A stretch of DNA of 64,000 nucleotides from Phaeocystidibacter luteus (GTDB lineage Bacteria; Bacteroidota; Bacteroidia; Flavobacteriales; Schleiferiaceae), in assembly GCF_008933115.1 (NCBI RefSeq), contig NZ_WBVO01000010.1:1-64000 (forward strand), in the 5' to 3' direction. The translations under genes and the position numbers were made by a program. Below, piece after piece: positions 1-64,000 of the stretch (positions within the stretch are counted from its first letter, which is position 1; each line of letters opens with the position of its first letter). The notes below the pieces were generated by a model that did no database searches, was not told where the DNA came from, and was given only the letters and a program-made list of their open reading frames with translations.

Positions 1-326
1 AGACCAGCTTCGGGAAAATGGACCATGCTTTAGCAGGTTCATTTTTGATTGAAATGCTGCTACGGGATATTCTGGACCGGTGGAAATCTTCTTGCTTGTG
101 GATGAACGGCTGATCATAGGCACGGTGCTTTAGCGCGTGCCGCTGGAAGATAGACCTTTGGACTACCAGACCCACGGACTAATAGACTGGCTTCAGGAAA
201 ATGGACCATGCTTTAGCAGGTTCATTTTTGATTGAAATGCTGCCACGGGATATTCTGGACCGGTGGAAATCTTCTTGCTTGTGGATGAACGGCTGATCAT
301 AGGCACGGTGCTTTAGCGCGTGCCGC
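1..326. repeat. Tandem pair of ~143-bp intergenic repeats
   Basis: Two nearly identical units occupy 1-143 and 184-326, a period of 183 bp. They differ by only a few bases near the start and the middle. Each ends in an imperfect hairpin (GGCACG...CGTGCC) whose loop contains GCTTTAGC, the same hairpin found in the larger repeat blocks at 10.7-31.3 kb. A reverse-strand open frame crosses the second copy, but it is made of repeat sequence and is not called as a gene. Positions 327-542 hold no gene or other structure that I recognise; the sequence directly upstream of the first gene contains two copies of the word GGTCAATTGA. Confidence 0.85.
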
Positions 327-542
327 AAGATGAGGTGGCTTCGCTCGCAGAGAATTGAAGAATCATTGGTGGTGGTGAGAGTTCGCAGAGGAAGTCGGCG
401 CTGCAAACACCCCTTGGATTTTCAACATCAGCATTGGGTATAGCATTGATTGGGAGAGGGCATCTAAGTGATAGCATCCATCGTTTGGGTCAATTGACTA
501 AACACATACCTTTACTAGGTCAATTGATTTACTCTTCTCTCT

Positions 543-1766
543 GTGAAAATCTATGCATTCTCTGGATTAGGAGCCGATAAGCGAGTGTTCGAACATCTAA
601 AGCTGGAACACTCGCTTATTCCCGTAGCTTGGATATCACCAAACAAAGGTGAACCATTAGCTGAGTATGCTCAACGGATTTCATTGAGCATTGATAAGAG
701 TGAAGAGTTTATGCTTATGGGAGTCAGTTTTGGTGGATTGGTAGCTGTCGAAATTGCCAAGCTTCACCCTCCTGTCAAACTAATTCTTGTTTCTTCAATT
801 GAGAAGAGTGATGAAAAGCCGGCATGGCTCAAGCTTCAAGGCCTACCCTCTTTGTTGAGCATACTTCCGAATCGAGCTTTCATTCCACCAAAGGGACTGA
901 TTGCTTGGTTGTTTGGCGCAGAAAATAGGGCTCTCCTCATTGAGATCTTGAAGGACACTGATTCGAATTTTGCCAAGTGGGCCTCTATTCAATTCGTAAA
1001 GTGGAAGAATAGAGAAGCGTTACCGAATACCATACGAATTCACGGTTCAAAGGATAAGGTAATTCCGTGGAAGTCGCATAGGAAAAGAGGAACATACCTT
1101 ATCGATGGCGGAGAGCATTTCATGATTGTAGATAGGGCTGATGAAGTAAGCGACTTGTCTAATCGTTTCATCAAAAACATAAAAGACAAATCGACCTTGA
1201 TTCGAGAGACTGTTCAAAAAATCAAGTTCGAAGCAGATGACAAGCTCGTGAACATACTACGAGAAAACAGACTCGCGATTCTTCAAAATGTAGTTCGTTC
1301 ATTTGACTTTGAAAATGGTGGTAACGACTTCTCCATCGCAATAGATTGGGCCGTTGAATTAATCCGAGCAGATGAAGAATCTGACAATATCCTGATGCTT
1401 GCTGCTACATCTAGAAATGACACTTATTTTGAAATTTCACCATATATCTTACGTGTCCTTCAAGAGAGAAACCTCGAACGAATAAAAGGAGATGAAGCCA
1501 CGGCAAGAGTAGCTTTCCACTTAGTTAGTCAGATTGTTCTCGACGGAAATTTGTGGCATTCAGTTGGCGAATTGAGCAAGTTATACACGACTGAATATAG
1601 GACCTCTGAACTTGCGGAGTTCTATCTAATCTATTGGACATGGCGAGATTTAGAGTCTGGATATACGAGTTACTACCTTAACTTTACTTCCATTGATGAA
1701 TTGAAACAGTATGCGAAAGCTTATAGCCAAGAATGGATTCGACATAGATTGCACTACTTACAATGA
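543..1766 (+). CDS. Alpha/beta hydrolase with unknown C-terminal helical domain
   Basis: The first ~200 residues form a compact alpha/beta-hydrolase domain. The nucleophile elbow is GVSFGG (Ser62), with a likely catalytic Asp171 in GSKDKV and His192 in GGEHF. No signal peptide is present, so the protein should be cytoplasmic. Residues ~210-407 are charged and predicted helical, and I do not recognise the domain; it could report on or bind a partner. Most stand-alone hydrolases of this kind stop near residue 210, so the extension makes this an unusual fusion. The start chosen is GTG at 543, because the protein then begins directly with the first beta strand (MKIYAFSGLG). The substrate cannot be predicted from sequence. 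It is a single gene followed by an 86-bp gap. Confidence 0.75.
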   Translation: MKIYAFSGLGADKRVFEHLKLEHSLIPVAWISPNKGEPLAEYAQRISLSIDKSEEFMLMGVSFGGLVAVEIAKLHPPVKLILVSSIEKSDEKPAWLKLQGLPSLLSILPNRAFIPPKGLIAWLFGAENRALLIEILKDTDSNFAKWASIQFVKWKNREALPNTIRIHGSKDKVIPWKSHRKRGTYLIDGGEHFMIVDRADEVSDLSNRFIKNIKDKSTLIRETVQKIKFEADDKLVNILRENRLAILQNVVRSFDFENGGNDFSIAIDWAVELIRADEESDNILMLAATSRNDTYFEISPYILRVLQERNLERIKGDEATARVAFHLVSQIVLDGNLWHSVGELSKLYTTEYRTSELAEFYLIYWTWRDLESGYTSYYLNFTSIDELKQYAKAYSQEWIRHRLHYLQ

Positions 1767-1852
1767 GAGGTTCAGTCATCTCGGGATTCTTAAAATACTA
1801 TGCAGGAAAATCTCCTTCTATTCGTCGCGAACAAACATGAATCTCTGAAACC

Positions 1853-2212
1853 ATGTCTACCACCCCCGAACACGACGCCAGAATTGCGAAAATGACCTTT
1901 GCCTCGGTTTACCCCCATTATGTGACCAAGGTTGAAAAGAAAGGTAGAACCGTGGAAGAACTTCACACTGTCATCGAATGGTTAACGGGCTTTGACGATG
2001 CCAAGCTTCAATCGCTAATCGACGAGAAGGTCACCTTCGAAGCTTTCTTTTCTGAAGCTAGTGTTAATCCGAACGCTGAGTTGATCAAGGGAGTTATTTG
2101 TGGCTATCGCATAGAAGAGATTGAGACCCCCTTGACGCGTGAAGTGCGTTACCTCGACAAGCTGGTTGACGAGTTGGCAAAAGGGCGTAAAATGGAGAAG
2201 ATTTTGCGATAG
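1853..2212 (+). CDS. DUF2200 family protein
   Basis: This 119-residue cytoplasmic protein matches the DUF2200 family as I recall it. The typical N-terminal pattern is present ([20 protein letters not shown]), followed by repeated [13 protein letters not shown]-type helices and a C-terminal [10 protein letters not shown] tail. The length is normal for the family. No catalytic residues stand out and the function of the family is not established. It is preceded by the hydrolase gene on the same strand and followed ~50 bp later by a GC-rich hairpin. It is probably a single transcription unit or the second gene of a two-gene unit. Confidence 0.85.
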
Positions 2213-2260
2213 CTCGACATACTTTGACGAAAGAGTTGTAGGCAATACTAAAAATACCAA

Positions 2261-2282
2261 GGGCCCGTCTTGCGACGGGCCC
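2261..2282. terminator. GC-rich hairpin after the DUF2200 gene
   Basis: A perfect 9-bp stem (GGGCCCGTC / GACGGGCCC) with a TTGC loop lies ~50 bp after the stop codon of the upstream gene and ~70 bp before the end of the convergent S74 gene. There is no long T run, only a C/T-rich tail, so it may be a weak or bidirectional terminator. Confidence 0.6.
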
Positions 2283-2354
2283 TCCCCTTCCACTCTGATG
2301 AGAATTGCTTCTCATCATGGTTAAAATCTTATCCGAGATAACCTTTTGTACAAG

Positions 2355-3482
2355 CTATTTTCTCGGTTTGCTGTACGATGTTCTTTGGTTGATGACGTAT
2401 ACAATCGACAAGGTGAAGAGTCCAAAGAGGAAGCTCACGAGGTTCGACAGCGAAAGACCAGCAGCTTGTGTTTTAGCTTCTTCTAGACTGTGAACAGCCG
2501 CTTGTAGCTCTTCTATTTGCGAAGCCTGATGATTGATCACCGCTTCTTGTTCTTGAAGACCTTTGGTCAAAATTGGAATAAAGGCGGTGTAATTTAGGCT
2601 CAAATATGACGTATCGGTTTCTGAACCAGACACGACCTCTGGAAGTAGGGCGTTCACTTCTTGTGCGATGAAACCGTATTCTTCTTTGGCTTCAGAATGG
2701 TCGGAACACGCTTTCTTGGTGTATCGAACAGGACGCAGCTCACTTATTACCGCCATTGCGCTTTCCAAATCAGAGATATTGGTCTTCAGTCTACGGTCTG
2801 AAGAAGTATGAAACGCCGATGCAAACATGTATCCTTCTGCGGCCATATGTGTGTTGGTCCATACGCCATTTTTAATCTGAGTACGTGGCGTTGAAATCCC
2901 ATAGCTGTTCGCCTGGCCGGTCGTTCCATATCCAAACGTCATGTATGGGTTGGAACTGCCACCGATTGTAAGGATGTCGTAGAAATTGTCGCCATTCTCG
3001 TATCCAAACTGAATGGTGCCACCTGCAGACTTGTAGAACTCTGCCCCTCCCGGGTGAAAGCCAATTCCATATCCAACAGATCCGTTGTAGAACAACTCAA
3101 AAGCGCGTGTTCTCGCCCAGCCATTGTAGGTGTCATTCACCTGATTCATGGCGTTGGCTCCTTCTGTTTCACCCAGGCTAATTAGGGCGCGAGAATCCAG
3201 AGCAGCATCGAAATTCAAGTTTCTTCTATCCACCACGAGATCGTGGTTTTCATTCGGAATACTCAGGTAAACACCCTTATCTGAGTCACCTGAAAGCGAC
3301 ATAAGTACGGTACCTGTCGAGTCAAGCAATGTAATCCCGTCATTTACGTCCATTGATGAATCTGCGTTCCGTTGTAGTTGCACGGAGAATTCACTCATTG
3401 GATTTGTGGTTCCCACTCCAACTTGACCGAAGGCCAGTGAAGTACAGGCTACAAAGAGTGCAGCGAAATACGTCTTAGTCAT
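2355..3482 (-). CDS. Secreted tail-fibre-like protein with S74 chaperone domain
   Basis: A 375-residue secreted protein. The signal peptide (cleavage near FGQ, residue 20) is followed by VGVGTTNP, the usual opening of Bacteroidetes tail-fibre-like proteins, then a beta-rich central region. Around residues 229-320 lies a peptidase S74 / intramolecular chaperone domain, starting SSDRRLKTNI and including YGFIAQEV. A coiled coil follows at ~305-335. The last ~30 residues are a hydrophobic helix (LVSFLFGLFTLSIVYVI) plus a basic tail, which suggests C-terminal anchoring. S74 domains trimerise fibres and release them by autocleavage. It is the last of three leftward genes encoding secreted proteins. 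The role is probably a surface structure; no substrate can be inferred. Confidence 0.85.
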   Translation of the reverse strand: MTKTYFAALFVACTSLAFGQVGVGTTNPMSEFSVQLQRNADSSMDVNDGITLLDSTGTVLMSLSGDSDKGVYLSIPNENHDLVVDRRNLNFDAALDSRALISLGETEGANAMNQVNDTYNGWARTRAFELFYNGSVGYGIGFHPGGAEFYKSAGGTIQFGYENGDNFYDILTIGGSSNPYMTFGYGTTGQANSYGISTPRTQIKNGVWTNTHMAAEGYMFASAFHTSSDRRLKTNISDLESAMAVISELRPVRYTKKACSDHSEAKEEYGFIAQEVNALLPEVVSGSETDTSYLSLNYTAFIPILTKGLQEQEAVINHQASQIEELQAAVHSLEEAKTQAAGLSLSNLVSFLFGLFTLSIVYVINQRTSYSKPRK

Positions 3483-3574
3483 GTTTTCTTCTAATTACTG
3501 ATTTGTCAACCTCTTTTCTTCTAGTTCTCGGCTGATTAAGTGTTAAATAGTTAGCGTTGCGCTTACTCTGCTTT

Positions 3575-3763
3575 TCAACATTCACGTTGAGCCTCAGAAT
3601 CGAGCGCTTTTCTTTTTCGAGCTTTGCTGGTACCATATGCAGCTCCCGCTGCGATGAGTACTGCAACTCCTCCATCGATAGGTGCTGGCGTATCTGGACC
3701 TCCAGGTTGCGCTAAACACGCAGCCCCTAGCATGGTTAAAACCACCGTAAAGAGTATTCTCAT
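3575..3763 (-). CDS. PID-CTERM micro-protein
   Basis: A 62-residue protein with a signal peptide (MRILFTVVLTMLGAACLAQ) directly joined to the PID-CTERM signature: a Pro/Gly-rich linker, APIDGG, a short hydrophobic helix (VAVLIAAGAAYG) and a basic tail (SKARKRK). PID-CTERM is a putative Bacteroidetes sorting or anchoring tail, and micro-proteins that contain almost nothing else are common in the phylum. It sits 23 bp downstream of a T9SS protein and 92 bp upstream of the S74 protein on the same strand, so the three are probably co-transcribed. The length is normal for the class. The function is unknown. Confidence 0.85.
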   Translation of the reverse strand: MRILFTVVLTMLGAACLAQPGGPDTPAPIDGGVAVLIAAGAAYGTSKARKRKALDSEAQREC

Positions 3764-3786
3764 TTTTTCCCTTTCTGTTTAATGGG

Positions 3787-5382
3787 TTATTGAATAAGTA
3801 CTTTGAGTGGTTGCGAATTTGATTTGGATAGGTAAATGAAATAGATGCCTGGAGCCAAGGAAGATGAGAGTACAAGATCTTGACCTCGCTCCAGTGTTTC
3901 TGTAAAGAGGACCTGTCCGTTTAGGTTACATACCTGTACGGTACCCTCTGTTTGTGCTCCACCCTGAATGAGGAGCAATCCTTCTGTATTTTGCCATGCC
4001 TGTAGCTCGTCATCAAGCTGTTCGCTTTCTGAGATTGCCACACCAGATTTGTTAATGTGAAGCACGAATCGATCGTCGATCACATTCGAAGCCAAGTTGA
4101 AATCGGCGGTTTTGAGCGCTCTCAGGTCGTATCGCTGCCCTGTCTGCTTATCTTCTAGTTCAACGGATGACCAGGTGTCCATGTCATCGTCATTCAATGC
4201 AAAAGAATAGTTCATGTTGGCTCGAGGAACTGCAACTTTTAGAGGCAGACTGTGCGAGCCCGACGGTAAAGCCGCAATAGATATTTCTCTCGCTCCCTCG
4301 ATCACCGCCATTTGTGGAGCATTCTGATCTCCCACTCTTTTAAGCGCCTCTAGTCCTAGGTCGTATGAAGTGGAAGCGGCTGGATCGAAATAAACTACCA
4401 CCTGGTCGACTCTACCATGGTTATCAATAAGGTTCAATCGAAGTAACTCGGGATCCTTTTTGTAGAAAGCTGTCGCGGTTCCTTCTGCGTCACGCATTGC
4501 ATTCGTGAGGATCAGGCTGTTTCCACTATTATCCGCCTTCACCCAAAAACCTTCAAGGGGCGCGATGTGTGTGGTTGAGTTATTATTCGAACCCGACGTA
4601 TTGTAATTGATTGCTACACCACTTGGAAGTACGGCTACAAATTGTCCAGTACTTTGGTCCCAAACGTGCACTGCCTTATACCCGGGAAAGCATGCCGCAT
4701 TTAATAAAACGTTCAGCGATAGGTTCGAAGGATATGGATTCGGAATGTAGTTCCATCCGGATGCATCAGCTTGAACTCCACCCGAGAACGCGGGGTCTAG
4801 GGTGTAGTACAAACTGAATGTTACCTCTCCATTGAATGGGGTCCCAGACACCTGAATATCCTGAGAGAAGTCGTGTACTCCATTGTTGGCGAGGTAGACA
4901 GATGCAGCCGCTGGGAGGCTATGATTAGAAGAGACCGACTCCCAGCCAGTGGCTGCGCTTCCACCTGCATCTGTAGAATTCCATGCGAAAAAGTTATGTC
5001 TTGCCGGTATACCCCCATCGTTTGCCGTATGGATAAAGGGCATGGTAGAATTGAAGTTCAAATCTGCAAACGTCCCAGAGAAAGGAAAGGCCATGTATCG
5101 CCATCCGTCGGTCGAGCTGGCCATTCGCTTTCCAAGTATCAGGTTAACCGAATTCGACACGTCATCCGTTTGACTGAGCTGTGAATACGCTGTAGCGTCC
5201 GCTTGTAGGTCGATGTATCCACTACCACTAGCAGATCCGTTGACGTGAAGAATATGTCCTGGTGTGACTACCAGCGTGTCACCACTCGAAACAAACAAAT
5301 CCGATTGTCCGTATACAATTCCAGATAAGAGAACCAGAAAGAAAAAAGTACCTCGTCTAACCGTAGAATTCGAGCTGTGCAT
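3787..5382 (-). CDS. Large secreted protein with T9SS type A sorting domain
   Basis: About 531 residues from the chosen ATG at 5382. The open frame continues upstream to 5460, but the signal peptide (RRGTFFFLVLLSGIVYGQ) follows the internal Met closely, so the later start is preferred. The mature part is a beta-rich adhesin-like region with phrases such as GWNYIPNPYPSNL and PLEGFWVKAD, typical of large gliding-phylum surface proteins. The last ~75 residues form a T9SS C-terminal domain (VQVCNLNGQVL ... LAPGIYFIYL ... LKVLIQ). Export and cell-surface attachment by T9SS are expected. No enzymatic motif is visible. It is first in the leftward unit with the PID-CTERM and S74 genes. Confidence 0.85.
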   Translation of the reverse strand: MHSSNSTVRRGTFFFLVLLSGIVYGQSDLFVSSGDTLVVTPGHILHVNGSASGSGYIDLQADATAYSQLSQTDDVSNSVNLILGKRMASSTDGWRYMAFPFSGTFADLNFNSTMPFIHTANDGGIPARHNFFAWNSTDAGGSAATGWESVSSNHSLPAAASVYLANNGVHDFSQDIQVSGTPFNGEVTFSLYYTLDPAFSGGVQADASGWNYIPNPYPSNLSLNVLLNAACFPGYKAVHVWDQSTGQFVAVLPSGVAINYNTSGSNNNSTTHIAPLEGFWVKADNSGNSLILTNAMRDAEGTATAFYKKDPELLRLNLIDNHGRVDQVVVYFDPAASTSYDLGLEALKRVGDQNAPQMAVIEGAREISIAALPSGSHSLPLKVAVPRANMNYSFALNDDDMDTWSSVELEDKQTGQRYDLRALKTADFNLASNVIDDRFVLHINKSGVAISESEQLDDELQAWQNTEGLLLIQGGAQTEGTVQVCNLNGQVLFTETLERGQDLVLSSSLAPGIYFIYLSKSNSQPLKVLIQ

Positions 5383-5577
5383 GCCTTGTAGTTTTATCGC
5401 TTTAAATGCAGTTTGTACTGCTCGAATGAGCGATTCACTTCCCGCGAATCTTACGCTCATCCTCTGGCAACAAAACTATTTGGCTAGATGTCAGTACTTA
5501 CTGACAATACTTACACGCAACGTGTAAAGTGTGGGGTTGTTGGAAATTTTCTACAGCTCGCTAGATTCCCTTTGCAA

Positions 5578-6201
5578 TCAAGAAAACCGTCCGTACCTCA
5601 AGGCTAAATTGTTTATCTCCTCCCTGCTCTCTGTACCTAACTTCTTGTGTATCCTACTCATATAGGTTCCGACCGTATTCACCTCGATAAATAGGGTGTC
5701 CGCGATTTCCTTATACGTTTTACCCTCTACGATGAGTGAACATACCGTGTGTTCCCTGGTACTTAGACTTTCGAACGGATCTACATTAATCGCAATATCC
5801 TTCCGGTACAGTCTGGAATCAACATATACCTCATCTAACATTACGAGCTTGATTGCGAACCCGACTTCCTCCCAGCCTGCCATCTTCGTCACAAATCCTC
5901 GAGCACCCATTTTCATCAATCGGTTTACCACCTCAACTATTCGGGTGCCCGACAAAAAGAGAACCTTCTGAGCGGGATGCTTTCTCCGAATCTGAGCAAA
6001 GACTTGCTCTACATCCGTATTGGGCATACCAAGGTCCATAAGCAGAAGATCGAATTCAAGACCACCCGACAATTCGGATAATAACTGTTTAGCGGAGGAG
6101 TAATGTATAAACTCCGAGAATCCCCAGGATTCACATTGCATCCGGACACTTTCAGCCACAAGTAAATGGTCTTCTAGTAAGCCTAGTCTCTTAAATTTCA
6201 C
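5578..6201 (-). CDS. Response regulator, REC plus LuxR-type HTH
   Basis: A 207-residue NarL/FixJ-type response regulator. The receiver domain has the acidic pair (Glu10-Asp11), phospho-acceptor Asp56 in LLLMDLGMP, and Lys106 after a conserved Gly. A LuxR-type helix-turn-helix occupies ~140-200 (LSTREHTVCSLIVEGKTYKEIADTL then VNTVGTYMSRIHKKLG). It is cytoplasmic and binds DNA. It is encoded just downstream, on the same strand, of two hybrid-less sensor kinases (34 bp from the nearer one), so these are the obvious partners. Targets are unknown. The neighbouring surface-protein genes are candidates only by position. Confidence 0.93.
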   Translation of the reverse strand: MKFKRLGLLEDHLLVAESVRMQCESWGFSEFIHYSSAKQLLSELSGGLEFDLLLMDLGMPNTDVEQVFAQIRRKHPAQKVLFLSGTRIVEVVNRLMKMGARGFVTKMAGWEEVGFAIKLVMLDEVYVDSRLYRKDIAINVDPFESLSTREHTVCSLIVEGKTYKEIADTLFIEVNTVGTYMSRIHKKLGTESREEINNLALRYGRFS

Positions 6202-6235
6202 GTTTCATTGGTGTTTGGTGGTGTGCGGTTGGCAG

Positions 6236-7270
6236 CTAGTCTGAATTAGAAATTACTAAATATTTCAATGTTACCGTTGTTCCGACGCCGACATCAGACT
6301 CAATCATCAGCTTCATCCCTAGTTCATCGCACAACTTAAAGGCCGTTTGAAGCCCCTTGCCAGAGCACGTTTCGCCATGGGTCCCCGCATTGCTACATTG
6401 GTGTGTATTGTTTCGTAAGGATCGAATCGTCTCTTGACTCATTCCTGCTCCTGTATCCGCGATGCTTATCGACAATATCTGACCTTGCACCGCGCAGAAT
6501 ATGGCCACTCTACCCGTGCTCGTATGCTTGATTGCATTATCGAGCAAGTTCCTCAATATGGTAGAAAGTGATTTCCGGTTTGATTTCACAAAGAGGTCAT
6601 CTTCAATTCGTTGATAGATTTCAATGTTCTTTGCAAAGGCATTTAGTCGGTATATTTCTACCAAAGATTCTACCAGCGGTTTGAGTTCTACCCGTTCGGC
6701 ACCCTTGAAGAAATCGGACTTCGCCTCTCCCCATTCAATCAATTCTTCCAGTAGATTCTGAACCTGCTTTAGACTTGAAACCGCATGAACCCTCAAGTTC
6801 TCTTGCTCTGCAACATCCAAGTTTTGCCTCTGTAATGTTTCCACATAGTTCCTCAATCCCCAGATGGGCCCGCGCATGTCGTGACCCAATATTTGAAGCA
6901 GTTCCACACGCTGACGTTCAATCTCCTCGAGTTTAGCGAAGTTGGATTGAATTTGAACCTCCTTTTGTTTCAGCTTGTACTTTATCCTCCAAACACAGTA
7001 TATAAGAATGCAGATCAGTAGCCCCAAAATGGCACAACCCAGAATGAAACTAAACATCAAAGTGTCATAGCCTTCCACGTACGTCAAGTAACCATCTGCT
7101 TGGTCTGTCGCTCGGGTGTTAAAGGGTTTTGACCTCATTGTGGAGGACGAGGACCATTGATTCACTTTTCGATTTGGCATTTGTGGTAGTGTGCCAAAAA
7201 GTGATTGCAATGTAAGTGCAGAAAAGAGTACGGACACTCCCTTTACACGTAGACTAAACGAGTAATTCAT
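6236..7270 (-). CDS. Sensor histidine kinase, short paralogue without TPRs
   Basis: A 344-residue membrane kinase. A first hydrophobic stretch (residues ~11-28) may be a signal sequence; a clear membrane helix is at 71-95, followed by a coiled coil. The phosphorylation site is LGHDMRGP with His130, where the more usual family motif is H-E-L-R-T-P. The ATPase domain has the N box (NLLDNAIKH, Asn245) and G1 box (DTGAGM). The G2 box reads SGKGLQTA instead of the GTGLGM seen in the neighbour at 7395-9386, so nucleotide-lid function may differ. The catalytic half aligns closely with that neighbour, which suggests a duplication followed by loss of the TPR sensor. It is probably co-transcribed with the response regulator. 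Confidence 0.9.
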   Translation of the reverse strand: MNYSFSLRVKGVSVLFSALTLQSLFGTLPQMPNRKVNQWSSSSTMRSKPFNTRATDQADGYLTYVEGYDTLMFSFILGCAILGLLICILIYCVWRIKYKLKQKEVQIQSNFAKLEEIERQRVELLQILGHDMRGPIWGLRNYVETLQRQNLDVAEQENLRVHAVSSLKQVQNLLEELIEWGEAKSDFFKGAERVELKPLVESLVEIYRLNAFAKNIEIYQRIEDDLFVKSNRKSLSTILRNLLDNAIKHTSTGRVAIFCAVQGQILSISIADTGAGMSQETIRSLRNNTHQCSNAGTHGETCSGKGLQTAFKLCDELGMKLMIESDVGVGTTVTLKYLVISNSD

Positions 7271-7394
7271 GTTAGCGCTATCGGTATTGGCGAGTGGAGG
7301 GGGGATGACAAAGTTATGTCATTTCTAGAGTATTAACCGCGGCTAGGGACAGTTAAATAATCCTGCTAAAGCCCTAGCCCATCGATCTCCGACC

Positions 7395-9386
7395 TTATGC
7401 TACAGGAAACGGTTCAATTTGTATCGTGGTTCCCTCATTCACTTTTGAGTCGATATGAATGTGCACTCCCACCTCACGCGCTAGTAGGAAAACCGCACTC
7501 ATTCCTAGGCCGGTCCCACCTTCCCCATGCGTACCTTCCGTGCGCTTAAAGGCACTTTGCGCTCTCAATGCGTGCAGCGTTTCTGCCTCCATGCCATGCC
7601 CCGTATCACGAATGGAAAGGGAAACAGTTTCTTCTCTTCTCTCAGCTTGTATGACCACCGTTCCTTCTGCCGTATGTTTGATAGCGTTCTCGATGAGGTT
7701 TCTCAGAATAGTAGAAAGTGCCCTCCGATCAGAAATAACCTCGAGGTCTTCATCAATTTCAATTCTGATATCAAGATTCTTTACAAGCGCATGAAGTCGG
7801 TAAGCCCCTAGTAATGAATCCACAAGCGCTCGTAATTCAATATTCTCTTTGTTACTGATAAGCATACCCGCAGAAGCTTCGGCCCAAGCCGACAAATCTT
7901 CGAGCATATCCTGAATTTCAAGCATACTGTTGAAAGCGTGAGCACGCATCTTCTTCTCATCTTGCTCGCTGATATCACCAGCATTCATGCGCTCTATGAA
8001 GCTTCGCAACCCCCACATTGGTCCGCGTAAATCATGACCAAGAATGCGGACGAGCTGAATTCTCTGGCGATCTACTTCTTCAAGTTTTTCATTGTTCAGC
8101 CTGACCGCGTGTTCGCTCTCACGAAGCTGCTTGCGTGTTCTAAAGAGGTAATAGACCAAAATCGAAAGCACGATGATAAATGAAGTGCCGATGTAAATGA
8201 GGCGTCGCCAAAACTTATCGATCTCTACGTAGTAGTCGATGAGCTTTGACTTCTCCACGTTTTCATCAAACAGTTCAAAATTACTCTGCTCTAAATCATG
8301 CAGTTGAGAGGAGCGAATCTCATCTAACCTGTGCTGGTCGTAGATCGAGTCGGTATGCCATATAATTCTGGATTTAACCCAACTGGCACCTTCGTAATCT
8401 TCCACTTTATCAAGAAACGTCGCGTATCGCCTAAGCACCCCCTCAATCAAGAGTGGGTTTTGATAGAGCATTGAATCACTCAAAATTGAATCGTACAGTT
8501 CGTTGGCCTGCTCGAATTCACGCAAGCTCGTATGTGCATTGGCCATTCCCATGAATGCCTCCACTTTTACGTCGTAATACATATCCGACAACGTGGTAGA
8601 AAGCAAGGATTCGTAAGTCTCCAGGGTTTTATTGAACTCGCCACGCGTATTGTGCAATCGCGCTTCTGCTCTCGTCTGCATAATTTTTAAGCGCAGTCTT
8701 TCCGATTCTGGAACACGGATGTGGTTAGCTAATTGAATGAGGCTATCGGCACTCTTGCTATCCTGTGCAGAAAGTTTAGAAACGGCCCATCCGTAATAGC
8801 AAACCTTCAAATCAACATCTCGATTTCCTTTGGTAAGCATATCTACACCCCTTTTGAAGAATACATCGGACTGTTCGAAGTCGCGCAATGTTGCCATCAC
8901 TTGCCCCATAAAGCCAAAGTACGGGTGAATGGAATCGCGAAACTGAGGCTGCTGAGCGAGCTCTATGGCCTGGGTGAGCACTGATCTTGAGGTTTCAAAA
9001 TCCCCTTTATGCAAATACGTGACAGACAATTGATTGAGAACTTTAGCCCGATTCCAGTCATCGTTTAATGAATCGTAGAATTCATAACTCAAGTCTAAAT
9101 AAGTAGTTGCTGAATCTAGCTTACCGTGCAGCATGAGCGATTCACCCAACTTCATAAGTAATCGAGCTCCGACAGCCGTATCTCCTGCCAACAAGCTCGA
9201 TCGGATACAATCTTCGTATGAAGCGGCCGAAACCGCATGAAGGCTTTGAACTTCGGATAGAATATGCGAATAGCATTCGGGATACTCAATATCAGACTGG
9301 GCGAAGAGGCCGCCAGGAAATAGTAGAATGCTAAAAAGCAGTCCACCTTTCGAGAAGTAGCTGATTAGGTTTTCTATGCAGGGCAC
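7395..9386 (-). CDS. TPR-containing sensor histidine kinase
   Basis: A 663-residue kinase. It has a signal peptide (residues 1-30, ending LFAQ), a periplasmic array of tetratricopeptide repeats (~40-370), one membrane helix (~394-415), and a cytoplasmic coiled coil. The DHp helix carries His451 in LGHDLRGP. The ATPase domain has Asn567 (NLIENAIKH), DTGHGM (Asp594) and GTGLGM. This architecture is common in Bacteroidetes, where the TPRs are thought to sense an envelope signal. The start is GTG at 9386; no ATG fits the signal peptide. It lies upstream of the shorter paralogous kinase and the LuxR-type regulator on the same strand, giving a three-gene signalling cluster. The ligand is unknown. 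Confidence 0.92.
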   Translation of the reverse strand: MPCIENLISYFSKGGLLFSILLFPGGLFAQSDIEYPECYSHILSEVQSLHAVSAASYEDCIRSSLLAGDTAVGARLLMKLGESLMLHGKLDSATTYLDLSYEFYDSLNDDWNRAKVLNQLSVTYLHKGDFETSRSVLTQAIELAQQPQFRDSIHPYFGFMGQVMATLRDFEQSDVFFKRGVDMLTKGNRDVDLKVCYYGWAVSKLSAQDSKSADSLIQLANHIRVPESERLRLKIMQTRAEARLHNTRGEFNKTLETYESLLSTTLSDMYYDVKVEAFMGMANAHTSLREFEQANELYDSILSDSMLYQNPLLIEGVLRRYATFLDKVEDYEGASWVKSRIIWHTDSIYDQHRLDEIRSSQLHDLEQSNFELFDENVEKSKLIDYYVEIDKFWRRLIYIGTSFIIVLSILVYYLFRTRKQLRESEHAVRLNNEKLEEVDRQRIQLVRILGHDLRGPMWGLRSFIERMNAGDISEQDEKKMRAHAFNSMLEIQDMLEDLSAWAEASAGMLISNKENIELRALVDSLLGAYRLHALVKNLDIRIEIDEDLEVISDRRALSTILRNLIENAIKHTAEGTVVIQAERREETVSLSIRDTGHGMEAETLHALRAQSAFKRTEGTHGEGGTGLGMSAVFLLAREVGVHIHIDSKVNEGTTIQIEPFPVA

Positions 9387-9567
9387 AGTTGAATGGGGAA
9401 TGTCAGGGTTCTACTTAAAGCTATGACAATTTATTCAATGATGGTACGGGATTCCGCTCTCAGGAGCCCAGAAACGCGAATAGCAAATAAAATTGACGCT
9501 TTTCAACTTTAGGTCGGCTTAGAAATATCTGAACGAGAAGCACGTTTGCCCAACAACCTATCCTATA

Positions 9568-10740
9568 ATGCGAAACTTAACCCCACTCTATCTCCTTTCC
9601 TTTTTCACATTCTCATGTTTTGGGCAGAATCCCAGGGCATTTTTGAGATACACGTTTGAGACGGCTCAGTATGACACACTTCAAGTTTCCGGAACCAACC
9701 CTCTGGGGACCTTCGGCTATCCTCATTCTACCGGATACAATACCACTGGGGTTTCGAACATGCCTCAATCACTTGTTGGTCCAACCATATCAGGCGCGCA
9801 ATACAGTCGAAAGACTAGAGCTGCTGAAGATTACGCCTACACCTCATTTCCAATGTCCACAGCCGTAAAGCTCATGATGATTGAAGGCGGAGATACCTTT
9901 TCGTTGTGCAGTGGAAGTATGGTGAGTGAAAAGCATGTCATGACCGCCAGCCATTGTTTGCATGATTTTGGGTCGGACTCCGTTCGATTCGATTCACTAC
10001 TCGTTTGTCCGGCATATGACAATGGTCGTATGAATCCCATCTTCAAATGTAGCGGGGTGGTCCGAGCTCTTTACCCATCCAATTGGTTATCCGATTTCAC
10101 AGACATCACGATTTTGGAGTTGGATAAGGAACTCGGGAAGCTCACTGGATATCTCGGCTTGACTTCTAGCGCTGAGGAGGATTCGCTGACAAATCGATTG
10201 TATTACAAGTTCTCCTACCCCAGCATTCACGTCCCTGTGTTCGACTCAGTACCCTACAATGGCGATACGCTCTATTTCAGCTATGGTATTGTCGATTCCA
10301 TTGGTCCAAATACATTGATGATTTTGGGAGGCCATGGAATTCCTGGAGAAAGTGGCAGTTCACTATTTCGCAAAAACCGCTATTGGCAGGCTTATGGGGT
10401 GGTAAGTCGATCGGTAAACTACACTCATTCGCGCTTACTCAATTGGCAGTACGAGGTAATTTATGCTGAAATCTTATCTAGCCTTCACAGTCCATCCAGT
10501 CCGGAGGCGTCGCTTATCCTTTTCCCAAATCCAACGAGCGGCTCTTTCACGGTTCACAATAAAGGTTCTGGCAAAATGGAACGTGTTGTTTTAAGTACAA
10601 TCACTGGGCGCGTTGTGAAGGTTTGGGAACCTGATTCTAGATCATTATACATTGACAACACAGAGCTTCCAGGAGGTGTGTATGTGGTTATGGTTGAGAG
10701 TGGCGGGATGGTGTTTGGGGAGAGGATTGTGGTGCGGTGA
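9568..10740 (+). CDS. Secreted trypsin-like serine protease with T9SS tail
   Basis: A 390-residue secreted protease. The signal peptide ends near FGQ (residue 20), a ~75-residue pro-region follows, then a chymotrypsin-fold domain. The triad is readable: His129 in TASHC, Asp179 in FTDITIL and Ser262 in GESGSS. Cys114/Cys130 and Cys147/Cys161 could form disulfides. The last ~70 residues are a T9SS sorting domain (LILFPNPTSGSF ... GGVYVVMVESG). The expected location is the cell surface or medium, with a role in protein degradation. It is transcribed alone, divergent from the TPR kinase and followed by a repeat block. Confidence 0.92.
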   Translation: MRNLTPLYLLSFFTFSCFGQNPRAFLRYTFETAQYDTLQVSGTNPLGTFGYPHSTGYNTTGVSNMPQSLVGPTISGAQYSRKTRAAEDYAYTSFPMSTAVKLMMIEGGDTFSLCSGSMVSEKHVMTASHCLHDFGSDSVRFDSLLVCPAYDNGRMNPIFKCSGVVRALYPSNWLSDFTDITILELDKELGKLTGYLGLTSSAEEDSLTNRLYYKFSYPSIHVPVFDSVPYNGDTLYFSYGIVDSIGPNTLMILGGHGIPGESGSSLFRKNRYWQAYGVVSRSVNYTHSRLLNWQYEVIYAEILSSLHSPSSPEASLILFPNPTSGSFTVHNKGSGKMERVVLSTITGRVVKVWEPDSRSLYIDNTELPGGVYVVMVESGGMVFGERIVVR

Positions 10741-11640
10741 CCTCACCGGCCGTTGGTCGGGCAAGCTAGATAGGCTCTCGCAGAGATGATGAGGATGTGC
10801 GTGATGGAGAGAGAACGCGGGGGTGCGTGGCGTCTCATCGGATGTGTTCCGCGCAAAACCGCAAAAAGCAAAACCGCAATATTGAATTATCGCTACGTGT
10901 AAAAAGCGCAAAACAGATGCGGGGAAGCGCCAACTTGCGTCACGTACGTGTTTGATGCCCTGAATTGATAACAATAGGTACGGGGGCTCTCGCGGAGATA
11001 ATGAGGATGTGCGTGGTGGAGAGAGAACGCGGGGGCGTGGTGGATGTACTGGGTGGATATGCGTGATGTGGTTCTCGCAAAACCGCAAAAAGCAAAACCG
11101 CAATATTGAAATCATCGCGACGCGTAGAAAGCGCAAAACAGATGCGGGGAAGCGCCAACTTGCGTCATTTACGTGTTTGATGCCCTGAATTGATAACAAT
11201 AGGCACGGGGGCTCTCGCGGAGATAATGAGGATGTGCGTGGTGGAGAGAGAACGCGGGGGTGCGTGGCGTCTCATCGGATGTGTTCCGCGCAAAACCGCA
11301 AAAAGCAAAACCGCAATATTGAAATCATCGCTACGTGTATAAAGCGCAAAAAAAGATGTGTTGAAGCGTGAACTTGCGTCATGTACGTGTTTGATGTGCT
11401 GAATTCTTAACTATAGGCACGGTGCTTTAGCGCGTGCCGGGCATTACGAACGCCATTCCCAGGAGGGGATCATTCTATTAGCCTCGTGGCTTTAGCCCGA
11501 GGGTATGTAAGGTCGCGATTTCAATTTGGCGATTTCTACTCGGTCCAATTGATTTTTAATTAGCGATTTTGCGTGAAACCCATCACGTTTTGCGGTTTTG
11601 CATTTTGCGTTTTTGCGTGAACCACATTAAGCGATTTTCC
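10741..11640. repeat. Intergenic repeat block with three tandem ~220-bp units and two hairpins
   Basis: Three direct units begin near 10767, 10985 and 11209 with the same words (GCTCTCGC-GAGAT-ATGAGG). Each continues through GCAAAACCGCAAAAAGC, an AATATTGAAATCATCG segment and ACGTGTTTGATG. After the third unit come a hairpin GGCACG...CGTGCC (about 11416-11438) with a GCTTTAGC loop, and a second hairpin (CCTCG...CGAGG, about 11482-11504). The reverse-strand frames across this block repeat with the units and are not genes. The remaining 11641-11771 is AT-rich upstream sequence of the next gene. These blocks recur in six other gaps of the window and look like composite REP-type elements. Confidence 0.88.
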
Positions 11641-11720
11641 TCGAAACACACTTCATTCCATATAACAAAGCTTATGCTTACGATATAAAGTATAAATAAA
11701 AATATATCAATCATTCCTCT

Positions 11721-11728
11721 TTCCTTTG
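11721..11728 (+). promoter_or_regulatory. Possible -7 box upstream of isocitrate dehydrogenase
   Basis: TTCCTTTG differs by one base from the Bacteroidetes -7 consensus TAnnTTTG and lies 44 bp before the start codon. No TTG is visible at the expected -33 distance, so this is tentative. Confidence 0.3.
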
Positions 11729-11771
11729 TGCTGTTCGAATGAAGTAACAAACGAACTTAAATCGCAAGCAC

Positions 11772-13253
11772 ATGGAAACATCACTTCAAACTCCTTCTAA
11801 AGGCAACGGCACTTCTACTGCGGTAAAGGTTGCATATGCTAAGGGAGATGGAATCGGTCCAGAAATTATGGATGCCACACTTCGAATTCTTGAAGCTGCA
11901 GGTGCCCGAATCGATTTCGAAGAAGTAACGATTGGTGAACAGGTTTACCTCAGTGGAAACACAAGTGGAATCGACAAGCACGCTTGGGATACCATCCGCA
12001 AAAATAAAGTGTTCCTCAAGGCTCCTATCACAACGCCTCGCGGAGGTGGTTACAAGAGCTTGAATGTGACCATCCGCAAATCTCTCGGTCTTTACGCAAA
12101 CGTACGTCCTTGCAACAGCCTCAGCCCTTTTGTACAAACCCTTCACCCGAATATGGATGTGGTTATTGTGCGCGAAAATGAGGAAGATCTCTACGCAGGT
12201 ATCGAGCACCAGCAAACCGACGAAGTGGTTCAGTGCCTCAAGCTGATTACTCGTCCAGGTGTTGAGAAAATCGTTCGCTATGCGTTTGAATTTGCCAAGG
12301 TGTACAACCGGAAAAAAGTGACGTGTTTCGTGAAGGACAACATCATGAAACACACGGACGGTCTATTTAGCACGGTCTTTCAAGAGATTGCTGCCGAGTA
12401 TCCGAATATCGACTCACAGACCATGATTGTGGATATAGGCGCGGCCAAGTTGGCGAATCGTCCGGAGGACTTCGATGTAGTTGTGATGCCCAACCTTTAC
12501 GGGGATATCATATCTGACATTGCAGCTGAGATTTCTGGCTCTGTTGGATTGGCTGGATCATCAAACATCGGAATGGAATGTGCCATGTTTGAAGCGATTC
12601 ACGGATCTGCTCCAGACATCTCTGGACAGAACATTGCGAACCCGTCTGGTTTGCTTCGCGGAGCTATCATGATGTTGAATCACATTGGTCAGCCCGACGT
12701 TGCCGAGAAAATTGAGAACGCTTGGTTGGCAACGATTGAAAATGGAATCCATACGGCTGACATCTTCAACGAAAACCACAGCACAAAGAAGGTAGGCACC
12801 CGTGAATTTGCTGATGCAGTGATTTCACATATGGGACATAAACCAAACGCCCTAAAGGCTGTTTCTTATGAGGCTGATGCACAATTCAACCTCCCTGCAT
12901 ACAAGCGTCCAGCTCCAAAAAACAAGGAATTCAAGGGCGTAGATGTCTTTGTTGACTGGAAAGGAGAAGACGTGAACGATTTGGCGAGAATGCTGAATGA
13001 GATTGAAGGTCCACTCAAGTTGAGCATGATTACCAACCGCGGCGTAAAGGTGTGGCCGGAAGGTTTCAGTGAGACTTTCTGTACAGATCACTGGAGATGC
13101 AGATTTGAAAACGCATCTGGCGCAGAGGTGACATCGAAAACAGTAGCAGAGGTACTATCACAAGCCTACGTGAAAAATATAGATGTAATAAAAACGGAAA
13201 ACCTCTACACTTTTGATGGCGAACGAGGATACTCGCTTGGCCAGGGTCAATAG
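11772..13253 (+). CDS. icd: Isocitrate dehydrogenase, long IMDH-like (Thermus-type) form
   Basis: A 493-residue enzyme of the isocitrate/isopropylmalate dehydrogenase superfamily. It has the GDGIGPEI start of the nucleotide fold, ENEEDLYAGIEH with the substrate-binding region, and GSVGLAGSSNIG plus EAIHGSAPDISG near the coenzyme site. A ~140-residue C-terminal extension (about 350-493) makes it the long type known from Thermus rather than the ~415-residue E. coli form. It oxidises isocitrate to 2-oxoglutarate in the TCA cycle; NAD versus NADP preference cannot be decided by eye. A strong terminator follows. It faces a second, unrelated isocitrate dehydrogenase across a repeat block. Confidence 0.88.
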   Translation: METSLQTPSKGNGTSTAVKVAYAKGDGIGPEIMDATLRILEAAGARIDFEEVTIGEQVYLSGNTSGIDKHAWDTIRKNKVFLKAPITTPRGGGYKSLNVTIRKSLGLYANVRPCNSLSPFVQTLHPNMDVVIVRENEEDLYAGIEHQQTDEVVQCLKLITRPGVEKIVRYAFEFAKVYNRKKVTCFVKDNIMKHTDGLFSTVFQEIAAEYPNIDSQTMIVDIGAAKLANRPEDFDVVVMPNLYGDIISDIAAEISGSVGLAGSSNIGMECAMFEAIHGSAPDISGQNIANPSGLLRGAIMMLNHIGQPDVAEKIENAWLATIENGIHTADIFNENHSTKKVGTREFADAVISHMGHKPNALKAVSYEADAQFNLPAYKRPAPKNKEFKGVDVFVDWKGEDVNDLARMLNEIEGPLKLSMITNRGVKVWPEGFSETFCTDHWRCRFENASGAEVTSKTVAEVLSQAYVKNIDVIKTENLYTFDGERGYSLGQGQ

Positions 13254-13280
13254 TAGAGAGGCTTACAATTCAGGGTCGGA

Positions 13281-13316
13281 AGGGGACGCAGCGTAATGCT
13301 CGTCCCTTTCTTTTTT
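13281..13316 (+). terminator. Rho-independent terminator after icd
   Basis: GGGACG at 13283 pairs with CGTCCC at 13301, followed by TTTCTTTTTT. It lies about 30 bp after the isocitrate dehydrogenase stop codon. Confidence 0.85.
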
Positions 13317-13344
13317 GGTGGGTTTCGGGCGTGGATGTGTGTGG

Positions 13345-13745
13345 TGTGTTTCTCCCGCCGGTGGTCGGGCAGGCTGCAAAAACGCAAAAGTCAAAAAAGC
13401 TAAAGGCTTATTAAACTCTATTGATGAGCGTGATGTGGTTCTCGCAAAACCGCAAAAGGCAAATTCGCTAATTAAAAATCAATTGGACCGATTAGAAATG
13501 GCCAAATTGAAATCGCGACCTCACATACCCTCGGGCTAAAGCCGCGAGGCTAATAAAATGATTCCCTACGGGGAATGGCGTTCGTTATGCCCGGCACGTG
13601 CTAAAGCACCGTGCCTATTGTTATCAATTCAGCACATCAAACACGTACATGACGAAAGTTCACGCTTCAACACATCTTTTTTGCGCTTTTTACACGTAGC
13701 GATGATGTGGATATTGCGTTTTTGCCTTTTCCGTTTTTGCGAGAA
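13345..13745. repeat. REP-type repeat block between the two isocitrate dehydrogenases
   Basis: This contains the CCGCCGGTGGTCGGGCAGGC word, GCAAAACCGCAAAAGGC words, the CCTCGGGCTAAAGCC hairpin near 13530, the GGCACG/CGTGCC hairpin near 13592-13614 and the AATTCAGCACATCAAACACG segment. The order is the reverse complement of the block at 10741-11640, so the two blocks flank the icd gene in opposite orientation. There is no gene in this gap. Confidence 0.85.
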
Positions 13746-13761
13746 ACAGGTTATACTAAAC

Positions 13762-16306
<2,545 letters not shown>

Positions 16307-17521
16307 ATGAAAGCTCTTCTCACCGTTCTCTCCTTTTTTGCACTGAGTTCATGGGTTTCAGCGCAAATGACTCGAAGTTCAGATATGCATTCACCTCCCA
16401 CCCATTACTATACAGAACGGGGTGCCTACATGGAGCCTTACATCAGATTTGACCTTTATTATAATTGGGCTTCATCCAGCCGGCACCGTATGTCTGACCT
16501 TAATCCAAGATTTGGACTTTTCTACAACCTTACAATGGATGGAATATCTAAACCATCGGCAAGTCAAGGTGCTGTGAGAATAACAGATTGTAGAGGCACT
16601 GATACGGTCACTGAATACCTTATAACTAGAGTAAATGATACGATTACCAATTCAATGACGTATTCGTATCCTCCAAATTACGATACTAAGCACACCCGTG
16701 AATGGAAGAGAGTTCAAGATTGTTTCCAGTCTACGGACAGCATATTTGATGCGTATACTATAATCGAAAATACTGATTTTTCAAGGGGACAATCTTCATA
16801 CAGCTTCTACCCGAATGGGCACATTCGCAAGGAGAACTCATTTTACCATGACGTTCATAATGACTACTCGGACATTTGGTATTCTTCATCCTTCTATGAC
16901 CGCGAAGGATTCCTAGTGTCAGCTAAAGATTCTTCGATTACAACTGATGAGCGTTACACGGATAATGTCACTTTATTGTCCAAGTTGAACGGAGTAAGAA
17001 CATATCAGCATATTCGTACTAGCACAAGTTTTTACGACAGCATTTCAGGTCTTCAAATTTACAGTGACACCAGTTTTTACCTTGTTAACTCGCAGGGTTG
17101 GTTGATAGGCGGCTCCAAGTTAAAAGGTCTCAGACCGCAAGTAGATTCCATATTCGTAGATATCGAAAAGCAAAGCGAGAAGAATGACACAGTTCGTGCA
17201 TACTCCTACAGCAAACTTCATTCAAACGCAAACAATAGCACAGCTCGAGAACAAATCATAGTTGGTGTGCAAACATTCATAAATGGTCATCGAATTGAGG
17301 AAGATTGGCGAACTGAAGGAAACCGTTGGTCGAGGCTAAAATTCTCTTATGATGATCAAAATCGATTGGTTCAAGTACAAAAGGCATCTTACAATCAACA
17401 ACCCTCTAAAGACGCTGAGCCAACAACTGTGACCATGCATTATTCTAGGAAATTCGATAACCAAGGGCGCGTTATAAGAGAGGATTACCCTTATGAAACG
17501 ACGTACTTTGAGTACGAATGA
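16307..17521 (+). CDS. Secreted protein of unknown function, YD-repeat-like C terminus
   Basis: A 404-residue protein with a signal peptide (MKALLTVLSFFALSSWVSAQ). The mature part is rich in Tyr, Ser, Asp and Thr. Near the C terminus it contains short motifs reminiscent of YD/RHS repeats (FSYDDQNRLVQVQ at ~344 and KFDNQGRVIREDYPYETTYFEYE at the end), also seen earlier as SFYPNGHIRKENS and SSFYDREGFLVSA. These resemble MORN/YD-type beta hairpins that many Bacteroidetes periplasmic proteins carry. No catalytic residues and no T9SS tail are seen. It is a single gene. Location is periplasm or outer surface; function unknown. Confidence 0.7.
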   Translation: MKALLTVLSFFALSSWVSAQMTRSSDMHSPPTHYYTERGAYMEPYIRFDLYYNWASSSRHRMSDLNPRFGLFYNLTMDGISKPSASQGAVRITDCRGTDTVTEYLITRVNDTITNSMTYSYPPNYDTKHTREWKRVQDCFQSTDSIFDAYTIIENTDFSRGQSSYSFYPNGHIRKENSFYHDVHNDYSDIWYSSSFYDREGFLVSAKDSSITTDERYTDNVTLLSKLNGVRTYQHIRTSTSFYDSISGLQIYSDTSFYLVNSQGWLIGGSKLKGLRPQVDSIFVDIEKQSEKNDTVRAYSYSKLHSNANNSTAREQIIVGVQTFINGHRIEEDWRTEGNRWSRLKFSYDDQNRLVQVQKASYNQQPSKDAEPTTVTMHYSRKFDNQGRVIREDYPYETTYFEYE

Positions 17522-18052
17522 GTTTCATTGATGTGTACAGAATTCACTCGGCATACCTTGGGTTAAATCCCCCCACCACCCATCCGACAAGTTCAGAATA
17601 TCCTGTCGCTCTAGTCGGATTGTAAACGTTTAAAAACGGATAGATTTCCACATCCAAAATTGTAGTCTGAGATTCACGATTTCGAGTTTTCAATCAGTAA
17701 CTTGAAACCGGGGTGGGAATACCTCTCCCCTTCCAGAAGAGCCCACTAACCAATCATGCTTCTGCTCCAGTCCACCTTACCCTGACGCTCTCCGAATCTG
17801 CTCCCCCTTGCGGGATTCCTCCTTCTAGTCTGAACATTTCAGTAAGTCCATCAGTCTATAAGTCCATAAGTCCAACCCTCTAACCCTCCAACCCTCTAAC
17901 CCTCTAACCCTCTACATCTACAACTCCCGAATCGGCTTCACCTCTCGGGATTCCTCCTTCCAGTCGGAACCTCCAACCCTCCATCAATCTGTAAGTAATT
18001 CGTACCTTCGCGTCTCACTCTAAAAACGAGTATAAAAACCGATATTTTCCCC
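17522..18052. repeat. Intergenic region with an 8-bp microsatellite
   Basis: Five tandem copies of AACCCTCT (one with a single change) lie at 17874-17913. Just upstream are repeated AAGTCCAT words. Two related phrases containing GGGATTCCTCCTTC occur at ~17813 and ~17947. There is no gene in the gap. The upstream half looks like degenerate sequence. Confidence 0.75.
18003..18010 (+). promoter_or_regulatory. Possible -7 box upstream of thiolase
   Basis: TACCTTCG matches TAnnTTTG with one mismatch and lies 43 bp before the start codon. The -33 TTG is not evident. Confidence 0.35.
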
Positions 18053-19228
18053 ATGAAAGAAGTCGTAATCGTATCTGCCGTTCGCACCCCGATTGGCAGC
18101 TTTGGCGGGAGTTTAGCTTCCGTTCCTGCAACGAAATTAGGCGCCACAGCTATCAAGGGCGCTTTGGATAAAATCAATCTCGACCCAGCACACGTTCAAG
18201 AGGTGTTTATGGGTAATGTGCTTCAAGCTAACCTCGGACAAGCGCCTGCGCGTCAGGCCGCTATCTTCGCTGGAATCGGACAAAACGTTCCGTGTACCAC
18301 CGTGAACAAGGTTTGTTCCTCAGGTATGAAGTCCGTAATGCTCGCCGCACAGTCTATCAAAGCTGGCGACAATGACGTTGTCGTTGCCGGCGGTATGGAA
18401 AACATGTCTGCCGTTCCTCACTACCTCAACGGTCGTAGTGGTCAGAAACTTGGCGACATTAAAATGATTGACGGTCTCGTGAAAGACGGCCTAACCGACG
18501 TATATAACAACCAGCACATGGGCGTTTGTGCAGAGCTTTGTGCTTCTGACATGAACTTCTCTCGTGAAGAGCAAGATGCATTTGCACTCGAGTCTTACCG
18601 CAGAAGTGCTGCCGCTTGGGAAGCTGGCAAGTATGCCAACGAGGTAGTGCCAGTGGAAATACCACAACGCAAAGGCGACCCTATCATCTTCGCAGAAGAC
18701 GAAGAGTACAAGAACCTTCGTGCCGACAAAGTTCCTTCACTTCGTCCGGTGTTTAAGGCCGACGGATCGGTAACGGCTGCTAACGCATCCACCTTGAATG
18801 ATGGCGCTGCTGCTATCGTACTCATGAGCCGCGAAAAAGCTGACGAGCTAGGCATCAAGCCTATTGCCGTGTTGAAAGGATATGCTGATGCAGCGCAAGA
18901 GCCTGAGTGGTTCACCACTGCTCCAGCCAAAGCTGTTCCTGTGGCTATCGAGCGTGCAGGCTTGAAAAAAGAAGACATTGAGTATTACGAGTTGAACGAG
19001 GCATTCTCGGTAGTAGGTTTGGCCAACGTTAAGCTTCTCGGAATTGACGGAGAAAAGACCAACGTAAACGGTGGTGCCGTTTCTATCGGTCACCCACTAG
19101 GAGCATCTGGTGCCCGTATTATGGTTACACTCCTCAATGTACTCGAGCAAAACAACGCAAAGTACGGTGCTGCTGGCATCTGTAACGGTGGAGGCGGCGC
19201 CTCTGCAGTTGTGCTCGAACGCGTATAA
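18053..19228 (+). CDS. Acetyl-CoA acetyltransferase (thiolase)
   Basis: A 391-residue thiolase of normal length. The acyl-accepting Cys88 is in NKVCSSGMKS, His347 in SIGHPLGASGAR, and Cys377 in GICNGGGGAS, which together give the complete thiolase active site. The enzyme condenses two acetyl-CoA to acetoacetyl-CoA or runs the reverse thiolytic reaction in fatty acid or ketone-body metabolism. It is cytoplasmic and usually a homotetramer. A strong terminator follows, so it appears to be a monocistronic gene. Biosynthetic and degradative thiolases cannot be separated safely by eye; the compact length and motif set favour the acetoacetyl-CoA (AtoB-like) group. Confidence 0.95.
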   Translation: MKEVVIVSAVRTPIGSFGGSLASVPATKLGATAIKGALDKINLDPAHVQEVFMGNVLQANLGQAPARQAAIFAGIGQNVPCTTVNKVCSSGMKSVMLAAQSIKAGDNDVVVAGGMENMSAVPHYLNGRSGQKLGDIKMIDGLVKDGLTDVYNNQHMGVCAELCASDMNFSREEQDAFALESYRRSAAAWEAGKYANEVVPVEIPQRKGDPIIFAEDEEYKNLRADKVPSLRPVFKADGSVTAANASTLNDGAAAIVLMSREKADELGIKPIAVLKGYADAAQEPEWFTTAPAKAVPVAIERAGLKKEDIEYYELNEAFSVVGLANVKLLGIDGEKTNVNGGAVSIGHPLGASGARIMVTLLNVLEQNNAKYGAAGICNGGGGASAVVLERV

Positions 19229-19240
19229 TTTACTAGCTTC

Positions 19241-19285
19241 ATCCCGACGTCCGCAATAATGCGGATTGTCGGGATTTTTATTTTT
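19241..19285 (+). terminator. Rho-independent terminator after thiolase
   Basis: ATCCCGAC at 19241 pairs perfectly with GTCGGGAT at 19268, an inner CCGCA/TGCGG stem extends it, and a run of TTTTTATTTTT follows. The next gene starts only 2 bp beyond, so some read-through or a promoter inside the hairpin region may supply it. Confidence 0.92.
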
Positions 19286-19287
19286 CC

Positions 19288-20064
19288 ATGGAATACGGAA
19301 TTTGTCCGCTTAGCATTGTGCCAATGAGAGCCGAACCATCCGACTTGAGCGAGATGGTGAACCAAATGCTCTTTGGTGAGGTCTTCAAGATTGTCGACCA
19401 ACGCAAAAAGTGGTACCGTATCCGTCTGGCACATGACGACTACGAGGGATGGATCGATCGCAAGCAAGCCCATCTCATCAAAAAGGAAGAATACGTTGAG
19501 CTCTCAAAAGCCAAACTTCCTGTTTCCGCTGCACCTGTCGACATGCTGCAAAGCCCCAATCCAACAGGACATCTTACCATTGTGCAAGGATCATACTTGC
19601 CTGGACTTCATTCGGGTGATAAAGTGGCATTTGACAATGTGACGTTCGAAGCACCTGAAGTCATTCTCAAAGAAAGTGGAACCAAGGCAGATCTTGTTGA
19701 ATGGGCGTACTCTTATCTCAACGCTCCCTATCTGTGGGGTGGTCGATCTCCAATGGGAATCGACTGTTCGGGCTTCACGCAACTCGTCTACAGAATGATT
19801 GGGGAAGCCATCCCTCGCGATGCAAGTGACCAAGCCAAAATTGGCGACGCCCTTAGCTTTATAGAAGAGGCTGAACCAGGCGACCTTGCTTTCTTCGATA
19901 ACAACGAAGGCTCAATCATCCACGTTGGCATCCTCTTGGAAGACAACTACATTATCCACGCTAGTGGAAAGGTGCGATTGGATCGCCTAGACCAAAGCGG
20001 TATTTACAATGCGGAGGAAAGAACGCATACGCATAGGTTGAGGGTGATTAAATCGTTGCTGTAG
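19288..20064 (+). CDS. NlpC/P60 (C40) cell-wall peptidase
   Basis: A 258-residue protein with an N-terminal bacterial SH3-like region (residues ~8-65, RAEPSDLSEMVNQMLFGE ... WYRIRL) and a C-terminal NlpC/P60 domain (~130-258). The catalytic Cys160 is in GIDCSGF; His212 (IIHVGI) and the polar residue His224 (YIIHASG) complete the expected triad. Such enzymes cleave peptide stems of peptidoglycan, typically D-Glu/DAP bonds. No signal peptide is visible at the chosen ATG, which is common for Bacteroidetes members; recycling of muropeptides in the cytoplasm is possible. It starts right after the thiolase terminator and is followed by a repeat block. Confidence 0.92.
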   Translation: MEYGICPLSIVPMRAEPSDLSEMVNQMLFGEVFKIVDQRKKWYRIRLAHDDYEGWIDRKQAHLIKKEEYVELSKAKLPVSAAPVDMLQSPNPTGHLTIVQGSYLPGLHSGDKVAFDNVTFEAPEVILKESGTKADLVEWAYSYLNAPYLWGGRSPMGIDCSGFTQLVYRMIGEAIPRDASDQAKIGDALSFIEEAEPGDLAFFDNNEGSIIHVGILLEDNYIIHASGKVRLDRLDQSGIYNAEERTHTHRLRVIKSLL

Positions 20065-21010
20065 GGCTGGGAGGGGGCGTTTCTCCCGCCGGTGGTCGGG
20101 CAAGCTGCAAAACCGCACAAACGTGATGTGTTTCTCGCAAAATCGCAAAAGGCAAAAACGCAAATTACTTGACTGATGTTCGTGATGTGGTTCTCCCGCC
20201 GGTGGTCGGGCAGGATGCAAAACCGCACAAACGTGATGTGTTTCTCGCAAAACCGCAAAAGGCAAAAACGCTAAATGTTTACCGATCTTGATTGATGTGC
20301 GTGATGTGGTTCACCCGCCGGTGGTCGGGCAGGCCGCAAAAACGCTAATTAAAAAATCAATTGGAACGAGCAAAAAACGCCAAATTTGATCACTGCTTCG
20401 CAGCTTTGCGGTTTATTCCTCACAAACATATCCTCGGGCTAAAGCCGCGAGGCTAATAGAATGATCCCCTCTGGGGATTGGCGTTGGTAATGCCCGGCAC
20501 GCGCTAAAGCACCGTGCCTATAGTTGGGAATTCAGCGCATCAAACAATTACATCACGCAAGTCGACGCTTCCCCTTATCTGTTTTGCGCTTTGTACGCGT
20601 CACGATGATTTCAATATTGCGTTTTTGCCTTTTGCGATTTTGCGAGAACCACACCACGCATATCCACACAGTGCATCCACCACGCCCCCCGCGTTCTCTC
20701 TCCACCACGCATCTTCTTATTTTCTCCGCGAGAGAATCTCCCACGAATCCGACTTCCTACCAGCGGCACGTGCTAAAGCACCGTGCCTACGATCTAGGAA
20801 CTCGGTCTGATGATTTGGCTAACTCGCAGGCGATTGATTTCGTCGGAACTAATGGCGCAAAGTTTTCTAAGGATTCCTAAACACCCCGATGTTCTGGTTC
20901 TATTGCGTTTTTGCTTTTTGCGGTTTTGCGCGGAACACATCCAATGAGACGCCACGCACCCCCGCGTTCTCTGCCCACCACGCACATTCTCATTTTCTCC
21001 GCGCGAACCT
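20065..21010. repeat. Long REP-type repeat block
   Basis: At least three partial copies of the CCGCCGGTGGTCGGGCAGGC plus GCAAAACCGC module lie between 20085 and 20350. They are followed by the CCTCGGGCTAAAGCC hairpin (~20432), the GGCACG/CGTGCC hairpin (~20494), an AATATTGCG/TTTTGCC segment and a GTTCTCTCTCCACCACGC tail. A second GGCACG hairpin is at ~20764, then a further partial module to 21010. Positions ~20800-20880 hold unrelated sequence. The numerous overlapping open frames on both strands follow the repeat and are not supported as genes. Confidence 0.85.
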
Positions 21011-21020
21011 CTCTTCCCGC

Positions 21021-21926
21021 TCACCGCGCCCCATACGACGCAATCTCTATCTTCAACTCCTCATACGCCGTACGCGCCCTACTCAATCCATTCAACGCTT
21101 GATCGAGCTCGATGTTCTTCTCCCCTATTTCAACCCTATGCTCACTGATTTCTTCTTCCCATTCAAAGATATCCTCATCCCAATCCCGAATGTCATCTTG
21201 TAAGCTCTCCTGCCTGCTTTCTAATCGGCGTATTTCGCGCTCCGCATCCTTGCGCGATTGCTCGGCATTAAGTGGCAGACGCGCTAACGTTTGGCGTTGT
21301 TGTCCGATTTCTTCCGCTACTACATTCAGCGCCTGACGTGCTTCCGCGATCTTCGTTTTAGTCTCTTGGATTCTGCGCTGCTTACTTTGAATCAACTCTT
21401 CATTGTCATGGATCTCATCTCGCAACTCCTCCACTAAATCTCTAGCATCTTCTAGGGCCTCTTCCTTCTCTTCCAACTCCTGATTCTTGTACTCAGTAAA
21501 AACCTGAAGTACCCATTTCTTCCCAGCAGTTTCAAGCATGGTAAACTCCCTTCTCTCCGCTCTCACAATAAATCCTCCCGTATCCGCAAAGGCTATTTTC
21601 ACCTGAGCGCTATCGTGCAAATCCAATACCTCAGTATACACAGAAAAGAGTCGGTCACTATTCTTTGGGATCTCTACTTCCCTAGTCCAATACAACTGCT
21701 CGTTGTCATCAGAATCATCACCCAAGTCTTCTACAAATTCCACCCACAACTCCTGAAAACCCTCATACTCATCAATGGGTACACGAAACTTCAATGCGCC
21801 AACCGTAAGCGTATCAGCTATATTCAATGTCGACATCGAATAAGAATAGAAAACTCCTTGTCCGTAGGATTGGATTCCGAAAATGAAACAAAGGAATGTT
21901 AGGATATAGGTTTGCTTATTCATCAT
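21021..21926 (-). CDS. Secreted coiled-coil protein
   Basis: A 301-residue protein with a signal peptide (about residues 1-22, ending SYGQ). A beta-rich N-terminal half (~23-150) is followed by a long, highly charged coiled coil (~150-295) made of Glu/Arg/Lys-rich heptads such as LEEKEEALEDARDLVEELRDEI and IRRLESRQESLQDDIRDWDEDI. No enzymatic motif or T9SS tail is present. It probably sits in the periplasm, where a coiled coil could oligomerise or span to the outer membrane. The stop codon abuts a repeat block. I do not recognise a named family. Confidence 0.75.
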   Translation of the reverse strand: MMNKQTYILTFLCFIFGIQSYGQGVFYSYSMSTLNIADTLTVGALKFRVPIDEYEGFQELWVEFVEDLGDDSDDNEQLYWTREVEIPKNSDRLFSVYTEVLDLHDSAQVKIAFADTGGFIVRAERREFTMLETAGKKWVLQVFTEYKNQELEEKEEALEDARDLVEELRDEIHDNEELIQSKQRRIQETKTKIAEARQALNVVAEEIGQQRQTLARLPLNAEQSRKDAEREIRRLESRQESLQDDIRDWDEDIFEWEEEISEHRVEIGEKNIELDQALNGLSRARTAYEELKIEIASYGAR

Positions 21927-22021
21927 ATTTCTTGGCTATTGGCGGTAATGTACAATTTAATAGATGTTGATATTGTAAGTAAACTCGTCAGTTTTTCTCT
22001 CCAAATAGTACCTTTCGGATT

Positions 22022-23053
22022 GTGGAAGTCCAATTCAATCCCAACCATCATTTTTCCGAAGAGTTCATTCTTCTCGATGTACGCGCCCCTTCAGAATTCG
22101 AAGCGGGACACATACCCGGTGCACACTCTTTTCCACTGTTCAATGATAATGAACGTGCAGAGGTGGGTACACTTTATAAGCGAGAAGGAAAGGACAAAGC
22201 CGTAAACCGCGGATTAGAAATCGTTGGTCCGAAGCTCGCCTACTTCGTAACTGAAGCAAAAACCATGGCAAACGACAAAACCATCGTTTTGTACTGCTGG
22301 CGCGGCGGAATGCGCAGTGGTTCCATGGAGTGGTTGCTGGAAACCGCTGGACTAAAAGTAGAGCGAATCAAAGGTGGTTATAAAGCCTATCGCGGTTGGG
22401 CAAATCAAAAGATTGAATCCTATTCCAACGGTGCCAAATGGCGCGTCTTAAGCGGAATGACGGGCTCAGGTAAAACCGAGGTTCTGAAAGCACTGGCGCA
22501 AAAAGGCGAACAAGTAATCGATCTTGAAGGTCTTGCCGAGCATAGAGGTTCTGCATTTGGACATCTTTTGATGAAGCCGCAGCCTACAACCGAACACTTC
22601 ATGAATCTACTCGGCAAAGAGCTTCATGCCCTGAGGTCTAGCAAGCCCATTTGGATAGAAGATGAAAGCCGACTCATTGGAAAAGTTGTTCTTCCCAACG
22701 CTTTGTACGATGCGATTCAAGATGCTCCTCATTACGACCTGAACGTCACCACCGACCGACGAGCAAAGAACCTGGTTGAACAATATGGAGATGCTTCGGC
22801 TGACCAGTTCAAGGCATCGTTCACGTCTATCAAAAAGCGCTTGGGTGGGTTGCGATACAAGCAAGCGGTTGAGTCTGTGGACAATGGTGATTTAGAAGCT
22901 GCTGCTACCCTTGCGCTCGACTATTACGATAAGACCTACTCACATGCACTCGTGGAGGCAAGGAAAGGCGGTGCCACGATTTATCCAATAAAAATTGAAG
23001 ATGAGATGACCTTTGACGAGGTTGCTCAACACATCATAGAAAATCACAGTTAG
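22022..23053 (+). CDS. mnmH: tRNA 2-selenouridine synthase
   Basis: A 343-residue MnmH/SelU/YbbB protein. The N-terminal rhodanese domain has LLDVRAPSEFEAGHIPGAH and the active-site Cys92 in YCWRGGMRSGS. A C-terminal P-loop domain has GMTGSGKT at residues 145-152. The enzyme replaces sulfur with selenium in 2-thiouridine at wobble position 34 of tRNAs, using selenophosphate. The start is GTG at 22022. The stop codon touches the start of selD, which makes the selenophosphate substrate, so the two genes form a minimal selenium pathway. No selenocysteine biosynthesis gene is present in the window. Confidence 0.95.
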   Translation: MEVQFNPNHHFSEEFILLDVRAPSEFEAGHIPGAHSFPLFNDNERAEVGTLYKREGKDKAVNRGLEIVGPKLAYFVTEAKTMANDKTIVLYCWRGGMRSGSMEWLLETAGLKVERIKGGYKAYRGWANQKIESYSNGAKWRVLSGMTGSGKTEVLKALAQKGEQVIDLEGLAEHRGSAFGHLLMKPQPTTEHFMNLLGKELHALRSSKPIWIEDESRLIGKVVLPNALYDAIQDAPHYDLNVTTDRRAKNLVEQYGDASADQFKASFTSIKKRLGGLRYKQAVESVDNGDLEAAATLALDYYDKTYSHALVEARKGGATIYPIKIEDEMTFDEVAQHIIENHS

Positions 23054-24112
23054 ATGTCAGTTCGACTCACACAATACAGTCACGGCGCAGGCTGCGGATG
23101 CAAAATCTCTCCTGCAGTACTCGACCATATCCTCGAAAACGTTGGCGAGCAGCCAGACTTTCCTCAGCTATTGGTTGGTAACGACAAGCGCGATGATGCC
23201 GCTGTATACGATCTCGGAAACGGGCAAAGCATCGTTAGCACCACAGATTTTTTCATGCCGATTGTGGATGACCCCATCAACTTCGGGAAGATTGCCGCGG
23301 CCAATGCTATTTCCGATATCTATGCCATGGGTGGTAAACCGATAATGGCAATTGCGATTCTCGGCTGGCCTATCGACAAGCTGCCTGAGGAGGTCGCGGG
23401 TCTAGTTGTTCGTGGCGGACGTGAAGTTTGTAATGAAGCTGGAATTCCACTTGCAGGTGGACACAGCATTGATTGTCCCGAACCCATATTTGGACTAGCC
23501 GTAACGGGAATTGTTCCGACCGAAATGGTAAAGAGAAATGAAGGCGCAGTTGTAGGCGACCTGCTCTATTTGACCAAGCCATTGGGTATAGGTATGGTGA
23601 CCACAGCCGAAAAGAAAGGCCTCGCTACGCCTGAACACGTGGAGTGGGCCGTGAACAATATGCTCACACTCAATAAACCTGGAGCAGAGTTCGCGCATTG
23701 GCCAGAAGTCCATGCGATGACGGATGTCACGGGATTCGGCCTACTCGGTCACCTGAACGAAGTTTGTCAATCGTCGGGCACCGGTGCAACCGTCCATTTA
23801 CCGAGTGTTCCACAATTAAACACAGCTATTTGGAAGGCGTATATGGCGGCAAAGTCAGTACCTGGAGGAACGGGAAGAAACTTCCAATCCTACGGCAAAC
23901 ACTTAGGTCCGATGTCTGATCAAGCGAGAACGCTCCTCTGTGATCCGCAGACCAGTGGAGGGCTGTTAGTAACGGTAGACCCAGCAAAAAAGGACGAGTT
24001 TGAGAAGAAATGTGAAGCGTCTTTTGGTCTGAAAATGAAACCGTTTGGCCGAATTGAATCGAAGACCTCGGAGTTCTCTATTCAGGTGTCGGAATCTTCA
24101 TTCACAGCTTAA
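23054..24112 (+). CDS. selD: Selenide, water dikinase
   Basis: A 352-residue selenophosphate synthetase. The N-terminal loop [10 protein letters not shown] has the catalytic Cys14 and Lys17 in the arrangement of E. coli SelD (Cys17, Lys20). The PurM/AIR-synthase-type fold is shown by [36 protein letters not shown] and DPQTSGGLL. It makes selenophosphate from selenide and ATP. A Cys, not selenocysteine, is encoded at the active site. The ATG begins on the base after the mnmH stop codon, which indicates translational coupling. A promoter and candidate small RNA follow in the 3' gap. Confidence 0.96.
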
Positions 24113-24166
24113 CAAAAGGACAACACGTTCTTCTTGTCTGTGAAATGAAAAAAAATTGCGACTGAA

Positions 24167-24197
24167 TTGGTTTCAGAAGCAAGTTCTTCTATATTTG
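24167..24197 (+). promoter_or_regulatory. Consensus Bacteroidetes promoter
   Basis: TTG at 24167-24169, a 20-bp spacer, and a perfect TATATTTG (TAnnTTTG) at 24190-24197 match the Bacteroidetes sigma-ABfr -33/-7 consensus. Transcription should start near 24204. No open reading frame of normal size follows before a terminator, which points to a small RNA. Confidence 0.7.
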
Positions 24198-24203
24198 AGG
24201 CAG

Positions 24204-24310
24204 GCAAGAAAAAAAGAAAGGAGTGGGTCGCACAACCACTCCTCTCACACAAAAACTCGCCTATAAGTATGAAGAAACTTACGCCGGCAAAGATACGTCG
24301 GCGTTTTGTT
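24204..24310 (+). ncRNA. Candidate small RNA downstream of selD
   Basis: This ~105-nt interval lies between a consensus promoter and an intrinsic terminator. It has a perfect 7-bp stem, GGAGTGG (24220) with CCACTCC (24236). A terminator-type stem follows, ACGCCG (24281) with CGGCGT (24299), running into TTTGTTTT. An AAGAAAAAAAGAAAGG purine stretch precedes the first stem. A 24-residue open frame starts at 24270 and runs through the terminator, so a leader-peptide reading cannot be excluded. I do not recognise a known RNA family. Support is the promoter and hairpin arrangement only. Confidence 0.5.
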
Positions 24311-24399
24311 TTGGCATATTATGCATGCGTTAATATTCCTTGAAAATGCGTGCTTCTGTTTCCGTTGAAAATACTGGGGTGGTTCTCGAGACTGGGGTG

Positions 24400-24870
24400 G
24401 TTCTCGAGACTGGTGTGGTTCACGCAAAAACGCAAAAAGCAAAAACGCAAATTACTTGACTGATGTTCGTAATGTGGTTCTCCCGCCAGTGGTCGGGCAG
24501 GCTGCAAAACCGCACAAACGTGATGTGGTTCTCGCAAAATCGCAAAAAGCAAAAACGCAAATTACTTGACTGATGTGTGTGATGTGGTTCTCCCGCGTTC
24601 TCTGCCCACCGCGCACATTCTCATTTTCTCCGCGAGAGCCTCTGTGCCTTTAGTTGGGAATTCAGCACATCAAACACGCTCACGACGCAAGCTAGCGCTT
24701 CCCCGCATCTGTTTTGCGTTTTTTACACATAACGATCATTTCAATATTGCGGTTTTGCCTTTTGCGATTTTGCGCGGAACACATCCGATGAGACGCCACG
24801 CACCCCCGCGTTCTCTGCCCACCACGCACATTCTCATTTTCTCTGCGCGAGCCCCCACACCCCCGAAAAT
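24400..24870. repeat. REP-type repeat block upstream of the TonB receptor
   Basis: A 19-bp word containing ACTGGGGTGGTTCTCGAG is tandemly repeated near 24370-24412. It leads into GCAAAAACGCAAAAAGC modules, one CCGCCAGTGGTCGGGCAGGC copy (~24482), the AATTCAGCACATCAAACACG segment (~24658) and AATATTGCGGTTTTGCC (~24743). The GGCACG hairpin is missing or degenerate in this copy. No gene is seen in 24311-24953. Confidence 0.82.
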
Positions 24871-24953
24871 AAATCCTCCCCTACCACGTTAACTTGCAGT
24901 ATTTTGGCCCTGCTTTTGCTACACCGAATTCAACTTAACCTACACTCACATCA

Positions 24954-27290
24954 ATGAGAAAGACCCTGCTCCTCTTGTTTCTGTGCGCTAGCGCGTATGG
25001 ATGGGGACAAACACACACCGTGAATGGCTACGTAAGCGATGCCAGCAGCGGTGAAAAAATCATATATGCCTATGTATATGATCGCGTTTCAGGCATTGGA
25101 ACACGCACCAACGACTACGGGTTTTACAGCCTGAACCTCACCGGCGATACCGCCTCTCTCCTCGTGAGCTTTATCAGTTTCACACCCCAAGAAATCAGTA
25201 TGAAATTGGTTGGGACTGACATTCCGCTCAACATCGAGTTGATTCCAGATAACCTCATCGAGGAAGTTTTAATTGAAGAATCTAAAACCGAGGTTCCCAT
25301 CCAGGAAGAATCACAGATGTCCACCATCCGCTTAGATGTTCGGCAGGTTAGAAACCTCCCCGTCCTTCTTGGTGAAACCGATCTTCTCAAAACCATTCAG
25401 CTCCTACCTGGTGTACAGTCAGGCTCAGAGGGTTCGAGTGGTTTTTACGTTCGTGGTGGGGGCCCCGATCAGAACTTAGTACTTATCGACGGAGTTCCGG
25501 TTTACAACGTTTCTCACCTCTTCGGTTTCTTTTCCATCTTCAATGGAGACGCCGTCAAGAGCGTCGAACTTATCAAAGGAGGGTTTCCTGCGGAATACGG
25601 AGGCCGACTCAGTTCTGTTCTTGATATCAGAATGAAAGAAGGTAACATGCGCGAATTCCACGGAGAGGGAAGCATTGGCTTGATTTCCTCACGCTTCACT
25701 TTTGAAGGACCCATTTGGAAGGACCGAACTTCATTTATATTCTCGGCAAGAAGAACTTACATCGACGCCCTAGTTGCCCCATTAATCGCCGCTGTAGAAG
25801 ACGGCACTAGCGTCGGGTATTATTTCTACGACTTGAACGGAAAGGTTAACCACCGTTTCAACGATAACCACCACCTGTACTTTTCTATTTACAATGGCTT
25901 AGATAAATTCAGCGCATCCGATGAATACGAGTATTTCGACAGCGGTACGAAATACACCGATCGCTTTTCATCTGGACTAGATTGGGGCAATACGATCAGT
26001 AGCTTGCGTTGGAACTGGCGTGTGAATTCCTCCCTCTTCCTTAATACCACTGCGACGTACACGCGTTATAAGTTTAATGTGGATGTAGAGGAAGAAACCA
26101 AGGTTGAAGGTCCTGGTGTGGACTACAGAGAATTCTTCGCGGCGAACTACCTTTCCGATATTGAAGATTACGGCGTGAGATTCGATTTCGATTGGTTCCC
26201 ACATCCAAATCACGAAGTGAAATTCGGTGGAGCCTATGTGAATCACACGTTCCGTCCCGGCATCAACACGTTCGAAAGCTCCGCTGATTCAAGTGCTGGT
26301 CTCGACACTACCTACGGGTCGACCATTCAATACGCCAACGAGTTTCAGATTTATGCCCGAGATAACTTTGACATCACCGATCGCCTCAAAGTGAATCTGG
26401 GTGTACACGCTTCACTCTTCAACATTGGTAGTGAGAACTACACGTCGGTTCAACCACGTGTTTCCGCTAGATACTTGCTCAATGACAAGTCATCCATCAA
26501 GGCCAGTTATGCAAATATGACCCAGTTCTTGCACTTGCTCACGAATCAAACTACTGGCCTTCCTACCGACCTGTGGGTACCTGCTACCGAGAACATTCGT
26601 CCGCAACAAAGCTGGCAAGTTGCCATGGGCTATGCACAGTCGCTGCCTTGGGACCTCCAATTCTCAGCTGAAGTCTACTACAAGGAAATGTCCAACCTCA
26701 TTGAATATCAAGAAGGTGCAGGATTCTTCTTGGGCAGCACCGACTGGCAGAGTAAGGTCACGGTTGGACGTGGAACGAGCTACGGCCTCGAGCTTCTACT
26801 AGAGAAGAAAGTCGGTAAAACGACGGGGTGGATTGGCTACACGCTTAGCAAATCGACTCGCCAGTTTGACGAAGTGAACTTCGGGAATCCTTACCCCTAT
26901 ACGTATGATCGTCGACACGACCTCAGCATTGCATTGACGCACAAGTTGTCTGATACCTGGACATTCGGAGCAGTATTCGTGTACGGAACGGGCAATGCGG
27001 TGACGCTACCAACGGCTCAGTTCGTCGATGTCAATACCGGTCAGCTAATCGAGTACGTCGATCAAAGAAACAACTACCGAGCTCCTTCCTACCATCGATT
27101 GGATTTGAGCTTTACACATACCAAAAAGGTTAGATGGGGCGAAAGCATATGGCAATTTGGAATTTATAACGTCTACAGTCGTCAGAACCCATTCTACCTG
27201 TACTTCCAAAATACTGTTGATGGCCGGGAGTTGCGACAGGTTAGCCTCTTCCCTATTCTCCCATCTGTTTCATGGTCCTTCAAATTTTAA
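24954..27290 (+). CDS. TonB-dependent receptor with carboxypeptidase-like N-terminal domain
   Basis: A 778-residue outer-membrane receptor. A signal peptide (ending GWGQ, ~19) precedes a CarboxypepD_reg-like/CNA-B domain (~21-105: VNGYVSDASSGEKIIYAYV ... TNDYGFYSLNL). The plug domain (~125-235) includes SGFYVRGGGPDQNLVLIDG and GGFPAEYGGRLSSVLDI. A beta-barrel runs to the C-terminal Phe. No classical TonB box is evident. Such receptors import large nutrients or metal complexes. The DUF4249 lipoprotein gene starts 1 bp after the stop, a pairing that recurs widely in Bacteroidetes. The substrate is unknown; the pair is not a SusC/SusD system. Confidence 0.93.
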   Translation: MRKTLLLLFLCASAYGWGQTHTVNGYVSDASSGEKIIYAYVYDRVSGIGTRTNDYGFYSLNLTGDTASLLVSFISFTPQEISMKLVGTDIPLNIELIPDNLIEEVLIEESKTEVPIQEESQMSTIRLDVRQVRNLPVLLGETDLLKTIQLLPGVQSGSEGSSGFYVRGGGPDQNLVLIDGVPVYNVSHLFGFFSIFNGDAVKSVELIKGGFPAEYGGRLSSVLDIRMKEGNMREFHGEGSIGLISSRFTFEGPIWKDRTSFIFSARRTYIDALVAPLIAAVEDGTSVGYYFYDLNGKVNHRFNDNHHLYFSIYNGLDKFSASDEYEYFDSGTKYTDRFSSGLDWGNTISSLRWNWRVNSSLFLNTTATYTRYKFNVDVEEETKVEGPGVDYREFFAANYLSDIEDYGVRFDFDWFPHPNHEVKFGGAYVNHTFRPGINTFESSADSSAGLDTTYGSTIQYANEFQIYARDNFDITDRLKVNLGVHASLFNIGSENYTSVQPRVSARYLLNDKSSIKASYANMTQFLHLLTNQTTGLPTDLWVPATENIRPQQSWQVAMGYAQSLPWDLQFSAEVYYKEMSNLIEYQEGAGFFLGSTDWQSKVTVGRGTSYGLELLLEKKVGKTTGWIGYTLSKSTRQFDEVNFGNPYPYTYDRRHDLSIALTHKLSDTWTFGAVFVYGTGNAVTLPTAQFVDVNTGQLIEYVDQRNNYRAPSYHRLDLSFTHTKKVRWGESIWQFGIYNVYSRQNPFYLYFQNTVDGRELRQVSLFPILPSVSWSFKF

Positions 27291-27291
27291 G

Positions 27292-28218
27292 ATGATGAAA
27301 AAACTAGCATTATTAGCCCTTGCACTTCCCTTCATCGCTTGTGAAACCACAATAGATTTTGAAGGTGAACTTGCCGATCCACAAATCGTGGTATCGCCCG
27401 TAGACTATAACAGTAGCTCAGAGGATTACTATGGTCCTTATGGCTTCCATCCAGATTTGGACACGGCCGAGATAGTCCTCAGCACGAGCATTAACATTCT
27501 AGATGTTGGCTACCCAGAACCACTGGGAGATGCCTCGGTACAAATTCGTGAAAGAGGTGGCGCATGGAGATCTTTTGTCGGCAGTAATGTCGATGGATAC
27601 TACACCTTAAGCCCATTTCAATTTGAAGAAGGCAAGTCGTATGAATTCAAGGCATCGCGCACGAACTACGAAAGCGTAAGTGGGGACTTCTCCATTCCAG
27701 TAAAGGTGGAAGTTGACGATGTACGATTGATTCGAAAAGTAGAAGGTGACACGATGATTGGCGAACCGAACTATTGGGAATATGAGGTTGAATTTACTGA
27801 CCCGGGAGGTGCGCGTTACTACTCTATGTCTGCCTACTTGGTTACCACTCAATTCCCGCATGAGGTAATTTCAAGATACGTCATCACTTCGACGAGTCCC
27901 TTTGCGCAAGCATTATCTGATGGTGACTACTATTACTATACGGATGCATTGTACATGAACAATTCGCTTTTTGAAGGTAGAAAAGTATCCATCACCATCC
28001 GAGTTCAACAGCCGCTGGTACCGATCCCTTCGTACAGCTTTGCGATTGTTTTGAGGTCGCTGGATGAACACGCGTACAAGTACAACAGCTCAATCCAGCG
28101 CTATAATTTCTTTGGCGGAGGTGGCGACCCTTTCTCGCAGCCCGTGCAGGTGTACACCAACATTCAAAACGGACTTGGTTTTGTGGGAGGGTACTCGCTT
28201 GATATTGAGTTAGACTAA
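27292..28218 (+). CDS. DUF4249 outer-membrane lipoprotein
   Basis: About 308 residues from ATG 27292. The open frame extends upstream inside the receptor gene, but the lipoprotein signal (MMKKLALLALALPFIAC, lipobox Cys) fixes the start here. The protein has the DUF4249 pattern: TTIDFEGELADPQIVVSPV, a beta-sandwich with DASVQIRERGGAW and SYEFKASRTNYESVSG, and a C-terminal region with SIQRYNFFGGGGDPFSQPVQVYTNIQNGLGFVGGYS. It likely works as the surface partner of the adjacent TonB receptor. Its 3' end overlaps the convergent HD-hydrolase gene by 4 bp. Confidence 0.9.
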   Translation: MMKKLALLALALPFIACETTIDFEGELADPQIVVSPVDYNSSSEDYYGPYGFHPDLDTAEIVLSTSINILDVGYPEPLGDASVQIRERGGAWRSFVGSNVDGYYTLSPFQFEEGKSYEFKASRTNYESVSGDFSIPVKVEVDDVRLIRKVEGDTMIGEPNYWEYEVEFTDPGGARYYSMSAYLVTTQFPHEVISRYVITSTSPFAQALSDGDYYYYTDALYMNNSLFEGRKVSITIRVQQPLVPIPSYSFAIVLRSLDEHAYKYNSSIQRYNFFGGGGDPFSQPVQVYTNIQNGLGFVGGYSLDIELD

Positions 28219-28871
28219 CGGTTATCGCCCCACCACTCTCGTTCAAATTGGTCGAGGTACGTTACCATAAAATTGTGGCGTTCCTCGGCCAATTGCTTTC
28301 CAGCAACGGTCTGCATGCGATCTTTTAGCAGGAGAAGCTTTTCGTGAAAATGAGCGATGGTTGAAGACGTATTCTTCTTGTACGCATCGAACGACTCATG
28401 CTGTTCGTATTCTTCCTCGGGATCCCATAGAAGTCTGCTTCTGCTACCGCCGTATGCGAAAGCGCGAGCAATTCCAATGGCACCTAGGGCATCGAGTCTA
28501 TCGGCATCCTGAACAACTGCCGCTTCGAGCGTTGATGTCTTCGTTTCCACCCCAGCGCCTTTGAACGTCACTTCGTTGACAATTGCCTTGATGGTTTCAG
28601 CAAGAGCCTCAGAGCCCCCTAGTTCTAGAATCCAATTTTTGGCAGTCTCGGGTCCGCTATCTACATCTCCACCGTTGAACTTCCAATCGTCCACATCGTG
28701 AAGTAGCGCGGCGAGCTCCACAATCTGGGTATCAGCCCCTTCCTCGATGGCGAGTAGCATGGCGGTTCTGCGCACTCGATCGATGTGAAACCAGTCATGG
28801 CCGGTCCCTTCATTCTCGAATTTTTGCTTGATGTACTCGGTAGTCTTTTCGATAATCTGTTCGGTAGTCAT
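28215..28871 (-). CDS. HD-domain phosphohydrolase (YedJ-like)
   Basis: A 218-residue cytoplasmic HD-superfamily hydrolase, counted from ATG 28871; an upstream start at 28901 adds ten residues with no family similarity. The metal-binding residues are His25 and His29 (GHDWFHIDRV) and the HD pair His58-Asp59 (ALLHDVDDWKF), with a distal Asp in VQDADRLDALGAIG. This resembles E. coli YedJ and related nucleotide or phosphate-ester hydrolases. The substrate is not known. It is convergent with the DUF4249 gene and divergent from the small gene at 28917, 45 bp away. Confidence 0.88.
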   Translation of the reverse strand: MTTEQIIEKTTEYIKQKFENEGTGHDWFHIDRVRRTAMLLAIEEGADTQIVELAALLHDVDDWKFNGGDVDSGPETAKNWILELGGSEALAETIKAIVNEVTFKGAGVETKTSTLEAAVVQDADRLDALGAIGIARAFAYGGSRSRLLWDPEEEYEQHESFDAYKKNTSSTIAHFHEKLLLLKDRMQTVAGKQLAEERHNFMVTYLDQFEREWWGDNR

Positions 28872-28916
28872 AAAACCTTCGTTGCTAGAATGGGTTAACA
28901 AAGGTAAAAGGGAAAA

Positions 28917-29081
28917 ATGTTCGGATTATTCAAAAAGAAAACAGAAAAGGAGAAGCTCGAGGATAAATACCAGAAACTCTTGGACCAAAGTTATAAGCTG
29001 AGTCATACGAACCGTGCGGAATCGGATAAGTTGGCGGCGGAGGCTGAGGAGGTGAGGGTAAAGTTGGATGCAATGGATTGA
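28917..29081 (+). CDS. Small Lacal_2735 family protein
   Basis: A 54-residue protein that begins MFGLFKKKTEKEKLEDKYQK and continues through SYKLSHTNRAESDKL to a charged helical end. This matches the Lacal_2735 small-protein family known mainly from Flavobacteriia, as I recall it. It is basic at the N terminus and helical or coiled throughout, with no signal peptide. Its function is not established. The gene is divergent from the HD hydrolase with a short shared upstream region (45 bp) and is followed by the MITE-like element at 29157. Confidence 0.85.
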   Translation: MFGLFKKKTEKEKLEDKYQKLLDQSYKLSHTNRAESDKLAAEAEEVRVKLDAMD

Positions 29082-29156
29082 CTGGTGGCCTAATTGTTAC
29101 CTCACACAGAGACACAGAGGACTCAGAGAATTTGGGGTTGAACGTGGCGTGGATCA

Positions 29157-29488
29157 CCCGCCGGTGGTCGGGCAGGCTGCAAAACCGCTAATTAAAAAAT
29201 CAATAGGAGTCAGTAAAAAACGCCAAATGTGATCACTGCTTCTCAGCTTTGCGGTTTATACCTCACAAACATATCCTCGGGCTAAAGCCGCGAGGCTAAT
29301 AGAATAATCCCCTCTGGGGATTGGCGTTCGAAATGCCCGGCACGCGCTAAAGCACCGTGCCTATAGTCAGGAAGTCAGCTCATCAAACAATTTCATGACG
29401 TAAGTTTTGCGCTTTTTACGCGTCGCGATGATTTCAATATTGCGGTTTTGCCTTTTGCGGTTTTGCAGCCTGCCCGACCACCGGCGGG
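29157..29488. mobile_element. MITE-like element with perfect 32-bp terminal inverted repeats
   Basis: The first 32 bases (29157-29188) are the exact reverse complement of the last 32 (29457-29488); both contain CCGCCGGTGGTCGGGCAGGC. Inside lie the CCTCGGGCTAAAGCC hairpin (~29277), the CCCCTCTGGGGATTGGCG segment, the GGCACG/CGTGCC hairpin (~29339) and the AATATTGCGG stretch. No protein is encoded. Sequence flanking the element (29489-29645) carries more module fragments, including ACCAACGGCG copies. This is the most complete copy of the repeat family in the window. Immediate flanks show no clear target duplication. Confidence 0.8.
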
Positions 29489-29654
29489 AGAAACAGATAT
29501 CGCATATCCACCACAGCCCCCCGCGTTCTCTCTCCAACACGTACATCCTCTTTTTCTCTGCGCGAACCTCTGTGCCCTCTGCGACTCTGTAGCTTGCCCG
29601 ACCAACGGCGGGTGAGGCCCAACCAACGGCGCGTGAGGTCACCACGCTGAATCC

Positions 29655-30628
29655 CTACTCACCCTCCGGTTCAAACACCACTTGTGCAATCTCATTCTCT
29701 ACCGGCTCTAAGCTCGAGAAAAACAGCCATAGCGCATCTAGGTCTGTACTGTCTAAGCGGCTGAACGACCCCCACGGCATCGGGGATGTCATGTGCATGC
29801 GTCCGGCTGTCATTCGGTTGAAAAACATATTGCGATCCCAACCGTGCATAACACCAGTTTCATGAAGCGTCAAATTTGGAGTCACGAATTGCCAGCCTTG
29901 CGTTTCGGGCGTCGGTTCGAAAGTCATTCCTCCAGCATATTCTGGACCGATAAACGCACCAGATTTAAGGTCGCGATTAGTATGGCACCCACGGCAATTG
30001 GCGACACTTGCAGCGAGATATTTACCATACTCAACGGTTGCCCCCTTAACTACTTCCGGATGAGAATCCATTCCATCATCCATGGGCTTAAGCGCTAACG
30101 TTTTAATCGCCTTTCCCATCATCGTCCATTCCGTTGGTTCCACCACATGAGAAACGGGCTCTTGTGTGCGCAAGAATGCGATTACAGAATAGATATCCTC
30201 ATCACTCATCGTTGAAAACGGCATAAGCTCAATAGTGGTTGTACCGTCGTGTAAGATGTTGTAGCGCATCATTCGGTAAAGCTCCCATCGCTTAGGTCAC
30301 CAATGCCAGTTTCAGCATCTGGAGTGATATTCGGCGCTCTTAACAATGCGGGTGGAAGTGTAAACTCCATGCCGCCTTGAAGTGGTAAGTTTTCACCAGC
30401 ATCGACTCGTGCTACATCCTCCATTTTGACATGGCAATGCGCACAATGTGCCGGTCCATATGCGAGATACTTTCCCTGGGCAATTCTTTCTGGAGTAATC
30501 TCTACGGAGAGTGATTCATCAACAGGATATTCTTCGGTGAAATCAACCTGATAAGAGAGGTTGACATAGAGTACTAGAATTAGAATCAGTCCGACGATAA
30601 CGCCGACAATTTTTAGCAAGGTCTTCAT
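29655..30628 (-). pseudogene. Diheme c-type cytochrome split by a one-base frameshift
   Basis: The 5' frame (30628 to 30269) encodes a membrane anchor (KTLLKIVGVIVGLILILVLYV), then a heme c site CAHCH (Cys62/Cys65/His66), and stops after DLSDGSFTE. The 3' frame (30272 to 29655) continues the same fold (MMRYNILHDGTTTIELMPFSTMSDEDIYSVIAFL) and has a second site CRGCH plus a second cytochrome domain. One inserted A in GAATGATG would give the continuous phrase SFTEMMRYN. The product would be a membrane-bound diheme cytochrome of electron transport. The stop and ATG overlap, so two separately translated halves are possible but less likely. Sequencing error is also possible. Confidence 0.8.
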
Positions 30629-30664
30629 ATCGAGTAGGTTAGTTGTTGGACTTAAGGTACAAAA

Positions 30665-31285
30665 ATTGGTGTGAGAGGGGTTGAGAGAGGATCTCGCAGA
30701 GAAATGGAGAAACATGCTGAGTGGGCAGAGAGCGCAGGGGATATGCTGGATGGGATTCACCCGCTAGTGATCGGACAGGCTGCAAAGATGCTATGCACTT
30801 CCATATCTAGACTGATGTGCGTGATGTGGTTCTCGCAAAACCGCGAATTAAAAAATCAATAGGAGCGAGTAAAAACGCCAAATGTGATCACTGCTTCTCA
30901 GCTTTGCGGTTTATTCCTCACAAACATATCCTCGAGCTAAAGCCGCGAGGCTAATAGAATGATCCCCTCCGGGGATTGGCGTTCGAAATGCCCGGCACGC
31001 GCTAAAGCACCGTGCCTATTGCTGGGAATTCAGACGCATCAATCAATCCCAGCACGCTGATGGGCACTTCCTACACCTGTTTTGCGTTTTTTACGCGCAA
31101 CGATGATTTTAATATTGCGGTTTTGCCTTTTGCGATTTTGCGTGAACCACCCACGATGATCCACCCAGCACGATGATCCCCCGCGCCCTCCCTCCACCAC
31201 GCACATCCTCATTTTCTCCGCGCGAACCTCTGTGCCCTCTGAGTCTCTGTAGCTTGCCCGACCAACGGCGGGTGAGGTCGCCACG
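30665..31285. repeat. REP-type repeat block
   Basis: Modules in order: GAGATCTCGCAGAGAAATGGAG-type words (~30695), a degenerate CGCTAGTGATCGGACAGGC (~30772), a copy of the AATTAAAAAATCAATAGGAGCGAG to CAGCTTTGCGGTTTATTCC segment also present at 29195-29260, the CCTCGAGCTAAAGCC hairpin (~30930), the GGCACG/CGTGCC hairpin (~30994), AATATTGCGGTTTTGCC (~31112), and ACCAACGGCGGGTGAGG (~31261). No gene is seen between 30629 and 31365. Confidence 0.85.
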
Positions 31286-31339
31286 TCAGATTATTCCCAC
31301 ATTTAACATTCCCGAAACCTCCCTCCCACTTCCCCTCTC

Positions 31340-31347
31340 TATTTTTG
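31340..31347 (+). promoter_or_regulatory. Possible -7 promoter box
   Basis: TATTTTTG matches TAnnTTTG exactly and lies 18 bp before a tiny hydrophobic open frame and ~130 bp before the lipoprotein gene at 31481. No TTG is visible at -33. Confidence 0.4.
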
Positions 31348-31365
31348 TTACACCAATAAACCGAT

Positions 31366-31452
31366 ATGACCGATATGCTTCGCTCCGTACCATTTTGGGT
31401 TAAAACCCTAGTTTACCTCGTGCTCGTTACTGTTGTAAGTGCATTTGCTTAG
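31366..31452 (+). CDS. Possible 28-residue membrane peptide
   Basis: A short frame starts MTDMLRSVPFWVKTLVYLVL and ends VTVVSAFA, then TAG. It reads as an amphipathic start followed by one membrane helix. It lies behind a TAnnTTTG box and 28 bp before the next gene, so it could be a small membrane protein or a leader for the lipoprotein gene. No homologue is recognised and the call rests on composition and position. A second in-frame ATG at 31375 is an alternative start. Confidence 0.35.
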   Translation: MTDMLRSVPFWVKTLVYLVLVTVVSAFA

Positions 31453-31480
31453 CGCTTGAGCAATACATACCTTTTATCCT

Positions 31481-32278
31481 ATGAACAGGATAATCAAGAC
31501 TTCACTCTCCGTATTAGGCTTGGCTGTTGCCAGCATTTCGTGTACCCCTACGTACAACTACGCCTCGGCTCCCATTGACAATGTTCACGCCTATCGTCCT
31601 AAAGCGAAAGCTGGGACGGATATGGCACAATCCATTTCCGTGAGTTATGACACTCAGGACGAGGGATACTATGAGCATGACGAGAATCTGGACTATGGAC
31701 AGATTGACTACAACCTCTCCATGCGTGGGGATTGGTCGATTCACAACTTAAGCGCCAGCCTTGGTGCGGGCCAGTATACGATAGACAATGAGTTGAGCGG
31801 TAGACGCGATCTCTTCTACACATTTTTGATGGGCAGTTACGAATTCTCCGCCTACACGCGGTACGGATCTGCCGGATTGGAGTGGCGATACATCCAGATG
31901 GGTTTTGGCGGAGGTAGTGATATGGGAGCATATGCGGGAACGATGCGGAGGTTCGATGGTGACCTAGACTCTGACACGCTCGACTTTAACTTCTCGGGTT
32001 CACAGATCGCACACTTTTACCTCGCCACAGAGCTCAACTACGCACTCGGGAGCAATTCCAACATGGGATTACAGTTGGGCTTCCGACAAAACCTCCTATC
32101 GGTGGAGGCCTTCTACGCCTACCCTTTCACTTACCTCTATTACGAGCACAAGAACTATGGCGCTTTTGTGGGCTTCAATCTGTATGCGAGTACGGGACGT
32201 TCGAACGTAATAGACGGCATGTACACGAAGCCAGCCACGTATACCCGTCCGACTTTTGGGGTTTACTATAGCTTCTGA
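31481..32278 (+). CDS. Outer-membrane beta-barrel lipoprotein, hypothetical
   Basis: A 265-residue protein with a lipoprotein signal (lipobox SISC, Cys21). The mature part is made of alternating amphipathic strands rich in Tyr, Gly and Ser, with periodic aromatic residues, and ends in YYSF, the C-terminal Phe typical of outer-membrane barrels. The combination of lipid anchor and barrel-like strands is unusual but known in this phylum. No function is recognised. A weaker, frameshifted relative follows at 32394, so the two are likely tandem duplicates. The gene has its own upstream promoter-like box. Confidence 0.75.
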   Translation: MNRIIKTSLSVLGLAVASISCTPTYNYASAPIDNVHAYRPKAKAGTDMAQSISVSYDTQDEGYYEHDENLDYGQIDYNLSMRGDWSIHNLSASLGAGQYTIDNELSGRRDLFYTFLMGSYEFSAYTRYGSAGLEWRYIQMGFGGGSDMGAYAGTMRRFDGDLDSDTLDFNFSGSQIAHFYLATELNYALGSNSNMGLQLGFRQNLLSVEAFYAYPFTYLYYEHKNYGAFVGFNLYASTGRSNVIDGMYTKPATYTRPTFGVYYSF

Positions 32279-32393
32279 GGGACGATCAATCGCGTCGTTT
32301 TAGCCAGTAGATGAAAGAGTTCCATTCAATTTCATAGATTAAAGGAACTGAACCAATCCTCGGAATTCGCGTTCCGAAATAAAAACGACACCT

Positions 32394-33180
32394 ATGAGAA
32401 TGCTCTCTCGAAGCCTCGTATTAATTGCAATTTCCACTGCTTTATCCGCTTGCTTTGGGGGTGGCGGCGGGCCGATAATTGTTGATGTACCCTATGGGAA
32501 TCCCACACCTGGGGCCACTACGACCTATATACCTAGGCCGACGATTCAAGATTCGGTTCGATACTCCTTGAGCTACAGCATGCAATCGTTTAGCAAAACA
32601 TACCTCCCTCAGGACGAAAACAGATATCATGGCGACATCAATTTCTCTATGATTAAGCTATTATCGAGTTCCTACACTGTGGGACTTGTTGCAGGCGGAG
32701 GATGGGGTACCTATACGTTTAATCATCCCAGTATCAATTCTACAAGCAAGGATTATTACTCGGTTTATGCTGCGCTTGATGTATCTCGCGGGCACATGAC
32801 CATAAACGACAAACTAACGATTACACCGACATATCTGCGATTAGGCCTTAGTTCTACTGTTGGTCAATACAGGTCATTCATTCCAGAATACGCAGATCGA
32901 TTTGGGGGAAGAGACTCGGTCATCGTTGATGATCAAGGAAAGGTATCGGGGATATACAGCATTGGAATGCAAATCGATTATGAGGTTAACTCTGACTTTA
33001 ATGCAGGCTTTAACTTGGAGATTCGAACCTTTTGGAAGTTCTGTGAACAACACACTGTTCCTAGACTCGAAGCTTGCCATAGAGTTTAGGGGCTTGGGTG
33101 CATTTGCGGTTTACTCGTACGCATTGGATCGAGATTCTTCAACGCCGCCAGTACAATTTGGAATGTTCTACGCCTTTTAG
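32394..33180 (+). pseudogene. Frameshifted paralogue of the upstream barrel lipoprotein
   Basis: The first frame encodes a lipoprotein signal (lipobox LSAC) followed by GGGGG and a barrel-like region with the same style as the protein at 31481-32278. It reads FNLEIRTF and then shifts at the TTTT run at 33030-33033 to an unrelated tail ending at 33089. In the next frame the expected continuation is intact: FGSSVNNTLFLDSKLAIEF and a C-terminal FGMFYAF stop at 33180. Removing one T restores a ~261-residue protein ending in Phe. This may be an inactivated copy, a homopolymer phase-variable gene or a sequencing error. Confidence 0.78.
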
Positions 33181-33309
33181 CAGTGGGGCACTCAGTCCAT
33201 CACCTTGATCGCCAGTATTGTAGGAAACCGATTGAATGGGTAGAAGGACAGCTGGCAACATTGAGGGACGATTTTTCTTCAAAATGCTGTCATTTTCCCA
33301 TTTCAATTT

Positions 33310-33317
33310 TATCTTTG
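33310..33317 (+). promoter_or_regulatory. Promoter box of tRNA-Ser
   Basis: TATCTTTG matches the TAnnTTTG consensus exactly and ends 18 bp before the first base of the tRNA. The spacing fits a promoter with a very short leader. Confidence 0.6.
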
Positions 33318-33335
33318 CGCCCGGCTAAGCCACTA

Positions 33336-33420
33336 GGAGAGGTGGCAGAGTGGTCGAATGCGGCGGTCTTGAAAACCGTTGAGGGTCACACCTCCGGGGG
33401 TTCGAATCCCTCCCTCTCCG
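33336..33420 (+). tRNA. tRNA-Ser (UGA anticodon)
   Basis: The acceptor stem GGAGAGG pairs with CCTCTCC. The anticodon stem GCGGT/ACCGT encloses the loop CTTGAAA, giving anticodon UGA. There is a class II long variable arm, and the T arm has GTTCGAAT. The discriminator base is G, as expected for serine. CCA is not encoded (CAA follows). The gene is 85 nt. The last 14 bases of the gene are repeated at 43161 and 50235 and partly at 44367, which makes this the anchor of the island to its right. Confidence 0.97.
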
Positions 33421-33430
33421 CAAAACTTGA

Positions 33431-33466
33431 AACCCTGACGAGCGCAGAGCGCTGTCAGGGTTTTTT
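33431..33466 (+). terminator. Terminator of tRNA-Ser
   Basis: AACCCTGAC pairs with GTCAGGGTT, an inner AGCGC/GCGCT stem stabilises it, and a TTTTTT tail follows. The same hairpin is copied at 43185-43220 at the start of module 2. Confidence 0.9.
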
Positions 33467-33929
33467 GATTTATCGAACCGCGTAAAGCTAGCTTTCAAGC
33501 GGAGCGATGAATCAAAAAACTAGGGCATGACGAAGGAATGCCCGTAGGTTTCAAGTTTTGCAGGTCCACTTCACTGGGATGCCGCAAGCTGACGAGAGGA
33601 AGCGCTGCGGAATCCCGACCGAAAGCTCAACCTCTCCTCCCTACTCCCTTGCAGAAGTTGAGACATGAAAAAAGACCGTAATGCGAAACGAAGTGAAGCA
33701 TCAGGCTTCAATTTTTTTGCAAGGACTCTCCCCCTGGGATCACAACCGCAGCGAAGCGAAGGTTGTAATCCCGACCGTTTACCAAACTTCCCCTAGAGCG
33801 GAGCGATGAATCAAAAAACTAGGGCATGACAAAGGAATGCCCGTAGGTTTCAAGTTTTGTAGGACTACCTCACTGGGATGCCGCGAGCCGAGGCACGAGG
33901 CGCTGCGGAATCCGACCACATCTCACAGG

Positions 33930-34076
33930 TGAGTCGAATCCATTAAATGAAACGCCTCGAGTATCGGCCTCGAACAACTGGTAAACTCCAGAATCCAACG
34001 GGTCTCTATCTTCCACAAAAGAGACTTCCGACCGACGCAGCTCCTCGAATATTGCATTCAAGTTGCTGTTCTCCAT
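33930..34076 (-). pseudogene. 5' fragment of the MENSNL gene, copy A
   Basis: The first 49 codons (MENSNLNAIFEELRRSEVSF ... SFNGFDS) are almost the same as those of the full-length gene at 54518-55087, then the sequence changes to repeat DNA and the frame runs 19 more residues to a stop at 33870. The similarity also covers roughly 100 bp upstream of the ATG, so the regulatory region was copied with it. The product would be a 68-residue remnant. A similar truncation is present at 43682-43828. Confidence 0.8.
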
Positions 34077-34160
34077 TAGATGTTTCTTCAGTAGTTTTTA
34101 TAGGTGTCTCGAATTTCGAACAGAAATGGTTTCGATGGAAACGGTTTAACGGGAGTTTAA

Positions 34161-34778
34161 CTACCACCTATCATGAAGGCGACCAAACAAGAATTCTTTC
34201 ATTTCATAATCTCCACCAAGACGAATGTTCCTTGGTACTTCGTGTAGTTCTATTGCCCTGCTCTTTCTAAGCTCCCAATAGGGACTCCACATGCCATAAT
34301 CCAAATACACTGTGGTGACCATTTCTCCTTCTTCCATTTCATGACTCACGCTATTCACATAATACATACTAGACCCTGTGTGACTTCGAAAATGAGGAAA
34401 GTCTACTTGCTCTGATCTCCTAGGGATTCTGTGCAATCCTTCGACTGTTACAAGCTTGAAGCCTTTGAACCCTGTAAGTGCAAACTGAACCTTTCCTTGC
34501 TTAACCTGAATAGGTACGTTAGCATAGTCCTCAGACATCAAAAGATTATGAATCTTATGAATTCGCTTATGAAAGGCGCTAGCAGATATGCCCATTTCAT
34601 TCGCAATACTCTTTAGCGTTGGCATACGTTCATCTCCATGAAAGACATGCAGGAAGTTGCGCAAGAAACTTAGAGTGGATGCCAAAGCTCTGTCTTGTTC
34701 ACAAACTTGAGTAGCCCTTGAGTGTTGATGGAGGATGTCGAAGAGGAGCTCCTTTGTGGGGGTGGTTTCGGGGTGCAT
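34161..34778 (-). CDS. HTH-containing protein of the restriction island
   Basis: A 205-residue protein. Residues ~53-76 (TLKSIANEMGISASAFHKRIHKI) look like a helix-turn-helix. The rest has a beta-rich C-terminal part (SMYYVNSVSHEMEEGEMVTTVYLDYG) with no motif that I recognise. It has no signal peptide. It starts 6 bp after the CoiA-like gene stop and is the last gene of the leftward operon, so it is probably co-expressed with the type III system. It might regulate the module, or act with the CoiA-like nuclease. This is not a standard component of type III restriction systems. Confidence 0.7.
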   Translation of the reverse strand: MHPETTPTKELLFDILHQHSRATQVCEQDRALASTLSFLRNFLHVFHGDERMPTLKSIANEMGISASAFHKRIHKIHNLLMSEDYANVPIQVKQGKVQFALTGFKGFKLVTVEGLHRIPRRSEQVDFPHFRSHTGSSMYYVNSVSHEMEEGEMVTTVYLDYGMWSPYWELRKSRAIELHEVPRNIRLGGDYEMKEFLFGRLHDRW

Positions 34779-34784
34779 GACGCG

Positions 34785-35837
34785 CTATTCAAAATACTTA
34801 AGGAAATCAGGATAGTTCCAGTTCATCTCCTCAAGCAACTGTTCGACATATTTTGCTTCCTTACGATATGCTGAGCAATCAGCAGCTTTATTGGAGTTAC
34901 ATGGTTCCTTTAAGAATTTACAAAAAATTGCTTCGTCATTGTAAAGTGAGGTGTTCTCTGCGTGATACCTGCACAAGAAGCAATTCTTCACTGGAAAATT
35001 CTTTTTTCCCAAAACGGCCACAGCAGACTTAAAGAAAAAAGGCTCAAATGTCCCGTAGTCTTCAAAGGTTGTTGAGAAGTAAATTTTATCTCCAAACCTC
35101 TTCCTCTTTTCTACAATCTCTCTTGGAGTGAGTTGAGAAAGGTGACATTTACCAGAGTTATATAGAACGAAAAAATTAAAGTACCTAAAACACGACCCCT
35201 TACATACATCCTTAACTGCCGGGGTGGTTCTAAAATTCAGAAAACGCACTTTTTCATTATTGACAGAAACTTTGCGTTTCTTAATTATGTCCAGATCATT
35301 CTCATTCTGTACGTCAAACTCGATTATCTTAAACTCGGAATTCTCTTTTTGCTCTGAAAGTTTATGAGTTACCGCAATCTCCACATAAACCTTCTCCTTT
35401 CTTGTTTCATTAAGTAGCAATAAATCAGGAATGAACTGACCATCCCTCTGCTCGTACTCAATTATCTTAAAATATCGAGTTAGATCAAATTTCTTTAACT
35501 TCTTATCATCCATGCAAGAGAATCCAATTGTCTCTTGAAAGTGGTTACACTCTACGTCTTGTTGAAGCTCAATAAAAAAAGGTATTCTAGTTTCTAGACA
35601 CGTGGTGTAGACATCAAAAAAGACTTGTTTACCCAGCTTATGCAGGTATGTTTCGGGTGAGCAGTTAACGTGTTTTTTATGAGCAAAATGGTGAGCTTTC
35701 TTTTTACCTAGCCTAGGTATAAGTGGATTTCTGCATGATAAACACACATATCCTTCCTCATCTAAGGCTTCTCGATTGAGATCATTGATATCTACAAGTT
35801 CCTCTCCGGCGTCAAGTGCATATTGATATTGAATCAT
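34785..35837 (-). CDS. CoiA-like nuclease
   Basis: A 350-residue protein. The N terminus has a zinc-ribbon-like CLSC ... KKKAHHFAHKK segment (Cys32, Cys35, His49/50/53) typical of CoiA-like proteins. A restriction-endonuclease-like core follows: FIPDLLLL (Asp138) and YVEIAVTHK (Glu153). The C-terminal part has a second cluster (CFLCRYH ... CKFLKEPCNSNKAADC, residues ~292-330) that could hold zinc or an Fe-S cluster. CoiA proteins in Firmicutes are competence-associated, but relatives occur in defence regions. It lies 71 bp after the type III restriction gene and 6 bp before the HTH gene. Role in this island: nuclease or DNA-processing accessory, by inference. Confidence 0.75.
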   Translation of the reverse strand: MIQYQYALDAGEELVDINDLNREALDEEGYVCLSCRNPLIPRLGKKKAHHFAHKKHVNCSPETYLHKLGKQVFFDVYTTCLETRIPFFIELQQDVECNHFQETIGFSCMDDKKLKKFDLTRYFKIIEYEQRDGQFIPDLLLLNETRKEKVYVEIAVTHKLSEQKENSEFKIIEFDVQNENDLDIIKKRKVSVNNEKVRFLNFRTTPAVKDVCKGSCFRYFNFFVLYNSGKCHLSQLTPREIVEKRKRFGDKIYFSTTFEDYGTFEPFFFKSAVAVLGKKNFPVKNCFLCRYHAENTSLYNDEAIFCKFLKEPCNSNKAADCSAYRKEAKYVEQLLEEMNWNYPDFLKYFE

Positions 35838-35908
35838 AGGTCAATTCGTGAATAACAATACATACTCAAGAAGAGTGCCATATCAATATATCCAACCTAG
35901 CCACAAGA

Positions 35909-38900
35909 TCAATTTAGATTAGAAAACACATCCTGTAAATAGGATTTGTTGCTTTCGATGAACAATATGTTATTGTCACTAAAATCGTCCCTTGTCTTAT
36001 TTCCATCGCTCCATACTCGTCTTAACTTATCGTAAGGCGTGACTGAGAGAATGAAAGCCGAGATTGAAACCTCAGCGTCATTCTTGTCATTCTTCAGATC
36101 AGTTTGAATTTTAGCTTCCAAAGTGGAGGCATCATTCTTACACCACAATACTTTTGGATTATTGAAGTGTGTTTCTCCGAGCATTATTCCCTTCGGATCG
36201 AGAAAGTAGATGTATTGCTTCTTGCCATCCACAACCCAAACTATGAAGTCAGGAAAAAAAGATGAGCTATCCATGAAGAAGCCAATTCCTTTAACCGAAA
36301 GGTTTCGAAGTACAAACAGTTGCTTATTCTTGAATTTATCTGATTCCTTAGCGAACTGGCGCAAATGGTCTATGAAGTCTCTTTCACCATCATTCAACCT
36401 CACAGGAACAGTTTTAATCTCTTTGAACTTCTTGCCATCAGCAATTGAAGCTATGGGCGAATAAAGATGCTTTTCGTAGTGAATAGAAGGAAGCGTAGCA
36501 TCATCCTTCTCATATATCACTTTAATTTTAGCTTCTAATTCTTTAATGAACGAATCGTGTTTTTTGGGCACCTTCACAATCATTGTATGTGAAGCTGGGA
36601 ACATTGCTTCATGCTCTTTGTGTGAGAGCATATCATAAGTAAGGTGTTCAGAAAGGAATGCTTTTTCTTTATCAGCATAGAACTTATTGATGTAGTCCTT
36701 TACCAAGCTCACAGCGACACCTTGTATTTTGCCTGAAATAGCTTCGTTGATGCCAAATTGCCCTTTATGGCTTAGAAGATTGAAGCCACCACTTTCTATT
36801 AGCTCGGATAGCACTGGTTGATTTATAATTAAGTTGTGATACCCTTTAAGTAGTTTGAATCTGTTGGCTTCCAATGAAAGGGCATTGTAGTCGAGAAAGT
36901 CTCGAAACTCTTTGAGGAAATTCTCCTGATAATCTACAACATCTTCTGCCACCTGGCTATTGAAACCACCTGCTGCAATGCTGATTTTATTGCGCGTGTC
37001 AATAGTCACCCTTTTCGCCACATCTGCGCTATATTTCAATACAATCAGTTCATCCTTAAAGGATTTTCCTTCTTGTTTTTTGAAGGTCATTATATGCCCA
37101 TCCCAAAGCTCTTCATGGTTGAGTTTGATTTCTATTGGGATATTGGTGTAATCAGGTACTTCTTTCTCTATTTCCGTTAAGAAACGATTCATGTAAGAAG
37201 CGTTCAAACCCATTATTGAAATGGTCTGTAATGCTCGGACATGGTAAGGAGCGTTAGCTTCTTCTCGTTTTAGGGATAGGTTTTTACCCTTTAGACGAAC
37301 ACCACGACCAAACAACTGAATGATTTGAGCACCTTCGCTTTTACCCATGTTCATAAGGCCCATACTTGAAACTCTCCATGAGTTCCAACCTTCGATAAAC
37401 TTCTTAGATCCAATTAGGATATTGATGGTAGAGTTGGTCTCTGAAATGGCTTGAAATAATGAGTTGGAAAAATTATCATCCTGAATGGTCAATTCTCCTT
37501 CGGTATCTGCTTCAAGTGTTTTTGCATACTTAGGTACATCTCCGATATTAATTACTGCGAAATATTGATCACTCGTTTTTGTCTTTAGCGCAATTTCACC
37601 TTCTGCCTGTTTGACCTGAAATGCTTCTATGTTACCAATGCCATTGAAAACTTTGCTCAGAATTGTTTCTGCAATCGGTTTTGATGTTTTAAGGTGTTCA
37701 AATTGTCCTATGAAAATATCATTCCCATCTGCATCCCTTAACCCCGTGCTGTCATTTAGGATTTTATCAATATCTACTTGCAAAGAGGCTGGTGAAGAAA
37801 GTGCATACTTAAAGAACTTTATAATCCTAGAAACATCAGAAACACTTTCCTTATCTCCTTTGGTTAAGCTGCTTGAATTGGAGCTAATAACACGGCTTCC
37901 AACAAATACCCAAAGGGGCTTCTCAATGTTGTATTGGCGAAGCTCTTTTTCATATTTCTCAAACAGTTCAAGCTGCTCGTAGTAACCTAACAAACTGGCT
38001 GTAAGAAGTAGCTTATTTTGTTCTTCACTGTATTCGTTTTTGGTGTCAAGGTTGAATACACTAAAGTCTTTGCCATAACCATCTGTATAGAAATGGCGAT
38101 AGGAGTAGTCAAAAATGATGGACTTACCGTATTCCTGCAATAAGTCTTTAGTGCTGTTGGTGATGATCTGACCAAAGGTTGCTGAATACTCGAAAGTGAA
38201 AGAACCTTCGCCACGAGTCAAATGCTCTCTCAGATTCTTCCATGCTCTTTCTTCCGACTTTTGTCCCTTGTGTCCTTCATCTATGAATACTAAGTTCTTT
38301 GACTCTGAGAAGTAATCTACATCAACACTTACGCCTTCTCCTTCTTTGTCTTTAACCAACTTGGTAATCTCTAAAATGAGTATCTCACCTTCCTTGGTTT
38401 TTAGGCTTTCCTCACTTCCTGAGTATAGTTTGACGGGAATACCACTCTCCGCACAACTTTCATAATGTTGCCTGCTTAATCCTTCATTTGGGGTTATGAG
38501 GATGATGTTTTCCCAATCTTTGAAGTACTTGGTGATTTGCCAATAGTTGCAATGCATCAAAAGGGTTTTACCACTTCCGGTCGCCATCCAGTAAGCAAGC
38601 TTCTTCAAGTCTTTTTCTGTGTACGCTTCTATTTGCTTAAAGTCTTTGCTTGCTTCAGCATATTCATTAAGATTGACAATTAGCAGATTTGAATTATTGC
38701 TGTATTGATCAAAAAAGCACTCAGTAAATAGCAAGGCAAACCATTGATAGTATTTGAATGTGAGAAACGGTTCAGCTCGGTTTTCACGGAGTTGTTTCTC
38801 ATAGCCCTGGATGGCTTCATCGTATTGCTGTATCGCTCGATCTTCAATGAGTTTGTCTGAGTTAGACATTAAAGCACTGGCAAAATAGGTGTAACCCGTT

Positions 38901-39013
38901 GAGCTGGTGCCTGACTCTTTGTTGTTAAACTCATCTCGCAAGTCTTCAAAGGCTTCATAACCCAACTGATGCAAGATGTACCTGAAAAGGACAAGTTGTT
39001 TTTCTAGTTGCAT
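35909..39013 (-). CDS. res: Type III restriction enzyme, Res subunit
   Basis: A 1034-residue Res subunit of normal size. The superfamily 2 helicase core has Walker A ATGSGKT (144-150), a DEGH box (245-248), and motif VI QLFGRGVRLKG (about 560). The C-terminal endonuclease has the FPDFIVW ... YIYFLDPKG pair (about 918-940), a PD-D-x-K arrangement. Together with the Mod subunit encoded 2 bp upstream, it cleaves DNA with unmethylated inversely oriented sites after ATP-dependent translocation. Intact reading frame and motifs suggest an active enzyme. It is third in the leftward operon. Confidence 0.95.
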   Translation of the reverse strand: MQLEKQLVLFRYILHQLGYEAFEDLRDEFNNKESGTSSTGYTYFASALMSNSDKLIEDRAIQQYDEAIQGYEKQLRENRAEPFLTFKYYQWFALLFTECFFDQYSNNSNLLIVNLNEYAEASKDFKQIEAYTEKDLKKLAYWMATGSGKTLLMHCNYWQITKYFKDWENIILITPNEGLSRQHYESCAESGIPVKLYSGSEESLKTKEGEILILEITKLVKDKEGEGVSVDVDYFSESKNLVFIDEGHKGQKSEERAWKNLREHLTRGEGSFTFEYSATFGQIITNSTKDLLQEYGKSIIFDYSYRHFYTDGYGKDFSVFNLDTKNEYSEEQNKLLLTASLLGYYEQLELFEKYEKELRQYNIEKPLWVFVGSRVISSNSSSLTKGDKESVSDVSRIIKFFKYALSSPASLQVDIDKILNDSTGLRDADGNDIFIGQFEHLKTSKPIAETILSKVFNGIGNIEAFQVKQAEGEIALKTKTSDQYFAVINIGDVPKYAKTLEADTEGELTIQDDNFSNSLFQAISETNSTINILIGSKKFIEGWNSWRVSSMGLMNMGKSEGAQIIQLFGRGVRLKGKNLSLKREEANAPYHVRALQTISIMGLNASYMNRFLTEIEKEVPDYTNIPIEIKLNHEELWDGHIMTFKKQEGKSFKDELIVLKYSADVAKRVTIDTRNKISIAAGGFNSQVAEDVVDYQENFLKEFRDFLDYNALSLEANRFKLLKGYHNLIINQPVLSELIESGGFNLLSHKGQFGINEAISGKIQGVAVSLVKDYINKFYADKEKAFLSEHLTYDMLSHKEHEAMFPASHTMIVKVPKKHDSFIKELEAKIKVIYEKDDATLPSIHYEKHLYSPIASIADGKKFKEIKTVPVRLNDGERDFIDHLRQFAKESDKFKNKQLFVLRNLSVKGIGFFMDSSSFFPDFIVWVVDGKKQYIYFLDPKGIMLGETHFNNPKVLWCKNDASTLEAKIQTDLKNDKNDAEVSISAFILSVTPYDKLRRVWSDGNKTRDDFSDNNILFIESNKSYLQDVFSNLN

Positions 39014-39015
39014 GG

Positions 39016-42000
39016 TTATGAGAGCATTTTGTTTTTGAATACTTCTTCAATGGGTTGATAGCCTTCTATATGTGCCTGGTCGTTGATGTAAAGTAGATCA
39101 TACTCGAAGCCTTTAAGTTCCGATTTTAATGCTGCTGCATCTGCTTTGAAATCATCTACACTCCAATCTTTTACTGAGCGCCATACCACCAAAATACTTT
39201 TGTTGGCATTGTTGTGACCATAAATGAATTGGTACTTTTTGCCATTGACTTCTTTGGTGATGCATTTCTGCATGTGCAGCCCTATTAGGTAGTTGAAGGT
39301 TTCTACCAAATCAACAGCTTGCTCGGTATCATAAGTGAAGCCATCCCATACCTTGAGTTTGTAATCCCAAGGGTTTTGCATGGCGGCAGTATTCACTAAG
39401 GATTGGCTGCCTTTGGTTTCAAACTCCAAGAAGTACTTAGGGATGTACTGCTCAAATTCCAAAGCCTTTTGTACTGCATCTTCTGAGGCATTGAAGGCAA
39501 TGTTTTCTAAGGCTTCTTCATACTGCTCTAGGCGTTGGTACTTGAAGAATACCCCAAGCCCATTCATGCTGCCATCTTTTGGTTTGCCATCCTTCCAATC
39601 GAAGGTGTAGGCGATTTTTTTGATGCGTGGGAGAATAGTTCTGTGAACATTTTGAGCCATATCTTGAATAATAAAAGACATACTTCTTTCAGCCACATCA
39701 TTCAACTGGAAAGTGCTTTGTGCAGTGGTTCCTGAACCCGCAAAAAAGTCTAATATATAACCTGTTTTTTTGGAAGAAAGAGCTAACAAGTTTCTTACAA
39801 CTGTGGTTGGTTTAGGATTAGGGAAAGTTCCACGAACACCAACAATATTAGCCAACTCTTTCTCACCATCTGTGAAGTCAGAGATCACGGATTTAGAAAC
39901 ATCAGTCGTAACAGTATTAAGATGCTTTTTTAGTCGTGGCACTGTGTTTTCATCTTCCCCAAAATGAATCATATGTTGATCATTCATTTTTTTAAAAGAC
40001 ATGGCTTTCCTTTCACTTTCGTATGACCACAACCAACCGCGACTAGGATGAGGACACGGTTTTCCTGTGACAGGATGTTGTGGTTTATAGAATCTAAATT
40101 CTGGTGAATTGTCGTCTTTATGATCTTTTGTGAGTGTACTGGAATTTGGCCATGAAGCATCCGCAGACGCGTAAACATGAATATTTGCTTTCTTCTTTTT
40201 AGCATCTTTTTGAGTCACCCACTTGCCACTTGCATCTCTATATTCAGCATACTTATAGCTTCGAATCCCTTTCCAAGGATTGTTTCTTTTGGTTTCCTTA
40301 TTCCATTCGAGTCCTAAAGCTTCAACCTCGGCTTTGTAATTTTTCTCCTGTTCTCTGTAAAGAATTCTTAGTTCTTCACTGATTTTGTCCAAAGTTGGAT
40401 AATCCTTGTTTAGCTTCTGAATCAGCTCTTTTACTTCAACATAGCCTGGTTTTGCCCTTCTGAAAGTCTCATGTTCTTGGATAGCTGCATTCTTATCTTT
40501 GGTGTATGCTTGGATGTATTCATGATTATGCGAAAAGGTCTTCGCATCATTGTGGGTCGTGTTCTTTACCCAAATCACATTTTCAATGTAATTCTCGGGG
40601 CCAAACTCTGCTTCCAATAAGGTGGAGAGTCTATGAGTCACTTTATTTTTTGGGTCTTTGTCGTCAATGCTGGTAAAGAATAATCCATCTTGAGCCATTA
40701 AATCTCTGGCAATGGGCATTCTGTCTGCTATCATTGTGAGCCAACTGCTGTTTCTGAATTTGTCTTTGTATAGGAAGTCATTACCACCACTGTTGTAAGG
40801 TGGGTCAATGTAAATGGTGTTAATTTTTTGAGAGAACTTGTCTCTGATCAAATTCAAACCTTGATAATTGTCCGACTCTACTACCAAACCATTTGACGCA
40901 GCTTCAATATCTCGACCATCGGAAACCACAGAGAGCAAGTTATATTTGAAGTCAGTAGAGAAGTGTTTAGTATCAATGGGTAACCTTCTTCGTTCACCTT
41001 CTTTCCCTATGTCAGTAACTCCAAACAACTCTTTCCACTCATTAACCTGCTTCTCATTGTTAATTGCTTCTTCTAAAATAGGTTTGGCTGTTTCTTCGCC
41101 AACATATTCCACCAATCGGTCGATGGTAATCACCCATTCGGTGCTTAGCACAAACTTCTTTTTCTCCCACAGCTTTTTTTGGAAGTCTTCAATCTGGCTA
41201 ACAAAATCAATGATGGCATCGGCAATAGATTTGAATACCTTAATGGTTTTAAGGTTATGCTTTAGTCGGTCAAAATGTGAATCTATATCGGTTACATAAA
41301 GGTCGTCTACATTCACCAATTCACTCTTGATGTAATAATCTAGCTCACGCTCTAAGAAGCCTTTCAGATTCTTATGAATAAAGAAATCGTGCTTATTCTT
41401 TCGGGTGTAGTGCTGGAGCTTCTTTAAGAGTAGGGGTTTGCCTTCTTGTTCTTTCCATAGGTTGGCAAATATTGGATTGGTGCCAAATTCTTTTTTCAAG
41501 AAATCAAATGCAATTTCATCTAAGGTGTCTTGCTTGCTATTGCCTTTAACTTTCTTCTTTTCATCATCACCTAATGGTCTGTACTCAAAATAGATAGTAA
41601 TTTCTTTCTCGTTAACATCAGGCTGCTTGTTGGCTAACACAAATTGCAGGTCGCTGTCATCTTTTTCTTTGATTTCAGGCGACTTATCAGAAAGCATAAA
41701 GAAGTTGGTTTCTTCGGCTTTTACATTGCCTTGCTCCAATTGTGCATTGTGCAATTTGAAATTCACTACAAGGTTACTATCAGCGGTTTGAACCTTAAAC
41801 GCATAGTGGTTGAATGTCTCAGATGACTTGATGTAGTATTGATCTTGATTAGCCCAATGAAAGTGGGTTTCTTCTCCGTTGTATGGCACTACATACTTTT
41901 CATTCTTACCAAACCTACGTTTGCTGATAAAGTCGCCCTTATCATAGTAGCGTGAGAAGAACAAGGTCAGGTGGTTGTATATCTGATTCTCAGTTTCAAC

Positions 42001-42357
42001 TGACACGGAAGATTCAGTGGCTTTGGCCTGTAGCTCTTGATAGTGGTTGATTTTATCCTTGCCGAACTTCTCAAGAGTTTTCTTTTCACTCTCGTCTGCT
42101 TCTAACCATCCCTTTATGATATCATCCTTTTCAAACTCGACGATTAGCTCTTGCACTTGCCTAGCTTCATCGGCTGACAAAGTCTGCAATTCTGCTTTTA
42201 CCTTGTCTACCAATAGCTGGTCAATGAAGTTGGCAATCTCCTTCTTCTTGTAATGGAGAATCTTATAAACACCAAAATCCAAGTCCTGTGAATCGAACTG
42301 AAATAGTTGATTGAGGAAGGATTTTAGTTGGTCTAACGGTGTACTGTTAATGGCCAT
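39016..42357 (-). CDS. mod: Type III DNA methyltransferase, Mod subunit
   Basis: A 1113-residue, large Mod protein. The catalytic motif DPPYNSGGND lies near residue 517 and the AdoMet motif DFFAGSGTTAQ near 869, the beta-class order seen in type III methyltransferases. DPPY indicates N6-adenine methylation. A long N-terminal region (~1-470, unusually large for Mod) and a C-terminal region probably include the target recognition domain. The recognition sequence cannot be predicted. No repeat tract of the phase-variable type is visible in the gene. It is encoded 7 bp after the XRE gene and 2 bp before res. Confidence 0.95.
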   Translation of the reverse strand: MAINSTPLDQLKSFLNQLFQFDSQDLDFGVYKILHYKKKEIANFIDQLLVDKVKAELQTLSADEARQVQELIVEFEKDDIIKGWLEADESEKKTLEKFGKDKINHYQELQAKATESSVSVETENQIYNHLTLFFSRYYDKGDFISKRRFGKNEKYVVPYNGEETHFHWANQDQYYIKSSETFNHYAFKVQTADSNLVVNFKLHNAQLEQGNVKAEETNFFMLSDKSPEIKEKDDSDLQFVLANKQPDVNEKEITIYFEYRPLGDDEKKKVKGNSKQDTLDEIAFDFLKKEFGTNPIFANLWKEQEGKPLLLKKLQHYTRKNKHDFFIHKNLKGFLERELDYYIKSELVNVDDLYVTDIDSHFDRLKHNLKTIKVFKSIADAIIDFVSQIEDFQKKLWEKKKFVLSTEWVITIDRLVEYVGEETAKPILEEAINNEKQVNEWKELFGVTDIGKEGERRRLPIDTKHFSTDFKYNLLSVVSDGRDIEAASNGLVVESDNYQGLNLIRDKFSQKINTIYIDPPYNSGGNDFLYKDKFRNSSWLTMIADRMPIARDLMAQDGLFFTSIDDKDPKNKVTHRLSTLLEAEFGPENYIENVIWVKNTTHNDAKTFSHNHEYIQAYTKDKNAAIQEHETFRRAKPGYVEVKELIQKLNKDYPTLDKISEELRILYREQEKNYKAEVEALGLEWNKETKRNNPWKGIRSYKYAEYRDASGKWVTQKDAKKKKANIHVYASADASWPNSSTLTKDHKDDNSPEFRFYKPQHPVTGKPCPHPSRGWLWSYESERKAMSFKKMNDQHMIHFGEDENTVPRLKKHLNTVTTDVSKSVISDFTDGEKELANIVGVRGTFPNPKPTTVVRNLLALSSKKTGYILDFFAGSGTTAQSTFQLNDVAERSMSFIIQDMAQNVHRTILPRIKKIAYTFDWKDGKPKDGSMNGLGVFFKYQRLEQYEEALENIAFNASEDAVQKALEFEQYIPKYFLEFETKGSQSLVNTAAMQNPWDYKLKVWDGFTYDTEQAVDLVETFNYLIGLHMQKCITKEVNGKKYQFIYGHNNANKSILVVWRSVKDWSVDDFKADAAALKSELKGFEYDLLYINDQAHIEGYQPIEEVFKNKMLS

Positions 42358-42364
42358 GTAACCT

Positions 42365-42679
42365 TTATTTCTTTGAGTTCTTCAGTTCTTTACTTGCTAT
42401 GCTGAGCGCATTTTCAGCTTCAACTTGATCTTTGACAAGTTCTAACACCTGGTCCGCAAGCCAAAGCGTAATCAATTCTTTCTCATCGACATTGAAAATC
42501 TTGGCAAGAGCTGCGACGTGCTCATGTCTTGCTCTTCTTTCACCACGTTCTATTTTACTAAGAAGTGGTGTATCTAACTCCAATCGAGCCGCAACTTGTC
42601 GTTGAAGAAGTTTGGCGTCTTCACGCAATTCTTTAATTCTATTACCAAAGATCACACTAGCGTTTTTTAGACTTGTCAA
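42365..42679 (-). CDS. XRE-family regulator of the restriction operon
   Basis: A 104-residue cytoplasmic DNA-binding protein. The HTH_3 domain (~10-68) reads FGNRIKELREDAKLLQRQVAARLELDTPLLSKIERGERRARHEHV. A short helical tail follows. It is the first gene of the leftward operon and, like C proteins of other restriction systems, probably controls mod/res timing. The start is uncertain: TTG at 42679 gives the full frame, while GTG at 42655 gives MIFGNRIKELRE, a more typical beginning. No ATG is available. No operator palindrome was confirmed. Confidence 0.88.
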   Translation of the reverse strand: MTSLKNASVIFGNRIKELREDAKLLQRQVAARLELDTPLLSKIERGERRARHEHVAALAKIFNVDEKELITLWLADQVLELVKDQVEAENALSIASKELKNSKK

Positions 42680-43041
42680 TATTTGTCGAACTTAACCAAT
42701 TTACACAAGTCCTCACCAATTCCGTTTCCACATTTATTCACTATTGAAAGGATGTGAAGATGCACTCTTCAGAATACATCTTCAAACCTTTCCGGATGAT
42801 CACACTAGAACCACTATTCATCAATTCTGTCAATCACCTCTTTCACAATGAGAAAGATGTACTTCCATTTCCTATTTTTCATATCAACAGTGTTATAATC
42901 TCGTGGGAAAACTCCCTTATTTATTGCAGCATACATCAGCTACAACTATAAATAGTCTGAAAATTTCAAAAAGTCAGAAATGAGAGAAATTTCTCCAACA
43001 AAATATTTCTTCTATACAACCTTAGTTTCTAAATTTCGTCG
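42680..43041. other. AT-rich upstream region of the restriction operon
   Basis: No gene is seen. It should contain the promoter for the leftward operon; no convincing TTG/TAnnTTTG pair was found by eye on the minus strand. Short open frames here lack any protein-like pattern. Confidence 0.5.
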
Positions 43042-43174
43042 ACCATTTGAGAACTTCTGAGCGAGAAGCCCTCTGCACTGAGAAGTTTCCAAATCGTAAC
43101 CCTTCTGAGAAGCAAGGCTCTGAAACACTGATTTTCAGGACGATATATGAGAGGTTCATTTCCCTCCCTCTCCG
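43042..43174 (+). repeat. Module right-end repeat (E1), copy a
   Basis: Closely similar to 50107-50248. It begins near GAGAACTT, contains AGCGAGAAGCCCTCTGCACTG, AACCCTTCTGAGAAGCAAGG and a CTGAAA...TTTTCAG stem, then GGACGATATA and GAGAGGTTCA. It ends directly in TCCCTCCCTCTCCG, the copy of the tRNA-Ser 3' end (43161-43174). Related sequence is present in reverse orientation at 51436 and 54213. Confidence 0.88.
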
Positions 43175-43860
43175 CAAAACTTGAAACCCTGACGAGCGCA
43201 GAGCGCTGTCAGGGTTTTTTGATTCATCGAACCGCGTAAAGCTTGTTTTCAAGCGGAGCGATGAATCAAAAAACTAGGGCATGACGAAGGAATGCCCGTA
43301 GGTTTCAAGTTTTGCAGGTCCACCTCACTGGGATGCCGCAAGCTGACGAGAGGAAGCGCTGCAGAATCCCGACCGAAAGCTCAACCTCTCCTCCCTACTC
43401 CCTTGCAGAAGTTGAGACATGAAAAAAGACCGAATTGCGAAACGAAGTGAAGCATCAGGCTTCAATTGTTTTGTAGGACTCTCCCCCTGGGATCACAACC
43501 GCAGCGAAGCGAAGGTTGTAATCCCGACCGTTTACCAAACTTCCCCTAGAGCGGAGCGATGAATCAAAAAACTAGGGCATGACGAAGGAATGCCCGTAGG
43601 TTTCAAGTTTTGTAGGACTACCTCACTGGGTGCCGCAAGCCGAGGCATGAGGCACAGCGGAATCCGACCACATCTCTCAGGTGAGTCGAATCCATTAAAT
43701 GAAACGCCTCGAGTATCGGCCTCGAATAGCTGGTAAACTCCAGAATCCAACGAGTCTCTATCTTCCACAAAAGAGACTTCCGACCGACGCAGCTCCTCGA
43801 ATATTGCATTCAAGTTGCTGTTCTCCATTAGATGTTTCTTGAGTAGTTTTTAAGGTGTAC
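43175..43860. repeat. Module left-end repeat, copy 2
   Basis: A near copy of 33421-34106, including the tRNA-type terminator (43185-43220), the hairpins, the internal duplicated unit and the truncated MENSNL gene. It follows the second tRNA-Ser 3' end without a gap. This marks the start of a second module. Differences from copy 1 are scattered single bases and one deletion near 43629. Confidence 0.9.
43682..43828 (-). pseudogene. 5' fragment of the MENSNL gene, copy B
   Basis: The first 49 codons match copy A and the intact gene at 54518-55087 apart from a few substitutions (here DSLDSG). After FDS the frame enters the left-end repeat and runs to a stop at 43532. The loss of the C-terminal 140 residues at the same codon as copy A shows that the truncated form, not the full gene, was duplicated with the left-end repeat. 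Confidence 0.8.
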
Positions 43861-43918
43861 GAATATCGCGGCTGAATCTTTACACTTGAAATCAATTAAC
43901 CAACCTTTAACAACTATT

Positions 43919-44284
43919 ATGAAAGATCCCGAACTAGCATATGAGAAACTGATGTGTGAGCTATTCCGCTGCTGCAAAAGTGAAGACGCCCTTAGACAAG
44001 CAGACGCAAGAGAGTTTTCTGGATTCAACGACTCGAACGAATTGGAGCAATTCAGCTCAGTTCAACTCGGACTGCTCGCAGCCCTCCAGAAAATGAGAGT
44101 TGATTATACTCTGGGTACAAACTACAACGTCAATAATGATTGGTTGTTAGAAGACGAGCAGATCGACTTCTGGCAGAATAAGGTTGTTATTGCTAATGAC
44201 AGGCTAAATATCATGAGCCTATTGAACCATATCATCAATCTGCATAATGATCTTAAGGCTAAAGAGAAGTCATATGATTACTGA
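43919..44284 (+). CDS. Hypothetical island protein
   Basis: A 121-residue soluble protein from ATG 43919; a TTG at 43886 would add 11 residues and is not preferred. It is acidic and helical (ELAYEKLMCELFRCC ... LNIMSLLNHIINLHNDLK). No motif or family is recognised. It is the only gene of the short stretch between the left-end repeat copy 2 and a further tRNA-Ser-end-like sequence at 44367, so it is the sole cargo of a possible 1.2-kb module. Its leftward-facing neighbour copy B is divergent from it. Confidence 0.55.
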   Translation: MKDPELAYEKLMCELFRCCKSEDALRQADAREFSGFNDSNELEQFSSVQLGLLAALQKMRVDYTLGTNYNVNNDWLLEDEQIDFWQNKVVIANDRLNIMSLLNHIINLHNDLKAKEKSYDY

Positions 44285-44366
44285 GAAGAAGTTGTCAAAA
44301 TGCGAGTTTCCATTTCTTCACCGTACAGATTCAATCATAATATATTTCAGTGAATCGCTTTAGTCC

Positions 44367-44379
44367 TTCCCTCTCCGCA
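44367..44379 (+). other. Third, shorter copy of the tRNA-Ser 3' end (att-like)
   Basis: TTCCCTCTCCGCA at 44367-44379 matches the tRNA-Ser terminus plus two downstream bases (CCCTCTCCGCA identical over 11). It is shorter than the copies at 43161 and 50235 and lacks the E1 repeat before it. It may be another junction between modules; chance cannot be ruled out for 11-13 bases. Confidence 0.45.
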
Positions 44380-44492
44380 TCACGCTTCAAGGCGCAAGGC
44401 TTGTAAAAGAATAAACCAGTCATGCTAGCGTAAGAGAGGACGTCATCTAATACCCTGGTGTACTATCTCACAGTGGGTAAGTCTTCAGAGCT

Positions 44493-45170
44493 CTATTGAG
44501 CTGATAAGAAAGCTTGAGGAAGTTTGTGGATTCTTCGGTCTTGCATGTTTTCATCCACGACCCTAAGCAGTGAATCAATATCAGTGTTTTTCAGATGATC
44601 GTACCATTCTTCGAACCTACCATATCCCTTCTCGAATCGAATCATGTCCCAGTTCAGAGCATCTTTTCTCAATCCTTTCAAGATTTTTTCGCTCTTATTA
44701 GGTGAGTTCAGTAGTGCATTATAATATTTGGCTTGCCATAGTTTCGGCTGCTGAAGTGTAGCCTTGACAAGTTTTGTTTTCAATTGAGAATCAAAAATCC
44801 TTTCAAGTGTCCCCAGACTGTCTTCGAATCTGGAGCCCCTACGAACTACATTTCTAACTTGACTAGCCGCATCATTAATAAGTCTCCCATCATCATCCAA
44901 GGATATTTTGTATTGTAATCCTCTCTTGCTTAAAATTTCGAAATGTACAACCGGCCATTCTAGACAAGCTTTGATATCACTGCCTCTTGTATTTCCATAA
45001 AATCCATATAAATCAAAATATGGACTATAGTTATCTGACCTAGGTTGACGAACCAATTCAAGCCCAAAAACAAATGGTTTGAATACCATATAGTATTTAC
45101 CCTGCGAAAATTTGGACAACTCCGGTAAAGCTTCAGTCCAAGTTCGGAAAAAATCACTTTTCTGGGTCAT
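44493..45170 (-). CDS. Hypothetical island protein
   Basis: A 225-residue soluble protein with no signal peptide. The N-terminal half is mixed alpha/beta with aromatic residues (FRTWTEALPELSKFSQGKYYMVFKPF), the C-terminal half helical and charged (LERIFDSQLKTKLVKATLQQPKLW, FEEWYDHLKNTDIDSLLRVV). No family is recognised. It stands alone, leftward, in the third module of the tRNA-Ser island. Accessory cargo of unknown role, intact in length as far as can be judged. Confidence 0.6.
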   Translation of the reverse strand: MTQKSDFFRTWTEALPELSKFSQGKYYMVFKPFVFGLELVRQPRSDNYSPYFDLYGFYGNTRGSDIKACLEWPVVHFEILSKRGLQYKISLDDDGRLINDAASQVRNVVRRGSRFEDSLGTLERIFDSQLKTKLVKATLQQPKLWQAKYYNALLNSPNKSEKILKGLRKDALNWDMIRFEKGYGRFEEWYDHLKNTDIDSLLRVVDENMQDRRIHKLPQAFLSAQ

Positions 45171-45477
45171 ATATAAAATTGATTTTGCAATTAATTTCCA
45201 ATTGGAATAAACTCTTCACGATTGCCAACAGCTTGCGGGAAACTTCTGGACAGCACAGCTAAGTTTGACGAATTACCGTGACAGACCAGCCAGCGATTAA
45301 GCTACTCATACTAGGTGCATTAAGCTAGCTTTAGTCTGTGTGTCGGTAAGAAAGAGCTCTGACACCATCAAGGGGCCCCAACCCAAGCCCTTGTGGTGAA
45401 GTTCGGAAGAATAGAATTAAATCGGTGCGGAGCACACCCGATCCTAAACTATTAACTTGGAGTCAGTTTGAGTAATT
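45171..45477. other. Intergenic island sequence, no gene seen
   Basis: The 307-bp gap contains GGGGCCCCAACCCAAGCCC and other short GC-rich words but no open frame of protein-like character and no repeat shared with the rest of the window that I could find. Confidence 0.5.
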
Positions 45478-45924
45478 CTAATATGCTGGCATCACATAAA
45501 AGCTGTCCTCAATTGTCGCTGAACGTTGTAGCAATCGACTTCTAACCGAAATGGATAAATAATGCATTCCTGGACGATCAAATGTATGTTCTAAACTCCA
45601 ATTGCCATTCTCATTTTTTCTGACAATCATATCCAAAGCCTCCTTGGGATAAGCTTTTTTATCGATGACGATGAATTCAGGATATAAGTCATTCTGATAT
45701 TCAAGAACACATGAAAAAGTTGATGGTTGACCAACAATCAGTTGATTGGAAGCCGGAATCAAATGAACGTTGTAATTAGAAAGTTTCACCACATTACTAA
45801 GTGAATCAACCTGAGACTCAAGTAGACTGATTCTCTTGATGTAATGAGAATGATTTTCATCATTCTGCGTACATCCTACTATCGCCAATAAAAGTAACAT
45901 TGTAGTTATTCTTTTCATTTTCAT
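45478..45924 (-). CDS. Lipoprotein with short coiled coil, hypothetical
   Basis: About 148 residues from ATG 45924; the longer open frame to 46065 overlaps the upstream pseudogene and ignores the lipoprotein signal (MKMKRITTMLLLLAIVGC). After the lipid-modified Cys comes a short coiled coil (ISLLESQVDSLSNVVKL), then a beta-sandwich-like region (VHLIPASNQLIVGQPSTFSC ... EHTFDRPGMHYLSISVRS). The second part faintly recalls GldM-type domains, but this is not secure. The gene begins 1 bp after the stop of the broken gene to its right, so both belonged to one operon. Confidence 0.7.
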   Translation of the reverse strand: MKMKRITTMLLLLAIVGCTQNDENHSHYIKRISLLESQVDSLSNVVKLSNYNVHLIPASNQLIVGQPSTFSCVLEYQNDLYPEFIVIDKKAYPKEALDMIVRKNENGNWSLEHTFDRPGMHYLSISVRSRLLQRSATIEDSFYVMPAY

Positions 45925-45925
45925 T

Positions 45926-46168
45926 CTATTTAAGTTGCCAAGTAGTCGAATCGCTCCAAATACCACTATCATTACTAACTCCAGATTTTGAGAACCAACG
46001 TACTCGACGAATTGTATCCCTGTTGAGAACATTCTCATACCAATCTCCTTTGACCTTCCAAACACTATCTGAAGGTGATTGAAAGTCAGACATCCTATTA
46101 ACCTGATTCAATAAAAAGTCGTCTAAGTTATTGGAACCATGAATTACAGCGCCAGGATACTCTTCAAC
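45926..46168 (-). pseudogene. 3' remnant of a gene cut by an IS end
   Basis: An open frame reads EEYPGAVIHGSNNLDDFLLN ... WSDSTTWQLK and stops 1 bp before the lipoprotein gene at 45924. Its 5' side runs straight into the 58-bp palindromic IS remnant at 46169-46226, and continues in frame only through foreign sequence. The missing start and tight spacing to the next gene indicate a real gene that lost its 5' part. No family is recognised. Confidence 0.6.
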
Positions 46169-46226
46169 ATGTAACCCGTCAGCACAATTCGGACACAACT
46201 TAGTAAATTGTGCTGACGGGTTACAT
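46169..46226. mobile_element. Palindromic IS remnant (two IS ends fused)
   Basis: Bases 46169-46189 are the perfect reverse complement of 46206-46226 (21-bp arms, 16-bp centre). The left arm and centre match the first ~40 bp of the IS-end sequences at 48258 and 51961 (TGTAACCCGTCAGC ... GGACACAACTTAGTAAATT). So a left end and a right end appear joined with almost the whole element deleted. It separates a broken gene (left) from a lipoprotein gene with a GTG start (right). Confidence 0.8.
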
Positions 46227-46268
46227 GCCCATGCAAGAGTGAATTGACATTCAAACACACCAATTGCC

Positions 46269-46874
46269 GTGAAACGAATTCTTCTACTCCTCTTCACCCT
46301 AGGTCTACTAGCATCGTGTAATAGCGACCATGTCACCACGGCAACAGGACGCGTGTACATCATCAACACGAATATTCCAATTCCAGGCGCTAAGGTTAAA
46401 ATAGCCAAACGAATTAGCTCAACATTCAATGTTAGGTATATCGATTTGGACTCTACAACAACTGATTCACAAGGAAGGTTCGACTTGACGGTTACTCAGG
46501 ATGTATCCAAAAGCCACATTGTATATGCCGAAAAAGAAGGATACTTCAGTATGCTTTTAGGAAGTCCGAATAGCAATTTAAATGACGATGAGGCAAACTC
46601 AATCAATCTATATCCAGTGCCACAGGCGTGGGTGAAGATTAATTACGATCAATTGGATCCGAATCATGGGATTCATATCAATCGTCCATCGGGCACTAAT
46701 AGGATAAATGGATTCACATTGATTAACGACACATCGGTAGTCAGTCGAATCTATGGAAGTATGAATGAAGAATTGAGTACTTTCTTCTATAAGAACACTA
46801 CCCAAATCAAACATGAACGCATCCCTGTTCAGACAGGAATTCATGACACCGTAGAGGTGAATATCGCTTTCTAA
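46269..46874 (+). CDS. Lipoprotein with carboxypeptidase-regulatory-like domain
   Basis: A 201-residue lipoprotein (signal MKRILLLLFTLGLLASC). Residues ~25-100 form a transthyretin-like carboxypeptidase regulatory domain (ATGRVYIINTNIPIPGAKVKI ... TTTDSQGRFDLTV). The C-terminal half has no recognised domain. The start codon is GTG at 46269, only 43 bp from the IS remnant, so the original promoter may have been displaced. A related but diverged lipoprotein follows at 46898, 23 bp after the stop, probably in the same operon. Outer-membrane or periplasmic location is expected; function unknown. Confidence 0.75.
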   Translation: MKRILLLLFTLGLLASCNSDHVTTATGRVYIINTNIPIPGAKVKIAKRISSTFNVRYIDLDSTTTDSQGRFDLTVTQDVSKSHIVYAEKEGYFSMLLGSPNSNLNDDEANSINLYPVPQAWVKINYDQLDPNHGIHINRPSGTNRINGFTLINDTSVVSRIYGSMNEELSTFFYKNTTQIKHERIPVQTGIHDTVEVNIAF

Positions 46875-46897
46875 TTTTTAATCAAGCTCAAATAGGC

Positions 46898-47551
46898 ATG
46901 AACTATTCAAAAATACTATTGATGCTAGCACTATACTTATCGTTAGCTGCGTGTAACAAAGCAGCTGAGCCTACCACAATCGTAGGACAAGTTCGGACCT
47001 ACGGAACGGAAGAAGGGATACAAAGAGCTCCGGTAAGAGTGCGGATTGTAGAGGAAAAGAGCAACAGCTGTTTTGGTTGTGGAACTTCCTATCCGGTAAA
47101 AAGTGAAGTATGGACAGATCAAGATGGCTATTTTTCAATTAGTGCTGACCTCTACGAAGACTTGACGTATTACCTGGCCGTTAACGACGATGAACTGCTC
47201 AATGACAGAAAATATATAGCGCCTACTCACGGCAGTATTGACCACCCTAGTAGAAGGATCAACTCTGTCGGCGGCACCATCCATAAAAATTACTACCTCA
47301 CAGCTTATGGTTGGGTGAGATTTACATTCCTCAATCAAAGTGGAAGCCAAAGGTTTTCTTACAGCGTCGGCGGTGGAGGATATGAAGAATTCTTCAATCC
47401 TAACAATTCAATCCAACGCGTTTGGGACTTTGGAGGAAACTTGGAGCACGACATTGCCGTTGGAAGGACTCTAAATGGAGTAGATTCGGTATGGAGAGAG
47501 AGTTTCTTCGTAAATGCATTTGACACCATTGACTACCAACTCGAATATTAA
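46898..47551 (+). CDS. Lipoprotein with carboxypeptidase-regulatory-like domain
   Basis: A 217-residue lipoprotein (signal MNYSKILLMLALYLSLAAC). It has the same plan as its upstream neighbour: TIVGQVRTYGTEEGIQRAPVRV, WTDQDGYFSISADL, and then AYGWVRFTFLNQSG, which parallels PQAWVKINYDQLD of the gene at 46269. A CFGC pair (around residue 58) is peculiar to this copy. The two genes look like an old tandem duplication. No T9SS tail. Function unknown. Confidence 0.75.
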   Translation: MNYSKILLMLALYLSLAACNKAAEPTTIVGQVRTYGTEEGIQRAPVRVRIVEEKSNSCFGCGTSYPVKSEVWTDQDGYFSISADLYEDLTYYLAVNDDELLNDRKYIAPTHGSIDHPSRRINSVGGTIHKNYYLTAYGWVRFTFLNQSGSQRFSYSVGGGGYEEFFNPNNSIQRVWDFGGNLEHDIAVGRTLNGVDSVWRESFFVNAFDTIDYQLEY

Positions 47552-47634
47552 CCGCAACTAAGCAAACAGCCACGGAATTATCACGCGGCTGTTCTGATAG
47601 TTCCTAATTCACATTTTTCTTAAACCAATAACCT

Positions 47635-48291
47635 ATGAACCTTAAAAGTACAATTTTGTGGCTGGCCCTCCTAATGGGAGTAGTATCAGCTAAAGGGCAA
47701 CCCCAGCTAGATAGCCTGGCCGCCATGTTCGATCAGTTACCCTCACACCTTTACCCCAGTCAAATTCTCCATGACCGAAGTCCAGCGTATATCTATTGTT
47801 GGAACGTAGATTCGACAAGGGCATGGACACTGGACTCGAACAACCTTGCTTCACCTTATCTTTATGACGGGAGCATTCCAGCTCCACTTTTGAAACGAAG
47901 TCATTGGGCGAGGATGTGTGCCGACATGAAGGTTAGTTCAACTAACCCAGCCTTAGTGCCGGATGCAGCCACACTGTTTACTCGGGATAGCATTGCACGA
48001 CTCAATTACGACATTCCCATAGGCGGAATGCATCTAAACTACCATCGGATGAATCCTTTTGCCTTGGATAGCGGGTATCTGTACTACGACACGACGCTAA
48101 ACAAGTATACCTTAATGCCTGATACGTTGTGGTTTGATAGAGCGAACAACTTGTTCCACTATACAGAAAACCCTGACAGTCTTGGAGCTTTAGCATTTGA
48201 GGAATATGAGGTGTTTGCTGGAGTACTCACCGAAACGAGTATTTACGCGCATGCATCTGTAACCCGTCAGCACAATTCGGACACAACTTAG
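47635..48291 (+). pseudogene. N-terminal part of a large secreted protein, truncated by an IS end
   Basis: A 218-residue frame with a signal peptide (MNLKSTILWLALLMGVVSAKGQ). The text LPSHLYPSQILHDRSPAYIY and RLNYDIPIGGMHLNYHRMNPFALDSG resembles the start of very large Bacteroidetes secreted proteins that carry a PGAP1-like hydrolase domain further on. The last 11 residues (SVTRQHNSDTT) are encoded by the IS end that begins at 48258, so the gene is cut there. A matching C-terminal hydrolase fragment lies at 53221-54212 on the other strand. The link is inferred from family memory, not from alignment. Confidence 0.65.
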
Positions 48292-48335
48292 TAAATTGTT
48301 AGTCATAGTTCTAGCTTTAGGGATAGGACTTTAAA
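48258..48335 (+). mobile_element. IS3-family left-end remnant
   Basis: The 78 bp from TGTAACCC to GGACTTTAAA match, in reverse complement, the sequence ending at 51961, where the same leader runs into the start of an IS3-type orfA. Here the element is cut off before the orfA start. It truncates the gene at 47635. Confidence 0.78.
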
Positions 48336-48437
48336 TTGTATCGCTCCACGGGGATGATACAGAGCTATTCCAATCCGTTTTGATTATTGAGTAACTTGAT
48401 TATGCGAACTCAATCTCCATATTAAATAGCTTTTGCT

Positions 48438-49901
48438 ATGATTTTTGGCTGTTTGGTTCACTTAAGCAGTCACGCACAATCCGTATACACCAATGTAGTG
48501 AATCATGTTGCCCATGACACCCGACCAGCTTTTGAGATAGTCGGCGACTACTACTATGTTGCGAACACGCTGAACATTTGGCCGTACAGTCAGATGCAGT
48601 ACGTGAAGTTGGACACGAATGGGACGGTGCTCGATACCTTAGAAATTGTATGGGATCACACCAAGGTATTTCCTTCAGGGTGCCCGAAATGCCTAGATTA
48701 TCACAATGGAGTACTCTACCATGCGTACTCGGATTTCGTTGCGAGTGATGGAGTTAATGATTCAGTGGTAACGATTTTTAGCAAAATTCCGTTGGATTTG
48801 ACCGATACTCTTGTGACGAAGCAATATCAGCCGATTAACGCGCGTGCATCAGATATCAAGGATATGGTATTTGATACCGACTCCACGTTCATCATCGCCG
48901 CAATTGACGTGTACTACTTGCCAGATTCAACCATGAAGTTCAATACCCTTATTGCTAGGTTAGACACGAACTTCAACACGTTATGGGAAACACTTATTCC
49001 CGACTCCGATCCGATTCGAGATTTTGGGTTATTTCCAGAAGACATCGTAATTGATGCGTATGGAACCATTTTAGTAACTGGAACGCCAGCTTGGCTTGCT
49101 CAGGTCAATGAAGCATTCGCGGCCCGTTTGGATAGATTTACGGGGCAGCTTCTATGGAGGAAGACTTATACAGGAACTATTGGCACCAGAGGCATGAACG
49201 CAGCGGATCATGGCGACGGAACGTATCGGTATGTGCAGAGTTGGATTACGGATGAACCCAAAGCCCACCATATGTATCACATTGGCATACTCGATACGTC
49301 AGGCAATATCCTAAGCGAACGAGTATTTGGCAAAGAGAATCGAACGCAAACCGCAAATGATCTTGTCCGCTTAAGCGACGGCAACTATTACTGTGCTGGA
49401 GTTACTCATCAATTCACAGGATTAGGATTTAAGTTTACCCCTTCGTTAGACAGCCTCTGGATGCTTAACTATCGATATGGAGCTTCGAGTAATACTTGCT
49501 ATCTAGAGATATTCCAAGAAGACTCAAGCGGCATGATAGTCCACAACGGCTGGGTAACGCATAATCAGTTGGACAACTGGTTATTTCGAGTAGACAAACA
49601 AGGGTGTCAGGTATCAAACTGTGGACTTGATATTGAAGAACACGACAACGAACAATCTCCATGGCGTGTTTATCCCAATCCTTCCTATGGATTGGTTACT
49701 CTTGATCACCCCAGTATCGCACATTTCGGAGTTCTTCACATCGAAGTGTATGACGCATTAGGACAATTAGTTCTGGAACGCAATCACAGCCAAGGAACAC
49801 CGATTTCATTTAAGCTTGAAACCTCGGGACTGTACGTCATTCAGATTCTACCTGAGCATACCAATACAGAGCGATATCAAACGACTCTCATTGTACATTA
49901 A
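48438..49901 (+). CDS. Secreted protein with T9SS type A sorting domain
   Basis: A 487-residue protein with a long beta-propeller-like middle (LIARLDTNFNTLWETLIPD, LVTGTPAWLAQVNEAFAARLDRFTG, GILDTSGNILSERVFGKEN), as in the phylum's NHL/outer-surface repeat proteins. A T9SS tail (WRVYPNPSYGLVTLDHP ... GLYVIQILPEH) ends the protein. The signal peptide at the chosen ATG (MIFGCLVHLSSHAQ) lacks the usual basic start. An in-frame stop lies 21 bp upstream, so the 5' end may be damaged, since the IS remnant is only ~100 bp away. If expressed, it would be exported to the surface. Confidence 0.75.
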   Translation: MIFGCLVHLSSHAQSVYTNVVNHVAHDTRPAFEIVGDYYYVANTLNIWPYSQMQYVKLDTNGTVLDTLEIVWDHTKVFPSGCPKCLDYHNGVLYHAYSDFVASDGVNDSVVTIFSKIPLDLTDTLVTKQYQPINARASDIKDMVFDTDSTFIIAAIDVYYLPDSTMKFNTLIARLDTNFNTLWETLIPDSDPIRDFGLFPEDIVIDAYGTILVTGTPAWLAQVNEAFAARLDRFTGQLLWRKTYTGTIGTRGMNAADHGDGTYRYVQSWITDEPKAHHMYHIGILDTSGNILSERVFGKENRTQTANDLVRLSDGNYYCAGVTHQFTGLGFKFTPSLDSLWMLNYRYGASSNTCYLEIFQEDSSGMIVHNGWVTHNQLDNWLFRVDKQGCQVSNCGLDIEEHDNEQSPWRVYPNPSYGLVTLDHPSIAHFGVLHIEVYDALGQLVLERNHSQGTPISFKLETSGLYVIQILPEHTNTERYQTTLIVH

Positions 49902-50106
49902 CCACGGACACCCATGCGTGGAGATTATCGGAGTCGACCGGACGCCCTCTAACCTATCAAACATATATACACAATCTCCTGAAGCGACGAAAACACAATA
50001 CTTCGGAAGCTCTATCGATTCCGAGATGTTACTTCGCAATATGGCTAAGTACAAATTGTTATCTATTCCATTTTTGCTCAGTAAGTAATATCTTCGAATT
50101 AAGGTT

Positions 50107-50248
50107 ACCAACTGAGAACTTATAAGCGAGAAGCCCTCTGCACTGAGAAGTTTCTCCCGCAACCGCGGGATAACCCTTCTGAGAAGCAAGGCCCTGAAAT
50201 ATTGATTTTCAGGACGATATAAGAGAGGTTCATTTCCCTCCCTCTCCG
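50107..50248 (+). repeat. Module right-end repeat (E1), copy b, with tRNA-Ser 3' end
   Basis: This matches 43042-43174, with an additional TTTCTCCCGCAACCGCGGGA insertion. It ends with the exact 14-bp tRNA-Ser terminus TCCCTCCCTCTCCG at 50235-50248. It is the rightmost tRNA-end copy in the window and should mark the right boundary of the third module. The rest of the gap 49902-50361 has no gene. Confidence 0.85.
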
Positions 50249-50361
50249 ACTCAATGTTTGAATCATCGAGTAAATGAATAAAATCCTATTATCTATAATA
50301 TAATATCGTTATAGTCTACTCTTTTGCAATTGGTTGACGAGTTGTTTTGATATTGTTGTTC

Positions 50362-51219
50362 CTACCTAGCTAAAGATAAGACTACGTCAACATCATACTC
50401 AGCTCGCAAGTACCAGACATCTCTTTGTAAATCATCCCATATTTTAAGATCGTCCTCTAGATTCAAATTCAGATTGACTCCTATTTTAATACTCTCAACC
50501 CCGGCGAGATTCTCAAATCCATCTCGAAAATTTTCAACTCTTGACGTGTAAATTGTAATATCCTCAAGATTAGGGAAACGTGTTTTCCAGTCAATCTTCG
50601 TGGCATAATCGTAATCCATACTAATCGTCATTGTCTGAATTGATTCAGAAGCAAAATTATCAGGTAGAACACGGTACCCAGAATCAGTGACCAAAGACAA
50701 TTGTTTCACGCGATCAAGCGACCATATACTTGATACTCGATGTAAATCTCCTGTATAGTCATGCAGCCAAAATGACCATAGTACAGGGAAGTTATCAAGG
50801 TTGGCGACAAGGCTATCAAGAATAACAGGCTCATTCACAGCTAAGCTCATATGCTCAAGCTTATCGAACCTCTTCCTGAATAACGCTGCACCATCATTAT
50901 CCAAATTTACATTGAGAACAACTAAATTCTCCACACATTCTGGAACCACTTCAAGAGTCCCCTCTAAGTAAAGATCTTTCAATCGCGCAGCTCCACATAA
51001 GTCAAAACTGATCAAGTCCTTAGCTGCAATCCTGAGTGACAAAGTCTTACTCAACAATGACATACTGAGCAACTCAGGACAATCAAATGCATCGATGTGA
51101 TCAATACTGTCAGGCTGCACCCCTACATCGTAACTTTTCAGTTCTTGACATTCAAAGTACTGACCAAACGAATTCAAACTAAGAACATACATGCACATTA
51201 ATGAAAGAAAACATCTCAT
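50362..51219 (-). CDS. Secreted leucine-rich protein, hypothetical
   Basis: About 285 residues from ATG 51219; the longer frame to 51258 is not preferred because the signal peptide (MRCFLSLMCMYVLSLNSFGQ) starts at the internal Met. The mature part has irregular leucine-rich repeats (LKDLYLEGTLEVVPECVENL, VKQLSLVTDSGYRVLPDNF, LEDITIYTSRVENFRDGFENL) that resemble LRR solenoids. No sorting tail is present. The start overlaps the stop of a gene fragment upstream (ATGA), which suggests the two were once translationally coupled. Function unknown. Confidence 0.7.
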   Translation of the reverse strand: MRCFLSLMCMYVLSLNSFGQYFECQELKSYDVGVQPDSIDHIDAFDCPELLSMSLLSKTLSLRIAAKDLISFDLCGAARLKDLYLEGTLEVVPECVENLVVLNVNLDNDGAALFRKRFDKLEHMSLAVNEPVILDSLVANLDNFPVLWSFWLHDYTGDLHRVSSIWSLDRVKQLSLVTDSGYRVLPDNFASESIQTMTISMDYDYATKIDWKTRFPNLEDITIYTSRVENFRDGFENLAGVESIKIGVNLNLNLEDDLKIWDDLQRDVWYLRAEYDVDVVLSLAR

Positions 51220-51435
51220 GGGCTTTGTGTTGTTGGATTCTGTGAACGCCATTTCCATACAGTAATTGTCCTATTATAGGTGGACCTGACTTGCCTGGAT
51301 ATCGTGAAGTGTCCACCGATGATGCAATTTCGAACTTCTACATTTCTCGTATCTGTAAAAAATCGAGCATAGTTGACATTTCCTGATGAATAGGATCCAT
51401 TCAATTGATCAAAAACACTCCTCTTCCAGACAAAC
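51216..51435 (-). pseudogene. 3' fragment of an unknown gene
   Basis: The frame reads GEFVWKRSVFDQLNGSYSSG, then NVNYARFFTDTRNVEVRNC, and ends KWRSQNPTTQSP, with its stop overlapping the ATG of the leucine-rich gene. Upstream it is fused in frame to the repeat at 51436-51782, where it would continue to a stop near 51505. It therefore appears to be the tail of a secreted-type gene whose beginning was replaced by the repeat. A TTG could start a 62-residue product. No family is recognised. Confidence 0.5.
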
Positions 51436-51782
51436 TCTCCACTGGAGATAGTCGTTCTTGAACTATCTCGTATATCGTTCTGAAAGTCAATTGAAAAGAC
51501 TTAGTGCTTCTCAGAGGGGTTATCCGCCGGTTGGCGGACGGGCTGAATGAGCTATCGGAGAAGTAGAGGACTTGGCTTCTCAGAATTGCTCATCTCATAA
51601 CAGCATACTAAGGTAGTATTCTGATCAGTTTTTTAGAAGGAAGGTGCAATTCTACTTCGCAATATTGCGAAGTAAGACTTCGGAATCGACAGTGATTCTG
51701 AAGTGGCGCCAATCCTAATATTTCATCATAGAAGCAGTATCCTTATTCTAAACGTGCGCTAATTAGAGTCTTTCATTCTCCA
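51436..51782 (-). repeat. ~340-bp repeat containing an inverted E1 end, copy 1
   Basis: About 85-90% similar by eye to 54213-54540 in the same orientation. Its left part, read as reverse complement, resembles E1 (GGATAACCCCTCTGAGAAGC, TTCAGAACGATATACGAGA). The right part holds TAACAGCATACTAAGGTAGT, TTCGCAATATTGCGAA (a perfect 16-bp palindrome) and CTAATTAGAGTC. At its left end it is fused to the 5'-truncated fragment at 51216-51435, at its right end to an IS3 orfA fragment. Confidence 0.82.
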
Positions 51783-51961
51783 AATCGCAATCTTCTCTTC
51801 TGAAGAAAACGTCCTACGAGTCCTTCTTTTAATGTCTTTGATGACGGCTTCAGACTTCTTTTTTGCTCCCATAACAACTCAGTTTTAAAGTCCTATCCCT
51901 AAAGCTAGAACTATGACTAACAATTTACTAAGTTGTGTCCGAATTGTGCTGACGGGTTACA
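51759..51961 (-). mobile_element. IS3-family left end with truncated orfA
   Basis: Reading leftward from 51961: terminal TGTAACCC, a leader shared with 48258-48335, then an ATG at 51872. The frame reads MGAKKKSEAVIKDIKRRTRR and then TFSSEEKIAI, characteristic of the OrfA (HTH) protein of IS3-family transposons. After EEKIAI (~51783) the sequence becomes the repeat at 51436-51782, and the frame ends with WRMKDSN at 51759. Only ~30 of the expected ~90-100 residues remain, so it is inactive. The two similar left ends (48258 and 51961) point inward at each other. Confidence 0.82.
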
Positions 51962-51994
51962 GCGTTTCATAATTTATAAGGTTTAGATTGGTGT

Positions 51995-53218
51995 CTACAA
52001 ATCGTCGGGAATTCGCACACAAAGAGCTTCTTCCCCATTATGCATATACATAACCCTCCGAATAGGGTCTATTACCACTCTACTTCGTACATCTCCCAGA
52101 TGTTCTACCTGAGATTCTTCGATAAGCTGTCGACCCGTTAAGACGTCTGCAATAACCAGTTGATGAGCACAGTAAAAAAGTTTACCTTCGAAGTAGGTGA
52201 ATCGATCATCAAACCCAAAAGGATGATCTTGAACGATCCATGTGATTTTACCATCTGAGGTGTTTAAAGCGACCAGTTCATCACTAGCACTTTTGACGAG
52301 TATTTTATCCCCGTCAATATGTAAGTCCCCACCAGAAAATTGCATCGGTAGAGTCGGATTGACTGAGTTAAAGTTTTGTGACCAAATGGTGTTCCCACTA
52401 GCAAGGTCAATAGCAATTGCATTGTATTGAAGCAATCCATATACTACACCATTGTCCACTTTGAGAGGAATAATTCCAGAGGATTCAACAAAATCTATAT
52501 TCCTCCACAAGAGGGTATCAGCCGTCAGGTTGTATGCGAAGATATCCGTGCGGTCGGAAGACCCTGTAAAGCTTCTGTTCTTCCAAACGACTACTTCATC
52601 ATCATTGGCAAGGGTCCCAAAGCCCATTGAATTGAATCCTGGTTTGTAATTATCGGTTCGATCAAAGGCATAGACAGTATCCCAAGCCATCTGGTTAAGA
52701 GGTGTGCGCATCACAGCCGCACTATGATTATTGGGATTCTGACCATTGTACTCGATTCCTCGATACAAATAGCCATTTGAAGTATAAATAAATGGGCCGT
52801 TGTCCGCAACAGGTCCGTGCCATTGCGTTTGTCGTGTTTGAATATTGATGCAATCGACAGATCGTTGCCCACTTAAGAACAAATACTGTCCTTCGTAAGC
52901 CATACTTTCATGAGAATAGGCAAATGGTCCATCTGAGTGATCGCTCCAGTAATCTATAATGGTTCCGTCCGCGGCATCCATAAACATCACAGGGGAGTTA
53001 TACCCATTTAGTTCGTAATCGGTATTGAACACCACAACAGTATCGTATAGTACAGGGTTCATTGAAATTGAACCACTTGTAGCGCCTGAAGGGACAATAG
53101 GAGTTCTCCATACCACCTCAAGTTTTGTTGGGCCAGAAGGTGGTGGTGGGTCAGGAGTCTCCTTGCAGCACGCTAGTACTGCAAGGAGTGGGAATAGTAT
53201 ATAGGATAACATCTTCAT
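51995..53218 (-). CDS. PQQ-like beta-propeller lipoprotein
   Basis: A 407-residue lipoprotein (signal MKMLSYILFPLLAVLAC, lipobox LAC; a second Cys follows). After a Pro-rich linker (PDPPPPSGPTK) come repeated WD/PQQ-type blades, each with phrases such as AADGTIIDYWSD, INIQTRQTQWHGP, IDLASGNTIWSQNF, LNTSDGKITWIVQD. This is a BamB/PQQ-like propeller used for binding rather than catalysis. It starts 2 bp after the stop of the hydrolase fragment at 53221, so they form one leftward unit. Its 3' end is 33 bp from the IS3 end at 51961. Location: periplasm or outer membrane. Confidence 0.8.
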   Translation of the reverse strand: MKMLSYILFPLLAVLACCKETPDPPPPSGPTKLEVVWRTPIVPSGATSGSISMNPVLYDTVVVFNTDYELNGYNSPVMFMDAADGTIIDYWSDHSDGPFAYSHESMAYEGQYLFLSGQRSVDCINIQTRQTQWHGPVADNGPFIYTSNGYLYRGIEYNGQNPNNHSAAVMRTPLNQMAWDTVYAFDRTDNYKPGFNSMGFGTLANDDEVVVWKNRSFTGSSDRTDIFAYNLTADTLLWRNIDFVESSGIIPLKVDNGVVYGLLQYNAIAIDLASGNTIWSQNFNSVNPTLPMQFSGGDLHIDGDKILVKSASDELVALNTSDGKITWIVQDHPFGFDDRFTYFEGKLFYCAHQLVIADVLTGRQLIEESQVEHLGDVRSRVVIDPIRRVMYMHNGEEALCVRIPDDL

Positions 53219-53220
53219 GT

Positions 53221-54212
53221 CTACTTTTCGTATAGTCTGAACTTATCTCCGTGAAGTCCGTTGAACAACTCGTTCAACCGGAGTTTTGTTTGTTCACAAT
53301 TCCGTTCCTGCATATGGTTGGTGTTCAACATTGGCCAGTTTCTAGCACCGGGATAGGCAATCTGGGAAGATTTGGTTACCACGCCATCGTTGGGTTCATC
53401 AATTACATAATGCTCAATATATGGGGTAGTTACGCATATGTTCATCGGATCATTTGTTCCGCAATCTGCTGGATTGCTTACCCATACGGGAGTTCCGTTT
53501 ATGCACTTGCACATATATCCGTTTGCATAAACACTGTCTCTTCGTGCCCCGATAATTCTCTTCCAATACATATTCGCTCCTTCCAGCCAATGGGCTGCGA
53601 CTCTATTCTGACTTGCTCTGAGTTTATTGAATACTCTCTGTCTGTCAAACAATGTCCATCTTCTGTTCTCATAGTCCCGAGCTTCTGCCTTATAATGAGA
53701 TATCAAGTTACGAATATCGTTTGGCAGGCCGTCATCGTCATTCATGGCAAAAGGATTAGTTGTCAGTATATGTACTCCTCTAACTGTGTCTAGATCATTA
53801 GTCATTGAATGCAATACCCTCCAAAATACGGGTTCTTCTTCAATTCCATAGAAAGTGACCACCTCCATTGTATCAATCTGAGCGAGGCTGTCGATGACAT
53901 CTAAATAAGGAGCACCTTCCTGGTAGTCCAAACCTGAGTCATGTCGAATAGATGATATGAGAATAGGCAGCACTGTTTCTTCTAAACCAGTACAAATGCC
54001 GCTTGAGAAATTAGCAATGGCCGACGGGTTTATAAGATTGGCCAGAAGCCAGTATTGATCGATTGCATTGTTGAAACTGGCCGTAGACAATGCCTTGCAT
54101 CCATCTCCTAACCAGGGCTGGGCTATTCCTGTAATAGGGTGGGAGTTGTTGAGTATAGATGCGCCTCCGTGAGGTGAGCCAAATGTGGCCAACATGCCAA
54201 ACTGAGCTGATT
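53221..54212 (-). pseudogene. C-terminal part of a secreted PGAP1-like hydrolase, 5' truncated
   Basis: The frame contains FGMLATFGSPHGGASI, the strand that follows the nucleophile region in lipase-like hydrolases, then DEPNDGVVTKSSQ (likely catalytic Asp) and MLNTNHMQER (likely catalytic His). The Ser elbow (GxSxG), expected ~30 residues earlier, is absent because the frame runs into the repeat at 54213. An ATG at 54195 could still start a 324-residue product, but it would lack the nucleophile. The PQQ-like lipoprotein follows at once. It may be the missing end of the gene at 47635. Confidence 0.7.
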
Positions 54213-54540
54213 TCTGGGTGGAGATAGTCGGTCTTGAACTATTTCTTATATCGTGCTGAAAGTCAATTGAAAAGGCTTAGTGCTTCTTAGAGGGGTTATG
54301 AATAAGCTATCGGAGAAGTAGAGGACTTGGCTTCTCAAGTTTGCTCATCTCATAACAGCATACTAAGGTAGTATTCTGATCTGTTTTTTGGAAGAGAGAG
54401 GCAATTCTACTTCGCAATATTGCGAATTAAGACTTCGGAATCGACAGTGATTCTGAAGTGGCGCCAATCCTAACATTTCATCATAGAAGCAGTATCCTTA
54501 TTCTAAACGTGCGCTAATTAGAGTCTTTCATTCTCCAGCT
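54213..54540 (-). repeat. ~330-bp repeat containing an inverted E1 end, copy 2
   Basis: This matches 51436-51782 in the same orientation, minus a ~20-bp insert present in copy 1 (around 51523). The left end is fused in frame to the truncated hydrolase; the right end overlaps the last codons of the MENSNL gene. So the same repeat joins a different 5'-truncated gene at one side and a different gene at the other in each copy. Confidence 0.82.
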
Positions 54541-55087
54541 CAGATTGCTTTCCTTTCCAGTTAAGAAAAGATGAATCCGAAAGTCCAGAAAAATGACCAT
54601 CTGGCGGCATCACAGAAACGTATGGCCACTTGGTATCCTTTATAGATTTGACATAAGACTTCACCAAACGGAGCGCCTCGCGTTGGGCATCAATGAACCT
54701 CAAAATATCAGCTAGTACTCCTCTTGGCCTGTTGGTAATCTTCGATGTTGATTTAACATCCACCCTAGCCAAGAGTAAATCTTCATTCCTAGGATTCAAT
54801 AAGATTTGAATCTCACCAATTAGTCCTTTGATATAACGAAGAGTATTCTTCGCTTTCTTCGTCCCAGTATCGAGCACATCAGAGAGAGCTGCCTTAAATT
54901 GAGAGTACAAATTCAGCAAGTACTGAAAGTACTCTGAGAGAGAGTCGAATCCATTAAACGAAACGCCTCGAGTATCGGCCTCAAACAACTGGTAAACTCC
55001 AGAATCTACCGAGTCTCTATCTTCCACAAAAGAGACTTCTGACCGACGCAGCTCCTCGAATATTGCATTCAAGTTGCTGTTCTCCAT
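54518..55087 (-). CDS. Full-length MENSNL island protein
   Basis: A 189-residue soluble protein, the only intact copy in the window. Residues 1-49 (MENSNLNAIFEELRRSEVSF ... NGFDS) also begin the truncated copies at 33930 and 43682. Residues ~50-95 are helical (SEYFQYLLNLYSQFKAALSDV, NTLRYIKGLIGEIQIL), followed by a basic stretch (VDVKSTSKITNRPRG) and a further helix. No family is recognised. The last five codons lie in the repeat that also abuts the orfA fragment at 51759, so the native C terminus may be altered. Its presence near module ends suggests a maintenance or recombination accessory, which is speculation. Confidence 0.6.
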   Translation of the reverse strand: MENSNLNAIFEELRRSEVSFVEDRDSVDSGVYQLFEADTRGVSFNGFDSLSEYFQYLLNLYSQFKAALSDVLDTGTKKAKNTLRYIKGLIGEIQILLNPRNEDLLLARVDVKSTSKITNRPRGVLADILRFIDAQREALRLVKSYVKSIKDTKWPYVSVMPPDGHFSGLSDSSFLNWKGKQSELENERL

Positions 55088-55319
55088 TAGATGTTTCTTC
55101 AGTAGTAATTATAGGTGCTTCGAATTTCGAACAGAAGCTGCTTAAAGTAAAATTCTTTAACGGGAAATTAACCAAACACAAACATGCAAAACGACTTCGG
55201 AAGAATTCCTTAACGGTGGGCTACCAGAAATCAGATTTATAAATCGTTTAGAATTATTCACCTTTAAAGAGATAATTCTGTTTTAAAGTACTTTTATCCT
55301 TTCATTTTATTCGTTAATC

Positions 55320-55886
55320 ATGTCCACCACACTCCATATCAAAAACATGGTCTGCCCACGGTGTATCACCGCAGTGAAGCAGGTCTTTGTCAATTCTGGA
55401 GCCACGATTAAGGAAATCTCTCTTGGCGAAGTTGAGCTTGATGAAACGGTAGATGAGAAAGTGAGATATAAAATATCAGGTGAATTATCAGCTCTGGGAT
55501 TCGAACTCTTGGAGGAAGGTAGATCAAGTCTTGTTTCAAAAATCAAAAGCTTGATTATTGATCGCATTCACCACAACCAGGAAGAGTTAGCAGAAAACTT
55601 TTCGACCTATCTATCTGATCAACTCCATCACGATTATTCATATTTAAGTCGATTATTCTCATCTGTTGAAGGCATTACAATTGAGAGGTTTGTCACACGA
55701 CAGCGGATTGAAAAAGTGAAAGAACTTCTCTTCTATGATGAGCTCACGCTAAAGGAAATCGCCTACCGTTTGAACTACAGCAGCCCCGCTTACCTTTCCA
55801 CCCAATTCAAGAAGGAGATCGGAATGACCCCAGGTGAATTCAAGAGACTTCATCGCCCTGGTCATAACCCGTTGGACAGCATCTGA
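55320..55886 (+). CDS. HMA-AraC fusion transcriptional regulator
   Basis: A 188-residue protein. Residues 1-70 form a heavy-metal-associated domain with Cys12 and Cys15 in MVCPRC. Residues ~85-188 form an AraC-type HTH (YLSDQLHHDYSYLSRLFSSVEG, then LTLKEIAYRLNYSSPAYLSTQFKKEIG). The design suggests direct copper or silver sensing by the HMA domain and control of the adjacent efflux genes. It starts 75 bp upstream of the copA gene, same strand, so it may be the first gene of the copper unit and autoregulated. Such fusions are common in Bacteroidetes but little studied. Confidence 0.9.
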   Translation: MSTTLHIKNMVCPRCITAVKQVFVNSGATIKEISLGEVELDETVDEKVRYKISGELSALGFELLEEGRSSLVSKIKSLIIDRIHHNQEELAENFSTYLSDQLHHDYSYLSRLFSSVEGITIERFVTRQRIEKVKELLFYDELTLKEIAYRLNYSSPAYLSTQFKKEIGMTPGEFKRLHRPGHNPLDSI

Positions 55887-55945
55887 CAAAATCTTAGAAG
55901 CCTTTCACAAAATACTGTAACGATTTAAGTACTCAGCCGAAGGAC

Positions 55946-55963
55946 ATTTGTACCGTAACAAAT
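55946..55963. promoter_or_regulatory. Inverted repeat at the copA start
   Basis: ATTTGT (55946) and ACAAAT (55958) form 6-bp perfect arms around a 6-bp centre, and the right arm overlaps the first ATG of copA. It could be an operator of the HMA-AraC regulator. The match is short and may be chance. If the later ATG at 55974 is used, the repeat lies just upstream of the start. Confidence 0.3.
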
Positions 55964-58202
55964 GAACATTGGCATGAGTACAACAAATCATACAACTATA
56001 AAGCGAACCCTGCCTGTAACGGGGATGACCTGCGCAGCTTGTGCATCCAGCGTCGAATCGATGCTCTCACACACGGATGGTGTGCTAAACGCAAGTGTCA
56101 ACTTCGCTTCTAACTCGGTGCTTGTTGAATACCAGAAAGGCACCGACCCTAAGTCGCTACAAAGAGCGGTGCAGTCCATTGGCTACGACCTCATCATAGA
56201 TGAGGACAATGCAAAAGAGGCCCAGCATGACGCACAGCTTGCCCACTATAAAAGCGTAAAACACAGAACCCTTTGGTCTGCGCTTTTGACACTCCCAATC
56301 TTTTTCATTGGAATGTTCGCCATGGATTGGGACCCGGGTAAGTGGATATCGCTTATACTGTCGATTCCGGTTCTCTTCATCTTCGGAAAGAGCTACTTTA
56401 TCAGCGCATGGAAGAATGCAAAACACAGGAAGGCAAACATGGATACGTTGGTCGCCCTAAGTACAGGTATTGCATTCTTATTCAGTGTTTTCAACACCTT
56501 GCATCCTTCTTACTGGCTTGAGAGAGGCTTGGTTCCTCACGTTTATTATGAAGCAGCCACGGTGATTATCACCTTTATCACCTTGGGGAAATGGCTGGAA
56601 GAAAAAGCCAAGTCTAACACCTCATCCGCGATCAAAAAGTTAATGGGTTTACAACCCAACACAGTCTTTCTCGTAGAGGGAAACAATGAGCGAGAGGTTC
56701 CTATTAAAGAGGTGAAAGCCGGTGATATCATTAAAGTAAAGCCCGGAATGAAAGTTCCTCTTGACGGTGAGGTAATCTCGGGTGATTCTTATGTAGATGA
56801 AAGCATGATTACGGGTGAACCTATCCCCGTTCTCAAACAAAAATCGAGTGAAGTTTTCGCAGGTACGGTCAACCAAAAAGGAAGCTTTGAATTCCGGGCA
56901 ATCAAAGTCGGTAGTGAAACCCTTTTGGCACAAATAATTGAAATGGTCGAGCAAGCACAGGGTAGCAAAGCTCCTGTTCAAAAGCTTGTAGATCGCGTTG
57001 CAGCCATCTTTGTACCTACTGTTATTTCAATCGCCGCCGTCACTTTTGCGGTATGGATAATCTTTGGAGGAGATGATGCGTTTACACACGCCTTGCTCAC
57101 ATCAATCACGGTTCTGGTAATTGCCTGTCCATGTGCATTAGGACTTGCTACTCCAACGGCCATCATGGTGGGAGTGGGAAAAGGAGCGGATAATCAGATA
57201 CTGATTCGCAATGCCGAAAGCCTCGAGCTAGGTCACAAAGTAGATACTGTAGTACTGGACAAAACAGGAACTATCACGGAAGGAAAGCCAAGCATCAGCG
57301 GATTATACTGGAAGAAACGCAAGAATGTTCAGGCTCTGAATTCAATCCTTTTGGCAATGGAGTCGAAATCCGAGCACCCACTTGCCGAAGCCATTGTACG
57401 AGAATTGACCAATGACGGGGTATCACAAAGCAACTTAAAGAGCTTCGAAAGCATTACTGGCAAAGGTGTTGAAGCAACGACAGAGCTAGACGAGAAGTAC
57501 TATGTGGGGAATAAAAAGCTACTTCTCCTAAATGAGGTTCTGATTTCAAAAGAGATTGAGGAAATCGCCCACAAATGGAGTCAAGAAGCTCAAACAGTGG
57601 TCTACTTCTCTAATCATCAGGAAGTGCTCGGACTCATTGGCATATCGGATAGAGTAAAGAAGACTTCAAAAAGTGCCGTTCAACAACTGAAAGGTCGAGG
57701 AATCGAAGTACACCTGCTTACTGGAGATAACCTAGAAACTGCACAAGCAGTGGCGAGATCAGTAGGGATTGAACACTATAAAGGTGAAGTATTGCCTGCT
57801 GACAAAGCCAGATACATCAAAGAATTACAGGCGAACAATCAAACGGTCGCTATGATTGGAGATGGAATAAATGACAGTCAGGCTTTAGCTCAAGCAGATG
57901 TAAGTATCGCAATGGCGACAGGGTCAGATATCGCCATGGATGTTGCCAAGATAACCTTGATGTCTTCCGATTTAGAATCGGTACCAAAGGCATTGAACCT
58001 TTCAAAAAAGACAGTCCTAGGGATTCGACAAAACCTGTTTTGGGCATTCATTTATAACATCATTGGTATTCCGCTGGCCGCTGGTATTCTCTACCCTTTA
58101 AACGGATTCCTATTAAACCCAATGATTGCTGGTGCGGCCATGGCATTTAGCTCCGTTTCCGTCGTTTTGAACAGTCTAAGACTTCGGGCTGCTAAACTAT
58201 AA
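55962..58202 (+). CDS. copA: Copper-exporting P1B-type ATPase
   Basis: A 746-residue P1B-1 ATPase. One N-terminal HMA domain has GMTCAACASSV. The membrane metal site CPC is at residues 389-391 (ACPCALGLATPTAIM). The phosphorylated Asp433 is in DKTGTITEG, the nucleotide domain has SEHPLAEAI and the hinge has GDGINDSQAL. The A-domain TGE loop is MITGEPIP. The enzyme pumps Cu(I)/Ag(I) out of the cytoplasm with ATP hydrolysis. ATG 55974 is an alternative start. It follows the HMA-AraC regulator and precedes a small HMA chaperone, a standard copper export unit. Confidence 0.97.
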   Translation: MNIGMSTTNHTTIKRTLPVTGMTCAACASSVESMLSHTDGVLNASVNFASNSVLVEYQKGTDPKSLQRAVQSIGYDLIIDEDNAKEAQHDAQLAHYKSVKHRTLWSALLTLPIFFIGMFAMDWDPGKWISLILSIPVLFIFGKSYFISAWKNAKHRKANMDTLVALSTGIAFLFSVFNTLHPSYWLERGLVPHVYYEAATVIITFITLGKWLEEKAKSNTSSAIKKLMGLQPNTVFLVEGNNEREVPIKEVKAGDIIKVKPGMKVPLDGEVISGDSYVDESMITGEPIPVLKQKSSEVFAGTVNQKGSFEFRAIKVGSETLLAQIIEMVEQAQGSKAPVQKLVDRVAAIFVPTVISIAAVTFAVWIIFGGDDAFTHALLTSITVLVIACPCALGLATPTAIMVGVGKGADNQILIRNAESLELGHKVDTVVLDKTGTITEGKPSISGLYWKKRKNVQALNSILLAMESKSEHPLAEAIVRELTNDGVSQSNLKSFESITGKGVEATTELDEKYYVGNKKLLLLNEVLISKEIEEIAHKWSQEAQTVVYFSNHQEVLGLIGISDRVKKTSKSAVQQLKGRGIEVHLLTGDNLETAQAVARSVGIEHYKGEVLPADKARYIKELQANNQTVAMIGDGINDSQALAQADVSIAMATGSDIAMDVAKITLMSSDLESVPKALNLSKKTVLGIRQNLFWAFIYNIIGIPLAAGILYPLNGFLLNPMIAGAAMAFSSVSVVLNSLRLRAAKL

Positions 58203-58268
58203 GCATAGGAGTAAAAATCTTGATTGACTGTGTCAAAATTCTATAACGCATTCAACAAGTAACGCTCC

Positions 58269-58276
58269 TAACTTTG
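58269..58276 (+). promoter_or_regulatory. Candidate -7 box of the copper chaperone gene
   Basis: TAACTTTG matches TAnnTTTG exactly and ends 21 bp before the start codon. No TTG at -33 is evident. A TTGAGTTAAGTTAAATT stretch follows. Confidence 0.45.
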
Positions 58277-58297
58277 AGTTAAGTTAAATTATCAACT

Positions 58298-58507
58298 ATG
58301 AAAGAATACAAATTCAATACAACCATTAAGTGTAACGGATGTATCACTAAAGTAAAGCCCTCTTTAGATGGGCTAAAAGGGGTTGAATCATGGGAAGTAG
58401 ACATACTAAACCCTAAGAAACCACTAACCGTCATTGCGAAAGAAGGGACTTCTCATCAGATCATCGAAACTGTTCAAAAGGCTGGTTTCGAAATTTCGGA
58501 ACAATAA
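58298..58507 (+). CDS. copZ: HMA-domain copper chaperone
   Basis: A 69-residue single-domain protein. The metal loop is TIKCNGCITKVK with Cys12 and Cys15, followed by the ferredoxin-like beta-alpha-beta arrangement up to AGFEISEQ. This is the size and pattern of CopZ-type chaperones, which deliver Cu(I) to CopA or to a sensor. The loop reads CNGC rather than MxCxxC. It is separated from copA by 95 bp and has its own promoter-like box, so it may be expressed independently. A shared bidirectional terminator lies downstream. Confidence 0.88.
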   Translation: MKEYKFNTTIKCNGCITKVKPSLDGLKGVESWEVDILNPKKPLTVIAKEGTSHQIIETVQKAGFEISEQ

Positions 58508-58509
58508 AA

Positions 58510-58535
58510 AAGCGGGGAATTGATATTCCCCGCTT
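58510..58535. terminator. Bidirectional terminator
   Basis: AAGCGGGGAA at 58510 pairs with TTCCCCGCTT at 58526 (10 bp). It has A-rich sequence on the left and CAACTTTT on the right, so it can terminate both the chaperone gene and the convergent cytochrome gene. Confidence 0.85.
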
Positions 58536-58557
58536 CAACTTTTAAAATAAATCTTTC

Positions 58558-59649
58558 TTAAAACGGACTCTTATAATCTGGATTATTCATCATTTCTTGA
58601 TCCGTCAAGGTTTTCAAGAATGCCACTAAGTCTTGTACGTCTTGATTTGATAGGTTAAGACCTCCAGAATTGATAGGATAGATTAGTGCTGGATCAATGG
58701 TTGATGACATCACCATCCCTGTATTGTAGTGGTTAACTACTTCTTCGAGCGTATTGAACCTTCCATCATGCATATAAGGAGGAGTCAATTCAATGTTGCG
58801 CAGAGTAGGCACCTTAAACTTGGCTCGATCTGACTGATTTCCAGTGGCCAATTCGCGACCATAATCATCGAAATCGGCATCCGAGTCCAAGCCATTATTC
58901 ATGTACAAATCATTCTCAAAGTTGAGTCCACCATGACAGTGAGCGCAGTCAGCCCCAGATGAATCTGGAAATCCGGGATTGAACTCAGCAAAATATAGTT
59001 CTCGGCCCCTCTCTTCTGAAGCGCTGAGGGTCACCTCACCGCGTAAGTACTTGTCATATTTGCTGTCCACAGAAATGATGGAATTCATGAACTGTTCAAG
59101 CGCGAGACCAATTCGTTCTTCTGTTACTGTGGAAGACCCAAACGCTCTGATGAATTGATCTTGATACTCTTCGATGGCAGAAAGTCTAGTTATTAGATCA
59201 GCCATTGCCAAGTCCATTTCCAAAGAATCTTGGATGGGCAATACAGCCTGATCTCTCAGAAGATGAGCTCTACCATCCCAGAAAAACTCATTTGTGTTAT
59301 AGGCCATATTGAAGGCTACCATGGCTTGACGCTTCCCAGGAAAACCATTCACTCCAATGGAAAAGGTATTTGTGTCAGAAAATCCTGTTGATTGAACATG
59401 GCAGGTGGCACAGCTCATACTATTGTCAGCACTAAGCCGATCATCATGAAAGAGCATTCTGCCTAATCTTACTTTTTGCTCTGTCAATTCATTGTCTGCT
59501 GGAATTGTCGGTGGAGTAAGGTGCTTTGTGTCTAAAACAAAAGGTGTTAAATCGTGCTCTATTCGATTGTCTGGTTCATCAGGCGAGCAAGCAAGTGCAA
59601 GCATGAAAAAACTAAAGACTACACCAACGTGAATACTCTTGATTCTCAT
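58558..59649 (-). CDS. MbnH-like diheme cytochrome c peroxidase family protein
   Basis: A 363-residue lipoprotein (lipobox LALAC, Cys21). It has two c-type heme sites, MSCATCH (Cys80/Cys83/His84) and GADCAHCHG (Cys235/Cys238/His239), on the diheme peroxidase fold (LGRMLFHDDRLS, NGFPGKRQAMVAFN, FKVPTLRNIELTPPYMHDGRF). Diheme enzymes of this family encoded next to MbnP proteins (MbnH) oxidise a Trp of MbnP to kynurenine, forming a copper site. Here an MbnP-like gene lies 13 bp upstream on the same strand. The location should be periplasm or outer membrane. An ordinary peroxidase role cannot be excluded. Confidence 0.88.
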   Translation of the reverse strand: MRIKSIHVGVVFSFFMLALACSPDEPDNRIEHDLTPFVLDTKHLTPPTIPADNELTEQKVRLGRMLFHDDRLSADNSMSCATCHVQSTGFSDTNTFSIGVNGFPGKRQAMVAFNMAYNTNEFFWDGRAHLLRDQAVLPIQDSLEMDLAMADLITRLSAIEEYQDQFIRAFGSSTVTEERIGLALEQFMNSIISVDSKYDKYLRGEVTLSASEERGRELYFAEFNPGFPDSSGADCAHCHGGLNFENDLYMNNGLDSDADFDDYGRELATGNQSDRAKFKVPTLRNIELTPPYMHDGRFNTLEEVVNHYNTGMVMSSTIDPALIYPINSGGLNLSNQDVQDLVAFLKTLTDQEMMNNPDYKSPF

Positions 59650-59662
59650 AAGGACGATTCAA

Positions 59663-60619
59663 TTAATTAACCTGGAGTTTCGATGTACTCACACTTGAGT
59701 CCGTTTGAACCGTTACAATGTACATTCCAGTGTTCTCAATATAAACTAAAACTTCTCCTTGGTTTTCCACACTTGTTGAATAGATACATTTCCCAGTTAA
59801 ATCAGTAATAGTCAATTCACCAGTCATCATCTCCTCTAAAGTTAGCAATGAATATCCTTGTGATGTAGGGTTTGGCTTTAGTTCAAGCGCGGAAACTGTA
59901 TACTCATCCAAACCTACAGGATTAACAGTAGCTTGAGAGGGAGTGAAAACGCTATCTCGGAAATTTTCCATCAACTTAACTGCAGCTCCAGTTTCTCCAT
60001 GATTTATCAATCCGTTATTCACAGAAATACCAGAAAATGAATTCAGATACTCAGCATCTAGTTGGATTACTAGATATCCCCCCATATCAGCACCGTTGGT
60101 AACTACGGTTTGACTGAAGTAGTTTTGATCACCTAAGGCATGTATCTCCATATTATTGCTAAGATTACTTCCTGCACCACCTTCAACAGCAACGAATCTA
60201 TATCCAGCCGACCAACCCCAGTGCATACTAGGTGACTTGGGAGCTAGCGGATGTGAAGCGTTATAACCTGCAGGATCAGCATGGTTTGCATTCTGATCTA
60301 CACCGATTGAAAAACTTATAGAATCTAAAGTTGTAATGGCGTGGTTTCCAAGATTAACTTGAGTTGTCGTTCGTGCATCGGCCAAAATGTAAGTAGTCGG
60401 CAATGCTGTTGTCTGACCGCCATCATGGTGTAATTCAATTCCCGAAATGTAGTATTGGAGTCTATCCAATTGAAGATTATCACCATCTTGAGTAACGGCA
60501 GGAGAATTCACAGCAAAAGGCTGCCCATCCCAATTGTGCATCACTCGAAAGTACACATCCATCTGAGCGACGAGAGATGTTGATATGAGTGAAATGATTA
60601 AGAGTAAAGCTTTCTTCAT
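59663..60619 (-). CDS. MbnP-like copper-binding protein with T9SS tail
   Basis: A 318-residue secreted protein. The signal peptide (MKKALLLIISLISTSLVAQ) is followed by an MbnP-like domain (~20-230): DGQPFAVNSPAV, LQLDRLQYYISGIEL, NHADPAGYNASHPLAPK, SMHWGWSAGYRFVAVEGG. Trp134 and Trp136 fall in the conserved region where family members carry the oxidised Trp. Residues ~245-318 are a T9SS sorting domain (LELKPNPTSQGYSLL ... GMYIVTVQ). Cell-surface display of an MbnP protein by T9SS is noteworthy. It forms a two-gene unit with the diheme enzyme. Role: extracytoplasmic copper binding, by family inference. Confidence 0.85.
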   Translation of the reverse strand: MKKALLLIISLISTSLVAQMDVYFRVMHNWDGQPFAVNSPAVTQDGDNLQLDRLQYYISGIELHHDGGQTTALPTTYILADARTTTQVNLGNHAITTLDSISFSIGVDQNANHADPAGYNASHPLAPKSPSMHWGWSAGYRFVAVEGGAGSNLSNNMEIHALGDQNYFSQTVVTNGADMGGYLVIQLDAEYLNSFSGISVNNGLINHGETGAAVKLMENFRDSVFTPSQATVNPVGLDEYTVSALELKPNPTSQGYSLLTLEEMMTGELTITDLTGKCIYSTSVENQGEVLVYIENTGMYIVTVQTDSSVSTSKLQVN

Positions 60620-60717
60620 GGGTTGTCTTGTTAGTTATAAAAGTTGCTTCGGAATGGCAAAATACAGAAATTGACAGAACTATACTTCTGATGGTGAGTT
60701 CTCTATAAAACTGCGGT

Positions 60718-62025
60718 ATGTCAAATTATTCTAAAAACAGCCTTTCACTTGTAGGTTCTATTGCGCTTGGCACTGGCGTAATGATAGGAGCAGGAATTTT
60801 CGCTCTCCTTGGCCAGGTTGCAGAACTTTCCAAAAGCTGGTTTCCCTACATGTTTATTGTAGGTGCCATCATCTCTGGTTTTAGCGCGTATTCTTATGTA
60901 AAGGTTTCAAGTGTCTATCCTTCTTCTGGTGGCATTGCCATGATATTACAAAAAGCCTACGGCAAAACCGCGATTACCGGTGGTGCTGCTTTGCTAATGG
61001 CCTTCTCAATGATCATGAATGAAAGTTTGGTCGCTCGAACTTTTGGCACCTACGTTATGCGCCTTTTCCCTGAAACAGATGCTCACATCCTTATCCCTTT
61101 TCTCGGGGTATGTCTGATTATTACAGCATATGTCATCAACCTTATGGGCAATAAAGTGATAGAGGGCTCTTCGAATGTGATGTCCTTTGCGAAGATTATT
61201 GGAATACTCGTCTTCGCCCTGGCTGCAATATGGGGAGTCGATCAATTTGAACTTTCCATTGTTACCCCTGCGGAACGTATCACCGGTTTTGATTTATCAG
61301 ACACGCTAGCAGCAGCAGCCCTTTCAATATTAGCATTCAAAGGGTTCACGACAATCACGAATAGCGGAGATGAAATAACAAAACCTGAACGTAATGTTGG
61401 ACGATCTATCGTTTACTCAATCCTTATTTGCCTAGTAGTATATCTGATTGTCGCATTTGCCGTAAACGCCAATCTATCAATCGAAGAAATTGTTCATGCT
61501 CGTGATTATTCCCTGGCGGAAGCCGCTCGTCCTTCATTGGGGAATTCAGGTGTATATTTTACAATAGGAATTGCCATCATAGCGACGATCTCAGGGATTA
61601 TCGCAAGTCTGTTTGCAGTTTCGCGTATGACAACAATGCTGACTGAAATGAAATTGATTCCTCATAGTCACTTTGGAATGACCGGAGGAGTTCACAAACA
61701 CATGTTGCTCTATATATCGCTCATTGCAATCGTATTGACCGTGCTATTTGACCTATCAAGGATTGCAACGATTGGGGCAGTATTCTACCTGGTGATGGAT
61801 ATCATCATCCATGTGGGAGTATTAAAGCACCTCAGAAAGGATGTACATGCCCAACCAGTGGTTTTAATTATCGCTATACTATTAGACATCACAATACTCG
61901 TAGGACTTCTCTACTCTAAGCTCTCTACTGACCCAATCATAGTTTATGTTTCGCTTGGCGGTATAGTTCTCACATTTAGCTTTGAGTGGTTTTACCTAAA
62001 GCGAAAATTGAATGCGAAAGAATAG
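60718..62025 (+). CDS. APC-family permease
   Basis: A 435-residue inner-membrane transporter with 12 predicted hydrophobic segments. The APC signature is visible in TM1 (SIALGTGVMIGAGIFALLGQ) and in TM6/TM8-like segments (LAAAALSILAFKGFTTITNSGDEITKPERN, typical amino acid permease). It should move amino acids or amines with protons or by exchange. The substrate is unknown. It starts ~100 bp upstream of, and divergent from, the MbnP-like gene, and is followed 42 bp later by the Cys-rich gene and the RND pump, so it may belong to the copper transcription unit. Confidence 0.88.
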   Translation: MSNYSKNSLSLVGSIALGTGVMIGAGIFALLGQVAELSKSWFPYMFIVGAIISGFSAYSYVKVSSVYPSSGGIAMILQKAYGKTAITGGAALLMAFSMIMNESLVARTFGTYVMRLFPETDAHILIPFLGVCLIITAYVINLMGNKVIEGSSNVMSFAKIIGILVFALAAIWGVDQFELSIVTPAERITGFDLSDTLAAAALSILAFKGFTTITNSGDEITKPERNVGRSIVYSILICLVVYLIVAFAVNANLSIEEIVHARDYSLAEAARPSLGNSGVYFTIGIAIIATISGIIASLFAVSRMTTMLTEMKLIPHSHFGMTGGVHKHMLLYISLIAIVLTVLFDLSRIATIGAVFYLVMDIIIHVGVLKHLRKDVHAQPVVLIIAILLDITILVGLLYSKLSTDPIIVYVSLGGIVLTFSFEWFYLKRKLNAKE

Positions 62026-62067
62026 TTAAAGCGAATTGGATAACTCAATAAATTGTAATTTTATCAA

Positions 62068-62490
62068 GTGAAATGGTTGAAGTCCATATCGTTAACACTA
62101 CTCATCCTCATTTCCAACAGTGGGATTGCAGCAAATTATCATTGGTGCGCAGGTGAGTTAATGGAGGCTTCTATTTCGTGGGGGACTGAGAAGCTGAGTT
62201 GTGGTATGTCTGAAATGGATACTTGCCCAATTCCCGCTACACCATCTGAAGAAGATACCCTTTCGAATCTATCATGCTGTGACCACACCAGTCATATTCT
62301 TTCGGTTGATGATGAACTCCGTAAAAGTGATGTAAGTGTAGATAACATCACACTCCACTTTATTATCGCCTTCGCAACTTCCATTACCTCAACTCATTCG
62401 CAGAAGGAAGTCTTAGGATACGACATCTCGCATCGCCCTTCGACCCATCGAATTCCTTTCTACATCATTCACTGCTCTTACCTGATTTAA
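62068..62490 (+). CDS. HYC_CC_PP-type Cys-rich secreted protein
   Basis: A 140-residue protein with a signal peptide (MKWLKSISLTLLILISNSGIAA; GTG start). Right after cleavage comes NYHWCAGELMEASISWG, then a CGM and CPIPA stretch, and SNLSCCDHTSHIL, which fit the H-Y/H-x-C ... C-C pattern of the small HYC_CC_PP family of Bacteroidetes. The C-terminal part has RPSTHRIPFYIIHC. Cys and His residues suggest extracytoplasmic metal binding. It lies 70 bp upstream of the RND pump. Similar genes accompany metal efflux genes in related genomes, as I recall; this supports a copper-related role. Confidence 0.72.
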   Translation: MKWLKSISLTLLILISNSGIAANYHWCAGELMEASISWGTEKLSCGMSEMDTCPIPATPSEEDTLSNLSCCDHTSHILSVDDELRKSDVSVDNITLHFIIAFATSITSTHSQKEVLGYDISHRPSTHRIPFYIIHCSYLI

Positions 62491-62560
62491 ATCTTTTCGT
62501 TCACGAGTAAAAGCCATCCCCCTTGGATGGTGCATTCATGAATTGGAAAAGAAGTAAATC

Positions 62561-64000
62561 ATGCTCAACAAACTCATAGACTATTTTTTAAGGAACAAGC
62601 TTGTAACGTCCTTGTTTCTCGGTGGTCTCATAATTTGGGGAATCGCCACTGCTCCGTTCGCATGGAACATCCCGGCCATCCCCTCCGCCCCAGTACCCGT
62701 TGATGCCATACCGGATATTGGAGAAAATCAACAAATCGTATTCACTAAATGGCCAGGAAGATCTCCTCAAGATATTGAGGACCAAATCTCCTATCCACTA
62801 ACAACGTATCTCCTCGGAATTCCTGGAGTAAAAACCATTCGGAGCAATTCCATGTTCGGATTCTCGAGTATCTATATCATATTCGAAGAAGATATTGAAT
62901 TCTATTGGTCGCGTTCCCGAATCTTGGAGAAATTGAACTCCATGCCAAGCGGTTTGCTTCCGACAGGGATAACACCATCTTTAGGTCCAGATGCTACAGC
63001 CTTAGGCCAAGTGTACTGGTACACCATAGAAGGCAGAGATTCGAGCGGCCAAGTTACAGGCGGATGGGATCTTGATGAACTCAGAAGCATTCAGGACTTC
63101 TATGTAAAATATGCACTCAGTGCTGTAGATGGTGTTTCTGAAGTCGCCTCTATCGGAGGATTTGTGAAAGAGTATCAAATCGACGTCAATCCCGATGCTC
63201 TGCAGAGTTATGAAATCACACTACTCGATGTTGTGAATGCGGTTCGCAACTCCAACATTGACGTCGGAGCTCAAACCATAGAGGTGAACAAGGTCGAATA
63301 CATGGTTCGAGGACTAGGCTACGTCGAGTCTCTCGAAGACTTGGAACTGGCGGTTGTGGCAGAATTCGATAATACTCCCATCTATCTAAAAGAAGTTGCC
63401 CGTGTCAGCTATGGCCCGGCCACAAGACGAGGAATACTAGATAAAGGTGGCGCCGAGGTGGTTGGTGGTGTTGTCGTTGCGAGATATGGCGCAAATCCAA
63501 TGCACGTAATCAACGGAGTTAAGGAAAAAGTAGAGGCTATAGCGGGAGGACTTCCCTCAAAAGAATTAAGCGATGGAAGTACTAGTCAACTCACAATAGT
63601 TCCTTTCTACGATCGATCAGAATTGATTGAAGAAACCCTAGGCACGCTGGAGGAAGCACTTTCACTGGAAATTCTTATCACCATTCTGGTGGTACTGTTA
63701 ATGGTATACCACCTAAGGGCATCGATGCTAATATCATTACTCCTTCCTATAGCTGTGCTCTTCACCTTTATCGCAATGAAGGGTTTTGGCGTGGATGCAA
63801 ATATTGTCGCATTATCAGGAATAGCCATTGCAATTGGCACCATGGTAGACTTAGGTATTATTCTTACAGAAAACGTACTGGTTCACGTTAATGACGGATC
63901 GAATAAACCTCTAATCGACAGGATCTCGTCTGGAGTATCCGAAGTTTCTACTGCCATAGTAACTGCGGTTAGCACTACGGTAGTTAGCTTCATTCCTGTT
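62561..64000 (+). CDS. cusA: CusA/CzcA-type heavy-metal RND efflux pump, partial (3' end outside window)
   Basis: The open frame runs from ATG 62561 through the window end (480 codons, expected ~1,050-1,450). TM1 (KLVTSLFLGGLIIWGIATAPF) is followed by PVDAIPDIGENQQIVFTKWPGRSPQDIEDQISYPLTT, the HME-RND signature. SSIYIIFEEDIEFYWSRSRI and LGQVYWYTIEGRDSSG follow, then TM2-TM4 with VDANIVALSGIAIAIGTMVDLGIILTENV. The sequence indicates a Cu/Ag (CusA) subclass rather than drug RND. It would form a tripartite envelope pump with periplasmic and outer-membrane partners, which should lie beyond the window. A short hairpin (62514-62530) lies before it. Confidence 0.95.
   Translation, partial: MLNKLIDYFLRNKLVTSLFLGGLIIWGIATAPFAWNIPAIPSAPVPVDAIPDIGENQQIVFTKWPGRSPQDIEDQISYPLTTYLLGIPGVKTIRSNSMFGFSSIYIIFEEDIEFYWSRSRILEKLNSMPSGLLPTGITPSLGPDATALGQVYWYTIEGRDSSGQVTGGWDLDELRSIQDFYVKYALSAVDGVSEVASIGGFVKEYQIDVNPDALQSYEITLLDVVNAVRNSNIDVGAQTIEVNKVEYMVRGLGYVESLEDLELAVVAEFDNTPIYLKEVARVSYGPATRRGILDKGGAEVVGGVVVARYGANPMHVINGVKEKVEAIAGGLPSKELSDGSTSQLTIVPFYDRSELIEETLGTLEEALSLEILITILVVLLMVYHLRASMLISLLLPIAVLFTFIAMKGFGVDANIVALSGIAIAIGTMVDLGIILTENVLVHVNDGSNKPLIDRISSGVSEVSTAIVTAVSTTVVSFIPV

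What the first reader, a model, noticed from the sequence alone, without database searches (positions are those of the whole stretch)
34161..42679. Type III restriction operon extended by a CoiA-like nuclease and an HTH protein
The order XRE-mod-res-CoiA-like-HTH has gaps of 7, 2, 71 and 6 bp on one strand. The first three are a standard system; the last two are not. The CoiA-like protein has PD...E-x-A nuclease residues plus two cysteine/histidine clusters, and could process DNA cut by Res or act on incoming single-stranded DNA.
Basis: partly seen in the sequence, partly recalled or inferred. Interest (0 to 1): 0.6.

Follow-up and report, generated by a model that had tools for sequence, protein, structure and literature searches.

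The report
Stacked defence genes at a tRNA-Ser
A bacterium carries a normal type III restriction system with two extra genes, a CoiA-like nuclease and a DNA-binding protein; both extras turn up elsewhere beside many different defence systems, so they look like travelling companions on a mobile island rather than parts of a new five-gene machine.

Summary
In detail: XRE, mod, res, CoiA-like and HTH genes lie on one strand with gaps of 7, 2, 71 and 6 bp; Mod and Res carry the expected motifs. A conserved five-gene system is not supported. The nearest mod-res relative found (Res 87%) has neither extra gene, nor have three other Res relatives in the stretches fetched; of 395 class genomes only this one has all three families. 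The CoiA-like family has a CoiA_N zinc finger, an unmodelled PD-(D/E)XK-like core (E-x-A in 20 of 23, E-x-K in 3 of 23) and a C-terminal Cys4. In 14 of 34 neighbourhoods a restriction or defence gene was shown among the nearest two genes, of many kinds (types I, II, IV, BREX, DISARM-like and others). In Acinetobacter, 94%-identical copies front different systems. The HTH family lies near such genes in 6 of 9 loci. The block sits in a 9.75-kb unit at a tRNA-Ser(TGA) hotspot that carries CBASS and a type II system in a sister species. Best reading: an island-borne stack of separate defence genes. The nuclease's action is inferred.

The parts
42365..42679 (-). XRE/Cro-type HTH protein, 104 aa, TTG start; probable controller of the restriction operon
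   Evidence: Pfam HTH_31 E 9e-12; PADLOC Control_protein E 6e-9
39016..42357 (-). Mod, type III DNA methyltransferase, 1113 aa
   Evidence: N6_N4_Mtase E 4e-30; MTase_III E 6e-148; DPPY at 518, FAGSG at 872
35909..39013 (-). Res, type III restriction subunit, 1034 aa
   Evidence: ResIII E 9e-14; REase_III E 4e-122; GSGKT 146, DEGH 245, PD...DPK at 921
34785..35837 (-). CoiA_N + PD-(D/E)XK-like nuclease, 350 aa, with N-terminal Cys/His and C-terminal Cys4 clusters
   Evidence: CoiA_N E 5e-12; conserved residues; AF2 model pLDDT 91; VIA best row 3ijm_B Z 8.3, 96 residues, rmsd 3.0
34161..34778 (-). HTH protein, 205 aa, of a family found near restriction/defence genes in other Bacteroidia-class genomes
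   Evidence: HTH_10 E 2e-4; relatives and neighbours
33336..33421 (+). tRNA-Ser (TGA), anchor of the island array; its 3' end is the left junction
   Evidence: ARAGORN
33422..34118 (+). left end of the unit ('S', ~700 bp, internal repeats plus a 5' fragment of the 54518-55087 gene)
43040..43175 (+). right end of the unit: ~130-bp arm ending in a copy of the tRNA 3' end
43176..43868 (+). second copy of S (96%), left end of the next unit in the array
50107..50248 (+). right arm of the next unit (86% to the first)

Best explanation
A complete type III restriction-modification operon (XRE-mod-res) that shares one mobile island with two separate defence-linked genes. The island is a 9.75-kb unit inserted at the 3' end of tRNA-Ser(TGA), probably by a tyrosine integrase acting from elsewhere in the genome (inferred). 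Mod methylates and Res, driven by its helicase, cuts unmodified DNA (inferred from the families). The CoiA-like protein is most likely a stand-alone, zinc-stabilised PD-(D/E)XK DNase that attacks foreign DNA, plausibly ends or single strands left by restriction or entry, and gives added protection whichever restriction system it sits beside (inferred). The HTH protein is most likely a regulator of island or restriction genes (inferred, weak). That the two are companions rather than obligate type III subunits rests on their distribution.
For: Closest mod-res (Res 87%) lacks both extras, as do three other Res relatives in the fetched flanks: 0 of 4. CoiA-family members (the L040 copy is interrupted by a stop) lie beside type I (L068), C5 methyltransferase plus EcoO109I-like (L040), ISP/Eco57I-type (L079), type IV (L019), BREX (L016), DrmD and DUF4268 (L070), Old (L076), AAA-TIR (L062), HNH (L063), helicase plus DUF1156 methyltransferase (L014). 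In Acinetobacter, DNA similarity between L066 and L071 covers the CoiA gene (93%) and stops at its end, with different systems downstream. Neighbour proteins: 342 PADLOC families at E<=1e-10 for 127 neighbours of 34 CoiA loci, against 23 for 124 neighbours of 32 random positions in 16 genomes of the class. HTH family: 6 of 9 loci near type I, IIG, Old or SpbK-like genes. Site: behind the same tRNA-Ser in sister species G001 lie a tyrosine integrase, CBASS and a type II system, then the same ~130-bp arm. Island G+C 0.389 against 0.469 upstream.
Against: Tight spacing (71 and 6 bp), one strand, and no terminator-like site called in the 71-bp gap allow one transcript and joint action; two promoter-like sites overlap or flank that gap (35939-35911, 35912-35885), but such sites were at chance level over the region (23 found, 21.5 expected). 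Three Acinetobacter loci also have the family near type III-like genes. Half of the 34 neighbourhoods were not shown to hold a defence gene or HNH protein: three had chosen neighbours scanned without a PADLOC match (L018, L073, L077), 14 were only in the pooled scan. Neighbours scanned one by one were chosen by eye. PADLOC family counts are redundant, and the control comes from one class while the cases span several phyla. No activity data; E-x-A lacks the usual catalytic lysine.
Confidence: 0.6

Rival explanations
1. A dedicated five-gene type III system: the CoiA-like nuclease degrades DNA cut by Res, and the HTH protein controls the operon.
For: Gaps 71 and 6 bp on one strand; no terminator-like site in the res-CoiA gap; family a few genes from type III-like genes in L066, L067, L071.
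Against: 0 of 4 Res relatives have either gene in the fetched flanks; of 395 genomes only G000 has all three families; near-identical CoiA genes front different systems.
Confidence: 0.15
2. The CoiA-like protein serves the transfer or upkeep of mobile DNA rather than defence (for example processing of incoming single strands).
For: 801 plasmid records hold a match, 672 of them predicted conjugative; an IncHI copy lies directly before a UvrD helicase among transfer genes.
Against: Only 6 of the 801 are covered over 80% or more of the protein and most are enterobacterial, so they may be few lineages (inference; 7 of 801 records were opened); chromosomal members lie beside restriction and defence genes; no phage record matched.
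Confidence: 0.12
3. A competence factor like pneumococcal CoiA, helping transformation.
For: CoiA_N domain in 22 of 23.
Against: CoiA_nuc (PF06054) matches 0 of 23 members at E<=0.01 and not this gene at E<=1; active site is E-x-A/K, not E-x-Q.
Confidence: 0.06
4. Passenger genes without present function, caught by chance in a mobile island.
For: Unique grouping; HTH gene has higher G+C (0.435) than CoiA (0.368), which fits separate arrival.
Against: Both reading frames open; active-site and zinc residues conserved across distant relatives.
Confidence: 0.07

Closest known systems
Type III restriction-modification (EcoP15I-like Mod-Res)
   Same: Mod and Res domains, motifs, order and spacing
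   Different: Followed by two unrelated genes; best PADLOC models are PDLC03646 and PDLC03654
CoiA (Streptococcus pneumoniae competence factor, PF06054)
   Same: CoiA_N zinc-finger domain and a following PD-(D/E)XK-type core
   Different: No match to CoiA_nuc; E-x-A/K instead of the PD-EXQ given in PMC1189080 (passages read); extra C-terminal Cys4
CoiA-domain defence protein of Vassallo et al. 2022 (PMC9519451)
   Same: A CoiA domain among phage-defence systems found by functional selection (passages and section 7 read)
   Different: Which system it is, and whether it is homologous over full length, was not established; the only PADLOC match of ours at E<=1 was a weak one to DruB (E 0.004, 37 residues)
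Recurrently acquired nuclease-protease pairs (PMC12799240; abstract and opening of the introduction read)
   Same: A nuclease gene repeatedly joined to unrelated defence systems
   Different: Different nuclease fold (metallo-beta-lactamase) with a partner protease; no protease in this block
tRNA-integrated genomic islands / defence hotspots
   Same: Repeat of the tRNA 3' end, variable defence cargo, stacked units, integrase family in the genome
   Different: This unit carries no integrase and shares a ~700-bp left end with its neighbour
Restriction systems inserted with long target duplication (Nobusato 2000, Furuta 2010; seen only as references)
   Same: Restriction genes between long direct repeats
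   Different: Here the repeats start at a tRNA end and a conserved right arm recurs, so site-specific insertion seems likelier

Membership tests
Type III restriction-modification | Mod with N6/N4 methyltransferase domain, DPPY then FxGxG | tested here: met
Type III restriction-modification | Res with Walker A, DExH and C-terminal PD-(D/E)XK | tested here: met
Type III restriction-modification | mod and res adjacent on one strand | tested here: met
   2-bp gap
Type III restriction-modification | One-strand methylation, ATP-dependent cutting between two sites | not testable with these tools
   needs enzyme or methylome
Conserved type III + CoiA + HTH unit | Order recurs in unrelated genomes | tested here: not met
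   0 of 4 Res relatives have CoiA or HTH in the fetched flanks; in the 37 CoiA loci no relative of this Res or HTH at E<=0.01 and only partial Mod matches in L066, L067, L071. Nearest to a CoiA-HTH pairing: L048, an HTH relative 11 kb from a weak 58-residue CoiA_N-region match
Canonical CoiA | CoiA_N domain | tested here: met
   this protein and 22 of 23 members
Canonical CoiA | CoiA_nuc domain PF06054 | tested here: not met
   0 of 23 at E<=0.01; in the own genome no match at this gene at E<=1, while the model rings in 5 of 14 control genomes
Canonical CoiA | PD-EXQ active site | tested here: not met
   A in 20, K in 3 of 23
PD-(D/E)XK nuclease superfamily | Conserved D...E-x-K-type residues | tested here: met
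   D138 and E153 in 23 of 23; E-x-K in 3, E-x-A in 20
PD-(D/E)XK nuclease superfamily | Restriction-endonuclease-like fold | tested here: inconclusive
   VIA's top two rows are named restriction-endonuclease-like (3ijm_B Z 8.3, 96 aligned, rmsd 3.0; 9y1l_A Z 7.2, 92 aligned, rmsd 3.1) but Z is borderline; Foldseek has no hit at E<=0.001
tRNA-integrated genomic island | Repeat of tRNA 3' end at the far junction | tested here: met
   33404-33421 and 43158-43175, 15 of 18 identical
tRNA-integrated genomic island | Integrase inside the unit | tested here: not met
   no match of the G001 integrase there; its relatives in this genome are on contigs 10 (69%), 1 and 25

The most novel reading that the evidence does not exclude
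The CoiA_N/PD-(D/E)XK family is a general plug-in effector: one nuclease recruited again and again by mechanistically unrelated restriction and exclusion systems (types I to IV, BREX, DISARM-like), perhaps to destroy the ends or single strands that they create, as a shared downstream degrader.
Probability: 0.25. Interest if true: 0.7.

Novelty: new member of a known kind. Interest (0 to 1): 0.42.

Why it matters
It separates what is ordinary (a type III system in a tRNA-anchored defence hotspot) from what may be useful: a widely spread, uncharacterised nuclease family that recurs beside many kinds of restriction system. If it adds protection to unrelated systems, restriction in nature may often work with a shared clean-up nuclease. 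It also points to a natural test case, Acinetobacter loci where near-identical copies of the gene front different systems.

Tried and rejected
Single-protein scans for relatives of the CoiA-like protein confirmed none in genome contigs or viral contigs; the alignment A2 found 37 loci. No phage record matched. PDB sequence searches gave nothing useful. The HTH protein folded alone gave a useless model (pLDDT 33), so no fold claim is made for it. Promoter and terminator scans were at chance level (23 found, 21.5 expected; 7 found, 6.8 expected). VIA rows for residues 217-263 (p56, Z 6.2, 46 residues) were not interpreted. Foldseek's lack of a significant hit says nothing against the fold. Long target duplication by homologous insertion was considered for the ~700-bp repeats; it is not excluded. 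Literature searches whose listings showed no paper on this family beside restriction systems: (open-access library only); Furuta 2010 is not held.

Results that do not fit neatly: G340 and G442 have both a CoiA-family and an HTH match; in G340 on different contigs, in G442 about 11 kb apart with a weak, partial CoiA match. L077's 1304-aa neighbour has no PADLOC match but a borderline Mrr_cat match (E 2e-4); L018's has an Endonuclease_1 domain, which I did not count.

Rows dropped before counting: the neighbour test used 34 CoiA neighbourhoods. Left out: L017, L041 and L043 as the same records as L081, L070 and L086; L067 as near-identical to L066 over 8.4 kb (96%); weak or partial hits L003, L044-L048, L056, L057, L089-L098 and the other weak matches; and the window. 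Of 801 plasmid records with a match, 7 were opened. Alignment A3 used 22 of the 37 loci (left out L064, L067, L069, L073, L086, L089-L098). For HTH, 9 fetched loci were used (L048-L055, L115) and neighbours of 7 scanned (not L049, L050); L010 and the three Hymenobacter plasmids were not examined. For the control, 32 of the 40 positions printed were fetched.
Full report
OBSERVATION. Mod and Res match type III models and carry their motifs: DPPY (518) then FAGSG (872) in Mod; GSGKT (146), DEGH (245) and PD...DPK (921) in Res. The XRE protein resembles restriction controller proteins. The 350-aa protein has a CoiA_N domain (E 5e-12) and the 205-aa protein only a weak HTH match.

IS IT A CONSERVED UNIT? 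In 395 genomes of the class, 5 hold a Res relative at E<=1e-60, 18 a CoiA-family match at E<=1e-3, many of them covering only the N-terminal part, and 10 an HTH relative at E<=1e-3, the window's own genome counted each time. Only that genome is in all three lists; G340 and G442 are in two (CoiA and HTH). The closest mod-res, G475 (Res 87% identical; DNA 83%), has no CoiA or HTH in the 2.6 kb of contig after res; L059, L060 and L061 have none in the fetched flanks. So 0 of 4. Of 99 near relatives, 2 (own included) have a CoiA-family match, the other one weak and short (single-sequence query), and 2 (own included) an HTH match. In the 37 CoiA loci no relative of this HTH or Res was found at E<=0.01, and only partial Mod matches, in three Acinetobacter loci. 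The plasmid and class loci had no Mod or Res match either; one of them, L048, has an HTH relative 11 kb from a weak 58-residue CoiA match.

THE CoiA-LIKE FAMILY. Alignment A3 (23 rows) shows D138, E153, H158 and K164 in all 23, C32, C35, C59, C286, C289, C306 and C321 in 22, and residue 155 as A in 20 and K in 3. The three E-x-K members tie the motif to the ordinary PD-(D/E)XK pattern. CoiA_N matches 22 of 23 and CoiA_nuc (PF06054) none, so this is not canonical CoiA, which PMC1189080 describes as PD-EXQ (passages). The AlphaFold2 model is confident (pLDDT 91.2, pTM 0.74). Foldseek gave no hit at E<=0.001; many of its top rows are restriction enzymes or other nucleases that I recall as PD-(D/E)XK folds. 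VIA's best row is 3ijm_B, titled a restriction endonuclease-like fold (Z 8.3, 96 residues, rmsd 3.0), and 1wdj, a template used in PMC1189080 for CoiA, scores Z 6.1. These Z values are borderline.

ITS NEIGHBOURS. Among the two nearest genes on either side, 14 of 34 neighbourhoods were shown to hold a restriction or defence gene by profile, by record annotation or, for L065, by likeness to another locus: L014 and L065 (SNF2/PLD helicase; L065's copy is 87% identical to L014's; L014 also a DUF1156 methyltransferase), L016 (BREX, record annotation), L019 (type IV), L040 (C5 methyltransferase and EcoO109I-like), L062 (AAA-TIR), L063 (HNH), L066 (HKD-Snf2 and DUF4391, followed two genes on by MTase_III and REase_III), L068 (type I M and S), L070 (DUF4268 and DrmD; on its copy L041), L071 (DrmD and AbiU, then MTase_III), L076 (Old), L079 (ISP/Eco57I-type), L081 (UvrD of GajB type, a weak indicator). 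Three more (L015, L069, L072) have an HNH protein (profile for L015; the others by clustering). L018, L073 and L077 had no PADLOC match for the neighbours tested. The other 14 were only in the pooled scan. Proteins scanned singly were chosen by eye. As a control, 124 neighbours of 32 random positions (two in each of 16 genomes of the class) matched 23 PADLOC families at E<=1e-10, none named a methyltransferase or restriction enzyme, against 342 for the 127 case neighbours. Families are redundant and the taxa not matched, so this is a contrast, not a test.

NATURAL SWAPS. In Acinetobacter L066 and L071 the DNA further upstream (about 81%, with a 2-kb insert before CoiA in L066) and the CoiA gene are alike (CoiA 93% DNA, 94% protein), and similarity stops at the end of the CoiA gene; downstream lie different systems. 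L068 has a 70% CoiA followed by a type I system. The gene thus stays while its restriction partner changes.

THE HTH FAMILY. Ten aligned members have most of their conserved columns in the C-terminal half. Of nine other loci fetched, six have restriction or defence genes within about 5 kb: L115 (type I R), L052 (type I M and S), L054 (type I M and R), L053 (type IIG), L055 (Old), L048 (SpbK-like). L051 matched only mads models, which I did not count, and L049 and L050 were not scanned. Orientation varies, so it is not fixed in one operon.

THE SITE. The block lies in a unit that starts at the 3' end of tRNA-Ser(TGA) and ends at 43175 in a copy of that end (15 of 18 bases), preceded by a ~130-bp arm. 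The same arm ends the next unit (50107-50248) and occurs again at 69.5, 70.8 and 72.9 kb of the contig and on contig 10; in G001 behind tRNA-Ser(TGA) and about 11 kb behind tRNA-Ser(GCT); and once in G002. Units 1 and 2 also share a ~700-bp left end (96%). The operon part is A+T-rich (G+C 0.389 against 0.469 upstream). In G001 the same tRNA is followed by a tyrosine integrase (Phage_integrase E 2e-18, Arm-DNA-bind_5), genes that look prophage-like by eye, a CBASS with E1-E2 and JAB genes, and a type II restriction system before the arm. Our genome has a 69% relative of that integrase beside tRNA-Ser(GCT) on contig 10. The unit itself has none.

READING. Shown: intact type III genes; two extra genes whose families occur apart from each other and from this system and lie beside varied restriction and defence genes; a tRNA-anchored, stacked island. 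Inferred: that CoiA-like is an active DNase against foreign DNA, that HTH is a regulator, and that an integrase in trans moves the unit. A CoiA-domain protein has been recovered in a functional phage-defence screen (PMC9519451), which makes a defence role plausible; whether it is of this family is unknown. A nuclease shared by unrelated systems has a published parallel with a different fold (PMC12799240, abstract and opening).

The host is probably Flavobacteriales: this is my inference from 300- and 600-kb genomes in the same order and recalled biology, not a tool result; it also underlies my calling the class Bacteroidia.

Noticed in passing
window 33336-50248 and G000 contig 2 to 73043: Tandem array of units behind tRNA-Ser(TGA), each ending in the same ~130-bp arm with repeated GAGAAG-type motifs (by eye); the first two also share a ~700-bp left end, and no relative of the G001 integrase lies in the array.
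   Followed up: partly
L161 (G000 contig 10) 1-14000: Related element at tRNA-Ser(GCT): integrase 69% identical to that of G001, arm at the far end, cargo with an Mrr_cat restriction endonuclease and a HerA-type (DUF87) ATPase.
   Followed up: partly
L112 (G001) 3253-10856: CBASS (2TM effector, cyclase, E1-E2, JAB) next to a type II restriction system in the same hotspot.
   Followed up: yes
window 54518-55087, 33876-34100, 43628-43852: 5' fragments of the 189-aa gene at 54518 are repeated inside both ~700-bp repeats; a 260-aa copy is in G001. No NCBIfam or PADLOC match for the window gene.
   Followed up: no
L048-L055, L115: HTH family that recurs near type I, IIG and other defence genes, in varied orientation.
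   Followed up: partly
L020 9980-13002: An IncHI-type plasmid carries a CoiA-family gene directly before a UvrD helicase among transfer genes.
   Followed up: no
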